This document shows positions 1 through 60,736 of a stretch of DNA of 60,736 nucleotides, in pieces. The notes beneath the pieces are model-generated. The model saw nothing but the letters and a program-made list of their open reading frames with translations, had not been told where the DNA came from and searched no databases. The stretch comes from Brachybacterium nesterenkovii (GTDB lineage: Bacteria > Actinomycetota > Actinomycetes > Actinomycetales > Dermabacteraceae), in the NCBI RefSeq assembly GCF_900163655.1, contig NZ_FWFG01000069.1, forward strand, positions 1-60,736. The letters run 5' to 3'. The first letter of the stretch is position 1; the number at the start of each line of letters is the position of its first letter. The position numbers were made by a program, and so were the translations under genes.

Positions 1-102
1 TCCGCCCAGCTCTATCGTCGCCAGGGAGAGCACCGCATCTGCGTGGCCGCCGCCGTCAGCAGGTTCTGCAGGGTCGGCCCGCGGGACGGGCGGACCGCTC
101 TG

Positions 103-963
103 TCAGATCGCGCCGAGCGGGCGCTCGATCCACACCGGCGTGTTCGCGTGCTGGACCACCGCCCCGGTCGCGGAGGATGCCGAGACCATGCCCTCGGTCT
201 GCGCGGGGACGACGATGAGGCGCGAGCCCTCGCTCGCGGCCACGAGACGGCGCGCATCCCGCACCGCCTGGGTGTCGGCCAGGCGCACGCGGGCGCCCTC
301 GGTGCTGCGCCCGATGATGCGGCGCACGGCCTCGAGGATCTCGTCGTGCTCGTCGGCGGGGGTCGCCACGCCGATCACCACGTGCACCTCGGCGTCGTAG
401 ACCGCGGCCAGGCGCCCGGCGCGCTCGATCGCCTGCTCGCCGAGGTCCGTGGACTCGTAGGCGACGGCGACCGGTCCCGCGGTGGTCTCGTCGCCGCGGA
501 CGACCACGATGGGGCACTGGGCGCGGCGGGCCAGGGCCAGGCTGGTCGAGCCCATCACGAGGGAGAGCATGCGGCCCAGCCCGCGGTTGCCGACCGCCAG
601 GACGTCCGCGGTCTTCGAGGCGTCGAGCAACACGTCGACGGCGCGGCCGACGACGATGTCCGTCTCGATCGCGATCCCGGGAGCGGCCTCGCGCGCGAGC
701 TCGACGGCGTGGGCCACGAGGGTCTCCGCCCCGGCGCGCAGCCCCGAGCCGGCGACGCCCGGGACCGGGTCGACGTCGACGTTCATGAGCGGCCAGATGA
801 AGGCGTGGACGAGGCGGAGCGTCCCGCCGGTGCGGCGGACGTGCTCGGCGCCCCAGCGGATGGCGCGGTCGGACTCCTCCGAGTCGGCGACACCGACGAC
901 GACGAGGGGGGTGCGGCCGGCGTCCGGCGCATCGGGGGCGGGGTTCGTGGCGTTGGTCTCCAT
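103..963 (-). CDS. Universal stress protein, two tandem UspA domains
   Basis: A 286-residue cytoplasmic protein with two UspA folds, at about residues 18-158 and 163-286. The first domain keeps the ATP-binding signature of the family (G-x2-G-x9-G-S/T) at residues 125-141, beginning GNRGLG and ending GST. The second domain lacks a clean copy, so nucleotide binding is probably confined to the first. Tandem-domain Usp proteins are typical of actinobacteria and are usually induced by hypoxia or stationary phase. The ATG at 963 lies 6 nt after a TAGGAT hexamer, which fits a leaderless transcript. It is transcribed away from the tRNA cluster and separated from it by a terminator. The precise stress role cannot be read from sequence. 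Confidence 0.93.
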   Translation of the reverse strand: METNATNPAPDAPDAGRTPLVVVGVADSEESDRAIRWGAEHVRRTGGTLRLVHAFIWPLMNVDVDPVPGVAGSGLRAGAETLVAHAVELAREAAPGIAIETDIVVGRAVDVLLDASKTADVLAVGNRGLGRMLSLVMGSTSLALARRAQCPIVVVRGDETTAGPVAVAYESTDLGEQAIERAGRLAAVYDAEVHVVIGVATPADEHDEILEAVRRIIGRSTEGARVRLADTQAVRDARRLVAASEGSRLIVVPAQTEGMVSASSATGAVVQHANTPVWIERPLGAI

Positions 964-969
964 AGCCTG

Positions 970-975
970 ATCCTA
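970..975 (-). promoter_or_regulatory. -10 box of uspA (leaderless start)
   Basis: On the minus strand TAGGAT is followed by six bases and then the ATG of the stress-protein gene. Transcription would start at or within a base of the start codon, and there is no room for a Shine-Dalgarno sequence. Confidence 0.6.
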
Positions 976-1001
976 CCGAGGTCGCGGATCCGGGAATGTG
1001 A

Positions 1002-1030
1002 AGAGCCGACGCCCGGAAGGCGTCGGCTCT
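1002..1030 (-). terminator. Terminator of the tRNA-Gln/tRNA-Glu transcript
   Basis: A perfect 12-bp stem (1002-1013 with 1019-1030) with a 5-nt loop lies 3-6 nt past the 3' end of the last tRNA-Glu. A T-containing stretch follows on the minus strand. It separates the tRNA operon from uspA. Confidence 0.75.
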
Positions 1031-1032
1031 GC

Positions 1033-1108
1033 TGGTACCCCGTACCGGATTTGAACCGGTGTTACCGCCGTGAGAGGGCGACGTCCTGGGCCGCTAGACG
1101 AACGGGGC
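1033..1108 (-). tRNA. tRNA-Glu(CTC), copy 4, CCA encoded
   Basis: The cloverleaf is complete: acceptor GCCCCGT/ACGGGGT with a G1-U72 pair, anticodon loop CTCTCAC giving anticodon CTC, and T-loop TTCAAAT. The body is 1036-1108 (73 nt). This promoter-distal copy is the only one of four in which the discriminator A is followed directly by CCA in the DNA (1033-1035). The terminator hairpin follows at once. Confidence 0.95.
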
Positions 1109-1170
1109 GCGGTCCCGGAGGACCGGGCATCGGAGGACCGATGCCGCAACGGATCCGTGGATCCGTCTCG

Positions 1171-1243
1171 TACCCCGTACCGGATTTGAACCGGTGTTAC
1201 CGCCGTGAGAGGGCGACGTCCTGGGCCGCTAGACGAACGGGGC
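1171..1243 (-). tRNA. tRNA-Glu(CTC), copy 3
   Basis: Identical in body to the other three copies, with anticodon CTC. The discriminator A is followed by CGA rather than CCA, so the 3' CCA must be added by the CCA-adding enzyme after trimming. Confidence 0.95.
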
Positions 1244-1305
1244 GCGGTCCCGGAGGACCGGGCATCGGAGGACCGATGCCGCAACGGATCCGTGGATCCG
1301 TCTCG

Positions 1306-1378
1306 TACCCCGTACCGGATTTGAACCGGTGTTACCGCCGTGAGAGGGCGACGTCCTGGGCCGCTAGACGAACGGGGC
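1306..1378 (-). tRNA. tRNA-Glu(CTC), copy 2
   Basis: Identical body, anticodon CTC, no encoded CCA (CGA follows the discriminator). It lies 135 bp from its neighbours on either side. Confidence 0.95.
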
Positions 1379-1440
1379 GCGGTCCCGGAGGACCGGGCAT
1401 CGGAGGACCGATGCCGCAACGGATCCGTGGATCCGTCTCG

Positions 1441-1513
1441 TACCCCGTACCGGATTTGAACCGGTGTTACCGCCGTGAGAGGGCGACGTCCTGGGCCGCT
1501 AGACGAACGGGGC
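1441..1513 (-). tRNA. tRNA-Glu(CTC), copy 1 (promoter-proximal)
   Basis: First tRNA-Glu transcribed in the cluster, 38 bp downstream of tRNA-Gln. The body is identical to the other copies, with anticodon CTC and no encoded CCA. Confidence 0.95.
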
Positions 1514-1551
1514 GCGGGCCGCATCCCTCCGCGAGAGCAGAGGGAGAAGCG

Positions 1552-1623
1552 CTGGGGTACCAGGACTCGAACCTAGAATGACGGTACCAGAAACCGTTGT
1601 GTTGCCAATTACACCATACCCCA
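1552..1623 (-). tRNA. tRNA-Gln(CTG)
   Basis: A 72-nt cloverleaf: acceptor TGGGGTA/TACCCCA, anticodon loop TTCTGGT giving CTG, T-loop TTCGAGT, discriminator G. CCA is not encoded. Because gatCAB lies in this window and no glutaminyl-tRNA synthetase is seen, this tRNA is presumably first charged with glutamate by GltX and then amidated. Confidence 0.94.
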
Positions 1624-1860
1624 CGGGGTATCAGACCCGATCTCGCCGGAGCGATCCCGGGGCCGTACCGAGGTAAGACACTACCCGGTCGACGCCGCCG
1701 GAGGCAAAGCGAGAGCGCATCTTCCGGCTGTGAGGTCTCCCACCGTCGGCGGAGCGCACCGCGCGCCCGCGTCCCGGGAGGCACCGTCCGGGCCGTCGCG
1801 GAGAGCGCCGTCCAGGCCATCGCGGAGAGCGCCGCCCGGGCCCTTCCCGGGGAGCGCCGC

Positions 1861-2652
1861 TCAGGCCGCCCCGAGCAGCTCGAGGAGGTCGAGCAGATCG
1901 ACGGCCTCGGCATGCCCGGACCGGGCCTGATCGCATGGTGCGAAGCGCCGGTCACCCGCCCGTCGCAGATGCACGCCGCGCAGGCCCGCAGCGACCGCGC
2001 CGTCGGCATCGATATCGGGCTCATCACCCACATAGGCGACCTCCTCGGGCGCGAGGCCCAGCAGCCGCGCCCCCTCCCGGAACACCCGGGGATCGGGCTT
2101 TCCGACGCCGAAGGTCTCGACCGTGACCAGCAGCGGCACGGCATCGGCGAGCCCTGCCGCGGCGAGCTTCGTCTCCTGCAGAGCGCGACCCGCATTGGTG
2201 ACCGCACCCAGACGGATCCCCGCGCTCCGCAGGCGCGCCAGCGCGTCGGGGACCTCGGGGAACGCGCGCCAGGCCGCGGCGAAGGCGCGCTCGAACACGG
2301 TGTTCGCCCGGTCGTACTCCGCCGTCGTGAGCGCACGGCCGCCGCGGTCGACGAGCAGCTCGTCGAAGCGGCGATGGCGCTGCTGGGCGTGCGTCATCTC
2401 GCCGCACGTGTACGCCCGGTACCAGCCGCCGCGGTCGGCGGACCACTGCGCGAGCAGGTCCTCGAGTAGGGCGCCGCTCTCGCTGCCGCCCCGGTCGTCG
2501 AGCAGCGGGACGATCGAGGCGCCGAGGGCGGCGACGAACGCCGCCTCGGTGTCCACGAGCGTGTGGTCGATGTCCAGCAGCACCCCGTGCACGCCGACGA
2601 GCGAGCGCCCGGCCCGGTCCCCGCACGGGGGCTCGGGCTGGACTGTCGTCAT
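1861..2652 (-). CDS. HAD-superfamily hydrolase (phosphatase)
   Basis: A 263-residue haloacid dehalogenase family phosphatase. Motif I is LLDIDHT, with the nucleophile and general acid at Asp27 and Asp29. Motif II is the Thr of VTNAG, motif III is the Lys of GKPDP, and motif IV is GDEPDID. A helical cap lies between motifs I and II, as in subfamily I enzymes such as phosphoglycolate phosphatase, but the substrate cannot be inferred. It starts 11 nt after the gltX stop codon on the same strand, so it is probably co-transcribed with gltX. The 237 bases between its stop and tRNA-Gln contain only short GC-rich direct repeats and no gene that I can support. Confidence 0.9.
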   Translation of the reverse strand: MTTVQPEPPCGDRAGRSLVGVHGVLLDIDHTLVDTEAAFVAALGASIVPLLDDRGGSESGALLEDLLAQWSADRGGWYRAYTCGEMTHAQQRHRRFDELLVDRGGRALTTAEYDRANTVFERAFAAAWRAFPEVPDALARLRSAGIRLGAVTNAGRALQETKLAAAGLADAVPLLVTVETFGVGKPDPRVFREGARLLGLAPEEVAYVGDEPDIDADGAVAAGLRGVHLRRAGDRRFAPCDQARSGHAEAVDLLDLLELLGAA

Positions 2653-2663
2653 CGCGCGGGCGC

Positions 2664-4205
2664 TCAGGCCGCGGCGAGGAGCTCGCGGAAGGAGCGCAGA
2701 CGCGCCAGGCTCGAGTCGCGGCCCAGCAGCTCCATCGACTCGAACAGCGGCGGGGAGATGCGGCGTCCGGAGATCGCGCTGCGCAGCGGGCCGAAGGCCA
2801 GGCGCGGCTTGATGCCCATGTCCTCGACGATCGCCGAGCGCAGGCGCTCCTCGAGCGTCGCCGTGACGAAGGAGGCCGCATCGAGCGCCTCCAGCTCCGC
2901 GATCGCGCGATCCAGCACCGCGACCGGGTCCTCGCCCAGCTTTTTCGTGGCGTCCTCGGCGATCTCCAGATCGGCGTCGGAGACGAAGAGGAAGCGCAGC
3001 ATGTCCGGCGCCTCGCCCAGGAGGTTCATGCGCGGCTGGACCAGCGGGGTGGCGGCGACCAGCAGCGCATGCTGCTCCGGGGTGATCGGGTCGGAGACGA
3101 CGCCGGCGCTCTGCAGGTACGGGACCATGCGCTCGGTGAAGACCTCGGGCGCGAGCATGCGCATGTGGTCGGCGTTGATCGCCGTGGCCTTCTTGATGTC
3201 CACGCGCGCCGGGTTCGGGTTCACGTTCGCGGCGTCGAAGCGCTCGACCATCTGCTCGCGGGTGAAGATGTCCTGGTCGGCGCTGTAGCCCCAGCCGAGC
3301 AGGGCGATGTAGTTGACCATGCCCTCGGGCAGGAACCCCTGGTCGCGGTACAGGAAGAGGTTGGACTCGGGGTCGCGCTTGGACAGCTTCTTGTTGCCCT
3401 CCCCCATCACGTAGGGCAGGTGGCCGAAGACGGGGATGCGCTCGGCGACGCCGATGTCCATGAGCGCGCGGTACAGCGCGACCTGGCGGGGTGTCGAGGA
3501 CAGCAGGTCCTCGCCGCGCAGCACGTGCGTGATCCGCATCAGCGCGTCGTCGACCGGGTTGACGAGCGTGTACAGCGGCGTGCCGTTGGCGCGGACCACC
3601 ACGTAGTCGGGCGTCGAGCCGGCGCGGAAGGTGATGTCCCCACGCACCATGTCGGTGAAGGTGATGTCCTCATCCGGCATCCGCAGGCGCCACACCGGCT
3701 CGCGTCCCTCGGCGCGGAAGGCGGCCTTCTGCTCCTCGCTCAGGTCGCGGTCGAAGCCGTCGTAGCCGAGCTGCGGGTCGCGCCCGGCGGCGCGGTGGCG
3801 CTCGGCGGTCTCCTCGGCGGTCGAGTAGGACTCGTAGATGTGGCCGGCGGCCTTGAGGCGCTCGATGACGTCGGCGTAGATCTCCGCGCGCTGGGACTGG
3901 CGGTAGGGGCCGTCGGGACCGCCGACCTCCACGCCCTCGTCCCAGTCGATGCCGAGCCAGCGCATCGCATCGAGCAGCTGGTGGTAGGACTCCTCGCTGT
4001 CGCGCGCGGCGTCGGTGTCCTCGATGCGGAAGATCAGCTTGCCGCCCACGTGGCGCGCATGCGCCCAGTTGTACAGGGCGGTGCGCACCATGCCGATGTG
4101 GGGCGTGCCCGTCGGGCTCGGGCAGAACCGGACGCGCACCTCCTCACCGGTGGCGGCATCGGAGGCGGGCGCGGGCATGGACGCAGAGGTCGACGCGGAG
4201 GTCAC
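2664..4205 (-). CDS. gltX: Glutamyl-tRNA synthetase
   Basis: A 513-residue class I aminoacyl-tRNA synthetase that charges tRNA-Glu. In organisms using GatCAB it also mischarges tRNA-Gln. The HIGH-like signature is [11 protein letters not shown] at residues 28-38 and the KMSKS-like loop is KKLSKRD near residue 275. The C-terminal part is the helical anticodon-binding domain. Length is normal for actinobacteria apart from a short Ser/Ala-rich N-terminal tail of about 20 residues, so the true start could be slightly downstream. It sits between the FAH-family gene (34 nt upstream) and the HAD gene, with its substrate tRNAs just downstream on the same strand. Confidence 0.97.
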
Positions 4206-4239
4206 GATCTGGGGCTCCTGGAGGTGGCGGACGGGCGCG

Positions 4240-5016
4240 TCAGCGACGCACGACGGGATTGGTGAGGGTGCCGATGCCCTCGATCTCGATGCTCATGGTC
4301 GAGCCCTCGGCGACGGTGCGCACACCGGCGGGGGTGCCGGTCAGCACCACATCGCCCGGCAGCAGCGTGGTCGCGTGCGAGATCTCGGAGACGAGGTCGG
4401 CGACGGAGCGGACCATGTCCGCGGTCGTCCCGTCCTGAGCGGGCTCGCCGTCCACGCTCGAGCGGATCGCCAGGGAGGCGACGTCGAGATCGGTCTCGAT
4501 CCACGGGCCCAGCGGGCAGGAGGTGTCGAAGGCCTTGGCGCGGAACCACTGGCTCTCGCCGCGCTGGGCGTCGCGGGCGGTGACGTCGTTGGCGATCGTG
4601 TAGCCGAGGATCAGCGAGCGCACCTGCTCGGGCTCGACGTCCTTGACCAGCGTCTTCATGACCACCGCGAGCTCGCCCTCGAGGCTCAGCTCCTGGCAGT
4701 ACGAGGGAATCGCGACGGGGTCGCCGGGACCGACCACCGCGGTGTTGGGCTTGAGGAAGAACAGCGCCTGCTCCGGCACCTCGCCGCCCATCTCCGCGGC
4801 GTGGGCGCGGTAGTTGCGTCCCACGCACACCACCTTCGAGCGCGGGATGACGGGCGCCAGCAGGCGGACGTCCTCGAGCGGCAGGACGGTGCCGGTGGGT
4901 CGGATCTCGGTGTAGAGGGGGTCCCCGGTGATCGCGTAGACCATGTCGCGGCCGTCCTTGGGCTGGACGATGCCGTACTGGGGATCCTCGCCGGTGGTGA
5001 ATCGGGCGATGCGCAT
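4240..5016 (-). CDS. Fumarylacetoacetate hydrolase family protein
   Basis: A 258-residue enzyme of the FAH/HpaG superfamily, which acts on 2-keto-acid or acylpyruvate substrates in ring-cleavage and related pathways. Family residues are clear: EGELAVVMK, then [13 protein letters not shown], where the acidic residues bind Mg or Mn. I start it at the ATG at 5016 (MRIARFTT), which lies 7 nt after TAGACT and looks leaderless. The open frame continues upstream to 5169, but that extension has no homology-like character and would run over an 11-bp palindrome. It lies immediately upstream of gltX, and the substrate is unknown. Confidence 0.9.
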
Positions 5017-5023
5017 GGGCACG

Positions 5024-5029
5024 AGTCTA
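5024..5029 (-). promoter_or_regulatory. -10 box of the FAH-family gene (leaderless start)
   Basis: TAGACT on the minus strand, then seven bases, then ATG. This is the same arrangement as at many other genes in the window. Confidence 0.6.
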
Positions 5030-5113
5030 GCGCCGCGCCGAACGGCCCCGACGGGCGGAAGAGGCTGCCCGATCGCTGCGAGGTCCCCGCCCCGTCGACT
5101 TCTCGGTCCGTTT

Positions 5114-5143
5114 CCGTGTACATGCACGCACCCATGTACACGG
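5114..5143. promoter_or_regulatory. 11-bp palindrome upstream of the FAH-family gene
   Basis: A perfect inverted repeat, CCGTGTACATG and CATGTACACGG, is separated by 8 nt. It is more AT-rich than its surroundings, is not followed by a T run and is about 85 bp upstream of the predicted -10 of the FAH-gltX unit. It resembles a repressor operator (TetR or GntR type), but no regulator gene is adjacent. Confidence 0.5.
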
Positions 5144-5216
5144 GATCGGACACAGACGCGCGCGACCACCGCCTCGCGCCCCCTCCGCGGGGATGAGGAA
5201 GCGCTCCATGGAGGGA

Positions 5217-5259
5217 GGCCGAGGGGCCGGACCCCGCTGCGGGATCCGGCCCCTCGGCC
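5217..5259 (-). terminator. Terminator after the DUF4333 lipoprotein gene
   Basis: A 15-bp GC-rich stem (5217-5231 with 5245-5259) with a 13-nt loop lies 17 nt past the lipoprotein stop codon. Confidence 0.8.
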
Positions 5260-5276
5260 CGGTGATCGAACGCCGA

Positions 5277-5789
5277 TCAGTTGACCTGGTCGGCCACCTT
5301 GATGTCGTAGCCGACGTCCATGCCGTCGACCGTGGTCACGGTCAGGTAGACGTCGATGGTGTCGGTGCCGGCGGTGAGCAGGCAGGTCATCGTGGCGCCG
5401 ACCTCCGCGGGAAGGTCGCCCGGGCAGGTGATGTCATCGGGCGTCTGGCCCACCTGCGCGGCGAGCTGGTCGGAGACCTGCTGCTCGACGTCGGCCTGTG
5501 CGAGGGCGGGGGCGCCGGAGCCGGTGTCGTCGGCCGTCGCGTCCTCGGTCGTGTCGGTGCCGGCGTCCGTGGTGGTGGAGTCGTCCGTGGTCGTGGAGTC
5601 GTCCGTGGTCGTGGTGCCCGAGTCCGAGGGCGACTGCTCCTGCGTCGTCGTCTCGCCGTCCTCGGGGGCCGCGTCATCGGTGCCGAAGGAGAACGAGCAT
5701 GCCGAGAGCGCGAGCGCGCTGAAGGCGACGGTCGCCGTGGCGGCCGCGGCACGGGCGGCGGTGCGCGTGCGGGTGGTCGTGGTGATCAT
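5277..5789 (-). CDS. DUF4333-domain lipoprotein
   Basis: A 170-residue secreted lipoprotein. A signal peptide of about 30 residues ends in the lipobox LSAC, so the Cys would be acylated and the protein anchored outside the membrane. A low-complexity acidic and Thr-rich spacer follows, repeating TTTDDS-like units. The C-terminal domain of about 70 residues (from DVEQQVSDQL to the end) matches the DUF4333 pattern, with two Cys that could form a disulfide. I start at the ATG at 5789, which has AGGAG 8 nt upstream. A longer frame to 5909 lacks a ribosome site. Function is unknown. Confidence 0.88.
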   Translation of the reverse strand: MITTTTRTRTAARAAAATATVAFSALALSACSFSFGTDDAAPEDGETTTQEQSPSDSGTTTTDDSTTTDDSTTTDAGTDTTEDATADDTGSGAPALAQADVEQQVSDQLAAQVGQTPDDITCPGDLPAEVGATMTCLLTAGTDTIDVYLTVTTVDGMDVGYDIKVADQVN

Positions 5790-5881
5790 CGCGATCTCCT
5801 CTGTCGTCCGGTATCGGGCGGATGCTGCGATGGGAAGACTCTTCCAGCGATCACCGGCGGGGTCGATGGGGACGACTCCCT

Positions 5882-5915
5882 GGGGAGGATTGCACGGGGA
5901 GGACTGCACGGGGAG
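5882..5915. repeat. 14-bp direct repeat upstream of the lipoprotein gene
   Basis: Two tandem 14-bp units (5882-5895 and 5896-5909), GGGGAGGAYTGCAC, plus a partial third lie about 95-125 bp upstream of the lipoprotein start. They may be a regulatory repeat or a slippage product. Confidence 0.5.
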
Positions 5916-5953
5916 AAGTCCCCATGGTCAGGCGGTCGATTCGGAGCGATGAC

Positions 5954-5984
5954 GCGGGCCCGGACCCCTGCAGTCCGGGCCCGC
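5954..5984 (-). terminator. Terminator after the YkvI-like gene
   Basis: A 12-bp perfect stem (5954-5965 with 5973-5984) with a 7-nt loop lies 25 nt past the stop codon of the membrane-protein gene. Confidence 0.8.
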
Positions 5985-6008
5985 GACGGTCGAGCGAGCG
6001 CGCGGACG

Positions 6009-7139
6009 TCAGGCGGTGGCGCCGCGCTTGGTCGCCAGGCCCCAGATCGCGCGCACGATCATCACGGCCAGCAGGATGCCGCCCACGTAGCCGTTGATGA
6101 CGTAGACGACGTTGACCATCTTCTCGAAGGGCACGGCGAGCCCACAGAGGGTGCCGACCGCCGCGAGCACGAGCGTGGCGATGCGGAAGCGGACCGAGCC
6201 GTCGTCGAAGAGGCGCGAGGAGACGGTCCACAGCAGGGGGACGGCCGTGGTGAAGATGCCCGCGAGGATGATCACCGAGACGCCCGCCGCCAGGATCGGG
6301 TGGAAGTCCTTGGCCAGCACCAGCATCGGGATCTGGGTGCCGACCACGCGATCGATGTTGGCGAGAAGGCCCAGGCCCACGACGACGCAGGCGATCGCGA
6401 ACAGTCCGGCACCCAGACCCGCGCCCGCGACCGCCTCGCGGCGCGAATGCGTCGTCGCGCCGAGGGCCGAGAGGAACGGGGCGAGCCACAGCATGCAGAA
6501 GCCGACGTAGCTGATGGCCGCGAGCCACCACGAGGACGAGGCCTGGGTGACGTCGAGGGAGCCGACCGCTTCGGCGCCCTTCGCGATGCCCCCGGGGTGC
6601 TTGAGGATCGCGGCGATGCCGAGGGTGAGGGCGACCGCGACGATGATCGGACCGATCTTCCCGATCACCTCGACGAGCCCGTTCAGCCCCAGGACGCCGG
6701 TGATGCCGACGACGATCGCGAGGCCGAGTCCGCCGATCCAGGCGGACAGTCCGTAGTGCTCGGCGAAGACGGCGCCCGCGCCCGCGACCATGACCCAGAA
6801 GCTCATGAACACGAAGACCATCGAGAACCAGTCGAAGAAGGTCCCGACCACCTTGCCGCACAGGAAGCGGTAGATGTCGGTCGGGCGCTCGAAGCGCTGG
6901 GCGCGCCCGATGGTGATGAACTGGATGCAGACGAAGGTCATGAGCACGAGCACGAGCGCTCCCGTGCCGAACACTCCGATGTATCCGCGGGAGGCGAAGT
7001 ACTGCAGGATCTCCTGGCCGGTCGCGAAGCCCGATCCGATGAGGAAGGCGATGATCGCCCCCGCGATGATCGCGACCTTGCGGATGCTGAGAGCGCCCGC
7101 GCCCTGGTCGTCAGCGGTGGTCGTTGCGGTCGATTCCAT
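6009..7139 (-). CDS. YkvI-like polytopic membrane protein, probable transporter
   Basis: A 376-residue integral membrane protein with about 10-11 hydrophobic segments. The first carries the GSGFATGQE motif typical of YkvI-family proteins, distant relatives of amino-acid/sodium symporters with a LeuT-like fold. The substrate is unknown. It is a single-gene unit with its own terminator and a divergent AT-rich promoter region shared with the SDR gene. The start at 7139 is supported by a purine-rich AGAGGG stretch shortly upstream. Confidence 0.85.
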   Translation of the reverse strand: MESTATTTADDQGAGALSIRKVAIIAGAIIAFLIGSGFATGQEILQYFASRGYIGVFGTGALVLVLMTFVCIQFITIGRAQRFERPTDIYRFLCGKVVGTFFDWFSMVFVFMSFWVMVAGAGAVFAEHYGLSAWIGGLGLAIVVGITGVLGLNGLVEVIGKIGPIIVAVALTLGIAAILKHPGGIAKGAEAVGSLDVTQASSSWWLAAISYVGFCMLWLAPFLSALGATTHSRREAVAGAGLGAGLFAIACVVVGLGLLANIDRVVGTQIPMLVLAKDFHPILAAGVSVIILAGIFTTAVPLLWTVSSRLFDDGSVRFRIATLVLAAVGTLCGLAVPFEKMVNVVYVINGYVGGILLAVMIVRAIWGLATKRGATA

Positions 7140-7234
7140 GAGGTGCCCTCTCGGCCATCGGCGTCGTTTCCGTCCGTAATATATCTGTGTGTCACTCAGA
7201 GGGGAAGGGGGTGCCGCTCCCTAGGATCGAGTCC
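7140..7234. promoter_or_regulatory. Divergent promoter region, YkvI-like gene and SDR
   Basis: This 95-bp divergent spacer holds an AT-rich island. TATATT on the minus strand (7178-7183) is a good -10 for the membrane-protein gene. On the plus strand TAGGAT (7222-7227) plus 7 nt precedes the SDR ATG, so the SDR message looks leaderless. The sequence around 7176-7199 is unusually AT-rich and may bind a regulator. Confidence 0.55.
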
Positions 7235-8029
7235 ATGACATCTCCCGCCCCGGCCTCTCGCCCCCTCGTCCTGGTCACCGGCGCCTCCTCCGGCATCGGC
7301 GAGGCCATCGCCCGCCGCGCGGCCGCCGACGGCGCCCGCGTCGTGCTCATGGCGCGCCGCGCGGACCGCCTGGCCGAGCTCGCCGCGGAGATCGGCGCCG
7401 TGCCCGTCGCCGTGGATCTCGGTGACGCCGACGCCACCGCCGCGGCCTGTGACCGCGTGCTCGCCGAGCACGGCGTTCCCGACGTCATCGTCAACAATGC
7501 GGGCTCGGGCCGCTTCACCGCGATCGAGGAGACGAGCGCGGCCGAGGCGTCCGCGCAGGTCGCCCTCCCCTACCTCGCCGCCTTCGCCGTCACCCGCGGG
7601 TTCATCGAGCCGATGCTGAAGCGCGGCACCGGGATCATCTTCCAGATCAACTCCCCCGTCGCCGTGGTGCCGTGGCCCGGCGCGGTCGGGTACGCGGCCG
7701 GCCGCTTCGCGCTGCGCGGCTTCACCGAGGCGCTGCGGCAGGACCTCGCCGGCACCGGTATCCGCGTCGGGTCGCTGACCCCCACGCGCGTCACGAGCGA
7801 CTACTTCGAGGCCAACCCCGGCTCGCGCGACCGGGTGCCGCGGATCGAGTGGCTCGTGGGCTCCATGACGCCGGAGCAGGCGGCCGCGGCGGCGGCCGAG
7901 GCGATCGCCCGCCGCCCCGGGAAGGACTCGTACGCCCCGTGGCGCTGGGCGCTGCTGGCACCGCTGGCCCGCGCCGTCCCTGGCCCCGTCGCCTGGCTCT
8001 TCCGCCTCACGGGACACCGCCGACGGTGA
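7235..8029 (+). CDS. SDR-family oxidoreductase, atypical active site
   Basis: A 264-residue classical short-chain dehydrogenase with the NAD(P)-binding motif TGASSGIG near the N-terminus and the structural motif NNAG. A Ser sits about 13 residues before the expected catalytic Tyr. The active-site motif reads YAAGR instead of YxxxK, so the catalytic Lys is replaced by Arg. Activity may be altered or the fold used for another role. The start at 7235 follows the -10 box by 7 nt. An in-frame upstream ATG at 7187 is rejected because it would lie upstream of the promoter. The substrate is unknown. Confidence 0.9.
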   Translation: MTSPAPASRPLVLVTGASSGIGEAIARRAAADGARVVLMARRADRLAELAAEIGAVPVAVDLGDADATAAACDRVLAEHGVPDVIVNNAGSGRFTAIEETSAAEASAQVALPYLAAFAVTRGFIEPMLKRGTGIIFQINSPVAVVPWPGAVGYAAGRFALRGFTEALRQDLAGTGIRVGSLTPTRVTSDYFEANPGSRDRVPRIEWLVGSMTPEQAAAAAAEAIARRPGKDSYAPWRWALLAPLARAVPGPVAWLFRLTGHRRR

Positions 8030-8053
8030 CGCCGCCGCGGCGCGGGCACCTGG

Positions 8054-8059
8054 GATGAT
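8054..8059 (+). promoter_or_regulatory. Possible -10 box of the antiporter gene
   Basis: GATGAT, six bases, then the GTG start at 8066. The first base departs from the TANNNT pattern, so support is moderate. Confidence 0.35.
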
Positions 8060-8065
8060 GAGACG

Positions 8066-9283
8066 GTGGAGTTCCTCGTCATCACCCTCATCGCGGCCTT
8101 CGCCTGCGGGCTCGCGGCCCACCTGCTCCGCCTTCCCCCGCTGATCGGATTCATCGCCGCCGGCTTCCTGCTGAGCGCGCTGGGCGTCGAGCCGCTCCCG
8201 GGGCTGGCCGACATGGGCCGCATCGGCGTGGCCCTGATGCTGTTCACGATCGGCGTGCTCCTGATGCAGGACGCAGCGGCCGTCGCGGTCATCTCCTTCT
8301 CGACCGGCGAGGCTCCGAGCCCGTGGGCCCTCACCCTGCTCGTGCTCATCCCGCTGCTCGTGCTCGCGACCCGGCGCTGGCAGGCGCTGGGGGACGGCGA
8401 TCTGGGAGTGCTGTTCGGCCTCACGATCGCGCTCGTGCCCGGCTACGCGCTCTTCGAGGCCCTGGGCCTGTCCGGGGAGCTCGGCGCGCTCGCGATGGGT
8501 CTCGTCGTCGCGCGCACCTCGGGCGCCGATCAGCTGGCGCGCACTCTGTTCTCCCTGCGCGAGCTCATGCTCATCGGGTTCTTCCTGAACATCGGCTTCC
8601 TGGGCGTGCCCTCCGTGCCCCACGTGGTCCAGGGGCTCGCCCTGCTGCTGCTCCTGCCGCTGCAGGGCATCGGCTACTGGCTGCTGCTGGTGCTGCTGGG
8701 GATGCGTCACCGCACCGCGGTGCTGTCCTCGCTCGCGCTCACCAACTTCTCCGAGTTCGCCCTCATCGTCGCGGCGCTCGGCGTCGAGGCCGGGTGGCTG
8801 GCGAGCGACTGGATGCATGCGCTCGTCGTCGCGGTCGCCGCCAGCTTCGTGGTCGCGGCCGTGCTCAACCCCCTGTCCGTCTCCCTCGCCACGCGGATCT
8901 CGGCGCGCCTGGGGCCCCGCCCCCTCGCGCACCTGCATCCCGACGAGCGCCCGATCGACCTGGGCGACGCCCGTGCCATCGTCCTGGGCATGGGCCGCGT
9001 GGGCCGTCGCGCCTACGACCGCCTGAGCGACGACTACGGGCTGCGCGCGCTGGGCGTCGAGCACGATGCGACGCTCGTGGCCCAGCTGCGCGCGTCTGGA
9101 TCGGACCGCGGGGACCGGACCATCGCGGCCATCGCGCGCTACCGCGAGGACGTCGAGGAGTTCGAGCACCTGGGTCTGGAGACCGTAGTGCACCTGTACG
9201 CCGGCGCCGGCGAGACGCTGGCCGATCAGGCCGCGGAGACCATCGGGCTGCCGTTCCAGCGCGCCGAGGGGACCGTCGCATGA
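8066..9283 (+). CDS. CPA2-type cation:proton antiporter with two internal deletions
   Basis: A 405-residue protein with the N-terminal membrane domain of KefB/YbaL-type antiporters and a C-terminal TrkA-N-like part (VLGMGRVG, near residue 305). Compared with the family as I know it, two blocks are missing in frame. After residue 62 the text jumps from LMLFTIG straight to VLLMQDAAA, losing roughly 70 residues including about two membrane helices. Near residue 350 it jumps from LRASG to IAAIARYRED, losing roughly 50 residues of the nucleotide-binding domain, including the usual GDA loop. The reading frame is intact but transport function is doubtful. The stop overlaps the next start (ATGA). Confidence 0.8.
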   Translation: MEFLVITLIAAFACGLAAHLLRLPPLIGFIAAGFLLSALGVEPLPGLADMGRIGVALMLFTIGVLLMQDAAAVAVISFSTGEAPSPWALTLLVLIPLLVLATRRWQALGDGDLGVLFGLTIALVPGYALFEALGLSGELGALAMGLVVARTSGADQLARTLFSLRELMLIGFFLNIGFLGVPSVPHVVQGLALLLLLPLQGIGYWLLLVLLGMRHRTAVLSSLALTNFSEFALIVAALGVEAGWLASDWMHALVVAVAASFVVAAVLNPLSVSLATRISARLGPRPLAHLHPDERPIDLGDARAIVLGMGRVGRRAYDRLSDDYGLRALGVEHDATLVAQLRASGSDRGDRTIAAIARYREDVEEFEHLGLETVVHLYAGAGETLADQAAETIGLPFQRAEGTVA

Positions 9284-10266
9284 GCGCGCCCGTTCCCGCC
9301 CCGCGCACCGTCCTGGACGCCGAGCAGGCGCGCGCCCTGCGACGGGCCCACGAGGAGCGGGCCGATGCCCTGACCGCGGGGCACCGGGAGCGCAAGGGGC
9401 GGGGCGAGAAGCACCCGGTCGAGGACTTCCTCTTCCACTACTACCCCTTCTCCCCCGCGCGCCTGCGCCGCTGGCACCCGGGCTGGGAGACGGCCTACGA
9501 CGCGGCCGCCGACCCGGTCCCGCACACGACGCCGATGGCCGACGTGCAGGTGGGCGGCGAGCGCTCCTGGTACATCGACGAGCGCGCGGCCGACGGGGCG
9601 GGATCCGGCGGGGCTGCATCCGGCGGGGCGGTGCGGACGCTGCGCCGCGCCGACGTCGGGCGGTATCTCGCCGAGCGCGCCGATGCCCTCGGCTTCATGG
9701 CGCGGCTTCTGCGGGAATCGTCGATGTCGCAGAGAACACCCCAGTTCGGCTGTCTCGGACTGCACGAGTGGGCGATGGTGCACCGTCTGCGCGAGGGCGA
9801 GCTGCGCCACGAGTCCCTCCCCCTGCGCCTGGGCCAGGAGGGAACCGACGCGGTGGTCGCGCGCGAGCGCCTCGTCTGCTCGCACATCGACGCCTTCCGC
9901 TTCTTCACCCCGGCGGCCCGCCCGCTGAACGCACACGAGCCGACGCGCGAGCGCCAGGTCGAGCTCGACAATCCGGCCTGCCTGCACGTGGGGATGGACC
10001 TGTACAAGTGGGCGATGAAGCTCGTGCCGCTGGCGCCGAGCGCCCTGGTGCTCGACTGCTTCGAGCACGCGCGGGAGCTGCGGATCCTGGACATGGAGGC
10101 GAGCCCGTACGACGTCCGGCCGCTCGGCTACGGCGTCGTGCCGATCGAGACGCCGGCCGGCAAGGCCGAGTACGTGCGGCGCCAGCGGGCGCTCGCGGAG
10201 CGCTCCGACGCCCTGCGGCAGCGGATCCTCGCGGCCATCGAGCCGCTCGTCACCCTGCTCGACTGA
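9280..10266 (+). CDS. Conserved actinobacterial protein, '3-methyladenine DNA glycosylase'-like
   Basis: A 328-residue soluble protein recognised by the motif HPVEDFLFHYYPFSP and the following RRWHPG, which mark an actinobacterial family usually labelled 3-methyladenine DNA glycosylase. I see no helix-hairpin-helix or other canonical glycosylase active-site motif, so that label should not be trusted. Many conserved aromatic, His and Cys residues lie in the middle and C-terminal parts (FGCLGLHEWAMVH, DCFEHARELRILDMEASPY). A Gly/Ala-rich insertion occurs near residue 110. The ATG at 9280 overlaps the stop of the antiporter gene, which implies translational coupling. Confidence 0.75.
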   Translation: MSAPVPAPRTVLDAEQARALRRAHEERADALTAGHRERKGRGEKHPVEDFLFHYYPFSPARLRRWHPGWETAYDAAADPVPHTTPMADVQVGGERSWYIDERAADGAGSGGAASGGAVRTLRRADVGRYLAERADALGFMARLLRESSMSQRTPQFGCLGLHEWAMVHRLREGELRHESLPLRLGQEGTDAVVARERLVCSHIDAFRFFTPAARPLNAHEPTRERQVELDNPACLHVGMDLYKWAMKLVPLAPSALVLDCFEHARELRILDMEASPYDVRPLGYGVVPIETPAGKAEYVRRQRALAERSDALRQRILAAIEPLVTLLD

Positions 10267-10358
10267 CACGCAGTGCCGCGCGGCATCTCCCGCCGCGGCA
10301 CCGGCGCCTCCGGTCACAGCACCGGCGACTCCCGTCGTCGTCCGTCACCCCCGCCTGA

Positions 10359-10364
10359 GAGACT
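10359..10364 (+). promoter_or_regulatory. -10 box of the DUF3516 helicase (leaderless start)
   Basis: GAGACT, six bases, then ATG at 10371, with no ribosome-binding site between. Confidence 0.45.
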
Positions 10365-10370
10365 GGCCCC

Positions 10371-12935
10371 ATGCCCTCCCTCTCCCCCTTCCTGCCCGGC
10401 ACCGCCGATGCCCCCGTGAGCGACCAGGACGCGATCGTCGACGGCTTCCTCGCCTCCCAGGAGGCGGTGGGCCGCACGCTCTACCCGCATCAGGAGGAGG
10501 CGCTGCTGGCGATCGCCGCCGGGGACCACGTGATCGCGGCGACCCCTACCGGATCGGGGAAGACGACGATCGGGTACGCGGCGATCTTCGCCGCGGTCGC
10601 CCGCGGCGAGCGGGCGTACTACACGGCCCCGATCAAGGCGCTCGTCTCGGAGAAGTTCTTCGACCTGGTCGCGATGTTCGGCGCGGACATGGTGGGCATG
10701 ATGACCGGCGACTCCTCGGTCAACCACGACGCCCCGATCATCGTGTGCACCGCGGAGATCCTCGCCAACCATGCCCTGCGCGATGGGCCGACCAGCGACG
10801 TGGGCCTCGCGGTGATGGACGAGTTCCACTTCTACGGGGACTCCCAGCGCGGCTGGGCCTGGCAGGTGCCGCTGCTCGAGCTGCCCCGCTGCCAGATGGT
10901 GCTCATGAGCGCGACGCTCGGGGACGTGACGGCGTTCGTCACCGACCTCGAGGAGCGCACCGAGCGCGACGTGACCGTCGTGGCCGACGCCCCGCGGCCC
11001 GTGCCGCTGGACTTCCGCTGGTCGCTGGACCCGCTGCCCGACACGATCCGCACCGTGCTCGAGGACCGCGATGCCCCCGTCTACATCGTCCACTTCACCC
11101 AGAAGGATGCGCTCGAGCAGGCGCAGGCGCTCAGCGGCACCAAGGTGCTCTCGGCCGAGGAGGCGGAGCGCATCCGCGAGCTGATCGGCGACTTCCGCTT
11201 CTCCCGCGGCTTCGGGCAGATCCTGTCCAAGCTCGTGCGCCAGGGCATCGGCGTGCACCACGCGGGGATGCTGCCCAAGTACCGGCGTCTGGTCGAGCGC
11301 CTCGCGCAGTCGGGCCTGCTCAAGATCATCTGCGGCACCGACACCCTGGGCGTGGGCATCAACGTGCCCATCCGCACGGTGCTGCTGACGGGCCTGGCCA
11401 AGTACGACGGGCGCCGCTCTCGCCTGCTCAACGCCCGCGAGTTCCACCAGATCGCCGGGCGCGCCGGCCGTGCGGGCTTCGACACGGTGGGCCACGTGAT
11501 CGTCCAGGCGCCCGAGTGGACGATCGAGTTCGAGCAGCAGCGGGCCAAGCAGCGGGCGCGCGAGGAGAACGGGCAGACCCCGAACTCGGCCAAGAAGCGC
11601 AAGAAGGAGCCCAAGCCCAAGATCCCCGAGGGCGCGGTCTCGTGGTCCGAGGCGAATCTGACCAAGCTCGTGGAGAACCCGCCGGAGCCTCTGCGCCCGC
11701 ACCTGCGCATCACGTCCTCGATGCTGCTGGCGCTCATCGCACGCCCCGGCGACGCGGTGGCCTCGGCGCGGCACCTGATCTTCACCTCCCACCAGACGCG
11801 CTCGCAGCAGGTGGCGCTCGCCCGCCAGGCGATCGAGCTGTTCCGGGGGCTGCGGGACGCCGACATCGTCGAGGTGCTGCCCGAGCCCGATCACCTGGGC
11901 CGCCGCATCGCCCTCACCGAGGATCTGCAGCTGGACTTCACGATGAATCAGCCGCTGGCACCGTTCGCGATCGCGATGATCGACGCGCTCGATGAGGCCT
12001 CCGAGACCCTGACGATGGACACGGTCTCGATCATCGAGGCGATCCTGGAGGATCCGTTCCAGATCCTCCTGGCCCAGCAGAACGCCGCCAAGGGCGAGCT
12101 GCTGGCCGAGCTCAAGGCCGACGGCGTCGAGTACACCGAGCGGATGGCGCTGCTGGACGAGGTCACCTGGCCCAGGCCCCTGGCCGAGGACCTCGAGGCC
12201 TCGCTCGAGATCTACCGCCGCTCCCACCCGTGGGTGCGGGAGGACGACCTCTCCCCCAAGTCGATCGTCCGCGAGATCTACGAGACCGGGCAGACGTTCA
12301 GCGAGTTCGTGCAGCGCTACGGGCTGCAGCGCTCCGAGGGCATCGTCCTGCGCTACCTCTCCGACGCCTACCAGGCGATGCGCCGCACGATCCCGCAGGA
12401 TCTGCGGACCGAGGAGCTCGAGGATGTCATCGAGTGGCTGGGCGTGCTCGTGCGCGGCATCGACTCCTCGCTGCTGGACGAGTGGGAGGCCCTGGCCCAT
12501 CCCGCCGACGACGAGGGCGATGCCGCGAGCGAGGTGCGCCCGGCCTCTCCGCGCGGGCTGTCCGCCCAGACGAAGGTGCTGCGCCGGATGGTGCGGGCCG
12601 CCATGTGGCAGCGCGTCGAGCACTTCGCCTTCGAGCGGGAGGCGCGCCTGGCCGAGCTCGACGGCGCCTCCGGCTGGGACCGGAAGGCCTGGGCGCAGGC
12701 TATGGACGACTACTACGACACCTACGACGAGGTCGGGATCGACGCCCCCGCCCGCTCCCCGAAGCTGCTGCAGATCATCGAGGAGTCGAAGGTCTGGCGC
12801 ATCCGCCAGGTGCTGGACGATCCGCAGGGCCACCACGACTGGGCGATCGAGGCCGAGCTCGACCTGGAGGCGACCGACGAGGCGGGCGAGCCGGTGCTCG
12901 CGATCACGAAGGTCGGGGAGATCAGCGCGTTCTGA
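10371..12935 (+). CDS. DEAD/DEAH-box helicase with DUF3516 C-terminus
   Basis: An 854-residue superfamily 2 helicase related to Ski2/Mtr4-type RNA helicases. Walker A is ATPTGSGKTT (residues 57-66). Motif II is DEFH at 150-153, a variant of DEVH. Later motifs include GTDTLGVGIN and QIAGRAGRAG. The C-terminal half matches the DUF3516 domain that follows the helicase core in actinobacterial members. RNA processing or decay is likely by homology, but the substrate is unproven. The gene is monocistronic: an 80-bp convergent gap with a short hairpin follows. Confidence 0.93.
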   Translation: MPSLSPFLPGTADAPVSDQDAIVDGFLASQEAVGRTLYPHQEEALLAIAAGDHVIAATPTGSGKTTIGYAAIFAAVARGERAYYTAPIKALVSEKFFDLVAMFGADMVGMMTGDSSVNHDAPIIVCTAEILANHALRDGPTSDVGLAVMDEFHFYGDSQRGWAWQVPLLELPRCQMVLMSATLGDVTAFVTDLEERTERDVTVVADAPRPVPLDFRWSLDPLPDTIRTVLEDRDAPVYIVHFTQKDALEQAQALSGTKVLSAEEAERIRELIGDFRFSRGFGQILSKLVRQGIGVHHAGMLPKYRRLVERLAQSGLLKIICGTDTLGVGINVPIRTVLLTGLAKYDGRRSRLLNAREFHQIAGRAGRAGFDTVGHVIVQAPEWTIEFEQQRAKQRAREENGQTPNSAKKRKKEPKPKIPEGAVSWSEANLTKLVENPPEPLRPHLRITSSMLLALIARPGDAVASARHLIFTSHQTRSQQVALARQAIELFRGLRDADIVEVLPEPDHLGRRIALTEDLQLDFTMNQPLAPFAIAMIDALDEASETLTMDTVSIIEAILEDPFQILLAQQNAAKGELLAELKADGVEYTERMALLDEVTWPRPLAEDLEASLEIYRRSHPWVREDDLSPKSIVREIYETGQTFSEFVQRYGLQRSEGIVLRYLSDAYQAMRRTIPQDLRTEELEDVIEWLGVLVRGIDSSLLDEWEALAHPADDEGDAASEVRPASPRGLSAQTKVLRRMVRAAMWQRVEHFAFEREARLAELDGASGWDRKAWAQAMDDYYDTYDEVGIDAPARSPKLLQIIEESKVWRIRQVLDDPQGHHDWAIEAELDLEATDEAGEPVLAITKVGEISAF

Positions 12936-12982
12936 GCCGCGGCGGTGCGGCCGGCGGGCGGGCGAGGCAGGCCGATCAGTCC

Positions 12983-13010
12983 CGGCACCTCGCGAACAGC
13001 CCCGGTGCCG
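12983..13010. terminator. Short hairpin between convergent helicase and AKR genes
   Basis: A 7-bp stem (12983-12989 with 13004-13010) lies in the 80-bp convergent gap. It is a plausible but weak bidirectional terminator. Confidence 0.45.
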
Positions 13011-13015
13011 TCCGG

Positions 13016-13990
13016 TCAGCTCGCGAAGGGCGTGTACCCCTGGGGGCGGCGGTCCGGGCCGATGGCCGCGAGCTCCGCGAAATCCTCGGCGCTCGGCTCC
13101 CACTCCAGGGCGGCGATGTTGGAGGCGATCTGCTCGCGGCGGCTCACGCCCGAGATGACCGAGCCGATCACGGGCCTGGCGGCGAGCGCACCGATCGCGA
13201 CGTGCAGCAGCGGGACGCCGCGCGCGTCGGCGAAGGCCTGCAGGGCGTCGATCGTGTCGAAGTCCGCGCTCTCGAGGCGGCTGCGCTGGCGGGACTCGGC
13301 CAGGCGGCTGCCCTCCGGCGCGGCGGCGCCGCGGCGGTACTTGCCGGTCAGCAGGCCGTAGGCGAGCGGGAAATAGGGCAGGACGCCGATGCCGAGCTCC
13401 TCGCTGGCCGGCAGCAGCTCGGCCTCGGCGGAGCGGTTGTACAGCGAGTACTCGTCCTGCACGGAGACGAAGCGGGAGGTGCTCAGGGCACGGGCGAGGC
13501 CGTCGGCATGCGCGACCTCCCAGGCGCTGCGGTTGGAGGAGCCGATGTAGAGGACCTTGCCCTCTCGCACCAGGTCGTCGAGGGCCTCGAGGGTCTCCTC
13601 GAGCGGCGTGGCGCGGTCCGGGGTGTGCATCTGCAGCAGGTCGATGCGGTCGGTGCCCAGGCGCCGCAGGGAGGCCTCGACGGCCTGGCGGATGTACCGG
13701 CGCGAGCCGCGGGCCAGGCCGTCCGGTCCGTCGTCCTCGGTGACGGGCATGCCGAACTTGGTGGCGACGACGGCGCGGTCGCGGCGTCCCTGCAGGGCCG
13801 CGCCCAGCAGGCTCTCGGACTCGCCGGCGCTGTAGGTGTCGGCGGTGTCGAACAGGGTGATCCCCTGCTCGAGGGCCTCGCCGACGATCGCGTCGACCTC
13901 GTCGGCATCGGTGCGGGCGCCGAACGCATTGCACCCCACGCCGAGGACGGAGACGACGAGACCGCTGGAGCCCAGATTCCTGTATCGCAT
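13016..13990 (-). CDS. Aldo/keto reductase
   Basis: A 324-residue NADPH-dependent oxidoreductase with a TIM-barrel fold. The catalytic tetrad is visible: Asp and Tyr in DTADTYSAGE, Lys in VATKFGMP, His in LQMHTPD. The cofactor-binding C-terminal region contains VISGVSRREQ. It is close to the YhdN/IolS-like group of general-stress AKRs, and the substrate is unknown. The start at 13990 lies 7 nt after TAGGGT (13998-14003), a leaderless arrangement. A longer open frame to 14671 runs antiparallel in sense to the next gene and is not coding. Confidence 0.93.
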   Translation of the reverse strand: MRYRNLGSSGLVVSVLGVGCNAFGARTDADEVDAIVGEALEQGITLFDTADTYSAGESESLLGAALQGRRDRAVVATKFGMPVTEDDGPDGLARGSRRYIRQAVEASLRRLGTDRIDLLQMHTPDRATPLEETLEALDDLVREGKVLYIGSSNRSAWEVAHADGLARALSTSRFVSVQDEYSLYNRSAEAELLPASEELGIGVLPYFPLAYGLLTGKYRRGAAAPEGSRLAESRQRSRLESADFDTIDALQAFADARGVPLLHVAIGALAARPVIGSVISGVSRREQIASNIAALEWEPSAEDFAELAAIGPDRRPQGYTPFAS

Positions 13991-13997
13991 GGGGACG

Positions 13998-14003
13998 ACC
14001 CTA
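13998..14003 (-). promoter_or_regulatory. -10 box of the AKR gene (leaderless start)
   Basis: TAGGGT on the minus strand, seven bases, then ATG. Confidence 0.6.
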
Positions 14004-14028
14004 CCGAGGCGGGATCGGCAGCGGATCC

Positions 14029-14059
14029 CGGGCCCGGCCACCGCGGCGGGCCGGGCCCG
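14029..14059 (-). terminator. Terminator of the nar operon
   Basis: An 11-bp perfect GC stem (14029-14039 with 14049-14059) with a 9-nt loop lies 54 nt after the stop of the last gene of the nar-mobA unit and before the AKR promoter. Confidence 0.75.
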
Positions 14060-14112
14060 GCCGTGCGCATGCGCCTGCGACCATCCGCGGTGCTGTCGTC
14101 GACCGGTCGTCG

Positions 14113-14400
14113 TCAGCTCGCGGTCGCCTCGGCCTCGCGAGCGAGCAGACCCTCGACCGCACGGCAGGCGGTCTCGAGGTCCGCGCCCCGGCCGACGGCG
14201 ACCCCGACGAGGTAGGACGCGATCGGCGCCATCGACCGCTGGACGCCGTGCGCGACGGCCCCCGTGGTCTCGTGGATGCGGTCGACGTCGAGCTGCGCGG
14301 CCCCTGCCGGCAGCCCCAGCTCGGCCTCGGCGCGTGCGAGCCAGGGGGCGAGGACATCGGTCCAGTCGTCCTGGGCGGTGACGGGAGGGCGCGAGCTCAT
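14113..14400 (-). CDS. DUF6457 protein
   Basis: A 95-residue soluble protein that matches the DUF6457 pattern. The family is usually encoded next to, or fused to, MobA-like molybdopterin nucleotidyltransferases. Predicted all-helical, with a central HETTGAVAHGVQRS segment. Its ATG overlaps the mobA stop codon (ATGA), so it is translationally coupled as the last gene of the nar-mobA unit. A role in Mo-cofactor maturation or loading is inferred from context only. Confidence 0.8.
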   Translation of the reverse strand: MSSRPPVTAQDDWTDVLAPWLARAEAELGLPAGAAQLDVDRIHETTGAVAHGVQRSMAPIASYLVGVAVGRGADLETACRAVEGLLAREAEATAS

Positions 14401-15275
14401 GACGGGTCTCCTTCCGAAGACGCGGGCTGGTCGGGAGATGAGAGCGGATCGGCGGACGAGCGCCGATCGGCGGGCAGGGACGGGGCGGTGCGGCGAGCGG
14501 CGTCGGGATCCCCCGACAGCCGCGCCTCCCAGGCGGCGTGCTGCTCCCACGTGTCGACGTCGTCGAGAGCGGCGGCGGGCAGAACGGCGTCGACCAGGTC
14601 CAGCTGGGCCAGCAGGGAGCGGACGGAGCGGTCCCGGTCGCCGCCGCTGTCCAGGGCGGCACGGATGGCATCGGGGCGCGCGATGAACGCGAGATTCTCG
14701 CGGTGCCCGTCGGGACGAACGGCGATCGCGCCGTCGGCGTCCCCGGCCCCCTGCAGCGCCCCCAGCAGGGCGGGGACCGCCTGCGCGGCTCCGGGCATGT
14801 CGCAGGCGAGCACGAGCACCGCGTCGGTCATGCGATCCGCAGAGCCGCCGTCTGCGTCCGCAGAGCCGCCGTCCGAGTCCGCGAAGCCGCTGCCCCCAAA
14901 CCCCGTTCCGGATCCGGCGGCATCCGGCGATCCCGCCGCCGCGGCGAGCGCCGCGAGGCCGGCGGAGATGCCGGCCACCGGGCCGCCGTGCGGCGGATCC
15001 TCGAGGGTCCGCAGCACACCCGCGGGAAGCCGAACGCTCTCCGGCGCGACGACGCAGATCCGGCGACGAGCCGCCACCGCCGCGAGCACCCGGTCCAGCA
15101 GCCGCTCCCCCGCGAGCACGACGTCCGGCTTGGACGCTCCGCCGAGACGACGGCCCGTGCCGCCCGCCAGGACGATCGCATCGACCGCCCCGGTGCGCGG
15201 CGTCACGGACCCCGCGATGTCGGCAGGCCCCGCGGTGTCGGCAGGCCCAGCGGAGTCTGCGGGCTCGACGGGCAT
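14397..15275 (-). CDS. mobA: Molybdenum cofactor guanylyltransferase
   Basis: A 292-residue MobA-like NTP transferase that would attach GMP to molybdopterin to make the bis-MGD cofactor of NarG. The nucleotide-binding loop LAGGTGRRLGGASKPD lies near residue 37, and the metal-binding Asp is in LVLACDMPG. It is longer than usual because of low-complexity inserts: an N-terminal ADxAGP repeat and a central Gly/Ser/Asp-rich stretch of about 30 residues, both encoded by short tandem repeats. The start overlaps the narI stop (ATGA), which ties its synthesis to the nitrate reductase it serves. Confidence 0.88.
   Translation of the reverse strand: MPVEPADSAGPADTAGPADIAGSVTPRTGAVDAIVLAGGTGRRLGGASKPDVVLAGERLLDRVLAAVAARRRICVVAPESVRLPAGVLRTLEDPPHGGPVAGISAGLAALAAAAGSPDAAGSGTGFGGSGFADSDGGSADADGGSADRMTDAVLVLACDMPGAAQAVPALLGALQGAGDADGAIAVRPDGHRENLAFIARPDAIRAALDSGGDRDRSVRSLLAQLDLVDAVLPAAALDDVDTWEQHAAWEARLSGDPDAARRTAPSLPADRRSSADPLSSPDQPASSEGDPS
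14836..14877. repeat. 21-bp tandem repeat inside mobA
   Basis: Two 21-bp units (14836-14856 and 14857-14877) starting TCCGCAGAGCCGCCGTC, with a degenerate third after them. They encode the Gly/Ser/Ala/Asp-rich insert of MobA. Confidence 0.7.
15214..15267. repeat. 18-bp tandem repeat at the mobA 5' end
   Basis: Three in-phase 18-bp units (15214-15231, 15232-15249 and a degenerate 15250-15267) encode the ADxAGP repeats near the MobA N-terminus. Confidence 0.7.
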
Positions 15276-16006
15276 CAGTAGTTGATCTTCTCCCACCCGC
15301 GGCGCTCCGCCTCGCGGCGGGGATCCTTCGAGCGGTAGACGATGTACGGGCGGTTCAGGTAGCCGATCGGCGCGGCGAACACGTGCACCAGGCGCGTGAA
15401 CGGCCAGATCGCGAACAGCGCGAGCGCGCTCAGCACATGGAGCTGGAAGAAGATCGGCGCGGACATCATCAGCTCGGCGTTCGGACGCAGCGTCCAGAAG
15501 TTCCGGAACCAGACGGAGACGCCCTCGCGGTAGTCGTACTCGCCGAACGTCGAGTGCACGAGCGTGGCCAGCACGCCGAACAGGATCGTCAGCGACAGCG
15601 ACAGGTACATGAGCTTGTCGCCGGGCGTGGTCGCCCCGAACACGCGGGAGTTCGTCCGCCGCCGGTACAGCAGGATCAGCAGTCCGCCCACGCACGCGAC
15701 CGCGGCCGCGAGGCCGATGATGACCGCCATCAGGTGGTACATGTGGTTGGAGATCCCGAAGAACTCGGTCACGGCCTTGGGGATGCACAGGCCCACCACG
15801 TGGCCCACGAAGATGCCGATGATGCCGAAGTGGAACATCGGGGAGCCCCAGGCCAGCAGCTTGGACTCGTAGATCTGGCTCGAGCGCGTGGTCCATCCGA
15901 AGCGATCCTTCGAGAAGCGCCACACGTGCCCGAGCACGAACACGGCCAGCACCACGTAAGGGACGACCACCCACAGCAGGGTGGCGTACTTCGGGGTCTC
16001 GTTCAC
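15275..16006 (-). CDS. narI: Respiratory nitrate reductase gamma subunit (cytochrome b)
   Basis: A 243-residue integral membrane subunit with five predicted helices. It oxidises menaquinol and passes electrons through two b hemes to NarH. It begins MNETPKYATLLW. Conserved histidines for heme ligation lie in HVWRF, FGIIGIFVGHVVG, HMYHLM and LHVLSALALFAIWPFTRLVH. A GTG start at 16006 overlaps the narJ stop (GTGA), and the gene ends overlapping mobA. Position and length fit the standard narGHJI order. Confidence 0.96.
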   Translation of the reverse strand: MNETPKYATLLWVVVPYVVLAVFVLGHVWRFSKDRFGWTTRSSQIYESKLLAWGSPMFHFGIIGIFVGHVVGLCIPKAVTEFFGISNHMYHLMAVIIGLAAAVACVGGLLILLYRRRTNSRVFGATTPGDKLMYLSLSLTILFGVLATLVHSTFGEYDYREGVSVWFRNFWTLRPNAELMMSAPIFFQLHVLSALALFAIWPFTRLVHVFAAPIGYLNRPYIVYRSKDPRREAERRGWEKINY

Positions 16007-16836
16007 GAGGGGCGTCCTCTCATCAGGTCCAGCGGCACGGGGCCGGGCGACGCGGCATGGTCGCCGCAGCCAGCCCCCGACATCGTCTGATCGTGCATGA
16101 TCAGGGCGTCATGGGAGATCGAATCGGTGTCCACGCCGTAGCCGTCGAGCCCGACGGTCTCCTCGGCGGGGCCCTCCGCCGCCAGGCGGGCGACGGCCTC
16201 GCGGTCGTCGGCGTCCATCGGCGGGAGCGTCGAGCAGATCGCGACGAGGGCGCCGTGCCACGGCGAGGCGATCTCCTCGAGGTGCAGGCGCAGCATCTCG
16301 ATGCCGGCCCGGTTGGCGCGCAGGATCTTCGCCCCGCGCATCGGATCGTGGGCGGCCGCGAACTCCAGCACCACGGCGAGGTGGTCGGGCAGCTCGCTGT
16401 CATCCATCTCGAGGCCCGCCGCCCGGTAGTCCTGCTTGATCCGCACGAGCGCCATGCCGCGGCGGCGTGTGTCGCCCTGGCTGAAGTACGTCAGATACAG
16501 GCAGCCGCGGCGCCGGGTGTCGAAGGTGTCGACGTAGAGCTCCTGCAGCTCGAGCGGGTCGATGCGGCCGATCGCGTCGAGGCAGGTGCGCAGCGCCTCC
16601 CCGGTGCGGCCCGGCAGCGCCGCGACCAGCTCGCGGATCTGCTCGCCGTGGGCGAGCGCCTCCGCATCCGGGTAGGTGAGCAGCCAGGACGCGGCGAGCC
16701 ACGCGGCGCGCTGGTCCTCGACCGGGAGACCGCTGGCCAGCAGCAGCTCCTCGGGCGAGGCCGGTGTCGCGCCGCGGGGCATCGCGTCCGCGTCCTCGCC
16801 GCGGGCCTTGGCGATCGCCCGGGCCAGCAGGCCCAT
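16003..16836 (-). CDS. narJ: Nitrate reductase molybdenum cofactor assembly chaperone
   Basis: A 277-residue member of the NarJ/TorD chaperone family. It binds apo-NarG and helps insert the Mo cofactor before membrane docking. The family core is recognisable from LAASWLLTYPD through ELYVDTFDTRRRGCLYLTYFSQGDTRRRG. The N- and C-terminal extensions are poorly conserved. The start overlaps the narH stop (TGATG), and the stop overlaps the narI GTG, so all three subunits are tightly coupled. Confidence 0.94.
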   Translation of the reverse strand: MGLLARAIAKARGEDADAMPRGATPASPEELLLASGLPVEDQRAAWLAASWLLTYPDAEALAHGEQIRELVAALPGRTGEALRTCLDAIGRIDPLELQELYVDTFDTRRRGCLYLTYFSQGDTRRRGMALVRIKQDYRAAGLEMDDSELPDHLAVVLEFAAAHDPMRGAKILRANRAGIEMLRLHLEEIASPWHGALVAICSTLPPMDADDREAVARLAAEGPAEETVGLDGYGVDTDSISHDALIMHDQTMSGAGCGDHAASPGPVPLDLMRGRPS

Positions 16837-18494
16837 CAGGCGCTCCCCTCGGCGCGCTGCGGGAACAGGCCCTCGGGCAGGCCGGAGCCGTCCCAGTTCA
16901 GCAGGTTCACGCGCTTGCCCTCGGGCCGCGGCACGGCCGTGTTCGCAGTGGTCGGGTCGTTCATCTGCCGCTTGGTGGCGTAGCCGGGGCCGGACATGCC
17001 CAGCGAGTCCTCCGGCAGCGACATCGAGCTCATGCCGGGGCCGCCGGGGGCGTTCAGCGGGCAGTCGGTGCCGATGCCCTCGAGCTCGTGGGCGCTCTCG
17101 ACATGGCCCGTGGGGATCACGTAGCGCTCGGAGTACTTCGCGATCGCCAGCAGGCGGTACATGTCCTGCATGGTGTCGCCGTCCATGCCGACCGCGTTCG
17201 CGATCCCCTCGCGCGGCTCGCGCCCGAGGTTGATGTCGCGCATGTACGAGCGCATCGCGGCCATGCGGTAGAGCACCCGCTCGACCGTCGGGACGTCGCC
17301 CGCGGTGAACAGGTTCGCGAGGTACTCCACGGGGATGCGCAGGGTGTCGATCGCGGCGAACAGGTTCTCCGCGTCCTCCGCGTCGTAGCCCGTGTCTCGG
17401 ACGACGTCGACGACCGGCGACAGCGGCGGGATGTACCAGACCATCGGCATGGTGCGGTACTCCGGGTGCAGCGGCAGCGCGACCTCGTACTCCTTGATGA
17501 GCTTGTAGGTCGGCGAGTTCTGCGCGGCCTCCAGCCAGTCGTTGGGGATGCCGGCGGCGCGCGCCCCCGCGATCACCTCAGGATCGTTCGGGTCCAGGAT
17601 CAGGTCGCGCTGGGCGCGGTACAGATCCTTCTCGTCCGGCGTCGACGCGGCGGCGGTGACCTTGTCCGCGTCGTACAGCACGAGGCCGATGTAGCGCAGG
17701 CGGCCCACGCAGGTCTCGGCGCACACCGTCGGCTCCCCCTGCTCGATGCGGGGGTAGCAGAACGTGCACTTCTCGGCCTTGCCGGTCCTGTGGTTGAAGT
17801 AGATCTTCTTGTACGGGCAGCCGGTGATGCACATGCGCCAGCCGCGGCAGCCGTCCTGGTCCACGAGGACGATGCCGTCCTCCTCGCGCTTGTAGATCGC
17901 GCCGGAGGGGCACGAGGCCGCGCACGTGGGGTTCAGGCAGTGCTCGCAGATGCGCGGCAGGTAGAACATGAAGGTCTTGTCGAACTCGAGCTGGACCTTG
18001 TCCTCGATGCCCTTGAGCATCGGGTCCTTGTCCTTGTGGGCGTAGGTGCCGCCGAGGTCGTCGTCCCAGTTGCCCGACCACTGGATGTCCATCCGCTCGC
18101 CCGTGATGAGCGACTTCGGCGGGGCGGTCGGGATGTTGGGCTGCTGGGCCGGGGCGTTGAGCAGCTTGTCGTACTCGTAGGTCCACGGCTCGTAGTAGTC
18201 CTCGATACCGGGCAGGCGCGGGTTGGAGAACAGCTGCAGGAGCTTGGTGAGGCGGCCGCCGGCCTTCAGGCGCAGGCGACCGTTGGGACCGAGCTCCCAG
18301 CCGCCCTTCCACTTCTCCTGGTCCTCGTAGCCGCGGGGGTAGCCCTGGCCGGGACGGGTCTCCACGTTGTTGAACCAGATGTACTCGGTGCCGCTGCGGT
18401 TGGTCCACGCCTGCTTGCAGGTGACCGAGCAGGTGTGGCAGCCGATGCACTTGTCGAGGTTCATGACCATCGACATCTGTGCCATGACGCGCAT
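16836..18494 (-). CDS. narH: Respiratory nitrate reductase beta subunit
   Basis: A 552-residue iron-sulfur subunit that carries electrons from NarI to NarG. Four Cys clusters are visible: CIGCHTCSVTC near the N-terminus, CEHCLNPTCAASCP, CRGWRMCITGCPY and CTFCYPRI...CAETCVGRLR. The Trp in CRGWRMC is the usual substitution that makes one cluster [3Fe-4S]. The start at 18494 has GAAGGAG 7-8 nt upstream. A 46-nt gap separates it from the end of narG. The gene itself looks fully intact. Confidence 0.97.
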   Translation of the reverse strand: MRVMAQMSMVMNLDKCIGCHTCSVTCKQAWTNRSGTEYIWFNNVETRPGQGYPRGYEDQEKWKGGWELGPNGRLRLKAGGRLTKLLQLFSNPRLPGIEDYYEPWTYEYDKLLNAPAQQPNIPTAPPKSLITGERMDIQWSGNWDDDLGGTYAHKDKDPMLKGIEDKVQLEFDKTFMFYLPRICEHCLNPTCAASCPSGAIYKREEDGIVLVDQDGCRGWRMCITGCPYKKIYFNHRTGKAEKCTFCYPRIEQGEPTVCAETCVGRLRYIGLVLYDADKVTAAASTPDEKDLYRAQRDLILDPNDPEVIAGARAAGIPNDWLEAAQNSPTYKLIKEYEVALPLHPEYRTMPMVWYIPPLSPVVDVVRDTGYDAEDAENLFAAIDTLRIPVEYLANLFTAGDVPTVERVLYRMAAMRSYMRDINLGREPREGIANAVGMDGDTMQDMYRLLAIAKYSERYVIPTGHVESAHELEGIGTDCPLNAPGGPGMSSMSLPEDSLGMSGPGYATKRQMNDPTTANTAVPRPEGKRVNLLNWDGSGLPEGLFPQRAEGSA

Positions 18495-18540
18495 GATGCG
18501 CTCCTTCCGACCCTGGGGCGAGGGTCCGTGTGTCGAGGGG

Positions 18541-21500
18541 TCAGTAGTCCACCGGGGCGGTGCGCTTGCGGATCCGGGTGACCTCGTCGCGCTGGTTGCC
18601 CGTGGGGCCGTAGTAGTTGAAGGCGTAGGACAGCTGGCCGTACCCGCCGATGAGGTGGGAGGGCTTGAGCATGATCCGCGTCATCGAGTTGTGCGTACCG
18701 CCGCGCATCTGGTCGCGCTCCGTCAGGGGCGTGTTGACGGTGCGATCCTGCGCGTGGTGCATGAACGCGGTGCCGCGGGGCATGCGGTGGCTGACCACCG
18801 CACGGGCCGCGACCACGCCATTGCGGTTGGTCGCCTCGATCCAGTCGTTGTCCTCGATGCCGACCGCCTCGGCGTCCTCGACGCTCATCCAGATCGTCTG
18901 CCCGCCGCGGGACAGGTTCATCATGAAGAAGTTCTCCATGTACATCGAGTGGATCGACCACTTGTTGTGGGGCGTCAGGTAGCGCACCGAGATCGAGCGT
19001 CCGTCCTCCTCGCCCAGCGGCGCCTCGCCGAACAGGGCGGTCATGTCCAGCGGCGGGCGGAAGACCGGCAGGCCCTCGCCCATCTCGAGCATCCAGTCGT
19101 GGTCGAGGTAGTAGTGCTGGCGCCCGGTGAGGGTGTGCCAGGGCTTCTTGCGCTCGACGTTGATCGTGAACGGGCTGTAGCGGCGTCCGCCGGTCTCCGA
19201 GCCCGACCACTCCGGGCTCGTGATGACCGGGACCGGGGCTGCCTTGGTGTCGGCGAAGCGGATCTGCTTGCCCTCGTTCTCCCCGGCGAGGTCGTGCAGG
19301 TGCACGCCGGTGCGCTTCTCGAGGGTCTTGAAGCCCTGGGTCGCCATGCGCCCGTTGGTGGTCCCCGACAGCGAGAGGATGAACTCCGCCGCGTTCAGGT
19401 CGGTCGTGAGCTTGGGGCGGCCGTCGGCGGCGGTCCCGGTGCCCCGGTGCACGCCGTTGATCCTCCCGAGCTCATCGACGTACTCGTGGACGTCGTAGGT
19501 GATGCCCTTGGTGGTCATCCCCTTGGACTCGAGCAGCGGGCCGATGGACGTGAACTTCGCGTGGATCTGCGTGTAGTCGCGCTCGACCTCGACCAGGGTG
19601 GGCATGGTCAGCCCCGGGATCGGCTCGCACTCGCCCTTCTTCCAGTCGCGGACGCGGCCGTGCGAGGTTGCGAGCTCGCCGGGCGTGTCGTGCTGGAGGG
19701 GGAAGGCGACGACGTCGGTGCGGGTGCCCAGGTGGGTCTCGGCCAGCTGCGAGAACTTCTTGGCGATCGCCGCCCAGGTCTCCCAGTCGGTGCGCGACTC
19801 CCACGGGTTGGAGATCGCCGGGTTGAACGAGTGGATGAACGGATGCATGTCCGTGGTCGAGAGATCGTGCTTCTCGTACCAGGTCGCGGCGGGCAGCACG
19901 ACGTCCGAGTGCAGCGTGTGGCTGGTCATGCGGAAGTCGAGGGTGAGGACCAGATCGACCTTGCCGATCGGGGCGTCCTCGCGCCACACGACGTCACGGG
20001 GGCGCAGGCCCTCGGGCGTCTCCTCCTCCGTCGCGGCCGAGTCCACGCCCAGCAGGTGGCGGAAGAAGTACTGGTCGCCCTTCGCGGAGGAGCCCAGGGT
20101 GTTCGCGCGCCAGATCGACCAGATGCGCGGGAAGTTCTCGGGCGCGTCCGGGTCCTCGGCGGCGAAGCGGATCGAGCCGTCCTTGAGGGACTTCACGAGG
20201 TAGGGGATGGTCTCCTCCCCCGCCGTCTTCGCGCGCTCGGCCACGTCCAGCGGGCTGATGTCGAACTGCGGGAAGAACGGCTGCCAGCCCAGGCGCTGGG
20301 ACAGGGCGACGGCATCGGCCGTCGTGGTGCCCTGGAAGGAGCCCGCGCCCGTGGTGGCCGCGAGGGTGTCCGCGCCGAAGCGGTCGTAGCGCCACTGGTC
20401 GGTGTGCATGTACCAGTAGGTGGTCTGCGTCATCTGGCGCGGCGGGCGCGACCAGTCGAGCGCGTTGGCCAGGTGCAGCCAGCCGGTGATCGGACGCACC
20501 TTCTCCTGGCCGACGTAATGGGCCCAGCCGCCACCGTTGACGCCCTGGGTGCCGCACAGGTTCGTGAGGGTGAGGAAGGCGCGGTAGATGGTGTCGGAGT
20601 GGAACCAGTGGTTGGTGCCCGCCCCCATGAGGATCATGGAGCGGCCCTTCGAGTCGATCGCGTTCTGGGCGAACTCGCGGGCGATGCGCGCGGCGGCCTC
20701 GCCCGGGACACCGGTGATGGCCTCCTGCCACGCGGGGGTGTACAGCGCCTCGTCGTCATCCAGGCCCGTGGCCCACTGCCCGGGCAGGCCCTCGCGGCCC
20801 ACGCCGTACTCGGCGAGCATCAGGTCGAAGACGGTGGTGACGCGGCGACCGGCGACGGTGCGCACGGGGACCCCGCGCGGCATGTCGCCGCGGCCGCCCT
20901 GGCCTGCGGTGTCGAAACGCGGCAGCAGGACCTCGCGGACCTCGTCGTGGCGTCCCAGCAGGGTGAGCGCCGGGTCGATCTCGCCCAGCTCGAGGTTCCA
21001 GCGCCCCTGGCCGTCGGAGGAGAAGCGGTCGCCCAGGGTGCCGTTCGGGACCACGGCGCGGTCGGTGACGGCGTCCAGCACCATAGGCTTGAAGTCGGCG
21101 TGCTCGCTCGTCGCGTGCTCGGTGACCTCGGCGCCGGCGTCGGAGGCGACGAGGAACTTGCCCGGGACCAGCGAGCCGTCCTCGCGCTCGGTGAGCTCGA
21201 CGAGGAAGGGCAGATCCGTGTACTGCTTGGAGTAGGAGGCGAAGTAGGGCTCGGCGCGGTCGACGTAGAACTCGCGCAGGATCGTGTGGCCCATCGCCAT
21301 CGCGAGCGCGGCGTCGGTGCCGGGGCGGGGCGCCAGCCACTCGTCGGCGAACTTCACGTTCTCCGCGTAGTCGGGGGCGACGGAGATGACCTTCTGGCCG
21401 CGGTAGCGGGCCTCGGCCATCCAGTGGGCGTCCGGGGTGCGGGTCAGCGGGACGTTCGAGCCCCACATGATGAGGTAGGCGGCGTCCCACCAGTCCCCCG

Positions 21501-22286
21501 ACTCCGGGACGTCGGTCTGGTCGCCGAAGACCTGCGGGGAGGCCGGCGGGAGATCCGCGTACCAGTCGTAGAACGACAGCATCGAGCCGCCGATGAGCTG
21601 GTGGAAGCGGGCCCCGAGGAGAACGACACCTGGCTCATCGCGGGGATCGGCGAGAAGCCCGTCGCGCGGTCCGGGCCGAACTCCTTGGTGGTGTGCACGT
21701 AGGCGGCCGCGACGAGCTCGATCGCCTCGTCCCAGGGGGCGCGCACCAGGCCGCCCTTGCCGCGGACCTCCTTGTAGCGCTTGGCCTTGACCGGATCGGA
21801 GACGATCGCGCGCCACGCGGCGACGGGGTCCCCGCCCGCGGTGGCCTTCTCCTCGCGGTACATGCGCAGCAGCTCGGAGCGCACGTACGGGTAGCGCACG
21901 CGCGTGGGCGAGTACGTGTACCAGGAGAACGAGGCGCCGCGGGGGCAGCCGCGGGGCTCGTACTCGGGACGATCGGGGCCGGCCGTCGGGTAGTCGGTCT
22001 CCTGGGACTCCCAGGTGATCACGCCGTCCTTGACGTACACCTTCCACGAGCACGAGCCGGTGCAGTTGACGCCGTGGGTGGAGCGGACCACCTTGTCGTG
22101 GCTCCAGCGCTCCCGGTAGAAAGAGTCGCCGCTGCGACCGCCCACGCGGTGGGTCTCGCGATTGTCCTCCGAGATCCACTCCTTCGAGGAGCGGAAGAAG
22201 CGGCGGGTGCCGATGAGGGCGTCGGAGAGCGGCGAGTCGATGCCTGGTGCGCGGTGCGCGACGGGCTTCTCGTCCGGGATGGTCAT
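18541..22286 (-). pseudogene. narG: Respiratory nitrate reductase alpha subunit, frameshifted as given
   Basis: NarG holds the bis-MGD active site that reduces nitrate to nitrite. Residues 1 to about 225 (from the ATG at 22286, MTIPDEKPVAH) are in one frame and include the N-terminal Fe-S motif HGVNCTGSC. The remaining roughly 1020 residues, from ARFHQLIGGSMLSFYDWYADLP to the stop at 18541, are in another frame. The break is at the G run of SFSSG|ARFH (plus-strand C run 21612-21615). Adding one G there restores a continuous 1248-residue protein of normal length. As written, translation stops soon after the shift. GGAGG lies about 8 nt upstream of the start. Operon partners are intact, so a sequencing error is as likely as a true null. 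Confidence 0.93.
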
Positions 22287-22411
22287 GGGGCGGTACCTCC
22301 GGTGCAGACGCGGCGACCGTGCGGTCGCCGCTGGGGCGGGGCGGCGCACCCGGGGCGGGGTGCGCAGGGAGGGAAGGGCCGCCGGACGAGCGCCCGGCGG
22401 CCGATCCGAGG

Positions 22412-23617
22412 TCAGGCGACGCGACGGCGTCCGCGCGCCACCCAGAGGGTGACGGCGATGGCTCCGAGGGTCGCGAGGAGCAGCAGGGCGATGCCCCAAG
22501 AGTAACTTCCCGTGGCGTTGTGGATAGCGGCCATGACCAGCGGCGGGACGAATCCGCCCAGACCGCCGGCGGCACCGACGAAGCCGGTCACGGTGCCCAC
22601 GTCGGCCGGATCGGTGGTCTGGGCGACGAGGCCGAACACGGCTCCGGTGCCCAGGCCCAGTCCGGCGGCCATGAGCAGGAAGGCCACGGTGCCCAGCGAC
22701 GCCAGCGGCGGCTGGAAGATGAGCACGGCGGCACCGATCGCGACGGCGATGTACGACAGGATCAGGGTGGTGCCGGCCGTGATGCGGTCGGACAGGACAC
22801 CGCCGATCGGGCGCAGCAGGACGGCGAGGATGACGAAGCCGGCCATGCGGAACGAGGCGTCGGAGGCCTCGAGGCCGTACCACTTCTTCAGCATGGTGGG
22901 CAGGAACACCGAGAAGGCGACGTAGCCGCCGAAGGAGAGGGCGTAGAGGTAGCAGGCCTGCCAGGTGGCGACGAGCTTCATCGCGGCGACGGACTGACCC
23001 ACGACGGAGCGCTTGGAGGGGGTCCAGCCCTCGGGCATCGGCATGGCGAGGAAGCCGATCACGGCGAAGGCGACCAGCGCGATCGCGGTGATGATAAAGG
23101 GGGCCGCGTTGCCGACGGACTTCACGAGCGGCACGGTGGTGAAGGCGCTGATGGCGGTGCCGCCCATGCCCATGCCGTAGAGGCCGGTGGCGAGCCCGCG
23201 GCGGGCCGGCGGGAACCAGGAGTTCACGTACGGCATGCCGATCGCGAAGGTCGTGCCCGCGAGCCCGAGGAAGAACCCGCCGACGAGCAGCGTCGTGTAG
23301 TCGTACTGGCCGACGAAGCCGAGGAAGAGCACCGGGATGACGGTCACCAGGCTCATGATCGGGAACATCACGCGCCCGCCGAAGCGGTCGGTGAGGGCAC
23401 CGATCGGGATGCGGCCGAGGGAGCCGACGAGCACGGGGATCGCGACGATCAGCGCGGCGTCCTTCGCGATGCCGCGCTCGACGAAGACGGGCCCGAGGGG
23501 GCTCAGCAGGGCCCAGGCCCAGAAGTTGAGCGCGAAGCCCAACGTCGCGAGGATGAGGGCGCGCACGGCGCCGCGGGGAAGCGCCGAGGAGGACGGTGCG
23601 GCTGCGGTCGATGACAT
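22412..23617 (-). CDS. narK: Nitrate/nitrite MFS transporter
   Basis: A 401-residue major facilitator with 12 predicted helices, of the NarK/NasA type. It would import nitrate and/or exchange it for nitrite. Family marks include the early GFALNFWAWALLSPLGPVF and the motif-A-like GRIPIGALTDRFGGR. The conserved Arg and Gly-rich signature YGMGMGGTAISAF sits in the middle. It is the first gene of the nar operon, 125 bp upstream of narG. The ATG at 23617 has GGAG 8 nt before it. The 168 bases upstream show a possible TAGCCT -10 (23702-23707) but no clear FNR-type palindrome. Confidence 0.94.
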   Translation of the reverse strand: MSSTAAAPSSSALPRGAVRALILATLGFALNFWAWALLSPLGPVFVERGIAKDAALIVAIPVLVGSLGRIPIGALTDRFGGRVMFPIMSLVTVIPVLFLGFVGQYDYTTLLVGGFFLGLAGTTFAIGMPYVNSWFPPARRGLATGLYGMGMGGTAISAFTTVPLVKSVGNAAPFIITAIALVAFAVIGFLAMPMPEGWTPSKRSVVGQSVAAMKLVATWQACYLYALSFGGYVAFSVFLPTMLKKWYGLEASDASFRMAGFVILAVLLRPIGGVLSDRITAGTTLILSYIAVAIGAAVLIFQPPLASLGTVAFLLMAAGLGLGTGAVFGLVAQTTDPADVGTVTGFVGAAGGLGGFVPPLVMAAIHNATGSYSWGIALLLLATLGAIAVTLWVARGRRRVA

Positions 23618-23785
23618 GGAGAGGCTCCGGTTCTGACACGAGGGGACGTCGGGGGCTGACGCGATCAGGCCGTCGGCTCCGTCGACGTGCGGCCACCCAT
23701 CAGGCTAGTTCCGACCCCGGGGACGAAGGTCCCGATCTCCTCCCTCACGGCACCCCATCGAGCCCGCATCCCTCGGGCTGGGCCG

Positions 23786-24343
23786 TCAGGACCCGTCGCC
23801 GGACTCCGGCGTGTCATCGAGGTCGAGGTCGACCATGAGCTCGGCGGCGATCTCCTCGAGGGCATCGCGGACGGCATCGGCATCCGTCCCGTCGGCGAGG
23901 CGGACCACCACGTCGGCCTCGAACAGCACGCCGCCGCCGTGCGGGGCGGCCGAGGTCCACGAGTCGAAGCTGTCGATCGTCAGGCGCTGCGCGCCGAGGG
24001 CCCGCGAGACCTCCGCGACCATGCCGGGGCGGTCGTGGCCCACCAGATGCAGCAGGCGCGGGCTCGAGGTCGCCGGGACGTGCACGCCGGGGGCGGAGGC
24101 CTCGGGCACCGGGGCGATCTCGACGTGCCATCCGCGCTCCTCGAGGTGGGCCCGGACGGCGGCGTCGAGCGCGTCGGCGCGCTCGGGGGCGATGTCGAGG
24201 AGGACGACGCCCGAGAACTTCCCGGCGAGGCGCGCGAAGGAACTGTCGAGCCAGTTGCCCTCGTGCTGCGCCACGAGCGCGGCCAGCTCGGAGATGAGCC
24301 CCTCGCGGTCGTCGCCGATCACGGTCACCACATGCTGTGTCAT
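23786..24343 (-). CDS. Two-ACT-domain protein, GcvR-like
   Basis: A 185-residue protein made of two ACT domains (about residues 3-80 and 95-170), the layout of the glycine-cleavage repressor GcvR family. MTQHVVTVIGDDREGLISEL begins the first domain and LLHLVGHDRPGMVAEV the second. Such proteins sense amino acids and usually act by protein contacts, because there is no DNA-binding domain. The ligand here is unknown. The ATG at 24343 lies 7 nt after TACTGT, again a leaderless arrangement. Confidence 0.88.
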   Translation of the reverse strand: MTQHVVTVIGDDREGLISELAALVAQHEGNWLDSSFARLAGKFSGVVLLDIAPERADALDAAVRAHLEERGWHVEIAPVPEASAPGVHVPATSSPRLLHLVGHDRPGMVAEVSRALGAQRLTIDSFDSWTSAAPHGGGVLFEADVVVRLADGTDADAVRDALEEIAAELMVDLDLDDTPESGDGS

Positions 24344-24350
24344 GCAGATC

Positions 24351-24356
24351 ACAGTA
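24351..24356 (-). promoter_or_regulatory. -10 box of the ACT-domain gene (leaderless start)
   Basis: TACTGT on the minus strand, seven bases, then ATG. Confidence 0.6.
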
Positions 24357-24405
24357 GCCGACCGCTCCCGGCCTGCCCAGACCTGCCCAGGAGACCGGGT
24401 CGTGA

Positions 24406-25464
24406 TCAGGAGTCCAGGTCGCGCCGCCGGAAGCCGACCGCCCCGACGATGATGAGGACGAGGGCGAGCACGGTCTCGACCACGACCGCGGTCCACTCCC
24501 CGCTGCCGGCCGCGCCCCCGGGCAGGTGCGGGAGGCGTCCCCAGGGCGTGGCGCGGATGAGCCACCCGGGCAGGTCGAGCAGCGCTCCCACCCAGGCCGC
24601 GAAGATCGACCAGCCGATGAGGACCTGGGCCAGCGGGAGCAGCCGGGGCGCCCAGCCCAGCAGGAGGGTCCCGATGCCCACCGTGAGCGCCAGCCCCGGC
24701 AGCAGGGCCAGCGCGCTCATGAGGAGCGGGCCGATCCGCGAGGCGCCGCCGTCCGCGGGGACCGCGAGCCCCATCAGAGCGAGGGCGAGGAAGGTCAGCA
24801 CCACCCCGGAGGACAGTGCGAGGGCGACGGCCGACAGCAGCCAGTGGGTGCGTCCGACCGCCGTCGCCAGCAGCGGCGCCGCCCTCCCCTGCACCTCCTC
24901 GGCTCGGGCGCCGGAGAGGACGCCGAGCGGGGCGAGGGTGAGGACCGGGACCAGGAGCCCCGCCATCGCGGCGAGGAAGGACTCGGTCAGGTGCTCGGCG
25001 CTGCCGCCCAGCCGGGTGAGGACGTCGGTGATGCCGCCCGAGGCGCCCATGGCCTCGGCGGCCTGGGTCGCGAGCGAGCCGATGGCCAGGCCCGAGATCG
25101 CGAGGCCGATGCCCCATCCGAGCAGGGAACCGCGCTCCAGGCGCCAGAGCAGCGCGAGCGGCCCGCGCAGGGAGAGCGGACCGCCCAGCGAGAAGGGACC
25201 GCTCGCATGCGCGCTCCCGCCGTGGCGACCCGCACGCGGACGCAGGATCCCGGCGCCCAGATCGCGCCGCGACTCGAGCAGGAACGCGAGCCCTGCGAGG
25301 AGGGCCGCGAGGGCGAGCGGCAGGGCGAGCACCCACGGCCGCTCATCGGCGTAGGGCCGCACCAGGCAGGGCCAGGTGAGCGGGTTGATCCACTGCAGCG
25401 GGCTTCCGGCGGCCGCATCGGCGGGTGCGGAGCCGTGCGGACGATCCCGATGACCGTCGCACCG
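24406..25464 (-). pseudogene. 3' remnant of an ABC-2-type exporter permease
   Basis: The frame encodes the C-terminal half of a large permease of the actinobacterial 'polyketide antibiotic exporter' type. About six membrane helices follow LQWINPLTWPCLVRPYADERPW, which normally lies in the middle of a protein of about 530 residues. The frame is closed upstream by a TGA at 25465-25467. The 200 bases before cimA hold no N-terminal half and no partner ATPase in any frame. A GTG at 25362 could start a 318-residue product, but it has no ribosome site. I read it as a deletion remnant. The junction is probably near 25420-25440. Confidence 0.75.
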
Positions 25465-25664
25465 TCAGAGTGGACCCGTTCGGGGACCGTGGGCCGGGAC
25501 CTTCTGCGCATTCCGGGTGCGCGACCGTGATCCGGCACGGTCGACCCCGTCCCGCTCGTCTCCGTGTCGATGCGGCCTCCCGGCCCGCGCCCCGGCCCGG
25601 AGGGATGAGACGGGGAGGGACGCTGCTGGAGGGGACGAGGCGGGAAGAGACGATGTGCGGAGCG

Positions 25665-27296
25665 TCAGGCCGCCTGGCTCGTCACCCTGTGCAGACCGTA
25701 GGTGTAGGCGTCCGAGATGGCCTCCCACGAGGCCTCGATGAGGTTCGGGCCCACGCCCACGGTCTGGAACTCGATGCCGCACGCCGAGGTCCGCACGAGC
25801 ACGCGCGTGGTCGCATCGGTGCCATGGTGGGCGTCGAGGATGCGGACCTTGAAGTCGAGCAGCTCGAACTCGTCGACCTGCGGATGCACGGTGCGCAGGG
25901 CCCCTCGCAGGGCCAGGTCGAGGGCGTTGACGGGGCCGTTGCCCTCGGCCAGCGCGACCGAGCGCTCCGCGGCATCCCCGATGCCGAGCACCTTGACCGT
26001 GGCCTCCGTCTCGAGCGCGCCGTCCCGCAGGAAGTGCGAGCTCGCCTTCCACGACTCGACGTCGAAGAAGCGCGGCAGCTCGCCCATCTCGTCCAGGAGC
26101 AGCAGCTCGAAGGAGGCATCGGCGGCCTCGTACGAGTAGCCCTCGGCCTCGCGGGCCTTGACGCGGGCGGCGAGGCGCCCCAGGAGGTCGCCCTCCCCCG
26201 CCAGGTCGAAGCCCAGCTCGCGGCCCTTGAGCTCGATCGACGCGCGCCCGGCCATGTCGGAGATGATCATGCGCATGTCATTGCCCACGTCCCGCGGGTC
26301 GATCTGCTGGTACAGGTCCGGGTCCACGCGGATCGCCGAGGCGTGCAGCCCCGCCTTGTGGGCGAAGGCGCTCGCCCCCACGTACGGGGCCCGCGAGGGG
26401 ACGGCCATGTTGCAGATCTCGCCGATCGCATGGGCGATGCGCGTGGCCTCCGCCAGGGTCTCGGCGTCGACGAGCTCCAGGCCCATCTTGAGCTGGAGGT
26501 CGGCGAGCATCGTGATGAGGTCGGCGTTGCCCGTCCGCTCCCCGTAGCCGTTGACGCAGCCCTGCACGTGGGTGATCCCGTGGTGGACGGCCATGACCGC
26601 ATTAGCCACGGCGCAGCCGGAGTCGTTGTGGGTGTGCGCGCCCAGGCGGGCGTCGGGCAGGCCCGCGGCCGCGAGGCGCGAGCGGAGATCGTCGACGATG
26701 GCCGCGATGTCGTGCGGGAGCATCCCGCCGTTGGTGTCGCACAGCACGACGACGGCCGCCCCCGCGCCGAAGGCCTCGACGACCACGGAGGTCGTGTAGT
26801 CGGGGTCGTCGCGGAAGCCGTCGAAGAAGTGCTCGGCGTCGACGAACACCTCGCGCCCGCTCGCGCGCAGGTGCTCGACGGTGTCGCGGACCATCGCGAG
26901 GTTCTCCTCGCCGCTCGTCCGCAGCGCCGCCTTCACGTGGCGCAGGTCGGACTTGGCCACGAGCGTGATCGTGCCGGCCCCGGAGTCCAGCAGGGCGCGG
27001 ACCTGCGGGTCGTCGCCGACCGCGACTCCCGCCTTGCGGGTCGCGCCGAACGCGGCCAGGCGGGCCGTGCGCAAATCGAGCTCCGTCGCGACGCGCGCGA
27101 AGAACTCGGTGTCCCGCGGCACGGCGCCGGGCCAGCCGCCCTCGATGTACGTCACGCCCAGCTCGTCGAGCAGGCGCGCGACGGCCAGCTTGTCGGCCAC
27201 CGACAGCGTCAGGCCCTCCTGCTGGGACCCGTCGCGCAGCGTCGTGTCGTACAGGTGGAAGCCGCCGGGGGTCCCCGGTGCGGTCGCGCTCGTCAT
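25665..27296 (-). CDS. cimA: Citramalate synthase
   Basis: A 543-residue HMGL-like enzyme of the citramalate/isopropylmalate synthase group. It would condense pyruvate and acetyl-CoA to citramalate, giving a threonine-independent route to isoleucine. The N-terminal catalytic barrel starts YDTTLRDGSQQEG, with metal ligands in HTHNDSGCAVANA and VNGYGERTGNADL. A C-terminal regulatory dimer domain ends the protein. The length and the PFAHKAGLHASA-like segment (here AFAHKAGLHASAI) fit CimA better than LeuA. Its ATG overlaps the ilvE stop. The 200 bases downstream hold no gene. Confidence 0.92.
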   Translation of the reverse strand: MTSATAPGTPGGFHLYDTTLRDGSQQEGLTLSVADKLAVARLLDELGVTYIEGGWPGAVPRDTEFFARVATELDLRTARLAAFGATRKAGVAVGDDPQVRALLDSGAGTITLVAKSDLRHVKAALRTSGEENLAMVRDTVEHLRASGREVFVDAEHFFDGFRDDPDYTTSVVVEAFGAGAAVVVLCDTNGGMLPHDIAAIVDDLRSRLAAAGLPDARLGAHTHNDSGCAVANAVMAVHHGITHVQGCVNGYGERTGNADLITMLADLQLKMGLELVDAETLAEATRIAHAIGEICNMAVPSRAPYVGASAFAHKAGLHASAIRVDPDLYQQIDPRDVGNDMRMIISDMAGRASIELKGRELGFDLAGEGDLLGRLAARVKAREAEGYSYEAADASFELLLLDEMGELPRFFDVESWKASSHFLRDGALETEATVKVLGIGDAAERSVALAEGNGPVNALDLALRGALRTVHPQVDEFELLDFKVRILDAHHGTDATTRVLVRTSACGIEFQTVGVGPNLIEASWEAISDAYTYGLHRVTSQAA

Positions 27297-28399
27297 CACA
27301 CGAGCCGGGTCAGCCAGCCGTGGCGGTCCTCGATCCGCCCGTACTGGATGTCGGTGAGCTCGCGGCGCAGCGCGAGCGTGTGCTCCCCGGAGCCGCCGTC
27401 GCCGACGACCTGCTCGCCGCCGTCGAAGCGGAAGGCGCCGATCGGGGTGATCACGGCGGCGGTGCCGCAGGCGAACATCTCGACGATCTCCCCGGAGGCG
27501 AGGGACTCGAGGACCTCGCTCATCACCAGGCGCGTCTCGACGGGCCGCAGGCCGCGGTCCTCGGCCAGGCGCAGGATCGACGAGCGCGTCACGCCCTCGA
27601 GGATCGAGCCGGTCAGCGCCGGGGTGCGGATCTCGCCGTCTTTCGTGATCGCGAAGACGTTCATGCCCGAGAGCTCGTCGATCGCTGTGTGCGTCTCGGA
27701 GTCCAGGAACAGGACCTCGTCGGCGCCGTGCTCGGCGGCCTCGTACTTGCCCAGCAGCGACGAGGCGTAGTTGCCGCCGCACTTGGCCTGGCCGGTGCCG
27801 CCCTTGCCCGCCCGCGCATAGGACTCGGAGACCCACACGACGAGCGGCTGCACGCCGCGCGGGAAGTAGTCGCCCGCGGGCGAGGCGATCACGTAGTAGT
27901 CGGCCATGTGCGCCGCGCGGACGCCCAGGAACTCCTCGGAGGCGAACATGACCGGGCGCAGATACAGGGAGGCCTCGGAGGTCTCGTCGACGACGGGCAC
28001 CCAGGGCTCGTCGGCGGCGACGACCGCCTTCAGCGAGGCGATGAAGTCCTCGACCGTCAGCTCGGGCAGGGCCAGGCGGCGGGCGCTCGCGGCGAAGCGC
28101 TCGGCGTTCTTCTCGGGCCGGAAGGTCCACACGGACCCGTCGGCGTGGCGGAACGCCTTGAGGCCCTCGAAGATCTCCTGCGCGTAGTGCAGCACCGCGG
28201 CGGCCGGCGTGATCCGGATCGGGCCGAAGGGGACCACCTCGTCGTCGCCCCAGCCGCCGTCGCGCCGCCAGCGGGCGTGGGCCATGAAGTCCGTGAAGTG
28301 CTCCCCGAAGCCGGGCGCGGCGAGGATGCGGGCGCGGTCGGCGTCGGACGTGCGGCGGGCCGCATCCTGCTGGGGGAACGAGAGAGAGGATGCGGTCAC
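27296..28399 (-). CDS. ilvE: Branched-chain amino acid aminotransferase
   Basis: A 367-residue fold-type IV PLP enzyme performing the last step of Ile, Leu and Val synthesis. The Schiff-base Lys is in GTGQAKCGGNYA, and the phosphate-binding region is ACGTAAVITP near the C-terminus. HYAQEIFEGLKAFR is the family signature near the N-terminus. A GTG start at 28399 has AGGAGG 6 nt upstream. The stop overlaps cimA (ATGA). It lies in an amino-acid block with leuB and serA upstream. Confidence 0.96.
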   Translation of the reverse strand: MTASSLSFPQQDAARRTSDADRARILAAPGFGEHFTDFMAHARWRRDGGWGDDEVVPFGPIRITPAAAVLHYAQEIFEGLKAFRHADGSVWTFRPEKNAERFAASARRLALPELTVEDFIASLKAVVAADEPWVPVVDETSEASLYLRPVMFASEEFLGVRAAHMADYYVIASPAGDYFPRGVQPLVVWVSESYARAGKGGTGQAKCGGNYASSLLGKYEAAEHGADEVLFLDSETHTAIDELSGMNVFAITKDGEIRTPALTGSILEGVTRSSILRLAEDRGLRPVETRLVMSEVLESLASGEIVEMFACGTAAVITPIGAFRFDGGEQVVGDGGSGEHTLALRRELTDIQYGRIEDRHGWLTRLV

Positions 28400-28471
28400 G
28401 GGAGCCTCCTGGCTGGCGGGGTGGGACGGGAACAGGATCTCAGATGCGTGCGGCGCCGGATGCGACGGGCG

Positions 28472-29575
<1,104 letters not shown>

Positions 29576-29658
29576 GGAGCGATCTCCTCGCGGGACGGGC
29601 GCCGGTCTCCGGCGCTTCCGGTGCTGCTGATGTGCGTGCTGGTCGGTGCTGCGGGGCG

Positions 29659-31263
29659 TCAGTAGGTGACGTCGACGCTCTGGCAGGACAGGGCGCCGAT
29701 CTCCTGGCCGACGCGCTGGGCGAGCTCGGGGCTGACGGACTGATCGAGGTTGAGGACCACGAGGGCCTCCGAGCCGGTGTCGCCGGCGCGCGAGACGACC
29801 ATGCCGGCGATGTTCACGTCGGCCTCGCCGAGCAGGGCGCCGTAGCGGCCGATGAGCCCGGGCCGGTCCTCGTAGCGCAGGACCATCAGGTGGTCCGACA
29901 GCGGGGTGTCGATGTCGTGCCCGCCGATCTCGACGATCTTGTGCGCCTGCTCGACCCCGGCCAGCGTGCCGGAGACCGAGACGACGTCGCCCGTGCGCAG
30001 GGTGCCGCGCACCTGGATGAGGTTGCGGAAGCGCTCGGAGGCCTCGTCCTGGACGAGGTCGACGCGGATACCGCGCTCCTCGGCGAGGACCGGCGCGTTC
30101 ACGTAGCTGACCTGCTCGGTGACGATCGAGCGGAACAGGCCGCGCAGCGCCGACAGCTTGATCGCGGTCACGTCGTGCCGGGCGATCTCGCCGCGCACGA
30201 CGATCTCGAGGAGCTCGGGGGCCTCCCCCGCGAGCGCCGTGAAGACCTGGCCCAGCCGGTCGGCGAGGGCGACGCCGGGGCGGACGGCCTTGTGGATGGC
30301 CCCGCCCGCGACGTTGACGGCGTCGGGGACGAGCTCCCCGGCCAGGGCGAGGCGCACGGACTTGGCGACGGCGACGCCCGCCTTCTCCTGGGCCTCGACG
30401 GTCGAGGCCCCCAGGTGCGGGGTGAGCGTGACGGTGTCGAGCTCGAGGAGCTTCTTCGCGGTCTCGGACGTCGAGGGCGGCTCCGCGGAGTAGACGTCGA
30501 GGGCGGCGCCCGCGATCCGCCCCTCGGACAGCGCCGCGTACAGGGCCTCCTCGTCGACGAGGCCGCCGCGGGCGGCGTTGACGACGTGCAGGGACGGCTT
30601 GGCGAGCGCGAGCTCCTCGGCGCCGATGAGGCCGATGGTCTCCGGGGTGCGGGGCATGTGGACGGTCAGGACGTCCGCGGAGGCCATCAGCTCGGGCAGG
30701 TCCACCACGCGGGCGCCGAGCTCGGCGGCGCGGGTCTGGGAGACGTAGGGGTCGTAGGCCAGCAGGTGCACGCCGAAGGGGCGCAGACGCTCGGCGACGA
30801 GCTGGCCGATGCGGCCGAAGCCGACGACTCCGACGGTCTTGTCCAGCAGCTCGGTGCCGTTCAGCGCCTTGCGCTCCCACTTGCCGGCTTTCATGGAGGC
30901 GTCGGCGCGGCCGATGTTGCGCAGGCTCGCGAGGATCAGGGCGACGGCGAGCTCGGCGGCCGAGACGATGTTCGAGGTCGGCGCGTTGATGACCATGGCA
31001 CCGGCCGAGGTCGCGGCGGGCACGTCCACGTTGTCCAGGCCCACGCCGGCGCGGGCGACGACCGTGAGGCGGCGCGCGGCGGCGAAGACCTCCGCGTCGA
31101 CCTTCGTGGCCGAGCGGACGAGCAGCGCGTCGGCCTCGGCGACGGCCTCGAGGAGGGCGGGGCGGTCGGTGCCGTCCACGTGCTGCACCTCCACGTCGGA
31201 TCCGAGCACCTCGACGGTGGCGGGCGAGAGCTCTTCGGCGATCAGGACGACGGGACGGGACAC
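29659..31263 (-). CDS. serA: D-3-phosphoglycerate dehydrogenase
   Basis: A 534-residue long-form enzyme for the first step of serine synthesis. It has a D-isomer 2-hydroxyacid dehydrogenase core with VGFGRIGQ for NAD binding and HMPRTPET and the following acid/His pairs, an intervening allosteric substrate-binding domain, and a C-terminal ACT domain for serine feedback (from about residue 460). A GTG start at 31263 has GGAGG 7 nt upstream. A possible -10 TAGGCT lies at 31339-31344, so it may have its own promoter after the ilvC terminator. Confidence 0.96.
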
Positions 31264-31389
31264 GCGGGGCCTCCAGCTAGGGCGGTGCAGGTGGGGGTGT
31301 GCGTCACGCGGGGGTTTGCGTCACGGGCACGGATTCAGCCTAGCCACGGTCCCGCGATGCGGTCATCGTGGTCGCAGGCTGAGATGCGA

Positions 31390-31422
31390 ACCGCCCGGAC
31401 CGCATGCAGCGGGCCGGGCGGT
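31390..31422 (-). terminator. Terminator after ilvC
   Basis: A 9-bp outer stem (31390-31398 with 31414-31422) plus a 4-bp inner stem after one mismatch lies 17 nt past the ilvC stop. It probably separates the ilvBNC message from serA. Confidence 0.7.
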
Positions 31423-31438
31423 CGACAGGGGTGCGGGC

Positions 31439-33347
<1,909 letters not shown>

Positions 33348-33350
33348 GGT

Positions 33351-35108
33351 TCAGATGTCCCTCTCCCACTCGGGGGTCATGCCCTGGGCGATCTGGATCT
33401 CGTCGTTGGAGACGCCGGTGGGCACCATCGGCCACACCATGGCGTCGGCGCTCACGGTGAAGTCCACGACCACGGGGCGGTCGTCGATCTCCATCGCCTT
33501 CTCGATCGTCGCGTCGATGTCCTCGTCCCGCTCGCAGCGCAGCCCGGCGCAGCCGTAGGCGTCGGCGAGCTTGACGAAGTCGGGGATGCGGCGCGTCCCG
33601 TGGCCCGTGTTCAGGTCCGTGTGCGAGTAGCGCTGGTCGTAGAACAGGTTCTGCCACTGGCGGACCATGCCCAGCGAGCTGTTGTTGATGACCGCGACCT
33701 TGATCGGGATCTCGTTGATCACGCAGGTCGCCAGCTCCTGGTTGGTCATCTGGAAGCAGCCGTCGCCGTCGATCGCCCACACGGTGCGGTCGGGGGCGCC
33801 GACCTTGGCGCCCATGGCCGCGGGGACCGAGTAGCCCATGGTGCCCAGTCCCCCGGAGTTGATCCAGGAGTTGGGTCGCTCGTAGTCGATGAACTGCGCC
33901 GACCACATCTGGTGCTGGCCGACGCCCGAGACGAAGATCGACTCGGGGCCCGAGATCTCGCCGAGGCGCTGGATCACCTTCTGCGGGGCGGTGAAGCCGT
34001 CCGCGGTCTGCGTCCATCCCAGCGGATAGGACTCGCGAAGGTTCGACAGGAACGACCACCAGGCCTCGTAGTCGCGGTCGTCGCGCTCGGCGAGGCGCTC
34101 GCGCAGCTCGGCGGCCAGGCCCGCGGCGATGTCCCGGGCCTCGCCGACGATTGGGACGTCCGCGGTGCGGTTCTTGGAGATCTCCGCGGCGTCAATGTCG
34201 CAGTGCACCACGGCCGCGTGCGGGGCGAAGGAGTCGAGGCGACCGGTCACGCGGTCGTCGAAGCGGGCGCCGATCGCGATGATGAGATCCGCGCGCTGCA
34301 GGGCCGAGACCGCCGCGACGCTGCCGTGCATGCCGGGCATGCCCAGCTGGGCGGGGTGGGAGTCCGGGAGGGCTCCGCGGCCCATGAGCGTGGTGACGAA
34401 GGGGGCGCCGGAGAGGTCCACGAGCTCGCGCACCTGCTCGCTCGCCCGGCCGCGGATCACGCCGCCGCCGAGGAGGAAGACGGGGCGCTTGGCCTGCAGC
34501 AGCAGCGAGATCGCCTCGCGGATCTGCCGCTGGTGCGGGCGCGGCGACGGGCGGTAGCCGGGCAGGCCCAGCTCGTCCGGCCACACGAAGTCCGTCATCG
34601 CCTGCTGCGCGTCCTTGGTGACGTCCACGAGCACAGCCCCGGGCCGGCCCGTCGAGGCGATGTGGAAGGCCTGCTTGATCGTCATCGGGATGTCGGCGGC
34701 GTCGGTGACCAGGAAGTTGTGCTTGGTGACCGGCATCGTCATGCCGACGATGTCGGCCTCCTGGAAGGCGTCGGTCCCGATGAACGAGGAGCCCACCTGC
34801 CCGGTAATCGCGACGAGCGGGATCGAGTCCATCTGGGCGTCCGCGATCGCCGTGATGAGGTTGGTCGCGCCCGGGCCGGAGGTGGCCATGCACACGCCCA
34901 CCTCGCCGGTCGCGTGGGCGTAGCCGCTCGCGGCATGGCCCGCGCCCTGCTCGTGGCGCACCAGGATGTGGCGCAGGTGCGCGGCGTCCATCAGCGGGTC
35001 GTAGGTGGGGAGGATCGCACCGCCGGGGAGGCCGAAGACGACGTCCGCCCCGGCGTGCTCGAGGGACTGGATCAGCGACTGCGCGCCGGTGACTCGAGAT
35101 GAGGTCAT
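33351..35108 (-). CDS. ilvB: Acetolactate synthase large (catalytic) subunit
   Basis: A 585-residue ThDP enzyme making acetolactate and acetohydroxybutyrate. The catalytic Glu is in [15 protein letters not shown]. The FAD-binding central domain follows, and the ThDP/Mg motif is [15 protein letters not shown]...[13 protein letters not shown] start at the ATG at 35108, which has AAGGAG 6 nt upstream. The ATG at 35141 lacks any ribosome site and falls in the attenuator leader. It heads the ilvBN unit behind a transcription attenuator. Confidence 0.95.
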
Positions 35109-35161
35109 CGGTACTCCTTCGTCGTCGTGGGTGGTCGCCATCTGGGGCCGGATATGAAAGA

Positions 35162-35191
35162 ACCCCTCGGCCCGATGGGCTGGCGAGGGGT
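35162..35191 (-). terminator. Attenuator terminator of ilvB
   Basis: Stem ACCCCTCG (35162-35169) with CGAGGGGT (35184-35191), and an inner GCCC/GGGC pair, is followed on the minus strand by TTCTTT. It lies between the leader peptide stop and the ilvB ribosome site, the position expected for an intrinsic attenuator. Confidence 0.8.
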
Positions 35192-35224
35192 GCGCGGAGG
35201 ACGTCTCGTGAGGGCGAACGGGCG

Positions 35225-35263
35225 TCAGCCGCGCTCGGGGATTACGAGGACCAGGATCTCCAT
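35225..35263 (-). CDS. ilvB leader peptide (attenuator)
   Basis: A 12-codon ORF reads [12 protein letters not shown]. Six consecutive codons are Ile, Leu, Val, Leu, Val, Ile, as expected for a peptide that measures charged branched-chain tRNAs. The ATG lies 6 nt after a TACGAT hexamer, so the leader mRNA would begin at the start codon with no ribosome site. The terminator hairpin follows 34 nt after its stop. Stalling at the Ile/Leu/Val run would favour readthrough into ilvBN. Similar attenuation without a ribosome-binding site is known for ilvBNC of Corynebacterium glutamicum. Confidence 0.85.
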
Positions 35264-35269
35264 GCCCCG

Positions 35270-35275
35270 ATCGTA
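35270..35275 (-). promoter_or_regulatory. -10 box of the ilvB leader
   Basis: TACGAT on the minus strand, six bases, then the leader-peptide ATG at 35263. Confidence 0.6.
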
Positions 35276-35280
35276 GCCCT

Positions 35281-35639
35281 CACCGCAGGGCGGACGGGGG
35301 CCGTCCACGATGCGGGACGCCGCGGATCCGGCGGACCCGCCGGATCATTGGCCCGCCCGATCCCTCTCCTCCGCACCGCCCGGGACCGTCGCGTCGCACC
35401 TGTCGCCCGCCACGCCCGGCTCTTGCGCCGCCCCCGCCGTCGCTCCCTGCCCCGGGCTGGCTCTCCACGCGCCGCCCCCCGCGCACCGCACGGGCCGTGG
35501 TGACCTTGGTCGCACGGGACGCGGAAGGCAAATGCCGCGTGGCGCGGCGAGGGCGAAGGTCCTCCCGTCTGTCAGGCGCTCCGCCTACCCTCGAGGACGA
35601 CGCCCCCGCCCCGACGACAGAAGGTTCGAGGAACGCCCC
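35281..35639. other. Divergent ilvB/nirB intergenic region
   Basis: These 359 bases hold the upstream part of the ilvB promoter on the minus strand and the nirB promoter on the plus strand. A candidate nirB -10 is TACCCT at 35586-35591, giving a 5' UTR of about 40 nt. No conserved small gene is evident. I cannot identify a nitrogen-regulator site with confidence. Confidence 0.4.
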
Positions 35640-38327
35640 ATGACCTCTTCCGAGACCGCAGCCCCCCTGGACGCCTCTCCCCTCATCAGCGCCGCGAGCA
35701 CCGCGCCGTCCCTCGACGAACAGCGCATCGTCGTGGTCGGCGGCGGAATGACCGGCCACCGCTTCGCCGCCCGCCTGCAGGCGCAGGACCCGCAGGGCGC
35801 CTGGCGCCTCACGGTGATCGGCGAGGAGCCCCAGCAGCCCTACGACCGCGTGCACCTGTCCAACTGGTTCACCCGGAAGGACGCGAGCATGCTCGCCCTG
35901 GACACCGCCGTCTGGGACGACCCGCGCATCGAGCTCGTGACCGGCGACAAGGTCGAGGCGATCGACCGCGATGCGCAGACGGTGACGACCGCCGCCGGTG
36001 TCGTCCACCCCTACGACCGGCTCGTCCTGGCGACGGGCTCGTGGGCCTGGGCGCCGCGCGCCGAGGGCAAGGACCTCCCCGGCTCCTTCTCCTACCGCAC
36101 CGTCGAGGACGTCGAGAACCTCGCCGCCTGGGTCGCGGACCGCTCGCAGGCCCTGGGCCGTCCGCTGCGCGGCGTCGTGGTCGGCGGCGGCGTGCTGGGC
36201 CTCGAGGCCGCGGCCGCGCTGAAGAACATGGAGGTCGACACGACGGTCGTCGAGTTCGCCGACCGCCTGATGTCGGTCCAGCTCGACCAGGGCGGCGGCG
36301 AGATGCTGCGCCTGCTCATCGAGGACCTCGGCATCCACGTGCGCACCGGCGTGGGCGCGAGCCGCTTCACGGCGGCCGAGGACGGCGCCATGGGCACCGC
36401 CCACCTGTCCGACGACTCCGAGGTCCCCGCGGACGTCGTCGTCTTCTCCACCGGCATCCGCCCTCGCGACCGCGTGGCCCGCGAGGCCGGCCTCGCGATC
36501 GGCGAGCGCGGCGGCGTGATCGTCGGCGAGACCTGCCAGACCTCGGACCCGTCGATCTGGGCGATCGGCGAGTGCGCCTCCTACGAGGGCGTGTGCGCCG
36601 GGCTCATCGCCCCGGGCAACGACATGGCCGACGTGGTCGTCGACGCCTTCCTGGGCGGCGACCGCACCCACCACCGCGCCGACGACGGCACCAAGCTCAA
36701 GGGCGTGGGCGTCGAGGCCGCGGCCTTCGGCGACGTCAACGCGGTCTCCGCGGGCGCCCTCGAGGTGTCCTTCGTGGACCCGGTCCACCGCAACTACCGC
36801 AAGCTCGTCATGTCCGACGACGCGAAGATCCTGCTCGGCGGCGTCTTCGTGGGCGACATCGAGCTGTACTCGGCCCTGCGCCCCCTCATCGGGCGCGAGC
36901 TGGGCGCCGACCCGTCGGCCGTCATCGCGCCCGAGGGCGCGGGCGACGCGATGGCGGGGGCGGAGCTTCCCGACGACGCCGTGGTCTGCTCGTGCAACAA
37001 CGTCGCCGCGGGCACGATCCGCGAGGCCATCACCGAGCACGACTGCCACACGGTCGGCGCGATCAAGGAGTGCACCAAGGCCGGCACCGTCTGCGGCTCG
37101 TGCGTCCCGACGCTGACGAAGCTGCTGAACAAGGAGCTCGAGAAGAGCGGCATCGCCGTCTCCAAGGCCCTGTGCGAGCACTTCGCGATGCCCCGCGCCG
37201 AGTTGTTCAAGCTCGTGGAGGAGGGCGGCCAGGAGACCTTCACCGAGGTCGTCACCGCCCATGGCCGCGGGCGCGGCTGCGCCGTCTGCCGCCCGGTCGT
37301 CGCCTCGATCCTGTCGACGCTCGGCGCGATCACGGGCCGTCGCCACAACCCGGTGGGCCGCCAGCTCGGCGCCCTGCAGGACACCAACGACTTCGTGATG
37401 GCCAACATCCAGAAGGACGGCACCTACTCGGTGATCCCGGCGATCCCGGCCGGAGAGATCACGCCGGACAAGCTGATGGTCATCGCCGAGGTCGCCAAGG
37501 ACTACGGCCTGTACGTCAAGCTCAACGGCGCCCAGCGCATCGGCATGTTCGGCGCGCGCCTCGAGCAGCTCCCGGAGATCTGGAAGCGCCTGGTGGACGC
37601 CGGTTTCCAGAGCGGGCACGCGTACGGCAAGTCGCTGCGCATGGTCAAGGCGTGCCTGGGCACGAACTGGTGCCGCTTCGGCGTGCAGGACTCGACGACC
37701 CTCGCGGTCGCCTTCGAGAAGCGCTACCGCGGCCTGCGGTCCCCGCACAAGATCAAGATCTCCGTGTCGGGCTGCGCGCGCGAGTGCGCCGAGGCCCAGG
37801 GCAAGGACGTCGGCATCATCGCCACGAACAAGGGCTGGAACCTGTACGTGGGCGGCAACGGCGGCATGACCCCGGCGCACGGCAAGCTGCTCGCGGAGGA
37901 CCTCGACGAGGTCACCCTCCAGCGCTGCATCGACCGCTTCCTCATGCTGTACATCCGCGAGGCCGACAAGGTCCAGCGCACGGCCCGCTGGGTCGAGGAG
38001 TACCCGGGCGGCATCGAGGAGCTGCGCCGCGTGATCGTCGACGACACGCTCGGCATCGGCGAGCAGCTCGAGGAGGCCATGCAGCGTCACGTCGACTCCT
38101 ACGTGGACGAGTGGGCCGAGGCGGTCTACAACCCCGAGCGCGCCGCGAAGTTCGTGTCGTTCGTCAACGCGCCCGATCAGTCGGACCCGCAGCTGGCCTA
38201 CGTCATCGAGCGCGGCCAGCCGCGTCCGGCGCAGCCGGGCGAGACGGACACGTTCCCGACCATGCAGGCCGCGAGCCAGCACGCCATGGCCCACCCGGGC
38301 ACCGCCGACGCCGACCTCGAGAACTGA
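35640..38327 (+). CDS. nirB: Assimilatory nitrite reductase, large subunit
   Basis: An 895-residue NAD(P)H-dependent siroheme enzyme reducing nitrite to ammonia in the cytoplasm. The N-terminal FAD/NAD domain (about 25-330) begins IVVVGGGMTGHRFA. A BFD-type [2Fe-2S] region has CSCNN near 450 and CGSC near 484. The C-terminal siroheme/[4Fe-4S] ligands are C-x5-C in CLGTNWCRFG (about 671-677) and C-x3-C in SGCARECAEA (about 711-715). The start is supported by GAGGAA 8 nt upstream. It is followed by nirD after 12 nt. Confidence 0.96.
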   Translation: MTSSETAAPLDASPLISAASTAPSLDEQRIVVVGGGMTGHRFAARLQAQDPQGAWRLTVIGEEPQQPYDRVHLSNWFTRKDASMLALDTAVWDDPRIELVTGDKVEAIDRDAQTVTTAAGVVHPYDRLVLATGSWAWAPRAEGKDLPGSFSYRTVEDVENLAAWVADRSQALGRPLRGVVVGGGVLGLEAAAALKNMEVDTTVVEFADRLMSVQLDQGGGEMLRLLIEDLGIHVRTGVGASRFTAAEDGAMGTAHLSDDSEVPADVVVFSTGIRPRDRVAREAGLAIGERGGVIVGETCQTSDPSIWAIGECASYEGVCAGLIAPGNDMADVVVDAFLGGDRTHHRADDGTKLKGVGVEAAAFGDVNAVSAGALEVSFVDPVHRNYRKLVMSDDAKILLGGVFVGDIELYSALRPLIGRELGADPSAVIAPEGAGDAMAGAELPDDAVVCSCNNVAAGTIREAITEHDCHTVGAIKECTKAGTVCGSCVPTLTKLLNKELEKSGIAVSKALCEHFAMPRAELFKLVEEGGQETFTEVVTAHGRGRGCAVCRPVVASILSTLGAITGRRHNPVGRQLGALQDTNDFVMANIQKDGTYSVIPAIPAGEITPDKLMVIAEVAKDYGLYVKLNGAQRIGMFGARLEQLPEIWKRLVDAGFQSGHAYGKSLRMVKACLGTNWCRFGVQDSTTLAVAFEKRYRGLRSPHKIKISVSGCARECAEAQGKDVGIIATNKGWNLYVGGNGGMTPAHGKLLAEDLDEVTLQRCIDRFLMLYIREADKVQRTARWVEEYPGGIEELRRVIVDDTLGIGEQLEEAMQRHVDSYVDEWAEAVYNPERAAKFVSFVNAPDQSDPQLAYVIERGQPRPAQPGETDTFPTMQAASQHAMAHPGTADADLEN

Positions 38328-38339
38328 GGAGCCTGAGAG

Positions 38340-38759
38340 ATGAGCACCCTGAGCACCGATCGCGGCTCCGCCGCCGAGATGGTCGACATCTGCGCCGTCG
38401 ACGCCCTGAGCATCGACCGCGGCGCCGCCGCCCTGCTGCCCGACGGCACGCAGATCGGCGTGTTCCTCCTCGAGGACGGGAGCGTCCACGCGGTCCAGCA
38501 GCACGACCCGTACTCGGGCACGAACATCCTCTCGCGCGGCCTCGTGGGCACCCACGAGGTCCCGGGCGAGGGCGATGAGCCCGCGACCGTGGTGCCGACG
38601 CTGGCCTCGCCGATGTACAAGCAGGTGTGGAACATGGACACCGGCGAGGTGATCGACGCGGCCGGCGGCGAGAAGCTGCCGATCGACGTGTTCGACGCCG
38701 AGGTCCGGGACGGCCGCCTGCTCGTGTCCGCCTCGCCGCGGCCGCGCGCCGCCGCCTGA
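38340..38759 (+). CDS. nirD: Assimilatory nitrite reductase, small subunit
   Basis: A 139-residue protein with a Rieske-like fold. Like other NirD proteins it lacks the Cys/His cluster ligands of true Rieske proteins (the expected loop reads QQHDPYSGTNIL). It pairs with NirB in the NADH-dependent reductase. It starts 12 nt after nirB, with a purine-rich ribosome site in between, and its stop overlaps the next ATG (TGATG). Confidence 0.95.
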   Translation: MSTLSTDRGSAAEMVDICAVDALSIDRGAAALLPDGTQIGVFLLEDGSVHAVQQHDPYSGTNILSRGLVGTHEVPGEGDEPATVVPTLASPMYKQVWNMDTGEVIDAAGGEKLPIDVFDAEVRDGRLLVSASPRPRAAA

Positions 38760-40474
38760 TGGCGGATACCGCCGGAGACGTCGCGTCGAGCGGGGTCACG
38801 GGGCGCGGCGCGCCCGACCCCGGGGATGCGGGGCGCCTGGGCGATCCGCTGTCCGTCGACGCCCTCTCCCCCGCGCGTCTGGCGCCCGGGTCCGTCGCCC
38901 TCGTCGGCGGCGGGCCCGGGGCCCTCGACCTCATCACCGTGCGGGGCCTGGCCCTGCTGCGGCAGGCCGATGTGGTGGTCGTCGACCGCCTCGGTCCCGC
39001 CGGCCTCGTCGGCATGCTCGGCGAGGGCGTCACGGTGATCGAGGTGGGCAAGACGCCGGGCCGCCCCTCGATGAGCCAGGGCGAGATCGACGCCGTGCTC
39101 GTGGAACAGGCGCGCGCCGGGCACCGGGTCGTGCGCCTCAAGGGCGGGGACCCGTTCGTGCTGGGCCGCGGCGGCGAGGAGGTCCTCGCCTGCCGCAGGG
39201 CCGGGATCGACGTGCAGGTGGTCCCCGGCGTGACCTCGGCGATCGCCGGGCCCGCCGCGGGCGACGTGCCGGTGACGCATCGCGGCACCGCCGTGGCCCT
39301 GCACATCGTCAACGCGCACGGGGACCTGGGGCCCGCGGATCTCGCTGCCCTGCGCGACCCGGGCACGACGACGGTGCTGATGATGGGCGTCTCGTGGCTG
39401 CCGCGCCTGGCGGCGCAGGCGATGCTCAACGGCATCGACCCGACGACCCCGGTCGCGGTGGTCCAGAGCGCGACCACGGATTCCCAGCGGGAGGTGCGCG
39501 GGACGCTCGCGACGATCGTCGAGGCGGTCGAGCGCGAGGGCGTGACGAACCCGGCCGTGATCACGGTGGGGCGCACGAGCGCCGAGGGCTTCCTCGTCCC
39601 GGATGCTCTGGACTATGTAGCGGATGCGGAACGCCTGCGCCGCTCGGGCCGTCAGGCCCTGGCCGACGGCGATGACCGCGCCGTCTCCGAGGCCGGTGCG
39701 GACACGGCCGCGACGGAGACGGTCGGCGCCGCCGCGGACACGGCTCCCGTCAGCCCCTCCCCCGTCCTGATCGGCTGCGCCCATGGCACGCGCGACCGGG
39801 CCGGACGCGATGTGGTGCGCGCGATCATGATGCGCGTGCGCTCGACGATGCCGGGCACGGTCGTGCGCGAGGCGTACGTGGACGTGCAGGAGCCCGAGGT
39901 GGGCGATGTGGTCCGCGAGACCGCGGGCCCGGTGGAGGTGCTGCGCACCCGCGAGACCGAGGACGCGCCCGAGGCCGTCGTCGTGCCGCTGCTGCTGTCG
40001 ACCGGCTTCCACGTGGGCCATGACATCGAGGCCGCGATCGCCGGGCACCGGGCCGTCTCGGCCGGTCCGCTCGGTCCCGATCCGCGCCTGGCGGCCGTCA
40101 TGGCCGAGCGTCTGCGGGAGGCGGGGCTCGCCGAGGGCGATGCCGTGGTGATGGCCGTGGCCGGGACCAGGAACAGGGCCGGTCAGGCGATGGCGCGGGA
40201 GATGCTACCGCTGCTCTCCGCGGAGCTCGGGCGCAAGGTGTCCATCGGGTTCATCGCCGCCGCCCAGCCGTCGGTCGCCGATGCCGTGACCGCAGCCCGG
40301 GCAGGGCTCCCCGCGGGCGGGCGCGTCGCCGTGGCGAACTACCTGCTCGCCCCGGGGCACTTCCAAAAGGCGCTGGCCGACTGCGGCGCCGACATCGTGG
40401 CCGAGCCCCTGGGCGATCACCCGCTCATCGCCGAGATCGTCGCGGACCGCTACGAGGCGGCCATCGGCGGCTGA
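38759..40474 (+). CDS. Fused uroporphyrinogen-III methyltransferase and sirohydrochlorin chelatase
   Basis: A 571-residue two-domain enzyme for siroheme, the cofactor of NirB. Residues about 45-290 are a SUMT/CobA methyltransferase with the SAM loop VGGGPGALDLITVRG and the VVRLKGGDPFVLGRGGEE motif. Residues about 335-570 are a CbiX/SirB-type ferrochelatase (VLIGCAHGTRDRAGR, with His residues near LSTGFHVGHDI). An acidic linker joins them. The intermediate precorrin-2 dehydrogenase domain of CysG is absent and must come from elsewhere. The start overlaps the nirD stop. Confidence 0.93.
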   Translation: MADTAGDVASSGVTGRGAPDPGDAGRLGDPLSVDALSPARLAPGSVALVGGGPGALDLITVRGLALLRQADVVVVDRLGPAGLVGMLGEGVTVIEVGKTPGRPSMSQGEIDAVLVEQARAGHRVVRLKGGDPFVLGRGGEEVLACRRAGIDVQVVPGVTSAIAGPAAGDVPVTHRGTAVALHIVNAHGDLGPADLAALRDPGTTTVLMMGVSWLPRLAAQAMLNGIDPTTPVAVVQSATTDSQREVRGTLATIVEAVEREGVTNPAVITVGRTSAEGFLVPDALDYVADAERLRRSGRQALADGDDRAVSEAGADTAATETVGAAADTAPVSPSPVLIGCAHGTRDRAGRDVVRAIMMRVRSTMPGTVVREAYVDVQEPEVGDVVRETAGPVEVLRTRETEDAPEAVVVPLLLSTGFHVGHDIEAAIAGHRAVSAGPLGPDPRLAAVMAERLREAGLAEGDAVVMAVAGTRNRAGQAMAREMLPLLSAELGRKVSIGFIAAAQPSVADAVTAARAGLPAGGRVAVANYLLAPGHFQKALADCGADIVAEPLGDHPLIAEIVADRYEAAIGG

Positions 40475-40537
40475 GCAATCCCGACCGCACTCGAGAACCC
40501 GGGCTCGCGCTGTCCGCCGTCACCCGACCGCCTCGTC

Positions 40538-40591
40538 GAGCGCCACGCTGGGACTCAGATCCGACGCGATCCGGCACCCAGCGTGACGCTC
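40538..40591. terminator. Convergent terminator between cobA/cbiX fusion and ilvD
   Basis: The outer 5-bp stem (40538-40542 with 40587-40591) and the 9-bp inner stem (40544-40552 with 40577-40585) are separated by single-base bulges, with a further GATCCG/CGATCC pairing in the loop. It is suited to stop both converging transcripts. Confidence 0.65.
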
Positions 40592-40607
40592 GGCGCAGGT
40601 GCCGGAC

Positions 40608-42440
40608 TCAGGGAAGCGGGCGGCGGGTGGCCCCGTAGGTCGCGGACCGCACCAGGTGGGCGTAGACCTTGAGGGCCTGCGACACCTCGCGCTCGCGCTT
40701 CTCGGGGCGCCACGGCAGCGGGCCCTTCTTCTCGCGGCGGCGGGCGATCTCCTCGTCGCTCACCTCGAGCTGCAGCAGGCGCTTGTCGACGTCCATGACG
40801 ATCCGGTCGCCGTCCTCGATGAGGCCGATGAGCCCGCCTTCGGCCGCCTCCGGGGAGATGTGCCCGATTGACAGGCCCGAGGTGCCGCCGGAGAAGCGGC
40901 CGTCGGTGATCAGCGCGCAGGCCTTGCCCAGGCCGCGGCCCTTGAGGAACGACGTCGGGTAGAGCATCTCCTGCATGCCGGGGCCGCCCTGGGGGCCTTC
41001 GTAGCGGATGACGACGACGTCGCCCTCCTTCACGGTCTTGTCCAGGATCTTCTGCACAGCCTCCTCCTGGGAGTCGCACACGACGGCGCTGCCCTCGAAG
41101 TGGAAGAGGTCCTCGGTGATGCCCGCGGTCTTGATGACGCAGCCGTCCTCGGCCAGGTTGCCCTTGAGCACGCACAGGCCGCCGTCCTTGGTGAAGGCGT
41201 GCGGGACGGCGCGGATCACGCCGTTCTCGGCATCGGTGTCCAGCTCCTTCCACACGTTCTCGGTGCTGAACGCCTGCGTGGTCCGCACCCCGCCGGGGGC
41301 GGCGTGGAAGAGCGCGTCGGCCTCCGTCGAGGTCTTGCCGGAGCGGATGTCCCAGGCGTCCAGCCACGTGGTGAGGTCGGGGGCGTGGATCGCGTGGACG
41401 GAGTGGTCCAGCAGGCCCGCCCGGTCGAGCTCGCCGAGGATCGCGGGAATGCCGCCGGCGCGGTGGACGTCCTCGATGTGGGCGGTGCCGTTGGGGGCGA
41501 CCTTGGACAGGCACGGCACGGAGCGCGAGAGGCGGTCGATGTCGTCGAGGCCGAAGTCGATCTCCCCCTCGATGGCGGCGGCGAGGATGTGCAGCACCGT
41601 GTTGGTGGAGCCTCCCATCGCGACGTCCAGGCTCATCGCGTTGGTGAACGCCGCCTTGGTGGCGATGTTCCGCGGGAGCACCGAGGCGTCGTCCTCGTCG
41701 TACCAGCGCCGGGCGAGATCGACGATGGTGCGCCCGGCCCGCAGGAACAGCTCCTTGCGGAAGGCGTGGGTCGCCAGCGTGGTGCCGTTGCCCGGCAGCG
41801 ACAGCCCGAGCGCCTCGGTCAGGCAGTTCATCGAGTTGGCGGTGAACATGCCCGAGCAGGAGCCGCAGGTGGGGCAGGCGTTGTCCTCGATCTCGGCGAG
41901 CTGGGCATCGGTCACGGACTCGTCAGCACTGATGGAGATCGCGTCGACGAGGTCGAGGCGGTGCTCGACGACGCCCTCGACGGGCTTGCCGGACTCCATC
42001 GGGCCGCCGGAGACGAAGACGACGGGGATGTTCAGGCGCATCGCGGCCATGAGCATGCCCGGGGTGATCTTGTCGCAGTTGGAGATGCACACGAGCGCGT
42101 CCGCGCAGTGGGCGTTGACCATGTACTCCACGGAGTCGGCGATGACGTCGCGGCTGGGCAGCGAGTAGAGCATGCCGCCGTGGCCCATGGCGATGCCGTC
42201 GTCGACCGCGATCGTGTTGAACTCGCGGGCGATGCCGCCGGCCTCCTTGACGGCGCCGGCCACGAGATCGCCCATGTTCTTCAGGTGCACGTGCCCGGGC
42301 ACGAACTGGGTGTACGAGTTCGCGATGGCGACGATCGGCTTGCCAAAGTCCGAGGACTCCATACCGGTGGCGCGCCACAGGGCGCGGGCGCCGGCCATGT
42401 TGCGGCCGTGGGTCGAGGTGCGGGAGCGGAGTGCAGGCAT
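40608..42440 (-). CDS. ilvD: Dihydroxy-acid dehydratase
   Basis: A 610-residue Fe-S dehydratase acting after IlvC in Ile and Val synthesis. Cluster-binding Cys lie in [10 protein letters not shown] and in [16 protein letters not shown]-terminal swivel domain includes [15 protein letters not shown]. The start at 42440 ([21 protein letters not shown]) lies 6 nt after TAGGAT (42447-42452), so its transcript looks leaderless and separate from the ilvBNC block 5 kb away. Confidence 0.96.
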
Positions 42441-42446
42441 GGGTCG

Positions 42447-42452
42447 ATCCTA
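42447..42452 (-). promoter_or_regulatory. -10 box of ilvD (leaderless start)
   Basis: TAGGAT on the minus strand, six bases, then ATG at 42440. Confidence 0.6.
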
Positions 42453-42541
42453 CCGGCCGACCGAGATGCGAGACAGGGTGCTCACCATGCGACCGGCGCT
42501 CTCGTCAGCGACGGCCTCGGAGCGGTGCCGGATGTCATCGG

Positions 42542-44086
42542 TCAGAGCCCCCGCTGCATGAGTCGTGCTGCGTGGCGGAACGGGACCGCCACCAGCAGGG
42601 CGCCGCCCACGAAGTTGCCGACCGTGGTCAGAGCGAGGTTGCGGAGCATCCCGTGCTCACCGAGGCCCCACGTGAGGCCCGGGTCGAGCACCTGGCCGGG
42701 ATGGAACGCGGCGAGCAGCAGCGGGAGCCCGATGAAGGCGATGTTCGCGATGACGTGCTGCGTGCCGGCCGCCACGAACGCGAACGGTCCGTAGAACGCG
42801 AAGCCCATCCGGGCGACGTCGGTGCGCGCCTTGAAGAACAGGAACATCGCGGTCTGGAGGAACCACGTGCACAGCACCGCGAGCAGGAGCGCGGCGACCG
42901 GGCCCTCCCCCGCCTTCGCGGTCCCTATCGCTGCGGCGCGGCGCGCGAAGCCCTCCGTGAGATAGGGGCCGCCGGCCGCGGCGGCGACCCCGATGAGCGC
43001 GAGCGCTCCCGCGAGGTTCCCGACCAGTCCCAGGGCGAGGAAGCACAGGTATGACAGGACGCCGAGCCGCCGATCGAGCACCGCGACGAGCCCAGCGGCC
43101 ATGTCGGCGGTGATGAGCGAGGCGCCCGAGACGAGGATCAGGACGAAGGAGAAGCCGAAGGCGAGCCCCATGACCAGGCTCGCGATGCCGGGGACGGTGA
43201 TCCCGGTGCTCACGTTCACCGAGAGGATCACCCCGAAGGCGACCATCGCGCCCCCGATGAGCGCGCGCACGAGCATGGAGCGAGGATGGTGCGCCTTCTC
43301 GAGCGCGACCGCGACGACGCGGTCGACCATCTCGGGGATCCCGAACGGCTCGAGGTGCGACGCGGCGGTGGCGTCCGTCGCGAGGGCCGGGGGCACGGGT
43401 CGGACATCGCCCTCGGGGGCAGGGGCGCGGGGCGCGGTCGCGGGCGGTGATGCGGTCTCAGCGGGCACGAGGCTGGCCTTCCGGGCTGGGATGTGGCAGG
43501 GACGGACGGGATCAGGGACTGGGCGGGGCGTCGAGCCCTCGGGCAGCCGCTCGGGCGGGACCCAGTCGTGCATGGTCCCCGAGTGGTAGAGGAGCGGCTG
43601 CTCCTCGGAGCGGTGCAGCTCGACGGCGCGGATCAGGAGGATGACGTGATCGCCGGCGTCGTAGATCCGCTCGGTGTACCCGCTCACCCAGGCGGAGGTG
43701 CCCGCGAGGAGGGGTGCTCCGTGGAGGCCCGGCACGTGATCGACTCCCTCGAAGCGGTCCTCGACGCGGCTCGCGAAGCGCCGCGCGAGCGAGGCCTGGC
43801 TGCGCGAGAGCACGTTGACCGCGAGGTGACGCCCCACCCGGAAGGCCGGCAGCGTGCCGGCCGTCCGCGCGACGCACACGAGCAGGAGGGGAGGATCGAG
43901 CGAGACGGAGGTGAAGGAGCTGACCGTCATCCCCACCGGTCGGCCTCCGAGGGTGGTGGTCACGATCGTGACGCCGGTGGGGAACGCGCCCATCACCGAG
44001 CGCATCACGGTGGGATCCACGGCCACGCTCCGCGTCCAGTCCTCGTGAACGGGATGCTCGGCGGTGGGGGTGCTCGTCAGTGGCAT
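42542..44086 (-). CDS. Flavin reductase domain fused to a formate/nitrite-type (FNT) channel
   Basis: One uninterrupted 514-codon ORF. Residues about 25-175 are a flavin reductase-like FMN-binding split barrel (VMRSVMGAFPTGVTIVTT, VSSFTSVSLDPPLLLVCV, LAVNVLS), the type that supplies FMNH2 to two-component monooxygenases. A Pro/Ala-rich linker spans about 176-250. Residues 253-514 (from MVDRVVAVALEKAHH) are a six-helix FNT-family membrane domain, with asparagine- and glycine-rich pore-type segments such as GTQHVIANIAFIG and VGNFVGGALLVAV. FNT channels pass formate, nitrite or hydrosulfide. The ATG overlaps the stop of the flavoprotein gene, so the two are coupled. I do not know this fusion as a named protein. 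An internal start at M253 lacks an obvious ribosome site. Confidence 0.85.
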   Translation of the reverse strand: MPLTSTPTAEHPVHEDWTRSVAVDPTVMRSVMGAFPTGVTIVTTTLGGRPVGMTVSSFTSVSLDPPLLLVCVARTAGTLPAFRVGRHLAVNVLSRSQASLARRFASRVEDRFEGVDHVPGLHGAPLLAGTSAWVSGYTERIYDAGDHVILLIRAVELHRSEEQPLLYHSGTMHDWVPPERLPEGSTPRPVPDPVRPCHIPARKASLVPAETASPPATAPRAPAPEGDVRPVPPALATDATAASHLEPFGIPEMVDRVVAVALEKAHHPRSMLVRALIGGAMVAFGVILSVNVSTGITVPGIASLVMGLAFGFSFVLILVSGASLITADMAAGLVAVLDRRLGVLSYLCFLALGLVGNLAGALALIGVAAAAGGPYLTEGFARRAAAIGTAKAGEGPVAALLLAVLCTWFLQTAMFLFFKARTDVARMGFAFYGPFAFVAAGTQHVIANIAFIGLPLLLAAFHPGQVLDPGLTWGLGEHGMLRNLALTTVGNFVGGALLVAVPFRHAARLMQRGL

Positions 44087-45138
44087 GAGGCGAGCTCCCA
44101 GCGCAGCTGCCCCTCCGACGGGGACTGGACGGGGATGAAGGCCGCCTCCCGGAAGCGCCGGTTGGCCGGCGTCGCGCTCGCGTACCCCTTGCCTCCGGCC
44201 GTGCGCAGCTCGAGGCCCGCCGCGTCGGTCGCGATCTCCGCCGCGGCCAGGCGCAGGGCGAGCAGCTCGGCCTTCGCCGGAGTCGCCGAGCCGCCGACGC
44301 GGTCGGCGAGCTGACGCATGGTCGCCCGGGCCAGGGTGTGGCGGCCGAACACGCCGTCCAGCTCGGCCGCGTACGTGCTCGTGACCCCCACGAGGCCCTC
44401 CCGGGCCTGCTGGACGCTGGTCCCGGCGACTCCCAGGCACATCGCGGTCTGCAGGATCGTGAAGGTCGGCCGGACCCGGGTGAGGAACTCGGCCGTGTCC
44501 TGCGTCAGCACCTGCTCGTGCGGGATGCGGACGTCCTCGAGCGTCAGGGAGGAGGACGCCGTGGAGCCGAGGGCAAGCAGCGAGAACGGCGCGCCGACAG
44601 TGACGCCGTCCGTGTCGAGCGGGAGCTGGACGATGACCTTGCCGCCCGTGGCGGTGCGGGCCGCCGTAACCATGACCGAGTCCTCGAACAGGTTGCTCGC
44701 CCACCGGATCGGGCCGCTGACGACGAAGCCGTCGTCGACGGGGTCGGCCGTGAGCTCGAGGGTGCCGCAGCCGGCGAGGTCCTTGAAGGCCGAGGCCATG
44801 CCGGTGATGCCGAGGACCTCACCCGTCGCGAGGCGCTCGGCCTGCTCGATCGCGGTGGGCGTGCCCGCGGTGCGGAGGTACTCGATCGTCATGCGCGTGG
44901 CCCACAGGGAGAACGCGGTGCTCATGCATCGCGCCGCGATCGACTCGATGACGCCCGCCATCTCGGCCAGCGTGCCGTTGCCGGTGTCCGGGGCCCCGAG
45001 GTCGAGCACGCCCTCGGCCCCGAGGGTCGGGAAGATCGAGCGGGTCGCGGTCTCTCCGCGGTCCACGGCGCCCGCCGCGGAGGCGATGGCATCCAGTGTG
45101 GCGTCGGTGATCCGGGAGCGGTTCAGGACTGCGGTCAT
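44077..45138 (-). CDS. Acyl-CoA-dehydrogenase-like flavoprotein, possible FMNH2-dependent monooxygenase
   Basis: A 353-residue member of the acyl-CoA dehydrogenase fold superfamily: an N-terminal helical domain, a middle beta domain (LEDVRIPHEQVL) and a C-terminal four-helix bundle ending AGGKGYASATPANRRFREAAF and QLRWEL. That C-terminus resembles the DszC/SfnB-like monooxygenase side of the family more than beta-oxidation enzymes, but this is a judgement from memory. It sits between an OsmC gene and a flavin reductase, which fits a two-component monooxygenase. The ATG at 45138 is preceded by a purine-rich CAGGAGAG stretch. Confidence 0.8.
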   Translation of the reverse strand: MTAVLNRSRITDATLDAIASAAGAVDRGETATRSIFPTLGAEGVLDLGAPDTGNGTLAEMAGVIESIAARCMSTAFSLWATRMTIEYLRTAGTPTAIEQAERLATGEVLGITGMASAFKDLAGCGTLELTADPVDDGFVVSGPIRWASNLFEDSVMVTAARTATGGKVIVQLPLDTDGVTVGAPFSLLALGSTASSSLTLEDVRIPHEQVLTQDTAEFLTRVRPTFTILQTAMCLGVAGTSVQQAREGLVGVTSTYAAELDGVFGRHTLARATMRQLADRVGGSATPAKAELLALRLAAAEIATDAAGLELRTAGGKGYASATPANRRFREAAFIPVQSPSEGQLRWELASCH

Positions 45139-45161
45139 GGGGCTCTCCTGGAGGACGCGGA

Positions 45162-45698
45162 TCAGGCGACGACGAGGGTCGAGACGAGCTCGACCGGGCG
45201 CCGGAAGGTGTTGACGACGGGAGACCAGCGGATCGCGTTGTCGTGGATCTCCTGCAGCGTCTGCTCGTCGGTGTCGCCCGCGAGCGTCACCGTGCAGCGC
45301 ACGTCGGTGAAGCCGGGGACCTTGTCCTCGGGCACATCGCCGATGCCCCAGACGGCGGAGATGTCGATGTCGCCCTCCATGGCGACCTCGATCCTCGTGA
45401 GGGTGACCTCGCGGTGCGTGGCGTTGGCGAGCATTCCGACGGAGATGCACGAGCCGAGGGCGGCGAGGGCCATCTCGGAGGGGTTGGGGGCGGAGTCGTC
45501 GCCGAGCAGCGCCGGGGGCTCACCCACGAGCACGGGCGCGAGATCGCGCACGTAACTCATGTTGCGGAAGCCCGATTCGCAGACGGTGGTCGCCCTGAGC
45601 GTCTTGCGGCCCGTGGTCGGGTCCTCCTTGGCGGAACAGGACAGGCGGTCCAGCCCCTCCGCGTCGATGCCCACCAGGTTCGTGATGTTCGTGGTCAT
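45162..45698 (-). CDS. OsmC-family protein
   Basis: A 178-residue OsmC/Ohr-fold protein. The second redox Cys lies in MALAALGSCISVGMLANA, and an earlier Cys (TTVCESGF or SCSAKED) could be the partner. Members are thiol peroxidases for organic hydroperoxides, or uncharacterised relatives. The start at 45698 has GAAGGAGAG about 8 nt upstream. An in-frame upstream start at 45752 is rejected. It is the first gene of a three-gene unit, 23 nt before the flavoprotein gene, behind an iron-box-like site. Confidence 0.88.
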   Translation of the reverse strand: MTTNITNLVGIDAEGLDRLSCSAKEDPTTGRKTLRATTVCESGFRNMSYVRDLAPVLVGEPPALLGDDSAPNPSEMALAALGSCISVGMLANATHREVTLTRIEVAMEGDIDISAVWGIGDVPEDKVPGFTDVRCTVTLAGDTDEQTLQEIHDNAIRWSPVVNTFRRPVELVSTLVVA

Positions 45699-45777
45699 GG
45701 TCTTCTCTCCTTCGTGCGACAGAGGGCGGGGCCGCGCGATTCGAGGGCGCACGCCCCCTCCTCGACATAACGTGTCC

Positions 45778-45796
45778 TTAGGTGAGCCTATCGCTG
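45778..45796. promoter_or_regulatory. DtxR/IdeR-like iron box upstream of the OsmC operon
   Basis: TTAGGTGAGCCTATCGCTG matches the DtxR consensus (TWAGGTWAGSCTWACCTWA) at about 13-14 of 19 positions, with one half-site essentially perfect. It lies 80 bp upstream of the OsmC start, near a possible -10 (TTATGT on the minus strand). Iron-dependent repression is inferred, not shown. Confidence 0.55.
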
Positions 45797-45896
45797 TTCT
45801 TTGGAAATGGGGCGCTCGGGGTCACGGAGGTTCATCCGCCGAGGTCGCACGGAGACGCACGAGCGCTCCCCGGGTCGCGGGGCCCGGGCCGCGCAC

Positions 45897-45934
45897 GACG
45901 ACGGGCCCCTGCCGTATGGCAGGGGCCCGTCGTC
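45897..45934 (-). terminator. Terminator of gatCAB
   Basis: A 17-bp perfect stem (45897-45913 with 45918-45934) and a 4-nt loop lie 37 nt past the gatB stop. It is the strongest hairpin in the window. Confidence 0.9.
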
Positions 45935-45970
45935 AGGGTCGCCGGTGCGCGGAGCCCGGCCTCGGCAGTG

Positions 45971-47482
45971 TCAGCCCTCGACGTCGACCTTCTCGAGGAT
46001 GATCTCCCGCACGCGACCGGCGTCGGCCTGGCCCCGGGTGGCCTTCATGATCGGGCCGATGAGGGCGCCGATCGCCTGCACCTTGCCGCCCTGGATCTTG
46101 GCGACCACGTCGGGGTTGTCGGCGAGCGCCTGGTCCACGGCCGCGGTCAGCACCGAGTCGTCGGAGACGACGGCGAGGCCCTCGGCCTCGACGATCGCCG
46201 CGGGGTCGCCCTCGCCCGCCAGGACCTTGCCCAGCACGGTGCGCGCGATCTTGTCGTTGATCTTCTTGTCGTCGATCAGCTTCTGCAGCTGGGCCACCTG
46301 TGCCGGGGTCACGGCCAGGGCGTCGAGCTCGACGTCCTGCTCGCGCGCCGTACGGGCCAGCTCGCCCATCCACCACTTGCGGGCGCTCTGGGCGCTCGCA
46401 CCGGCGGCGACGGTCTGCTCGATGGGGTCGAGGGCGCCGGCGTTGGTGGCGTCGCGCATCTCGAGATCGGTGAAGCCCCACTCCCCCAGCAGGCGACGGC
46501 GACGGGCCGCCGGCAGCTCCGGCAGGGACGAGCGGATCTCCTCGACCCACTCGCGGCTCGGGGCCACGGGCACGAGGTCGGGCTCGGGGAAGTAGCGGTA
46601 GTCCTCCGCATCGGACTTCATGCGGCCCGAGCTCGTGGAGCCGTCCTCCTCGTGGAAGTGACGGGTCTCCTGGACCACGCTGCCGCCCTCGTCGAGGATC
46701 CCGGCGTGGCGGGAGATCTCGTAGCGGACCGTCTTCTCGATCGAGCGGAAGGAGTTGACGTTCTTGGTCTCCGAGCGGGTGCCGAGCGGCGCCTCCGGAT
46801 TCGCGCGCAGCGACACGTTGACGTCGGCGCGCACGTTGCCGCGCTCCATGCGGGCCTCCGACACGTCGAGCGCCCGGAAGATGTCGCGCAGGGTCCGCAC
46901 ATACGCGGCGGCGACCTCGGGGGTGCGCTTCCCGGTGCCCGTGATGGGCCGGGTCACGATCTCCACGAGCGGGACGCCCGCGCGGTTGTAGTCGACGAGG
47001 GAGTGCGTGGCGCCGTGGATGCGGCCGGTGGAGCCGCCGACGTGGGTGTTCTTGCCCGCGTCCTCCTCCATGTGCGCGCGCTCGATCTCCACGCGGAAGA
47101 CCTCCCCATCCTCGAGCTCGACGTCGATGAAGCCGTCGTGCGCGATCGGCTCGTCGTACTGCGAGGTCTGGAAGTTCTTCGTGAGGTCCGGGTAGAAGTA
47201 CTGCTTGCGCGCGAAGCGGCAGGACTCGGCGATCTCGCAGTTCAGCGCGAGGCCGATGCGGATCGCGTACTCGACGGCCTTGGCGTTGACCACCGGCAGC
47301 GTGCCGGGCAGGCCCAGGGACACCGGGGTGATGGCCGTGTTCGGCTCCGCGGCGAAGATGTTCGGCGCGCCGTCGAACATCTTGGTGGCGGTGCCGAGCT
47401 CGACGTGGACCTCGATGCCCAGGACCGGGTCGTAGCGGTCGGTCGCGTCGTCAAAGGGGACGAGGGTGTCTGCAGCGGTCAC
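45971..47482 (-). CDS. gatB: Asp/Glu-tRNA amidotransferase subunit B
   Basis: A 503-residue subunit that binds the mischarged Glu-tRNA(Gln) (or Asp-tRNA(Asn)) and activates it with ATP. The core begins [16 protein letters not shown], with Zn/substrate motifs around [12 protein letters not shown] and the following region. A C-terminal YqeY-like tRNA-binding domain ends the protein. A GTG start overlaps the gatA stop (GTGA). It supplies Gln-tRNA from the tRNA-Gln encoded at the left end of the window. Confidence 0.96.
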
Positions 47483-49005
47483 TTGCCCGCTCCCTTCAGC
47501 TCGGGGGCGCGGTCCAGGAAGGGGCCGCCCCAGGAGTCCTCGAGCAGCGCCTCGAGGGCGCCGCCCACCCGGTACAGGCGGTCATCGGCCTGCGCCGGGG
47601 CGAGGAACTGGATCCCGGCGGGCAGGCCGTCCTCGGCCAGGCCGGAGGGGATGGAGATGCCGGGGGTGCCCGCGAGGTTCGCGGGGATGGTGGCGATGTC
47701 GTTCATGTACATCGCCATCGGATCGTCGACCTTCTCGCCGACGCGGAAGGCGACCGTCGGCGCCGTGGGCGAGGCCATCACGTCGACGCTCTCGAAGGCC
47801 GCGGCGAAATCGCGCTGCACGAGCGTGCGGACCTTCTGGGCGCTGCCGTAGTAGGCGTCGTAGTAGCCGGCGCTCAGGGCGTAGGTGCCCAGCAGGATGC
47901 GGCGCTTGACCTCCGCGCCGAAGCCCTGGCCGCGGGTGGCCTTCATGACGGACTCCGCGGTGGGGTGGTCCTCGGGGACCACGCGCAGGCCGAAGCGCAT
48001 GCCGTCGAACTTGGCCAGGTTGCTCGAGGCCTCCGACGGCATGATCAGGTAGTAGGCGCCCAGCGCGTAGCGGAAGTTCGGGCAGGACACGCGGACGATC
48101 TCCGCGCCCGCCTGCTCGAGCAGGGCGAGGGACTCGGTGAAGCGGGCGCGGACCTCGGGGGCGAAGCCCTCGCCCTCGAGCTCCTCGATCACGCCGATGC
48201 GCAGGCCCTTGACGTCCCGCAGGCGCGCGGCCTCGGTGAACGAGGCGAAGCCGCCGTCCAGCGACGTCGAGTCGCGCACGTCGTGGCCGCCGATGACCTC
48301 GTGCAGCAGCGCGGCGTCCTCGACGGTGCGGGTCACGGGGCCCGCCTGGTCGAGCGAGGAGGCCATCGCGATGAGGCCGTAGCGCGAGACGGAGCCGTAG
48401 GTGGGCTTCATGCCGACGGTGCCGGTGACGGCGCCGGGCTGGCGGATCGAGCCGCCGGTGTCGGTGCCGATCGCCAGCGGCGCCTCGAAGGCGGCCACGG
48501 CCGCGGAGGAGCCGCCGCCGGAGCCGCCGGGGATGCGGTCGGTGTCCCACGGGTTGCGGGTGGGGCCGTAGGCGCTGGTCTCGGTGGACGAGCCCATCGC
48601 GAACTCGTCCATGTTGGTCTTGCCGAGGATGGGCATGCGCGCCGCGCGCAGGCGCTCGACGAGCGTCGCGTCGTACGGCGGGATCCAGCCCTCGAGGATG
48701 CGGGAGCCGGCCGTGGTGGGCATGCCGGCGGTCACGACGACGTCCTTGACGGCGACGGGCACGCCGGCCAGCGGATGCAGCTCCTCGCCGGCGGCGCGGC
48801 GGGCGTCGACGTCGCGGGCCGTGGCCAGGGCGTCGTCCTCGCTGACGTGGAGGAAGGCGTTGAGCTCGCCGTCGACGTCGGCGATGCGCGCGAGGTGGGC
48901 GCGGGCGATCTCCTCCGCGGAGGCGGAGCCGTCGGCCATCGCGGCGGCCATCGCGGCCGCGGACAGGCGGGTGAGGTCGGCGGAGCCGGAAGCGGGGCTG
49001 TTCAT
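47479..49005 (-). CDS. gatA: Asp/Glu-tRNA amidotransferase subunit A
   Basis: A 508-residue amidase that releases ammonia from glutamine for GatB. The amidase signature has the Ser-cisSer-Lys triad: Lys in VAVKDVV and serines in [13 protein letters not shown] and [13 protein letters not shown] start at the ATG at 49005, which has GGAGGAG 5 nt upstream. A GTG at 49011 also fits the frame but sits on top of that ribosome site. It lies between gatC and gatB with overlapping ends. Confidence 0.96.
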
Positions 49006-49007
49006 GG

Positions 49008-49304
49008 TCACTCCTCCCCCAGGATCTGCGGGACGGCGAAGCGGCCGTCCTTGGCGTCGGGGGCCCCGGACAGCGCCTGCTCCTGCGTGAGGGTGTCGGT
49101 GACGACGTCCTCGCGGAACACGTTGGTCAGGGGAAGGGGGTGGCTGGTGGCGGGCACGTCCTGCGAGGCGACCTCGGACACGGAGGCGACAGCGTCCATG
49201 ATGGCGTCGAACTCGCCGGCGAACCGGGAGATCTCGTCATCGCTGAGCTGGATCCGTGCGAGGTCGGCGAGGCGTGCGACGTCTTCTCGTCCGATCGCTG
49301 GCAT
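49008..49304 (-). CDS. gatC: Asp/Glu-tRNA amidotransferase subunit C
   Basis: A 98-residue small subunit that wraps around and stabilises GatA-Gat[23 protein letters not shown] is the typical N-terminus, and the C-terminal part contains [16 protein letters not shown]. The ATG at 49304 lies 7 nt after TACGAT (49312-49317), suggesting a leaderless first gene of gatCAB. Confidence 0.95.
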
Positions 49305-49311
49305 GCGCACG

Positions 49312-49317
49312 ATCGTA
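49312..49317 (-). promoter_or_regulatory. -10 box of gatCAB (leaderless start)
   Basis: TACGAT on the minus strand, seven bases, then ATG. Confidence 0.6.
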
Positions 49318-49439
49318 CCCGTCCCGGTAGTCTGTGAGCACGGTCACCGTACCTCGGTGAGACGCCCTCCGGGGCCGCCTGCCGGCGACCTCCCATCGAC
49401 CTCGCGCACCGGTCCCCGCCGGTCAGGAAGGAGCCGACC

Positions 49440-49664
49440 ATGTCGGTCGACCCGAACATCGACTACATGTCCCACGACCCCTCGGATGACGAGACCCCGT
49501 CGGACGACCCGCGCCTGCGCGAGGTGCAGGAGCTCGAGAAGCGCATGCGCGCCGCGCTCGCGACCAAGGAGAATCCGCTGCACGACGACGAGTCCACCCG
49601 CGACCGGCTCAAGCAGACCCGCAGCGGCGACGCGGCCGAGGACTCCAGCTCCGACGAGGCCTGA
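49440..49664 (+). CDS. Small acidic hypothetical protein
   Basis: A 74-residue, highly charged and probably disordered protein with no membrane segment. The central part is helical and amphipathic (RLREVQELEKRMRAALATKENPL). I accept it as real because AAGGAG lies 8 nt upstream of the ATG and it stands alone in a gap between two transcription units. I do not recognise the family, so function is unknown. Confidence 0.6.
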   Translation: MSVDPNIDYMSHDPSDDETPSDDPRLREVQELEKRMRAALATKENPLHDDESTRDRLKQTRSGDAAEDSSSDEA

Positions 49665-49767
49665 CCCCTGTCGTCCGCCCCGCGGCCCGCTCGGCCCCCG
49701 GGGCGGACGCTCGCACCTGGCGCCTGCGCGCGACCTGCCCGTGGGATGAGGCGGGACCCCGCGGCCG

Positions 49768-49773
49768 TACGAT
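49768..49773 (+). promoter_or_regulatory. -10 box of the rhomboid-like gene (leaderless start)
   Basis: TACGAT, six bases, then the GTG start at 49780. Confidence 0.6.
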
Positions 49774-49779
49774 GACGCC

Positions 49780-50592
49780 GTGATCCGACAGCTCGCGTGG
49801 AACGGGGCGCTCGCGGCCGCGGTGCTCCTGATCGTGTCGCTCGCGACGTCCGCGCCCCCGACGCGGCCGCTGCAGCGCTTCTGGACGCGGCACGGCAGCA
49901 CGATCCGCTGGTACGTGCGCAGCGCGCCGGCGACGTTCGTCTACCTGGGCGTCCTCGGGATCACGACCTGGACGCTGCTGGGCATGCCCACCGAGCTGCG
50001 CGAGGCGTTCATCGCCGCGCAGTCGACGAACCTGCGCCATCTCACCGAGAACCCGGTCCGCGTGCTGGTCCGCTCGGCCTTCTTCGTCACGCGCGGCGAG
50101 CTGCTGGCCTGGATCGCCCTGTTCGCGATGCTGCTGGCACCGGCGGAGCGCTGGCTCGGCTCGGCGCGCACGATCGCGGTGTTCGTGACCGGGCATGTCC
50201 TGGCGACCGGGCTGGCGGCGCTCGATGTGTGGGTGCACGTGACCTGGCTGCACGCGCCCGCCTCCCTGTGGAACGTGGAGGACACGGGAGCGAGCTACGG
50301 CTTCATGGCGCTGGCCGCGCTGCTCGTGCACCGTCTGCGCGGGTGGAGCCGCGTGCTGCTGGGCGCGACCCTGGCCGCGGTGGTGGTCTACGGCGCCATC
50401 GAGGGGACCGGGTTCACGGCGCGCGGCCATGCGGCGGCGGTGCTGGTGGGGCTCGCGCTGTTCCCCATCACCCGCACACCCGGGGTGCGCGAGCGCGTCC
50501 GGGGCGGGCGCTCGATCCTCGACCTGTGGCGCCCGTCGCGGGCCGACGGCCCGCCTGCTCCGCTCGCTGCCGACGCGCTCGCGCCCGCCTGA
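49780..50592 (+). CDS. Rhomboid-like membrane protein
   Basis: A 270-residue polytopic protein with about six membrane segments. The motif GASYG (a GxSxG form) in the fourth or fifth segment, and a later GHAAAVLVG in the last, place Ser and His where rhomboid intramembrane proteases have them. The rest diverges strongly, and activity is uncertain. It belongs to the actinobacterial 'rhomboid-like' group by my reading. It uses a GTG start next to a -10 box. It stands alone before the recQ-like gene, and no substrate is suggested by context. Confidence 0.7.
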   Translation: MIRQLAWNGALAAAVLLIVSLATSAPPTRPLQRFWTRHGSTIRWYVRSAPATFVYLGVLGITTWTLLGMPTELREAFIAAQSTNLRHLTENPVRVLVRSAFFVTRGELLAWIALFAMLLAPAERWLGSARTIAVFVTGHVLATGLAALDVWVHVTWLHAPASLWNVEDTGASYGFMALAALLVHRLRGWSRVLLGATLAAVVVYGAIEGTGFTARGHAAAVLVGLALFPITRTPGVRERVRGGRSILDLWRPSRADGPPAPLAADALAPA

Positions 50593-50678
50593 GAGCGCCT
50601 GAGAGCGGCCGCGATTCCTCCCCATGCCCCGGTTCTCCCCCGTCGCGCGGGAGCGCCTCGTTCGTCGCAGGCACCTGA

Positions 50679-50684
50679 CAGACT
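50679..50684 (+). promoter_or_regulatory. -10 box of the RecQ-like gene (leaderless start)
   Basis: CAGACT, seven bases, then ATG at 50692. The first base departs from TANNNT. Confidence 0.4.
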
Positions 50685-50691
50685 CGGGGCC

Positions 50692-52956
50692 ATGGACATC
50701 ACGCGACCTCCCGCCTCCCCGAGCCCCGCGTCGGGCGCTTCCGGCGACCTGCATGCCGAGGCCCTCGAGGCCCTGCGCGCGCTCACCGGGCGCGCGGATG
50801 CCCAGTTCCATCCCGGCCAGTTCGAGGCGATCGAGGCGCTCGTCGCCGAGCGTCGGCGCGCCCTCGTGGTCCAGCGCACGGGCTGGGGCAAGTCCGCCGT
50901 CTACTTCCTGGCCGCGCTGCTGCAGCGCCGCCGGGGCGCGGGGCCGGCGCTCATCGTCTCGCCCCTGCTGGCGCTCATGCGCGATCAGGTCGCCGCGGCC
51001 TCGCGCGCGGGGGTGCGGGCCGAGGCCATCAACTCGGCCAATCCGACCGAATGGGCGCTCATCGAGCAGCGGCTCGCGGCCGATGACGTCGACGTCCTGC
51101 TGGTCTCCCCGGAGCGCCTGGTCAACCCGCGCTTCCGCGATGAGCAGCTGCCGCGGCTGATCGGCAGGTGCGGGCTGCTGGTGATCGACGAGGCTCATTG
51201 CATCTCCGACTGGGGCCACGACTTCCGGCCCGACTACCGGCGCCTGCGGGACCTCGTGGCGACGCTCGGCCCGGGCGTCCCGGTGCTCGCGACGACGGCC
51301 ACGGCCAACGGTCGCGTGGTCGCGGACGTGGCCGAGCAGCTCGGGACCGACGGCAGCGAGGTGCTCACGCTGCGCGGCCCCCTCACGCGCGACTCCCTCC
51401 GGCTCGGCTGCCTGTCCCTGCCCGACGACCGCTCCCGTCTCGAGTACCTGGTGCGCCACCTCGACGAGTTCGAGGGCTCCGGGATCATCTATACGCTCAC
51501 GGTCTCCGCCGCGCAGGACCTGGCCCAGCTGCTGGACCGGCCCGGGCGGCGCGTGCGCGCGTACACCGGGCGCACGGACTCACAGGAGCGGGCCGAGCTC
51601 GAGCAGGCCCTCAAGGACAACGAGGTCAAGGCCCTCGCGGCGACCTCCGCGCTGGGCATGGGCTTCGACAAGCCGGACCTCGGCTTCGTCATCCACCTGG
51701 GCGCCCCGAGCTCGCCGGTGGCCTACTACCAGCAGGTGGGCCGCGCGGGCCGCGCGACCGACACCGCCGATGTCCTCCTGCTCCCGGGGAAGGAGGACCG
51801 CCGCATCTGGGAGTACTTCGCGACCGCGTCGATGCCCAGCGAGGAGTCCGCCCGCGCCGTGCTCGACGCCCTCGCCCGCGCCGAGGGGCCGCTGTCGACG
51901 CCGGCGCTCGAGGCCCGGGTGGACGTCAAGCGCTCGGCGCTCGAGCTGCTGCTGAAGGTGCTCGCCGTCGATGGGGCGCTCGAGGCCGTGCGCGGAGGCT
52001 GGGTGTCCACCGGCGCCCCGTGGACGTATGACGCCGAGCGCTACGCGAACGTCGCCCGGACCCGCCGCGAGGAGCAGGACGCGATGCTCGCCTACGAGCG
52101 GCTGGGCTCCGGAGGACGCGGCCCGGAGGCCGTCGCGGCCGATCCCGAGCAGTGCCGGATGGTGTTCCTGGCCCGGCGCCTGGACGACGCGACCGCCACT
52201 CCCTGCGGCCGCTGCGATGTGTGCGCCTCGGCCTGGTATCCCGAGCATGGCGCGGCCGGGGGCTCGAACGGGGCGGACGGCGCCCCCGATGGCGCCGGGA
52301 GCGAGGTCGCCGCCCTCCTGCAGCGCGTCGGCGTGCCCGTCGAGCCGCGCGCGCAGTGGCCCCAGGGCCTCGACCGCCTCCGTCTGCCCGCGCTCGAGGG
52401 CCCGGCGCCCAAGGGGAGGATCCCCGAGGGCGAGCGAGCGGAGACGGGGCACGCGCTCGCGCGCCTGTCCGATCTGGGATGGGGGACGCGCCTGCGCGAG
52501 GTCCTCGCGACCGATGCGGACGGCCGCCCCGTGGACAGCCTCGTCCCTGCCGATCTGGGAGGCCGGATCGTCGAGGTCCTGAAGGAGTGGGACTGGGCGC
52601 AACGGCCGGCCGCCGTGGTCGCGGTCCCCTCGACCACCCGCCCGCAGCTGGTGCGGTCCCTCGCCCAGGGCATCGCGACCGTCGGTCGGCTCGAGGATCT
52701 CGGCGCCCTGGACCTCGCGCCCGATGCGCAGCCGCTGCGCTCGGGCGGCAACAGCGCCTTCCGCGTGGCCGACCTCTGGGCGCGCTTCACCGTCGGACCG
52801 CAGCTCGCCGAGCGCCTGCGCGCCCTCGACGGGGCGCCGATCCTCCTGGTCGACGACCGCATCGACTCCCGCTGGACCATGACGATCGCCGCCCGCGCCC
52901 TGCGCCGCGCCGGCGCGGGTCCGGTGCTGCCGCTCGCGCTGGCGCTGAAGGGGTGA
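50692..52956 (+). CDS. RecQ-family DNA helicase with phosphoribosyltransferase-like C-terminus
   Basis: A 754-residue superfamily 2 DNA helicase. Walker A is RTGWGKSA (residues 62-69), motif II is DEAHCISDWGHDF near 165, and YYQQVGRAGRA is motif VI. A four-Cys zinc-binding RecQ-type segment is suggested by the CGRCDVCASAW region near residue 505. The last 150 residues are not an HRDC domain. They read like a phosphoribosyltransferase fold: AVVAVPSTTRP near 640 and ILLVDDRIDSRWTM near 717, the latter in the place of the PRPP loop. DNA repair is the likely role. The gene overlaps the following DUF1990 ORF (TGATG). Confidence 0.9.
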   Translation: MDITRPPASPSPASGASGDLHAEALEALRALTGRADAQFHPGQFEAIEALVAERRRALVVQRTGWGKSAVYFLAALLQRRRGAGPALIVSPLLALMRDQVAAASRAGVRAEAINSANPTEWALIEQRLAADDVDVLLVSPERLVNPRFRDEQLPRLIGRCGLLVIDEAHCISDWGHDFRPDYRRLRDLVATLGPGVPVLATTATANGRVVADVAEQLGTDGSEVLTLRGPLTRDSLRLGCLSLPDDRSRLEYLVRHLDEFEGSGIIYTLTVSAAQDLAQLLDRPGRRVRAYTGRTDSQERAELEQALKDNEVKALAATSALGMGFDKPDLGFVIHLGAPSSPVAYYQQVGRAGRATDTADVLLLPGKEDRRIWEYFATASMPSEESARAVLDALARAEGPLSTPALEARVDVKRSALELLLKVLAVDGALEAVRGGWVSTGAPWTYDAERYANVARTRREEQDAMLAYERLGSGGRGPEAVAADPEQCRMVFLARRLDDATATPCGRCDVCASAWYPEHGAAGGSNGADGAPDGAGSEVAALLQRVGVPVEPRAQWPQGLDRLRLPALEGPAPKGRIPEGERAETGHALARLSDLGWGTRLREVLATDADGRPVDSLVPADLGGRIVEVLKEWDWAQRPAAVVAVPSTTRPQLVRSLAQGIATVGRLEDLGALDLAPDAQPLRSGGNSAFRVADLWARFTVGPQLAERLRALDGAPILLVDDRIDSRWTMTIAARALRRAGAGPVLPLALALKG

Positions 52957-53566
52957 TGAGCCGCGGACCGGCGCACCGTGCGCCTCACCGAGCTCTGGAG
53001 CAGCTGCCTCCGAGGGACATCGACCGCCTGACAGCGCTCGCTGCGTCCGTCCCCCACGACGTCAGCACCGGCACCCTCGACCCGCATGTCCCGCTGCCCC
53101 GCGGATGGCGACGGTTCTCCCGCTCCGCCGTTCTGGACAGGACCGACCTCGAAGCTCTCGAGCGCGAGCTGCTGAGCTGGGCGGTGCAGCTGCGCTCCGG
53201 CCTGCAGGTCGCCGCGTCCGATGCTCCGCTCGCCCGGGAACCGTCGTGCTGATGCGCCTGGGCCCCTGGTCCTTCCGCTTCCGGATCCCGTGCCGCGTCC
53301 TCGAGCTCATCGAGGAGCCGGATCGCCGCGGCTTCGCCTACGCGACGCTCCCGGGGCACCCCGATACAGGCATCGAGTCCTTCGTGCTCCGCCGCGAGGA
53401 GGACGGCACGGTGCGCTTCACGGTCAGTGCCGTCTCGCGCCCGGGGACCTGGTTCACGCGACTCGGTGCGCCCCTGCTCGACGTGCCGCAGGATCGGATG
53501 ACGGACCGCTACCTGCGGGCCCTCGGCACCGCCGCCCCGGGCGATCCCTTCATCGGACTGCGCTGA
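52956..53566 (+). pseudogene. DUF1990 protein, frameshifted as given
   Basis: The first 94 codons (from MSRGPAHRAP to GLQVAASDAPLA) and the last about 110 (GTVVLMRLGPWSFRFRIPCRV to PFIGLR) are in different frames, but together make a normal DUF1990 domain of about 200 residues. The switch falls at the CCCGGG tract at 53233-53238. One extra C (or G) restores GTVVLMRLG in register. As written, frame one stops at 53252. The start overlaps the RecQ-like stop. Function of the family is unknown. It may be a live gene with a sequencing error. Confidence 0.8.
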
Positions 53567-53602
53567 GAGCGGGACCCAGGAGTCCCGTCGCCTCAGCCCG
53601 CC

Positions 53603-58256
<4,654 letters not shown>

Positions 58257-58260
<4 letters not shown>

Positions 58261-59864
58261 CGGAGCCGGGTGGCGCCACAGGCGCGGACACCGGCGGCGG
58301 CGCGCGTGCGGCGCGGCGGCGGGCGCCCGTCCGTCTCGCCCCGCGCCCCTGGGTGCGGCTCGACAACGCCTCGAACATCTTCCCGGCGGCCCGCAGCGCC
58401 ATCGACCCCAAGGTGTTCCGCCTCGGGGCCGAGATGGATGCGGACGTCGACCCCGCCCTGCTGCAGGAGGCGCTGGACGAGACCTTCGACCGCTATCCGC
58501 TGTACCACGCGGTGCCGCGCCGCGGCGTGTTCTGGCACTACCTGCAGGACAGTCCGCTGCGCCCCGTGGTCGCGCCGGAGCGGGAGCATCCGTGCGCCCC
58601 GATCCATGATCCGCGCCGTCCGCGTCTGCTGTTCCGCGTGGTCCACCATCGCCGCCGCATCGGTCTCGAGGTTTTCCACGCCCTGTCCGACGGGACGGGC
58701 GCGCTGTGGTTCCTCACCGATCTGCTGGATGCGTACGCGCGTCGCCTCGAGGGCGGCCCGACGCCCGCGCCGGAGGGCTCCTCCTCCCCGCCCCCAGTCC
58801 AGGACCCCGCAGCTCGAGCCTCCGATGCAGGGGCCTCGACCGGAGAGGCGGGAACGCCCCGGGAGCCGTCGGCGGCCCATGACCTGGTGGCCGACAGCTT
58901 CGCGCATCACTTCCGGCGCCGCCGCGGCCGGAAGGATCCCGTTATCGCGGGGCCGGCTGCCGACGCTCCGACCGCAGGCGCACCGACCGCCGGCGCACCG
59001 CCCGCCGCGGCGCCACCAGCAGACGCCTTCGCGCGCGCCGCGGCACCGGCGGCGCTGACCGTCGCCGAGCAGGCCCCGGACGCCCCGGAGCCGCCGCCGT
59101 GCCCGGCCGCGGAGGAGCGCCGAGTGCTGCGGGTGCGCGGCACCCCCACCCCCGATGCGCGGCCCCGGTGCGTCGAGCTGACGATGCCCGCAGCCGGAGT
59201 CCTCGCGCTCGCCAAGCAGGAGCGGGTGAGCATGACGATGCTGCTCACGGCCCTGTTCCTGGTGGCCGTGCACCGCACCCACGGCGGGCCGGGCCGGCCG
59301 CGGACCCTCGCGGTGTCCGTGCCGGTGAACCTGCGCCAGTTCTTCCCCTCGACCTCGGCGCGCAACTTCTTCGCGACGATCCGCCTGGCGCATCGGATGG
59401 CAGGGCCCGACGAGGATCCGGGGGCCGTGGCCCGGGCGCTCGAGGAGAGCTTTCGGCCCCAGACGGCGCCCGACGTCCTCGCGGTCCGCCTGCGCTCGCT
59501 GATCCGCTACGAGCGCTCCCCCGCGCTGCGCGTGATCCCCCGGCCGCTGAAGGATCTGATCCTGCGCATCGTCAACGCCCGGACGAATCGGCGCCTGACC
59601 ATTGCGGTCTCGAACCTGGGCCGCGTGGTCCTCCCGGAGCCCGCCGAGTCCCGCGTGCGGCGCATGACGTTCCAGGTCTCGGCCGTGCGCCCGCAGTTCT
59701 GCGCGATCTCCCACGGCGGCGAGCTGACGATCACGTTCACCTCCCCGTTCGTGGAGACCGCGCACGTGCGCGAGATGACCCGGATGCTGACCGCGCGCGG
59801 CATCGACGTGTCGGTCGCCGCGACGCGCGTGACCGAGGCCGAGCTGCAGCAGGACGGCGCATGA
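58257..59864 (+). CDS. Condensation/acyltransferase-like protein (alcohol acetyltransferase fold)
   Basis: A 535-residue protein with the chloramphenicol-acetyltransferase-like fold of condensation domains, WS/DGAT and alcohol acetyltransferases. The catalytic HxxxDG motif is HALSDG, with His near residue 141. The C-terminal half includes VPVNLRQFFPSTSARNFF. A central Pro/Ala/Thr-rich insert (about residues 170-290) separates the two lobes and is longer than usual. The N-terminal RLDNASNIFPAARS is typical of proteins encoded beside DUF6320. The GTG start overlaps the hydrolase stop, and its own stop overlaps the DUF6320 start (ATGA). An ester or lipid substrate shared with the hydrolase is inferred only. 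Confidence 0.8.
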
Positions 59865-60287
59865 GCCGCTGCACCGCCTGCGCCGTGCGCATCGAGGGGA
59901 CGTGGGAGACCTGCCCGCTGTGCGGGGCGAGCACGGTGGGTGCCGGGACGCCCGCCCCGTTCCCGAGCGTCCCCCTGACCTCCTCGTGGGCGCGCCTGCT
60001 GCGGATGCTCCTGCTGGTCTCGCTGGGCGTCATCGCCGTCTCCCTCGCGGCGCAGCTGCTGCTGGGGCGCGGCGCCGAGCTGTTCGGGGCCGCCCGCTCG
60101 GTGTAGCTGGGGATCTGCACCATGTGGCTCGTCGTGCTCGCGGCGGTGCGGGCCCGGCGCCGCGTGACCCGCTCGACACTGTGGACGGTGGCGCTCGTGT
60201 GCGCGCTGAGCGCCTACGGGGACTACCTGACGGGCTGGCACCGCTGGTCGCTGAGCTACGCGATCCCGATCGTGGCGACCATCTACC
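59861..60287 (+). pseudogene. DUF6320 zinc-ribbon membrane protein, broken
   Basis: An N-terminal zinc ribbon (CTACAVRIEG, then CPLCGAS) and a first membrane helix are followed by an in-frame TAG at 60104-60106. The same frame continues after the stop with DUF6320-like membrane segments (TMWLVVLAAVRARRR, LVCALSAYGDYLTGWHRWSLSYAIPIV) until an IS end at 60288. The gene is therefore hit twice: a nonsense codon (perhaps TGG to TAG) and a truncation by ISL3-like DNA. The intact neighbours upstream suggest recent loss. Confidence 0.8.
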
Positions 60288-60476
60288 GGCTCTTCAGAGT
60301 TGAGTGTGGGTGCGCCGGTGGTGCGGGGTAGCTGGTGGTAGGCGTCGAGGTCCCGGATGATGAGCGGACTTCTACCTCTGCTCGCACCAAGGACCTCGAC
60401 GATGCACAACCATAGTTGCGTATGCCCTGACGCGCTTGATCGCTGCGTCCGATGCGACGTTCTCCTGGACTTCCCC
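60288..60476 (+). mobile_element. Left end of an ISL3-like insertion sequence (truncated)
   Basis: It begins with the terminal repeat GGCTCTTCAGAGTTGAGTG, at the point where DUF6320 homology stops. An 11-bp inverted repeat (60343-60353 with 60391-60401) lies just before an ATG at 60402. That ATG opens about 25 codons (MHNHSCVCPDALDRC and onward, with RCDVLLDFPG) resembling an ISL3 transposase N-terminus. The element is cut at about 60476 by another IS end. Confidence 0.6.
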
Positions 60477-60604
60477 GGCTCTTCACAGATGACGGTGTAG
60501 TTCGGTTCTGAATCCTCCGGTGTCCAGTAGGGCGCGGATGACGTAGTGGGCAAGGTTGCGGAAGCCCAGCGCGGTGCCGCGGAGGTGCTCGAGTCGGCCG
60601 TTGA
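60477..60604 (-). mobile_element. Right end of an ISL3-like element, inverted, with transposase C-terminus
   Basis: It starts with GGCTCTTCACAGATGACGGTG, which matches the repeat at 60288 at about 16 of 21 positions. On the minus strand a frame ending with TGA at 60483 reads NGRLEHLRGTALGFRNLAHY and ends ELHRHL, the C-terminus of ISL3-family transposases. Because both repeats face the same way, the two ISL3 pieces are inverted relative to each other. Confidence 0.7.
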
Positions 60605-60618
60605 ATCTCCTATGTCTG

Positions 60619-60736
60619 TCAAGCGCCGGTGAGCTCATTCTGAGCGGCGGTGTTGAGGCGGCGGTAGATGTCGCGGGCGAGGTAGCGCTTGAGGCAGCGA
60701 CGGATCTCCCGGAGGGTGCGCCCTTCGGCGGTACGG
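60619..60736 (-). mobile_element. 3' end of a further transposase (IS110-like), running off the window
   Basis: The minus-strand frame ends RTAEGRTLREIRRCLKRYLA and then RDIYRRLNTAAQNELTGA before a TGA at 60619. The 'EIIRCLKRY-ARE-Y' style ending recalls IS110-family DEDD transposases, but this is recognition from memory. The 5' part lies beyond the window. Confidence 0.5.

Follow-up and report, generated by a model that had tools for sequence, protein, structure and literature searches.

Channels of the formate/nitrite transporter (FNT) family carry a central histidine as pore residue and, as far as we are aware, are stand-alone channels. Short-chain flavin reductases of the HsaB, HpaC and FerA type serve two-component monooxygenases. 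Gene neighbourhoods that place an FNT channel next to cyanase have been described in nitrifiers and in M. smegmatis (msmeg_5358-5360). In the passages cited here, a low-affinity cyanate channel is the role proposed for the nitrifier FNT whose gene adjoins cynS, an assignment that its authors call uncertain (PMC10753782), and M. smegmatis cynS (msmeg_5359) and a 'formate-nitrate transporter' gene (msmeg_5360) change strongly together under nitrogen starvation (PMC4222082). A further passage reports that the cyanate hydratases of M. abscessus increase when it is co-cultured alongside a cyanide-producing organism (PMC12098619). The likeness of the nitrifier and M. smegmatis neighbourhoods to the cluster described below is that an FNT gene adjoins cynS, a comparison drawn from description and not from sequence, and the difference is that the cited passages show no OsmC, acyl-CoA-dehydrogenase-like (ACD) or flavin reductase (FR) gene.

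Here we describe a locus of Brachybacterium nesterenkovii, in a window of 60,736 nt (the whole stretch of DNA that was analysed), at which one open reading frame joins an FR to an FNT channel. Literature searches returned no description of an FR-FNT fusion, nor of the surrounding cluster, and this cluster of OsmC, ACD and FNT, often with cyanase, an ECF sigma factor and FR, is apparently uncharacterised. Should the cell make the fused protein, it would be an enzyme-channel fusion and a natural test of whether FNT flux is coupled to an adjacent enzyme. If a stop codon has only been lost, the locus still points to a conserved OsmC-ACD-FNT cluster that predicts a testable small-anion pathway, and the operon is more interesting than the fusion.

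Domains of the reading frame

The frame encodes 514 residues (~53.7 kDa) on the minus strand and runs without an internal stop from an ATG at 44086-44084 to a TGA at 42544-42542 (Table 1), exactly as the initial annotation had placed it. Both domains that it named are present. PF01613 matches the N-terminal half at 132.1 bits (cut-off 27) over profile positions 1-152 of 153, and PF01226 matches the C-terminal half at 142.2 bits (cut-off 34.6) over positions 1-238 of 240, such that each match covers the full domain far above its cut-off. The gap between the two matches is 76 residues, where ~75 had been claimed. A single-sequence AlphaFold2 model of P0001 came out at a mean pLDDT of 39.9 and a pTM of 0.27, and no conclusion is drawn from it.

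Table 1 Features of the locus (positions in the window)
Feature	Position	Strand	Evidence
Fused FR-FNT ORF, flavin reductase + FNT channel	42542..44086	-	ORF translation, Pfam
Flavin reductase domain (FR; FMN-binding split barrel), residues 32-175	43562..43993	-	PF01613 Flavin_Reduct 132.1 bits; 65% identity to the stand-alone FR at locus L128
FNT channel domain, residues 252-503	42578..43333	-	PF01226 Form_Nir_trans 142.2 bits; central His in GTQHVIAN
Junction (residues 176-206), resembling a spacer, with poor codon usage	43469..43561	-	Codon adaptation; off-frame TGA 43514-43512
GGAAGG, Shine-Dalgarno-like, 8 nt 5' of GTG	43477..43482	-	Motif match; relatives' FNT starts preceded by similar GAAAGG or GAAGGG
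GTG (codon 207), candidate internal start, free-standing FNT 308 aa, ~31.5 kDa	43466..43468	-	Inferred
Pro/Ala-rich channel N-tail, residues 207-245	43352..43468	-	Relatives' separate FNT genes also tailed
OsmC-like protein (alternative GTG start 45752)	45162..45698	-	PF02566 73 bits; 79% identity to L128 OsmC
ACD, acyl-CoA-dehydrogenase-like flavoprotein, candidate oxygenase partner	44077..45138	-	Orthologue in 23/23 compared loci; stop overlaps FR start
Insert between ilvD (40608-42440) and gatB (45971-47482)	42441..45970	-	ilvD-gatB spacing in genus-mates

The FR resembles reductases of the HsaB, HpaC and FerA type in that it matches their whole domain, with HsaB as best NCBIfam match and 3rh7 as best PDB match. 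It differs from them in falling below every NCBIfam equivalog cut-off (HsaB, 126.6 of 230 bits) and in being joined to a membrane channel. The channel shares with FocA, NirC and the hydrosulfide channel the whole PF01226 domain and the central histidine, since its GTQHVIAN aligns with FEHSVAN/FDHVVAN, the equivalent motif elsewhere in the family, and its best PDB matches, 3tdp and 3tdo, are what we take to be the Clostridium hydrosulfide channel (the PDB listing says only formate/nitrite transporter). It differs from these channels in scoring below the NCBIfam cut-offs for FocA (TIGR04060 equivalog, 81.6 vs 290.1 bits), NirC (NF008595 equivalog, 48 vs 293 bits) and the general fnt family. Moreover, among the members listed from an alignment of 34, Gln precedes the central His in the channel's clade (6/6), whereas Asp or Glu takes this place in other FNTs (8/8). 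Within the order, the closest FNTs share 32-40% identity and adjoin formate dehydrogenase and sel genes, as read by eye; that the present protein passes formate for such a dehydrogenase was rejected because its orthologues at 54-63% identity adjoin OsmC and ACD. The same genome encodes a second FNT (locus L061, C73:12420-13220, 236 bits), which has the usual FEHSVANM motif.

Separate genes in relatives and the junction between the domains

A fundamental question is whether the fusion is conserved. At E <= 1e-40 the only match within the window's genus was the genome itself (1/38), with no second FR-FNT fusion. No other match spanned both domains among 58 relatives, 248 genomes of the order, 246 of the class and 276 of the phylum (overlapping draws), nor among 248 genomes of another genus of the same class (g96, which we take to be Mycobacterium); these large searches scored the best 5-6 candidates per genome. 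A scan of genome contigs matched four loci, all with FR and without FNT, and none of the 822 matching plasmid records reached 80% coverage. The search for the same fusion in other genomes that the initial annotation had proposed therefore yielded no second case, and a conserved FR-FNT fusion family was rejected, since no second genome with this architecture was present in any set searched.

The sole source of true orthologues in the class draw was g96, in which the FNT part was found in 42/248 genomes at 54-63% identity. In 13 of those 42, FR (presence defined as E <= 1e-45) was the gene immediately preceding FNT, at 54-64% identity. We compared 23 loci, namely all 13 that bear FR and 10 of the 29 other FNT-positive genomes. 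FR and FNT are two separate genes in every one of the 13 pairs, such that FR terminates at a stop of its own, 9-10 residues past an HDW motif, and the FNT gene is read in another frame. The FNT start follows the FR stop by 38-41 nt at 10 loci and by 14 nt at one, and overlaps it at two; these starts were chosen by hand, and the frame difference is independent of them. Because the relatives carry two neighbouring genes, the fusion looks like a one-off. For this reason the suggestion that the system is built around a tether was not borne out: a stop stands between the domains in 13/13 orthologous pairs, all from another genus, and the window's genus holds no orthologue besides the ORF itself. 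We consider it rather probable, judging from these comparisons, that the frame arose as a lineage-specific fusion of the adjacent operon genes FR and FNT, through loss of the stop or of the frame difference between them.

An alternative hypothesis is that the fusion was selected as a functional tether, which would hold FR at the channel pore and couple flavin chemistry to anion flux. The ORF is intact and both domains are conserved. According to the cited passages of one source, FNT N-termini are cytoplasmic and FocA offers a precedent for direct enzyme-channel contact, with PflB/TdcE (PMC5572259). A fused reductase would thus face the correct membrane side. However, the architecture was found in one genome only and all 13 orthologous pairs are separate, and the 10 compared FNT orthologues from the other g96 genomes have no FR within the covered region, which indicates that the channel works without FR. 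The codon usage of the junction, described next, bears on the tether in both directions, and overall we regard it as unlikely.

By itself the stop-free junction is weak evidence, since 31 codons (residues 176-206) would lack a stop with a probability of ~0.75 at the junction's base composition; the unusual features are that FR has no stop of its own and that FNT lies in the FR frame. Codon adaptation of residues 176-206 is below that of 99.4% of same-length coding segments, and that of residues 188-206 below 99.3%, the segments being drawn from 13 window genes that also served as the training set. The value for the junction falls inside the range of presumed intergenic stretches, which were picked by the analyst and of which the high-GC ones reach -0.60. 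This spacer-like character argues against a selected tether. The N-tail (residues 207-245) is equally low (0.68%), so the junction does not stand out from the tail in this respect. On the other side, frame 0 of residues 176-206 outscores 4000 of 4000 sampled off-frame coding segments; the junction is thus not merely non-coding-looking, which favours the tether.

The GTG at 43468 lies 39 residues before an EPF motif, with GGAAGG 8 nt upstream, and in locus L097 the FNT gene likewise shows GAAAGG and starts with GTG at the corresponding place. In the relatives, the tail that precedes the conserved EP(L/F) of the FNT spans 17-26 residues at the 13 FR-bearing loci and is longer at several others. 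Taken together, these tails and the position of the GTG indicate that residues 176-206 match the FR end plus spacer. The Pro/Ala-rich linker proposed at the outset therefore holds in its length and fails as a dedicated linker, since it reads as a spacer-like part plus an FNT N-tail with a candidate internal start. In our reading the junction was once a spacer and is open by chance, and the candidate GTG probably still starts a separate FNT, perhaps alongside some of the full-length fusion of 53.7 kDa.

Could the open frame be an artefact? A miscounted base in the junction, through an assembly or sequencing error, would make two normal genes appear as one. The fusion is supported by one genome only, the junction is C-rich, frame +2 carries a TGA inside it at 43514-43512, and all relatives have a stop there. 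However, completeness of the assembly stands at 99.98% and contamination at 0.16%, and the large window genes inspected read through, and such an error strikes us as quite unlikely.

The gene cluster in relatives and a proposed pathway

At locus L128 (positions 2795-8233) and at other g96 loci the genes run in the order OsmC - cyanase - ACD - ECF sigma factor - small protein - FR - FNT - universal stress protein. When the L128 proteins were compared with the 23 loci by tblastn, OsmC, ACD and FNT were each found at 23, the ECF sigma factor and the small protein after it at 21 each, the universal stress protein at 18, cyanase at 17 and FR at 13. Loci L141 and L142 hold OsmC-ACD-FNT alone, such that those three look like the core. 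Compared with plasmid records, the DNA of L128 gave two Rhodococcus matches, which covered no more than 2%. The cyanase identity is supported by 150.7 bits to cynS (cut-off 113.3), and the ECF-type sigma factor was likewise confirmed (Pfam, NCBIfam). The small protein has no Pfam or NCBIfam match, and our guess from its position and Cys pattern is that it may be an anti-sigma factor. FR co-occurs with cyanase, which is present at 13/13 FR-bearing loci vs 4/10 of the others (Fisher p 0.002, for loci that are related to one another).

The ACD protein has short-chain acyl-CoA dehydrogenase as its best PDB match and falls far below the equivalog cut-off for SfnB, a sulfur acquisition oxidoreductase (TIGR04022, 29.8 vs 430.9 bits). 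The catalytic Glu of acyl-CoA dehydrogenases sits in a C-terminal YEG-type motif; ACD lacks this usual motif and has PVQSPSE instead, a pairing extended by eye because the HMMER alignment ends just before it, and QSPSE is present in 23/23 orthologues. OsmC-ACD pairs also occur with a nitrate/sulfonate-type ABC transporter (L076, L081; Corynebacterium occultum plasmid, G210), and there the transporter replaces FR and FNT. A distant ACD relative (29%) on a Synechococcus elongatus plasmid (L080, 7995-9056) lies beside ABC transporter, cysteine synthase and catalase-type genes, possibly a sulfur-acquisition setting.

We hypothesize that FR would pass reduced flavin (FMNH2) to ACD, which, as the oxygenase of a two-component system, may act on a small compound that bears sulfur or nitrogen, while FNT would conduct a small monovalent anion, either substrate or product, and OsmC may handle peroxide or reactive sulfur. 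The initial annotation had a reductase feeding an oxygenase at the membrane; the feeding part is consistent with an FR that shares its operon with a flavoprotein it could feed, encoded just upstream with an overlapping stop, and the tether as a design is the part that did not hold. The cyanase in the cluster of 17/23 compared relatives would suggest cyanate as the anion. No cyanase was found in the window, nor in the genome at E 0.001, in a search whose control matched Synechococcus elongatus and not E. coli. Since E. coli carries cynS, the sensitivity of this search is uncertain. With that doubtful control, the lack of a cyanase match makes cyanate doubtful in this organism; cyanate as a settled substrate was rejected on this ground, and we consider a cyanate or thiocyanate reading somewhat unlikely.

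A bolder proposal is that the OsmC-ACD-FR-FNT cluster, joined in relatives by cyanase and its own ECF sigma factor, would form an undescribed oxidative pathway for a small sulfur or nitrogen compound, perhaps from thiocyanate to cyanate, with the reductase here tethered as the first known flavin-reductase channel. We think this very unlikely as a whole and give it some weight because the fusion may still be made.

Genomic setting of the block

In the window, OsmC, ACD and the fused ORF follow one another on one strand, the fused ORF last, with 23 nt between the OsmC stop and the ACD start, and they separate gatB from ilvD by ~3.5 kb (3531 nt). In a genus sample of 30 genomes, ilvD was found in 28 others, at 29 loci whose flanks extend to at most 1.5 kb. 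Within this flank gatB was present at 11/29 loci, which come from 10 genomes; its distance from ilvD is 105-224 nt in six of these genomes and 932-1108 nt in the other four. At 18/29 it lay outside the flank covered. Given this variable spacing the OsmC-ACD-FR-FNT block looks acquired, and the operon probably arrived as one block.

The window also holds nirB and nirD (35310-38759), and NirC belongs to the FNT family. One could therefore take the channel as a nitrite channel for nirBD and the nitrate reductase genes of the window, to which the flavin genes would be incidental. However, the channel reaches only a small part of the NirC cut-off, as given above, 23/23 compared orthologous loci pair FNT with OsmC and ACD, and the genome has its second FNT. 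Moreover, cobA-cbiX adjoins ilvD at 16/29 genus-mate loci without this channel, which marks the genes on the nir side as ancestral and the channel as a later arrival. A nitrite channel is for these reasons highly improbable.

Two further observations concern the nitrogen genes of the window. The probable nitrate reductase genes lie with a transporter at 15275-23617 on the minus strand, as read by eye from translations. Beside nirB/nirD, the cobA-cbiX ORF (38756-40474, plus strand) joins a uroporphyrinogen-type tetrapyrrole methylase to a CbiX chelatase (siroheme synthesis), and its matches at those 16/29 ilvD loci mean that this fusion, unlike FR-FNT, is shared in the genus.
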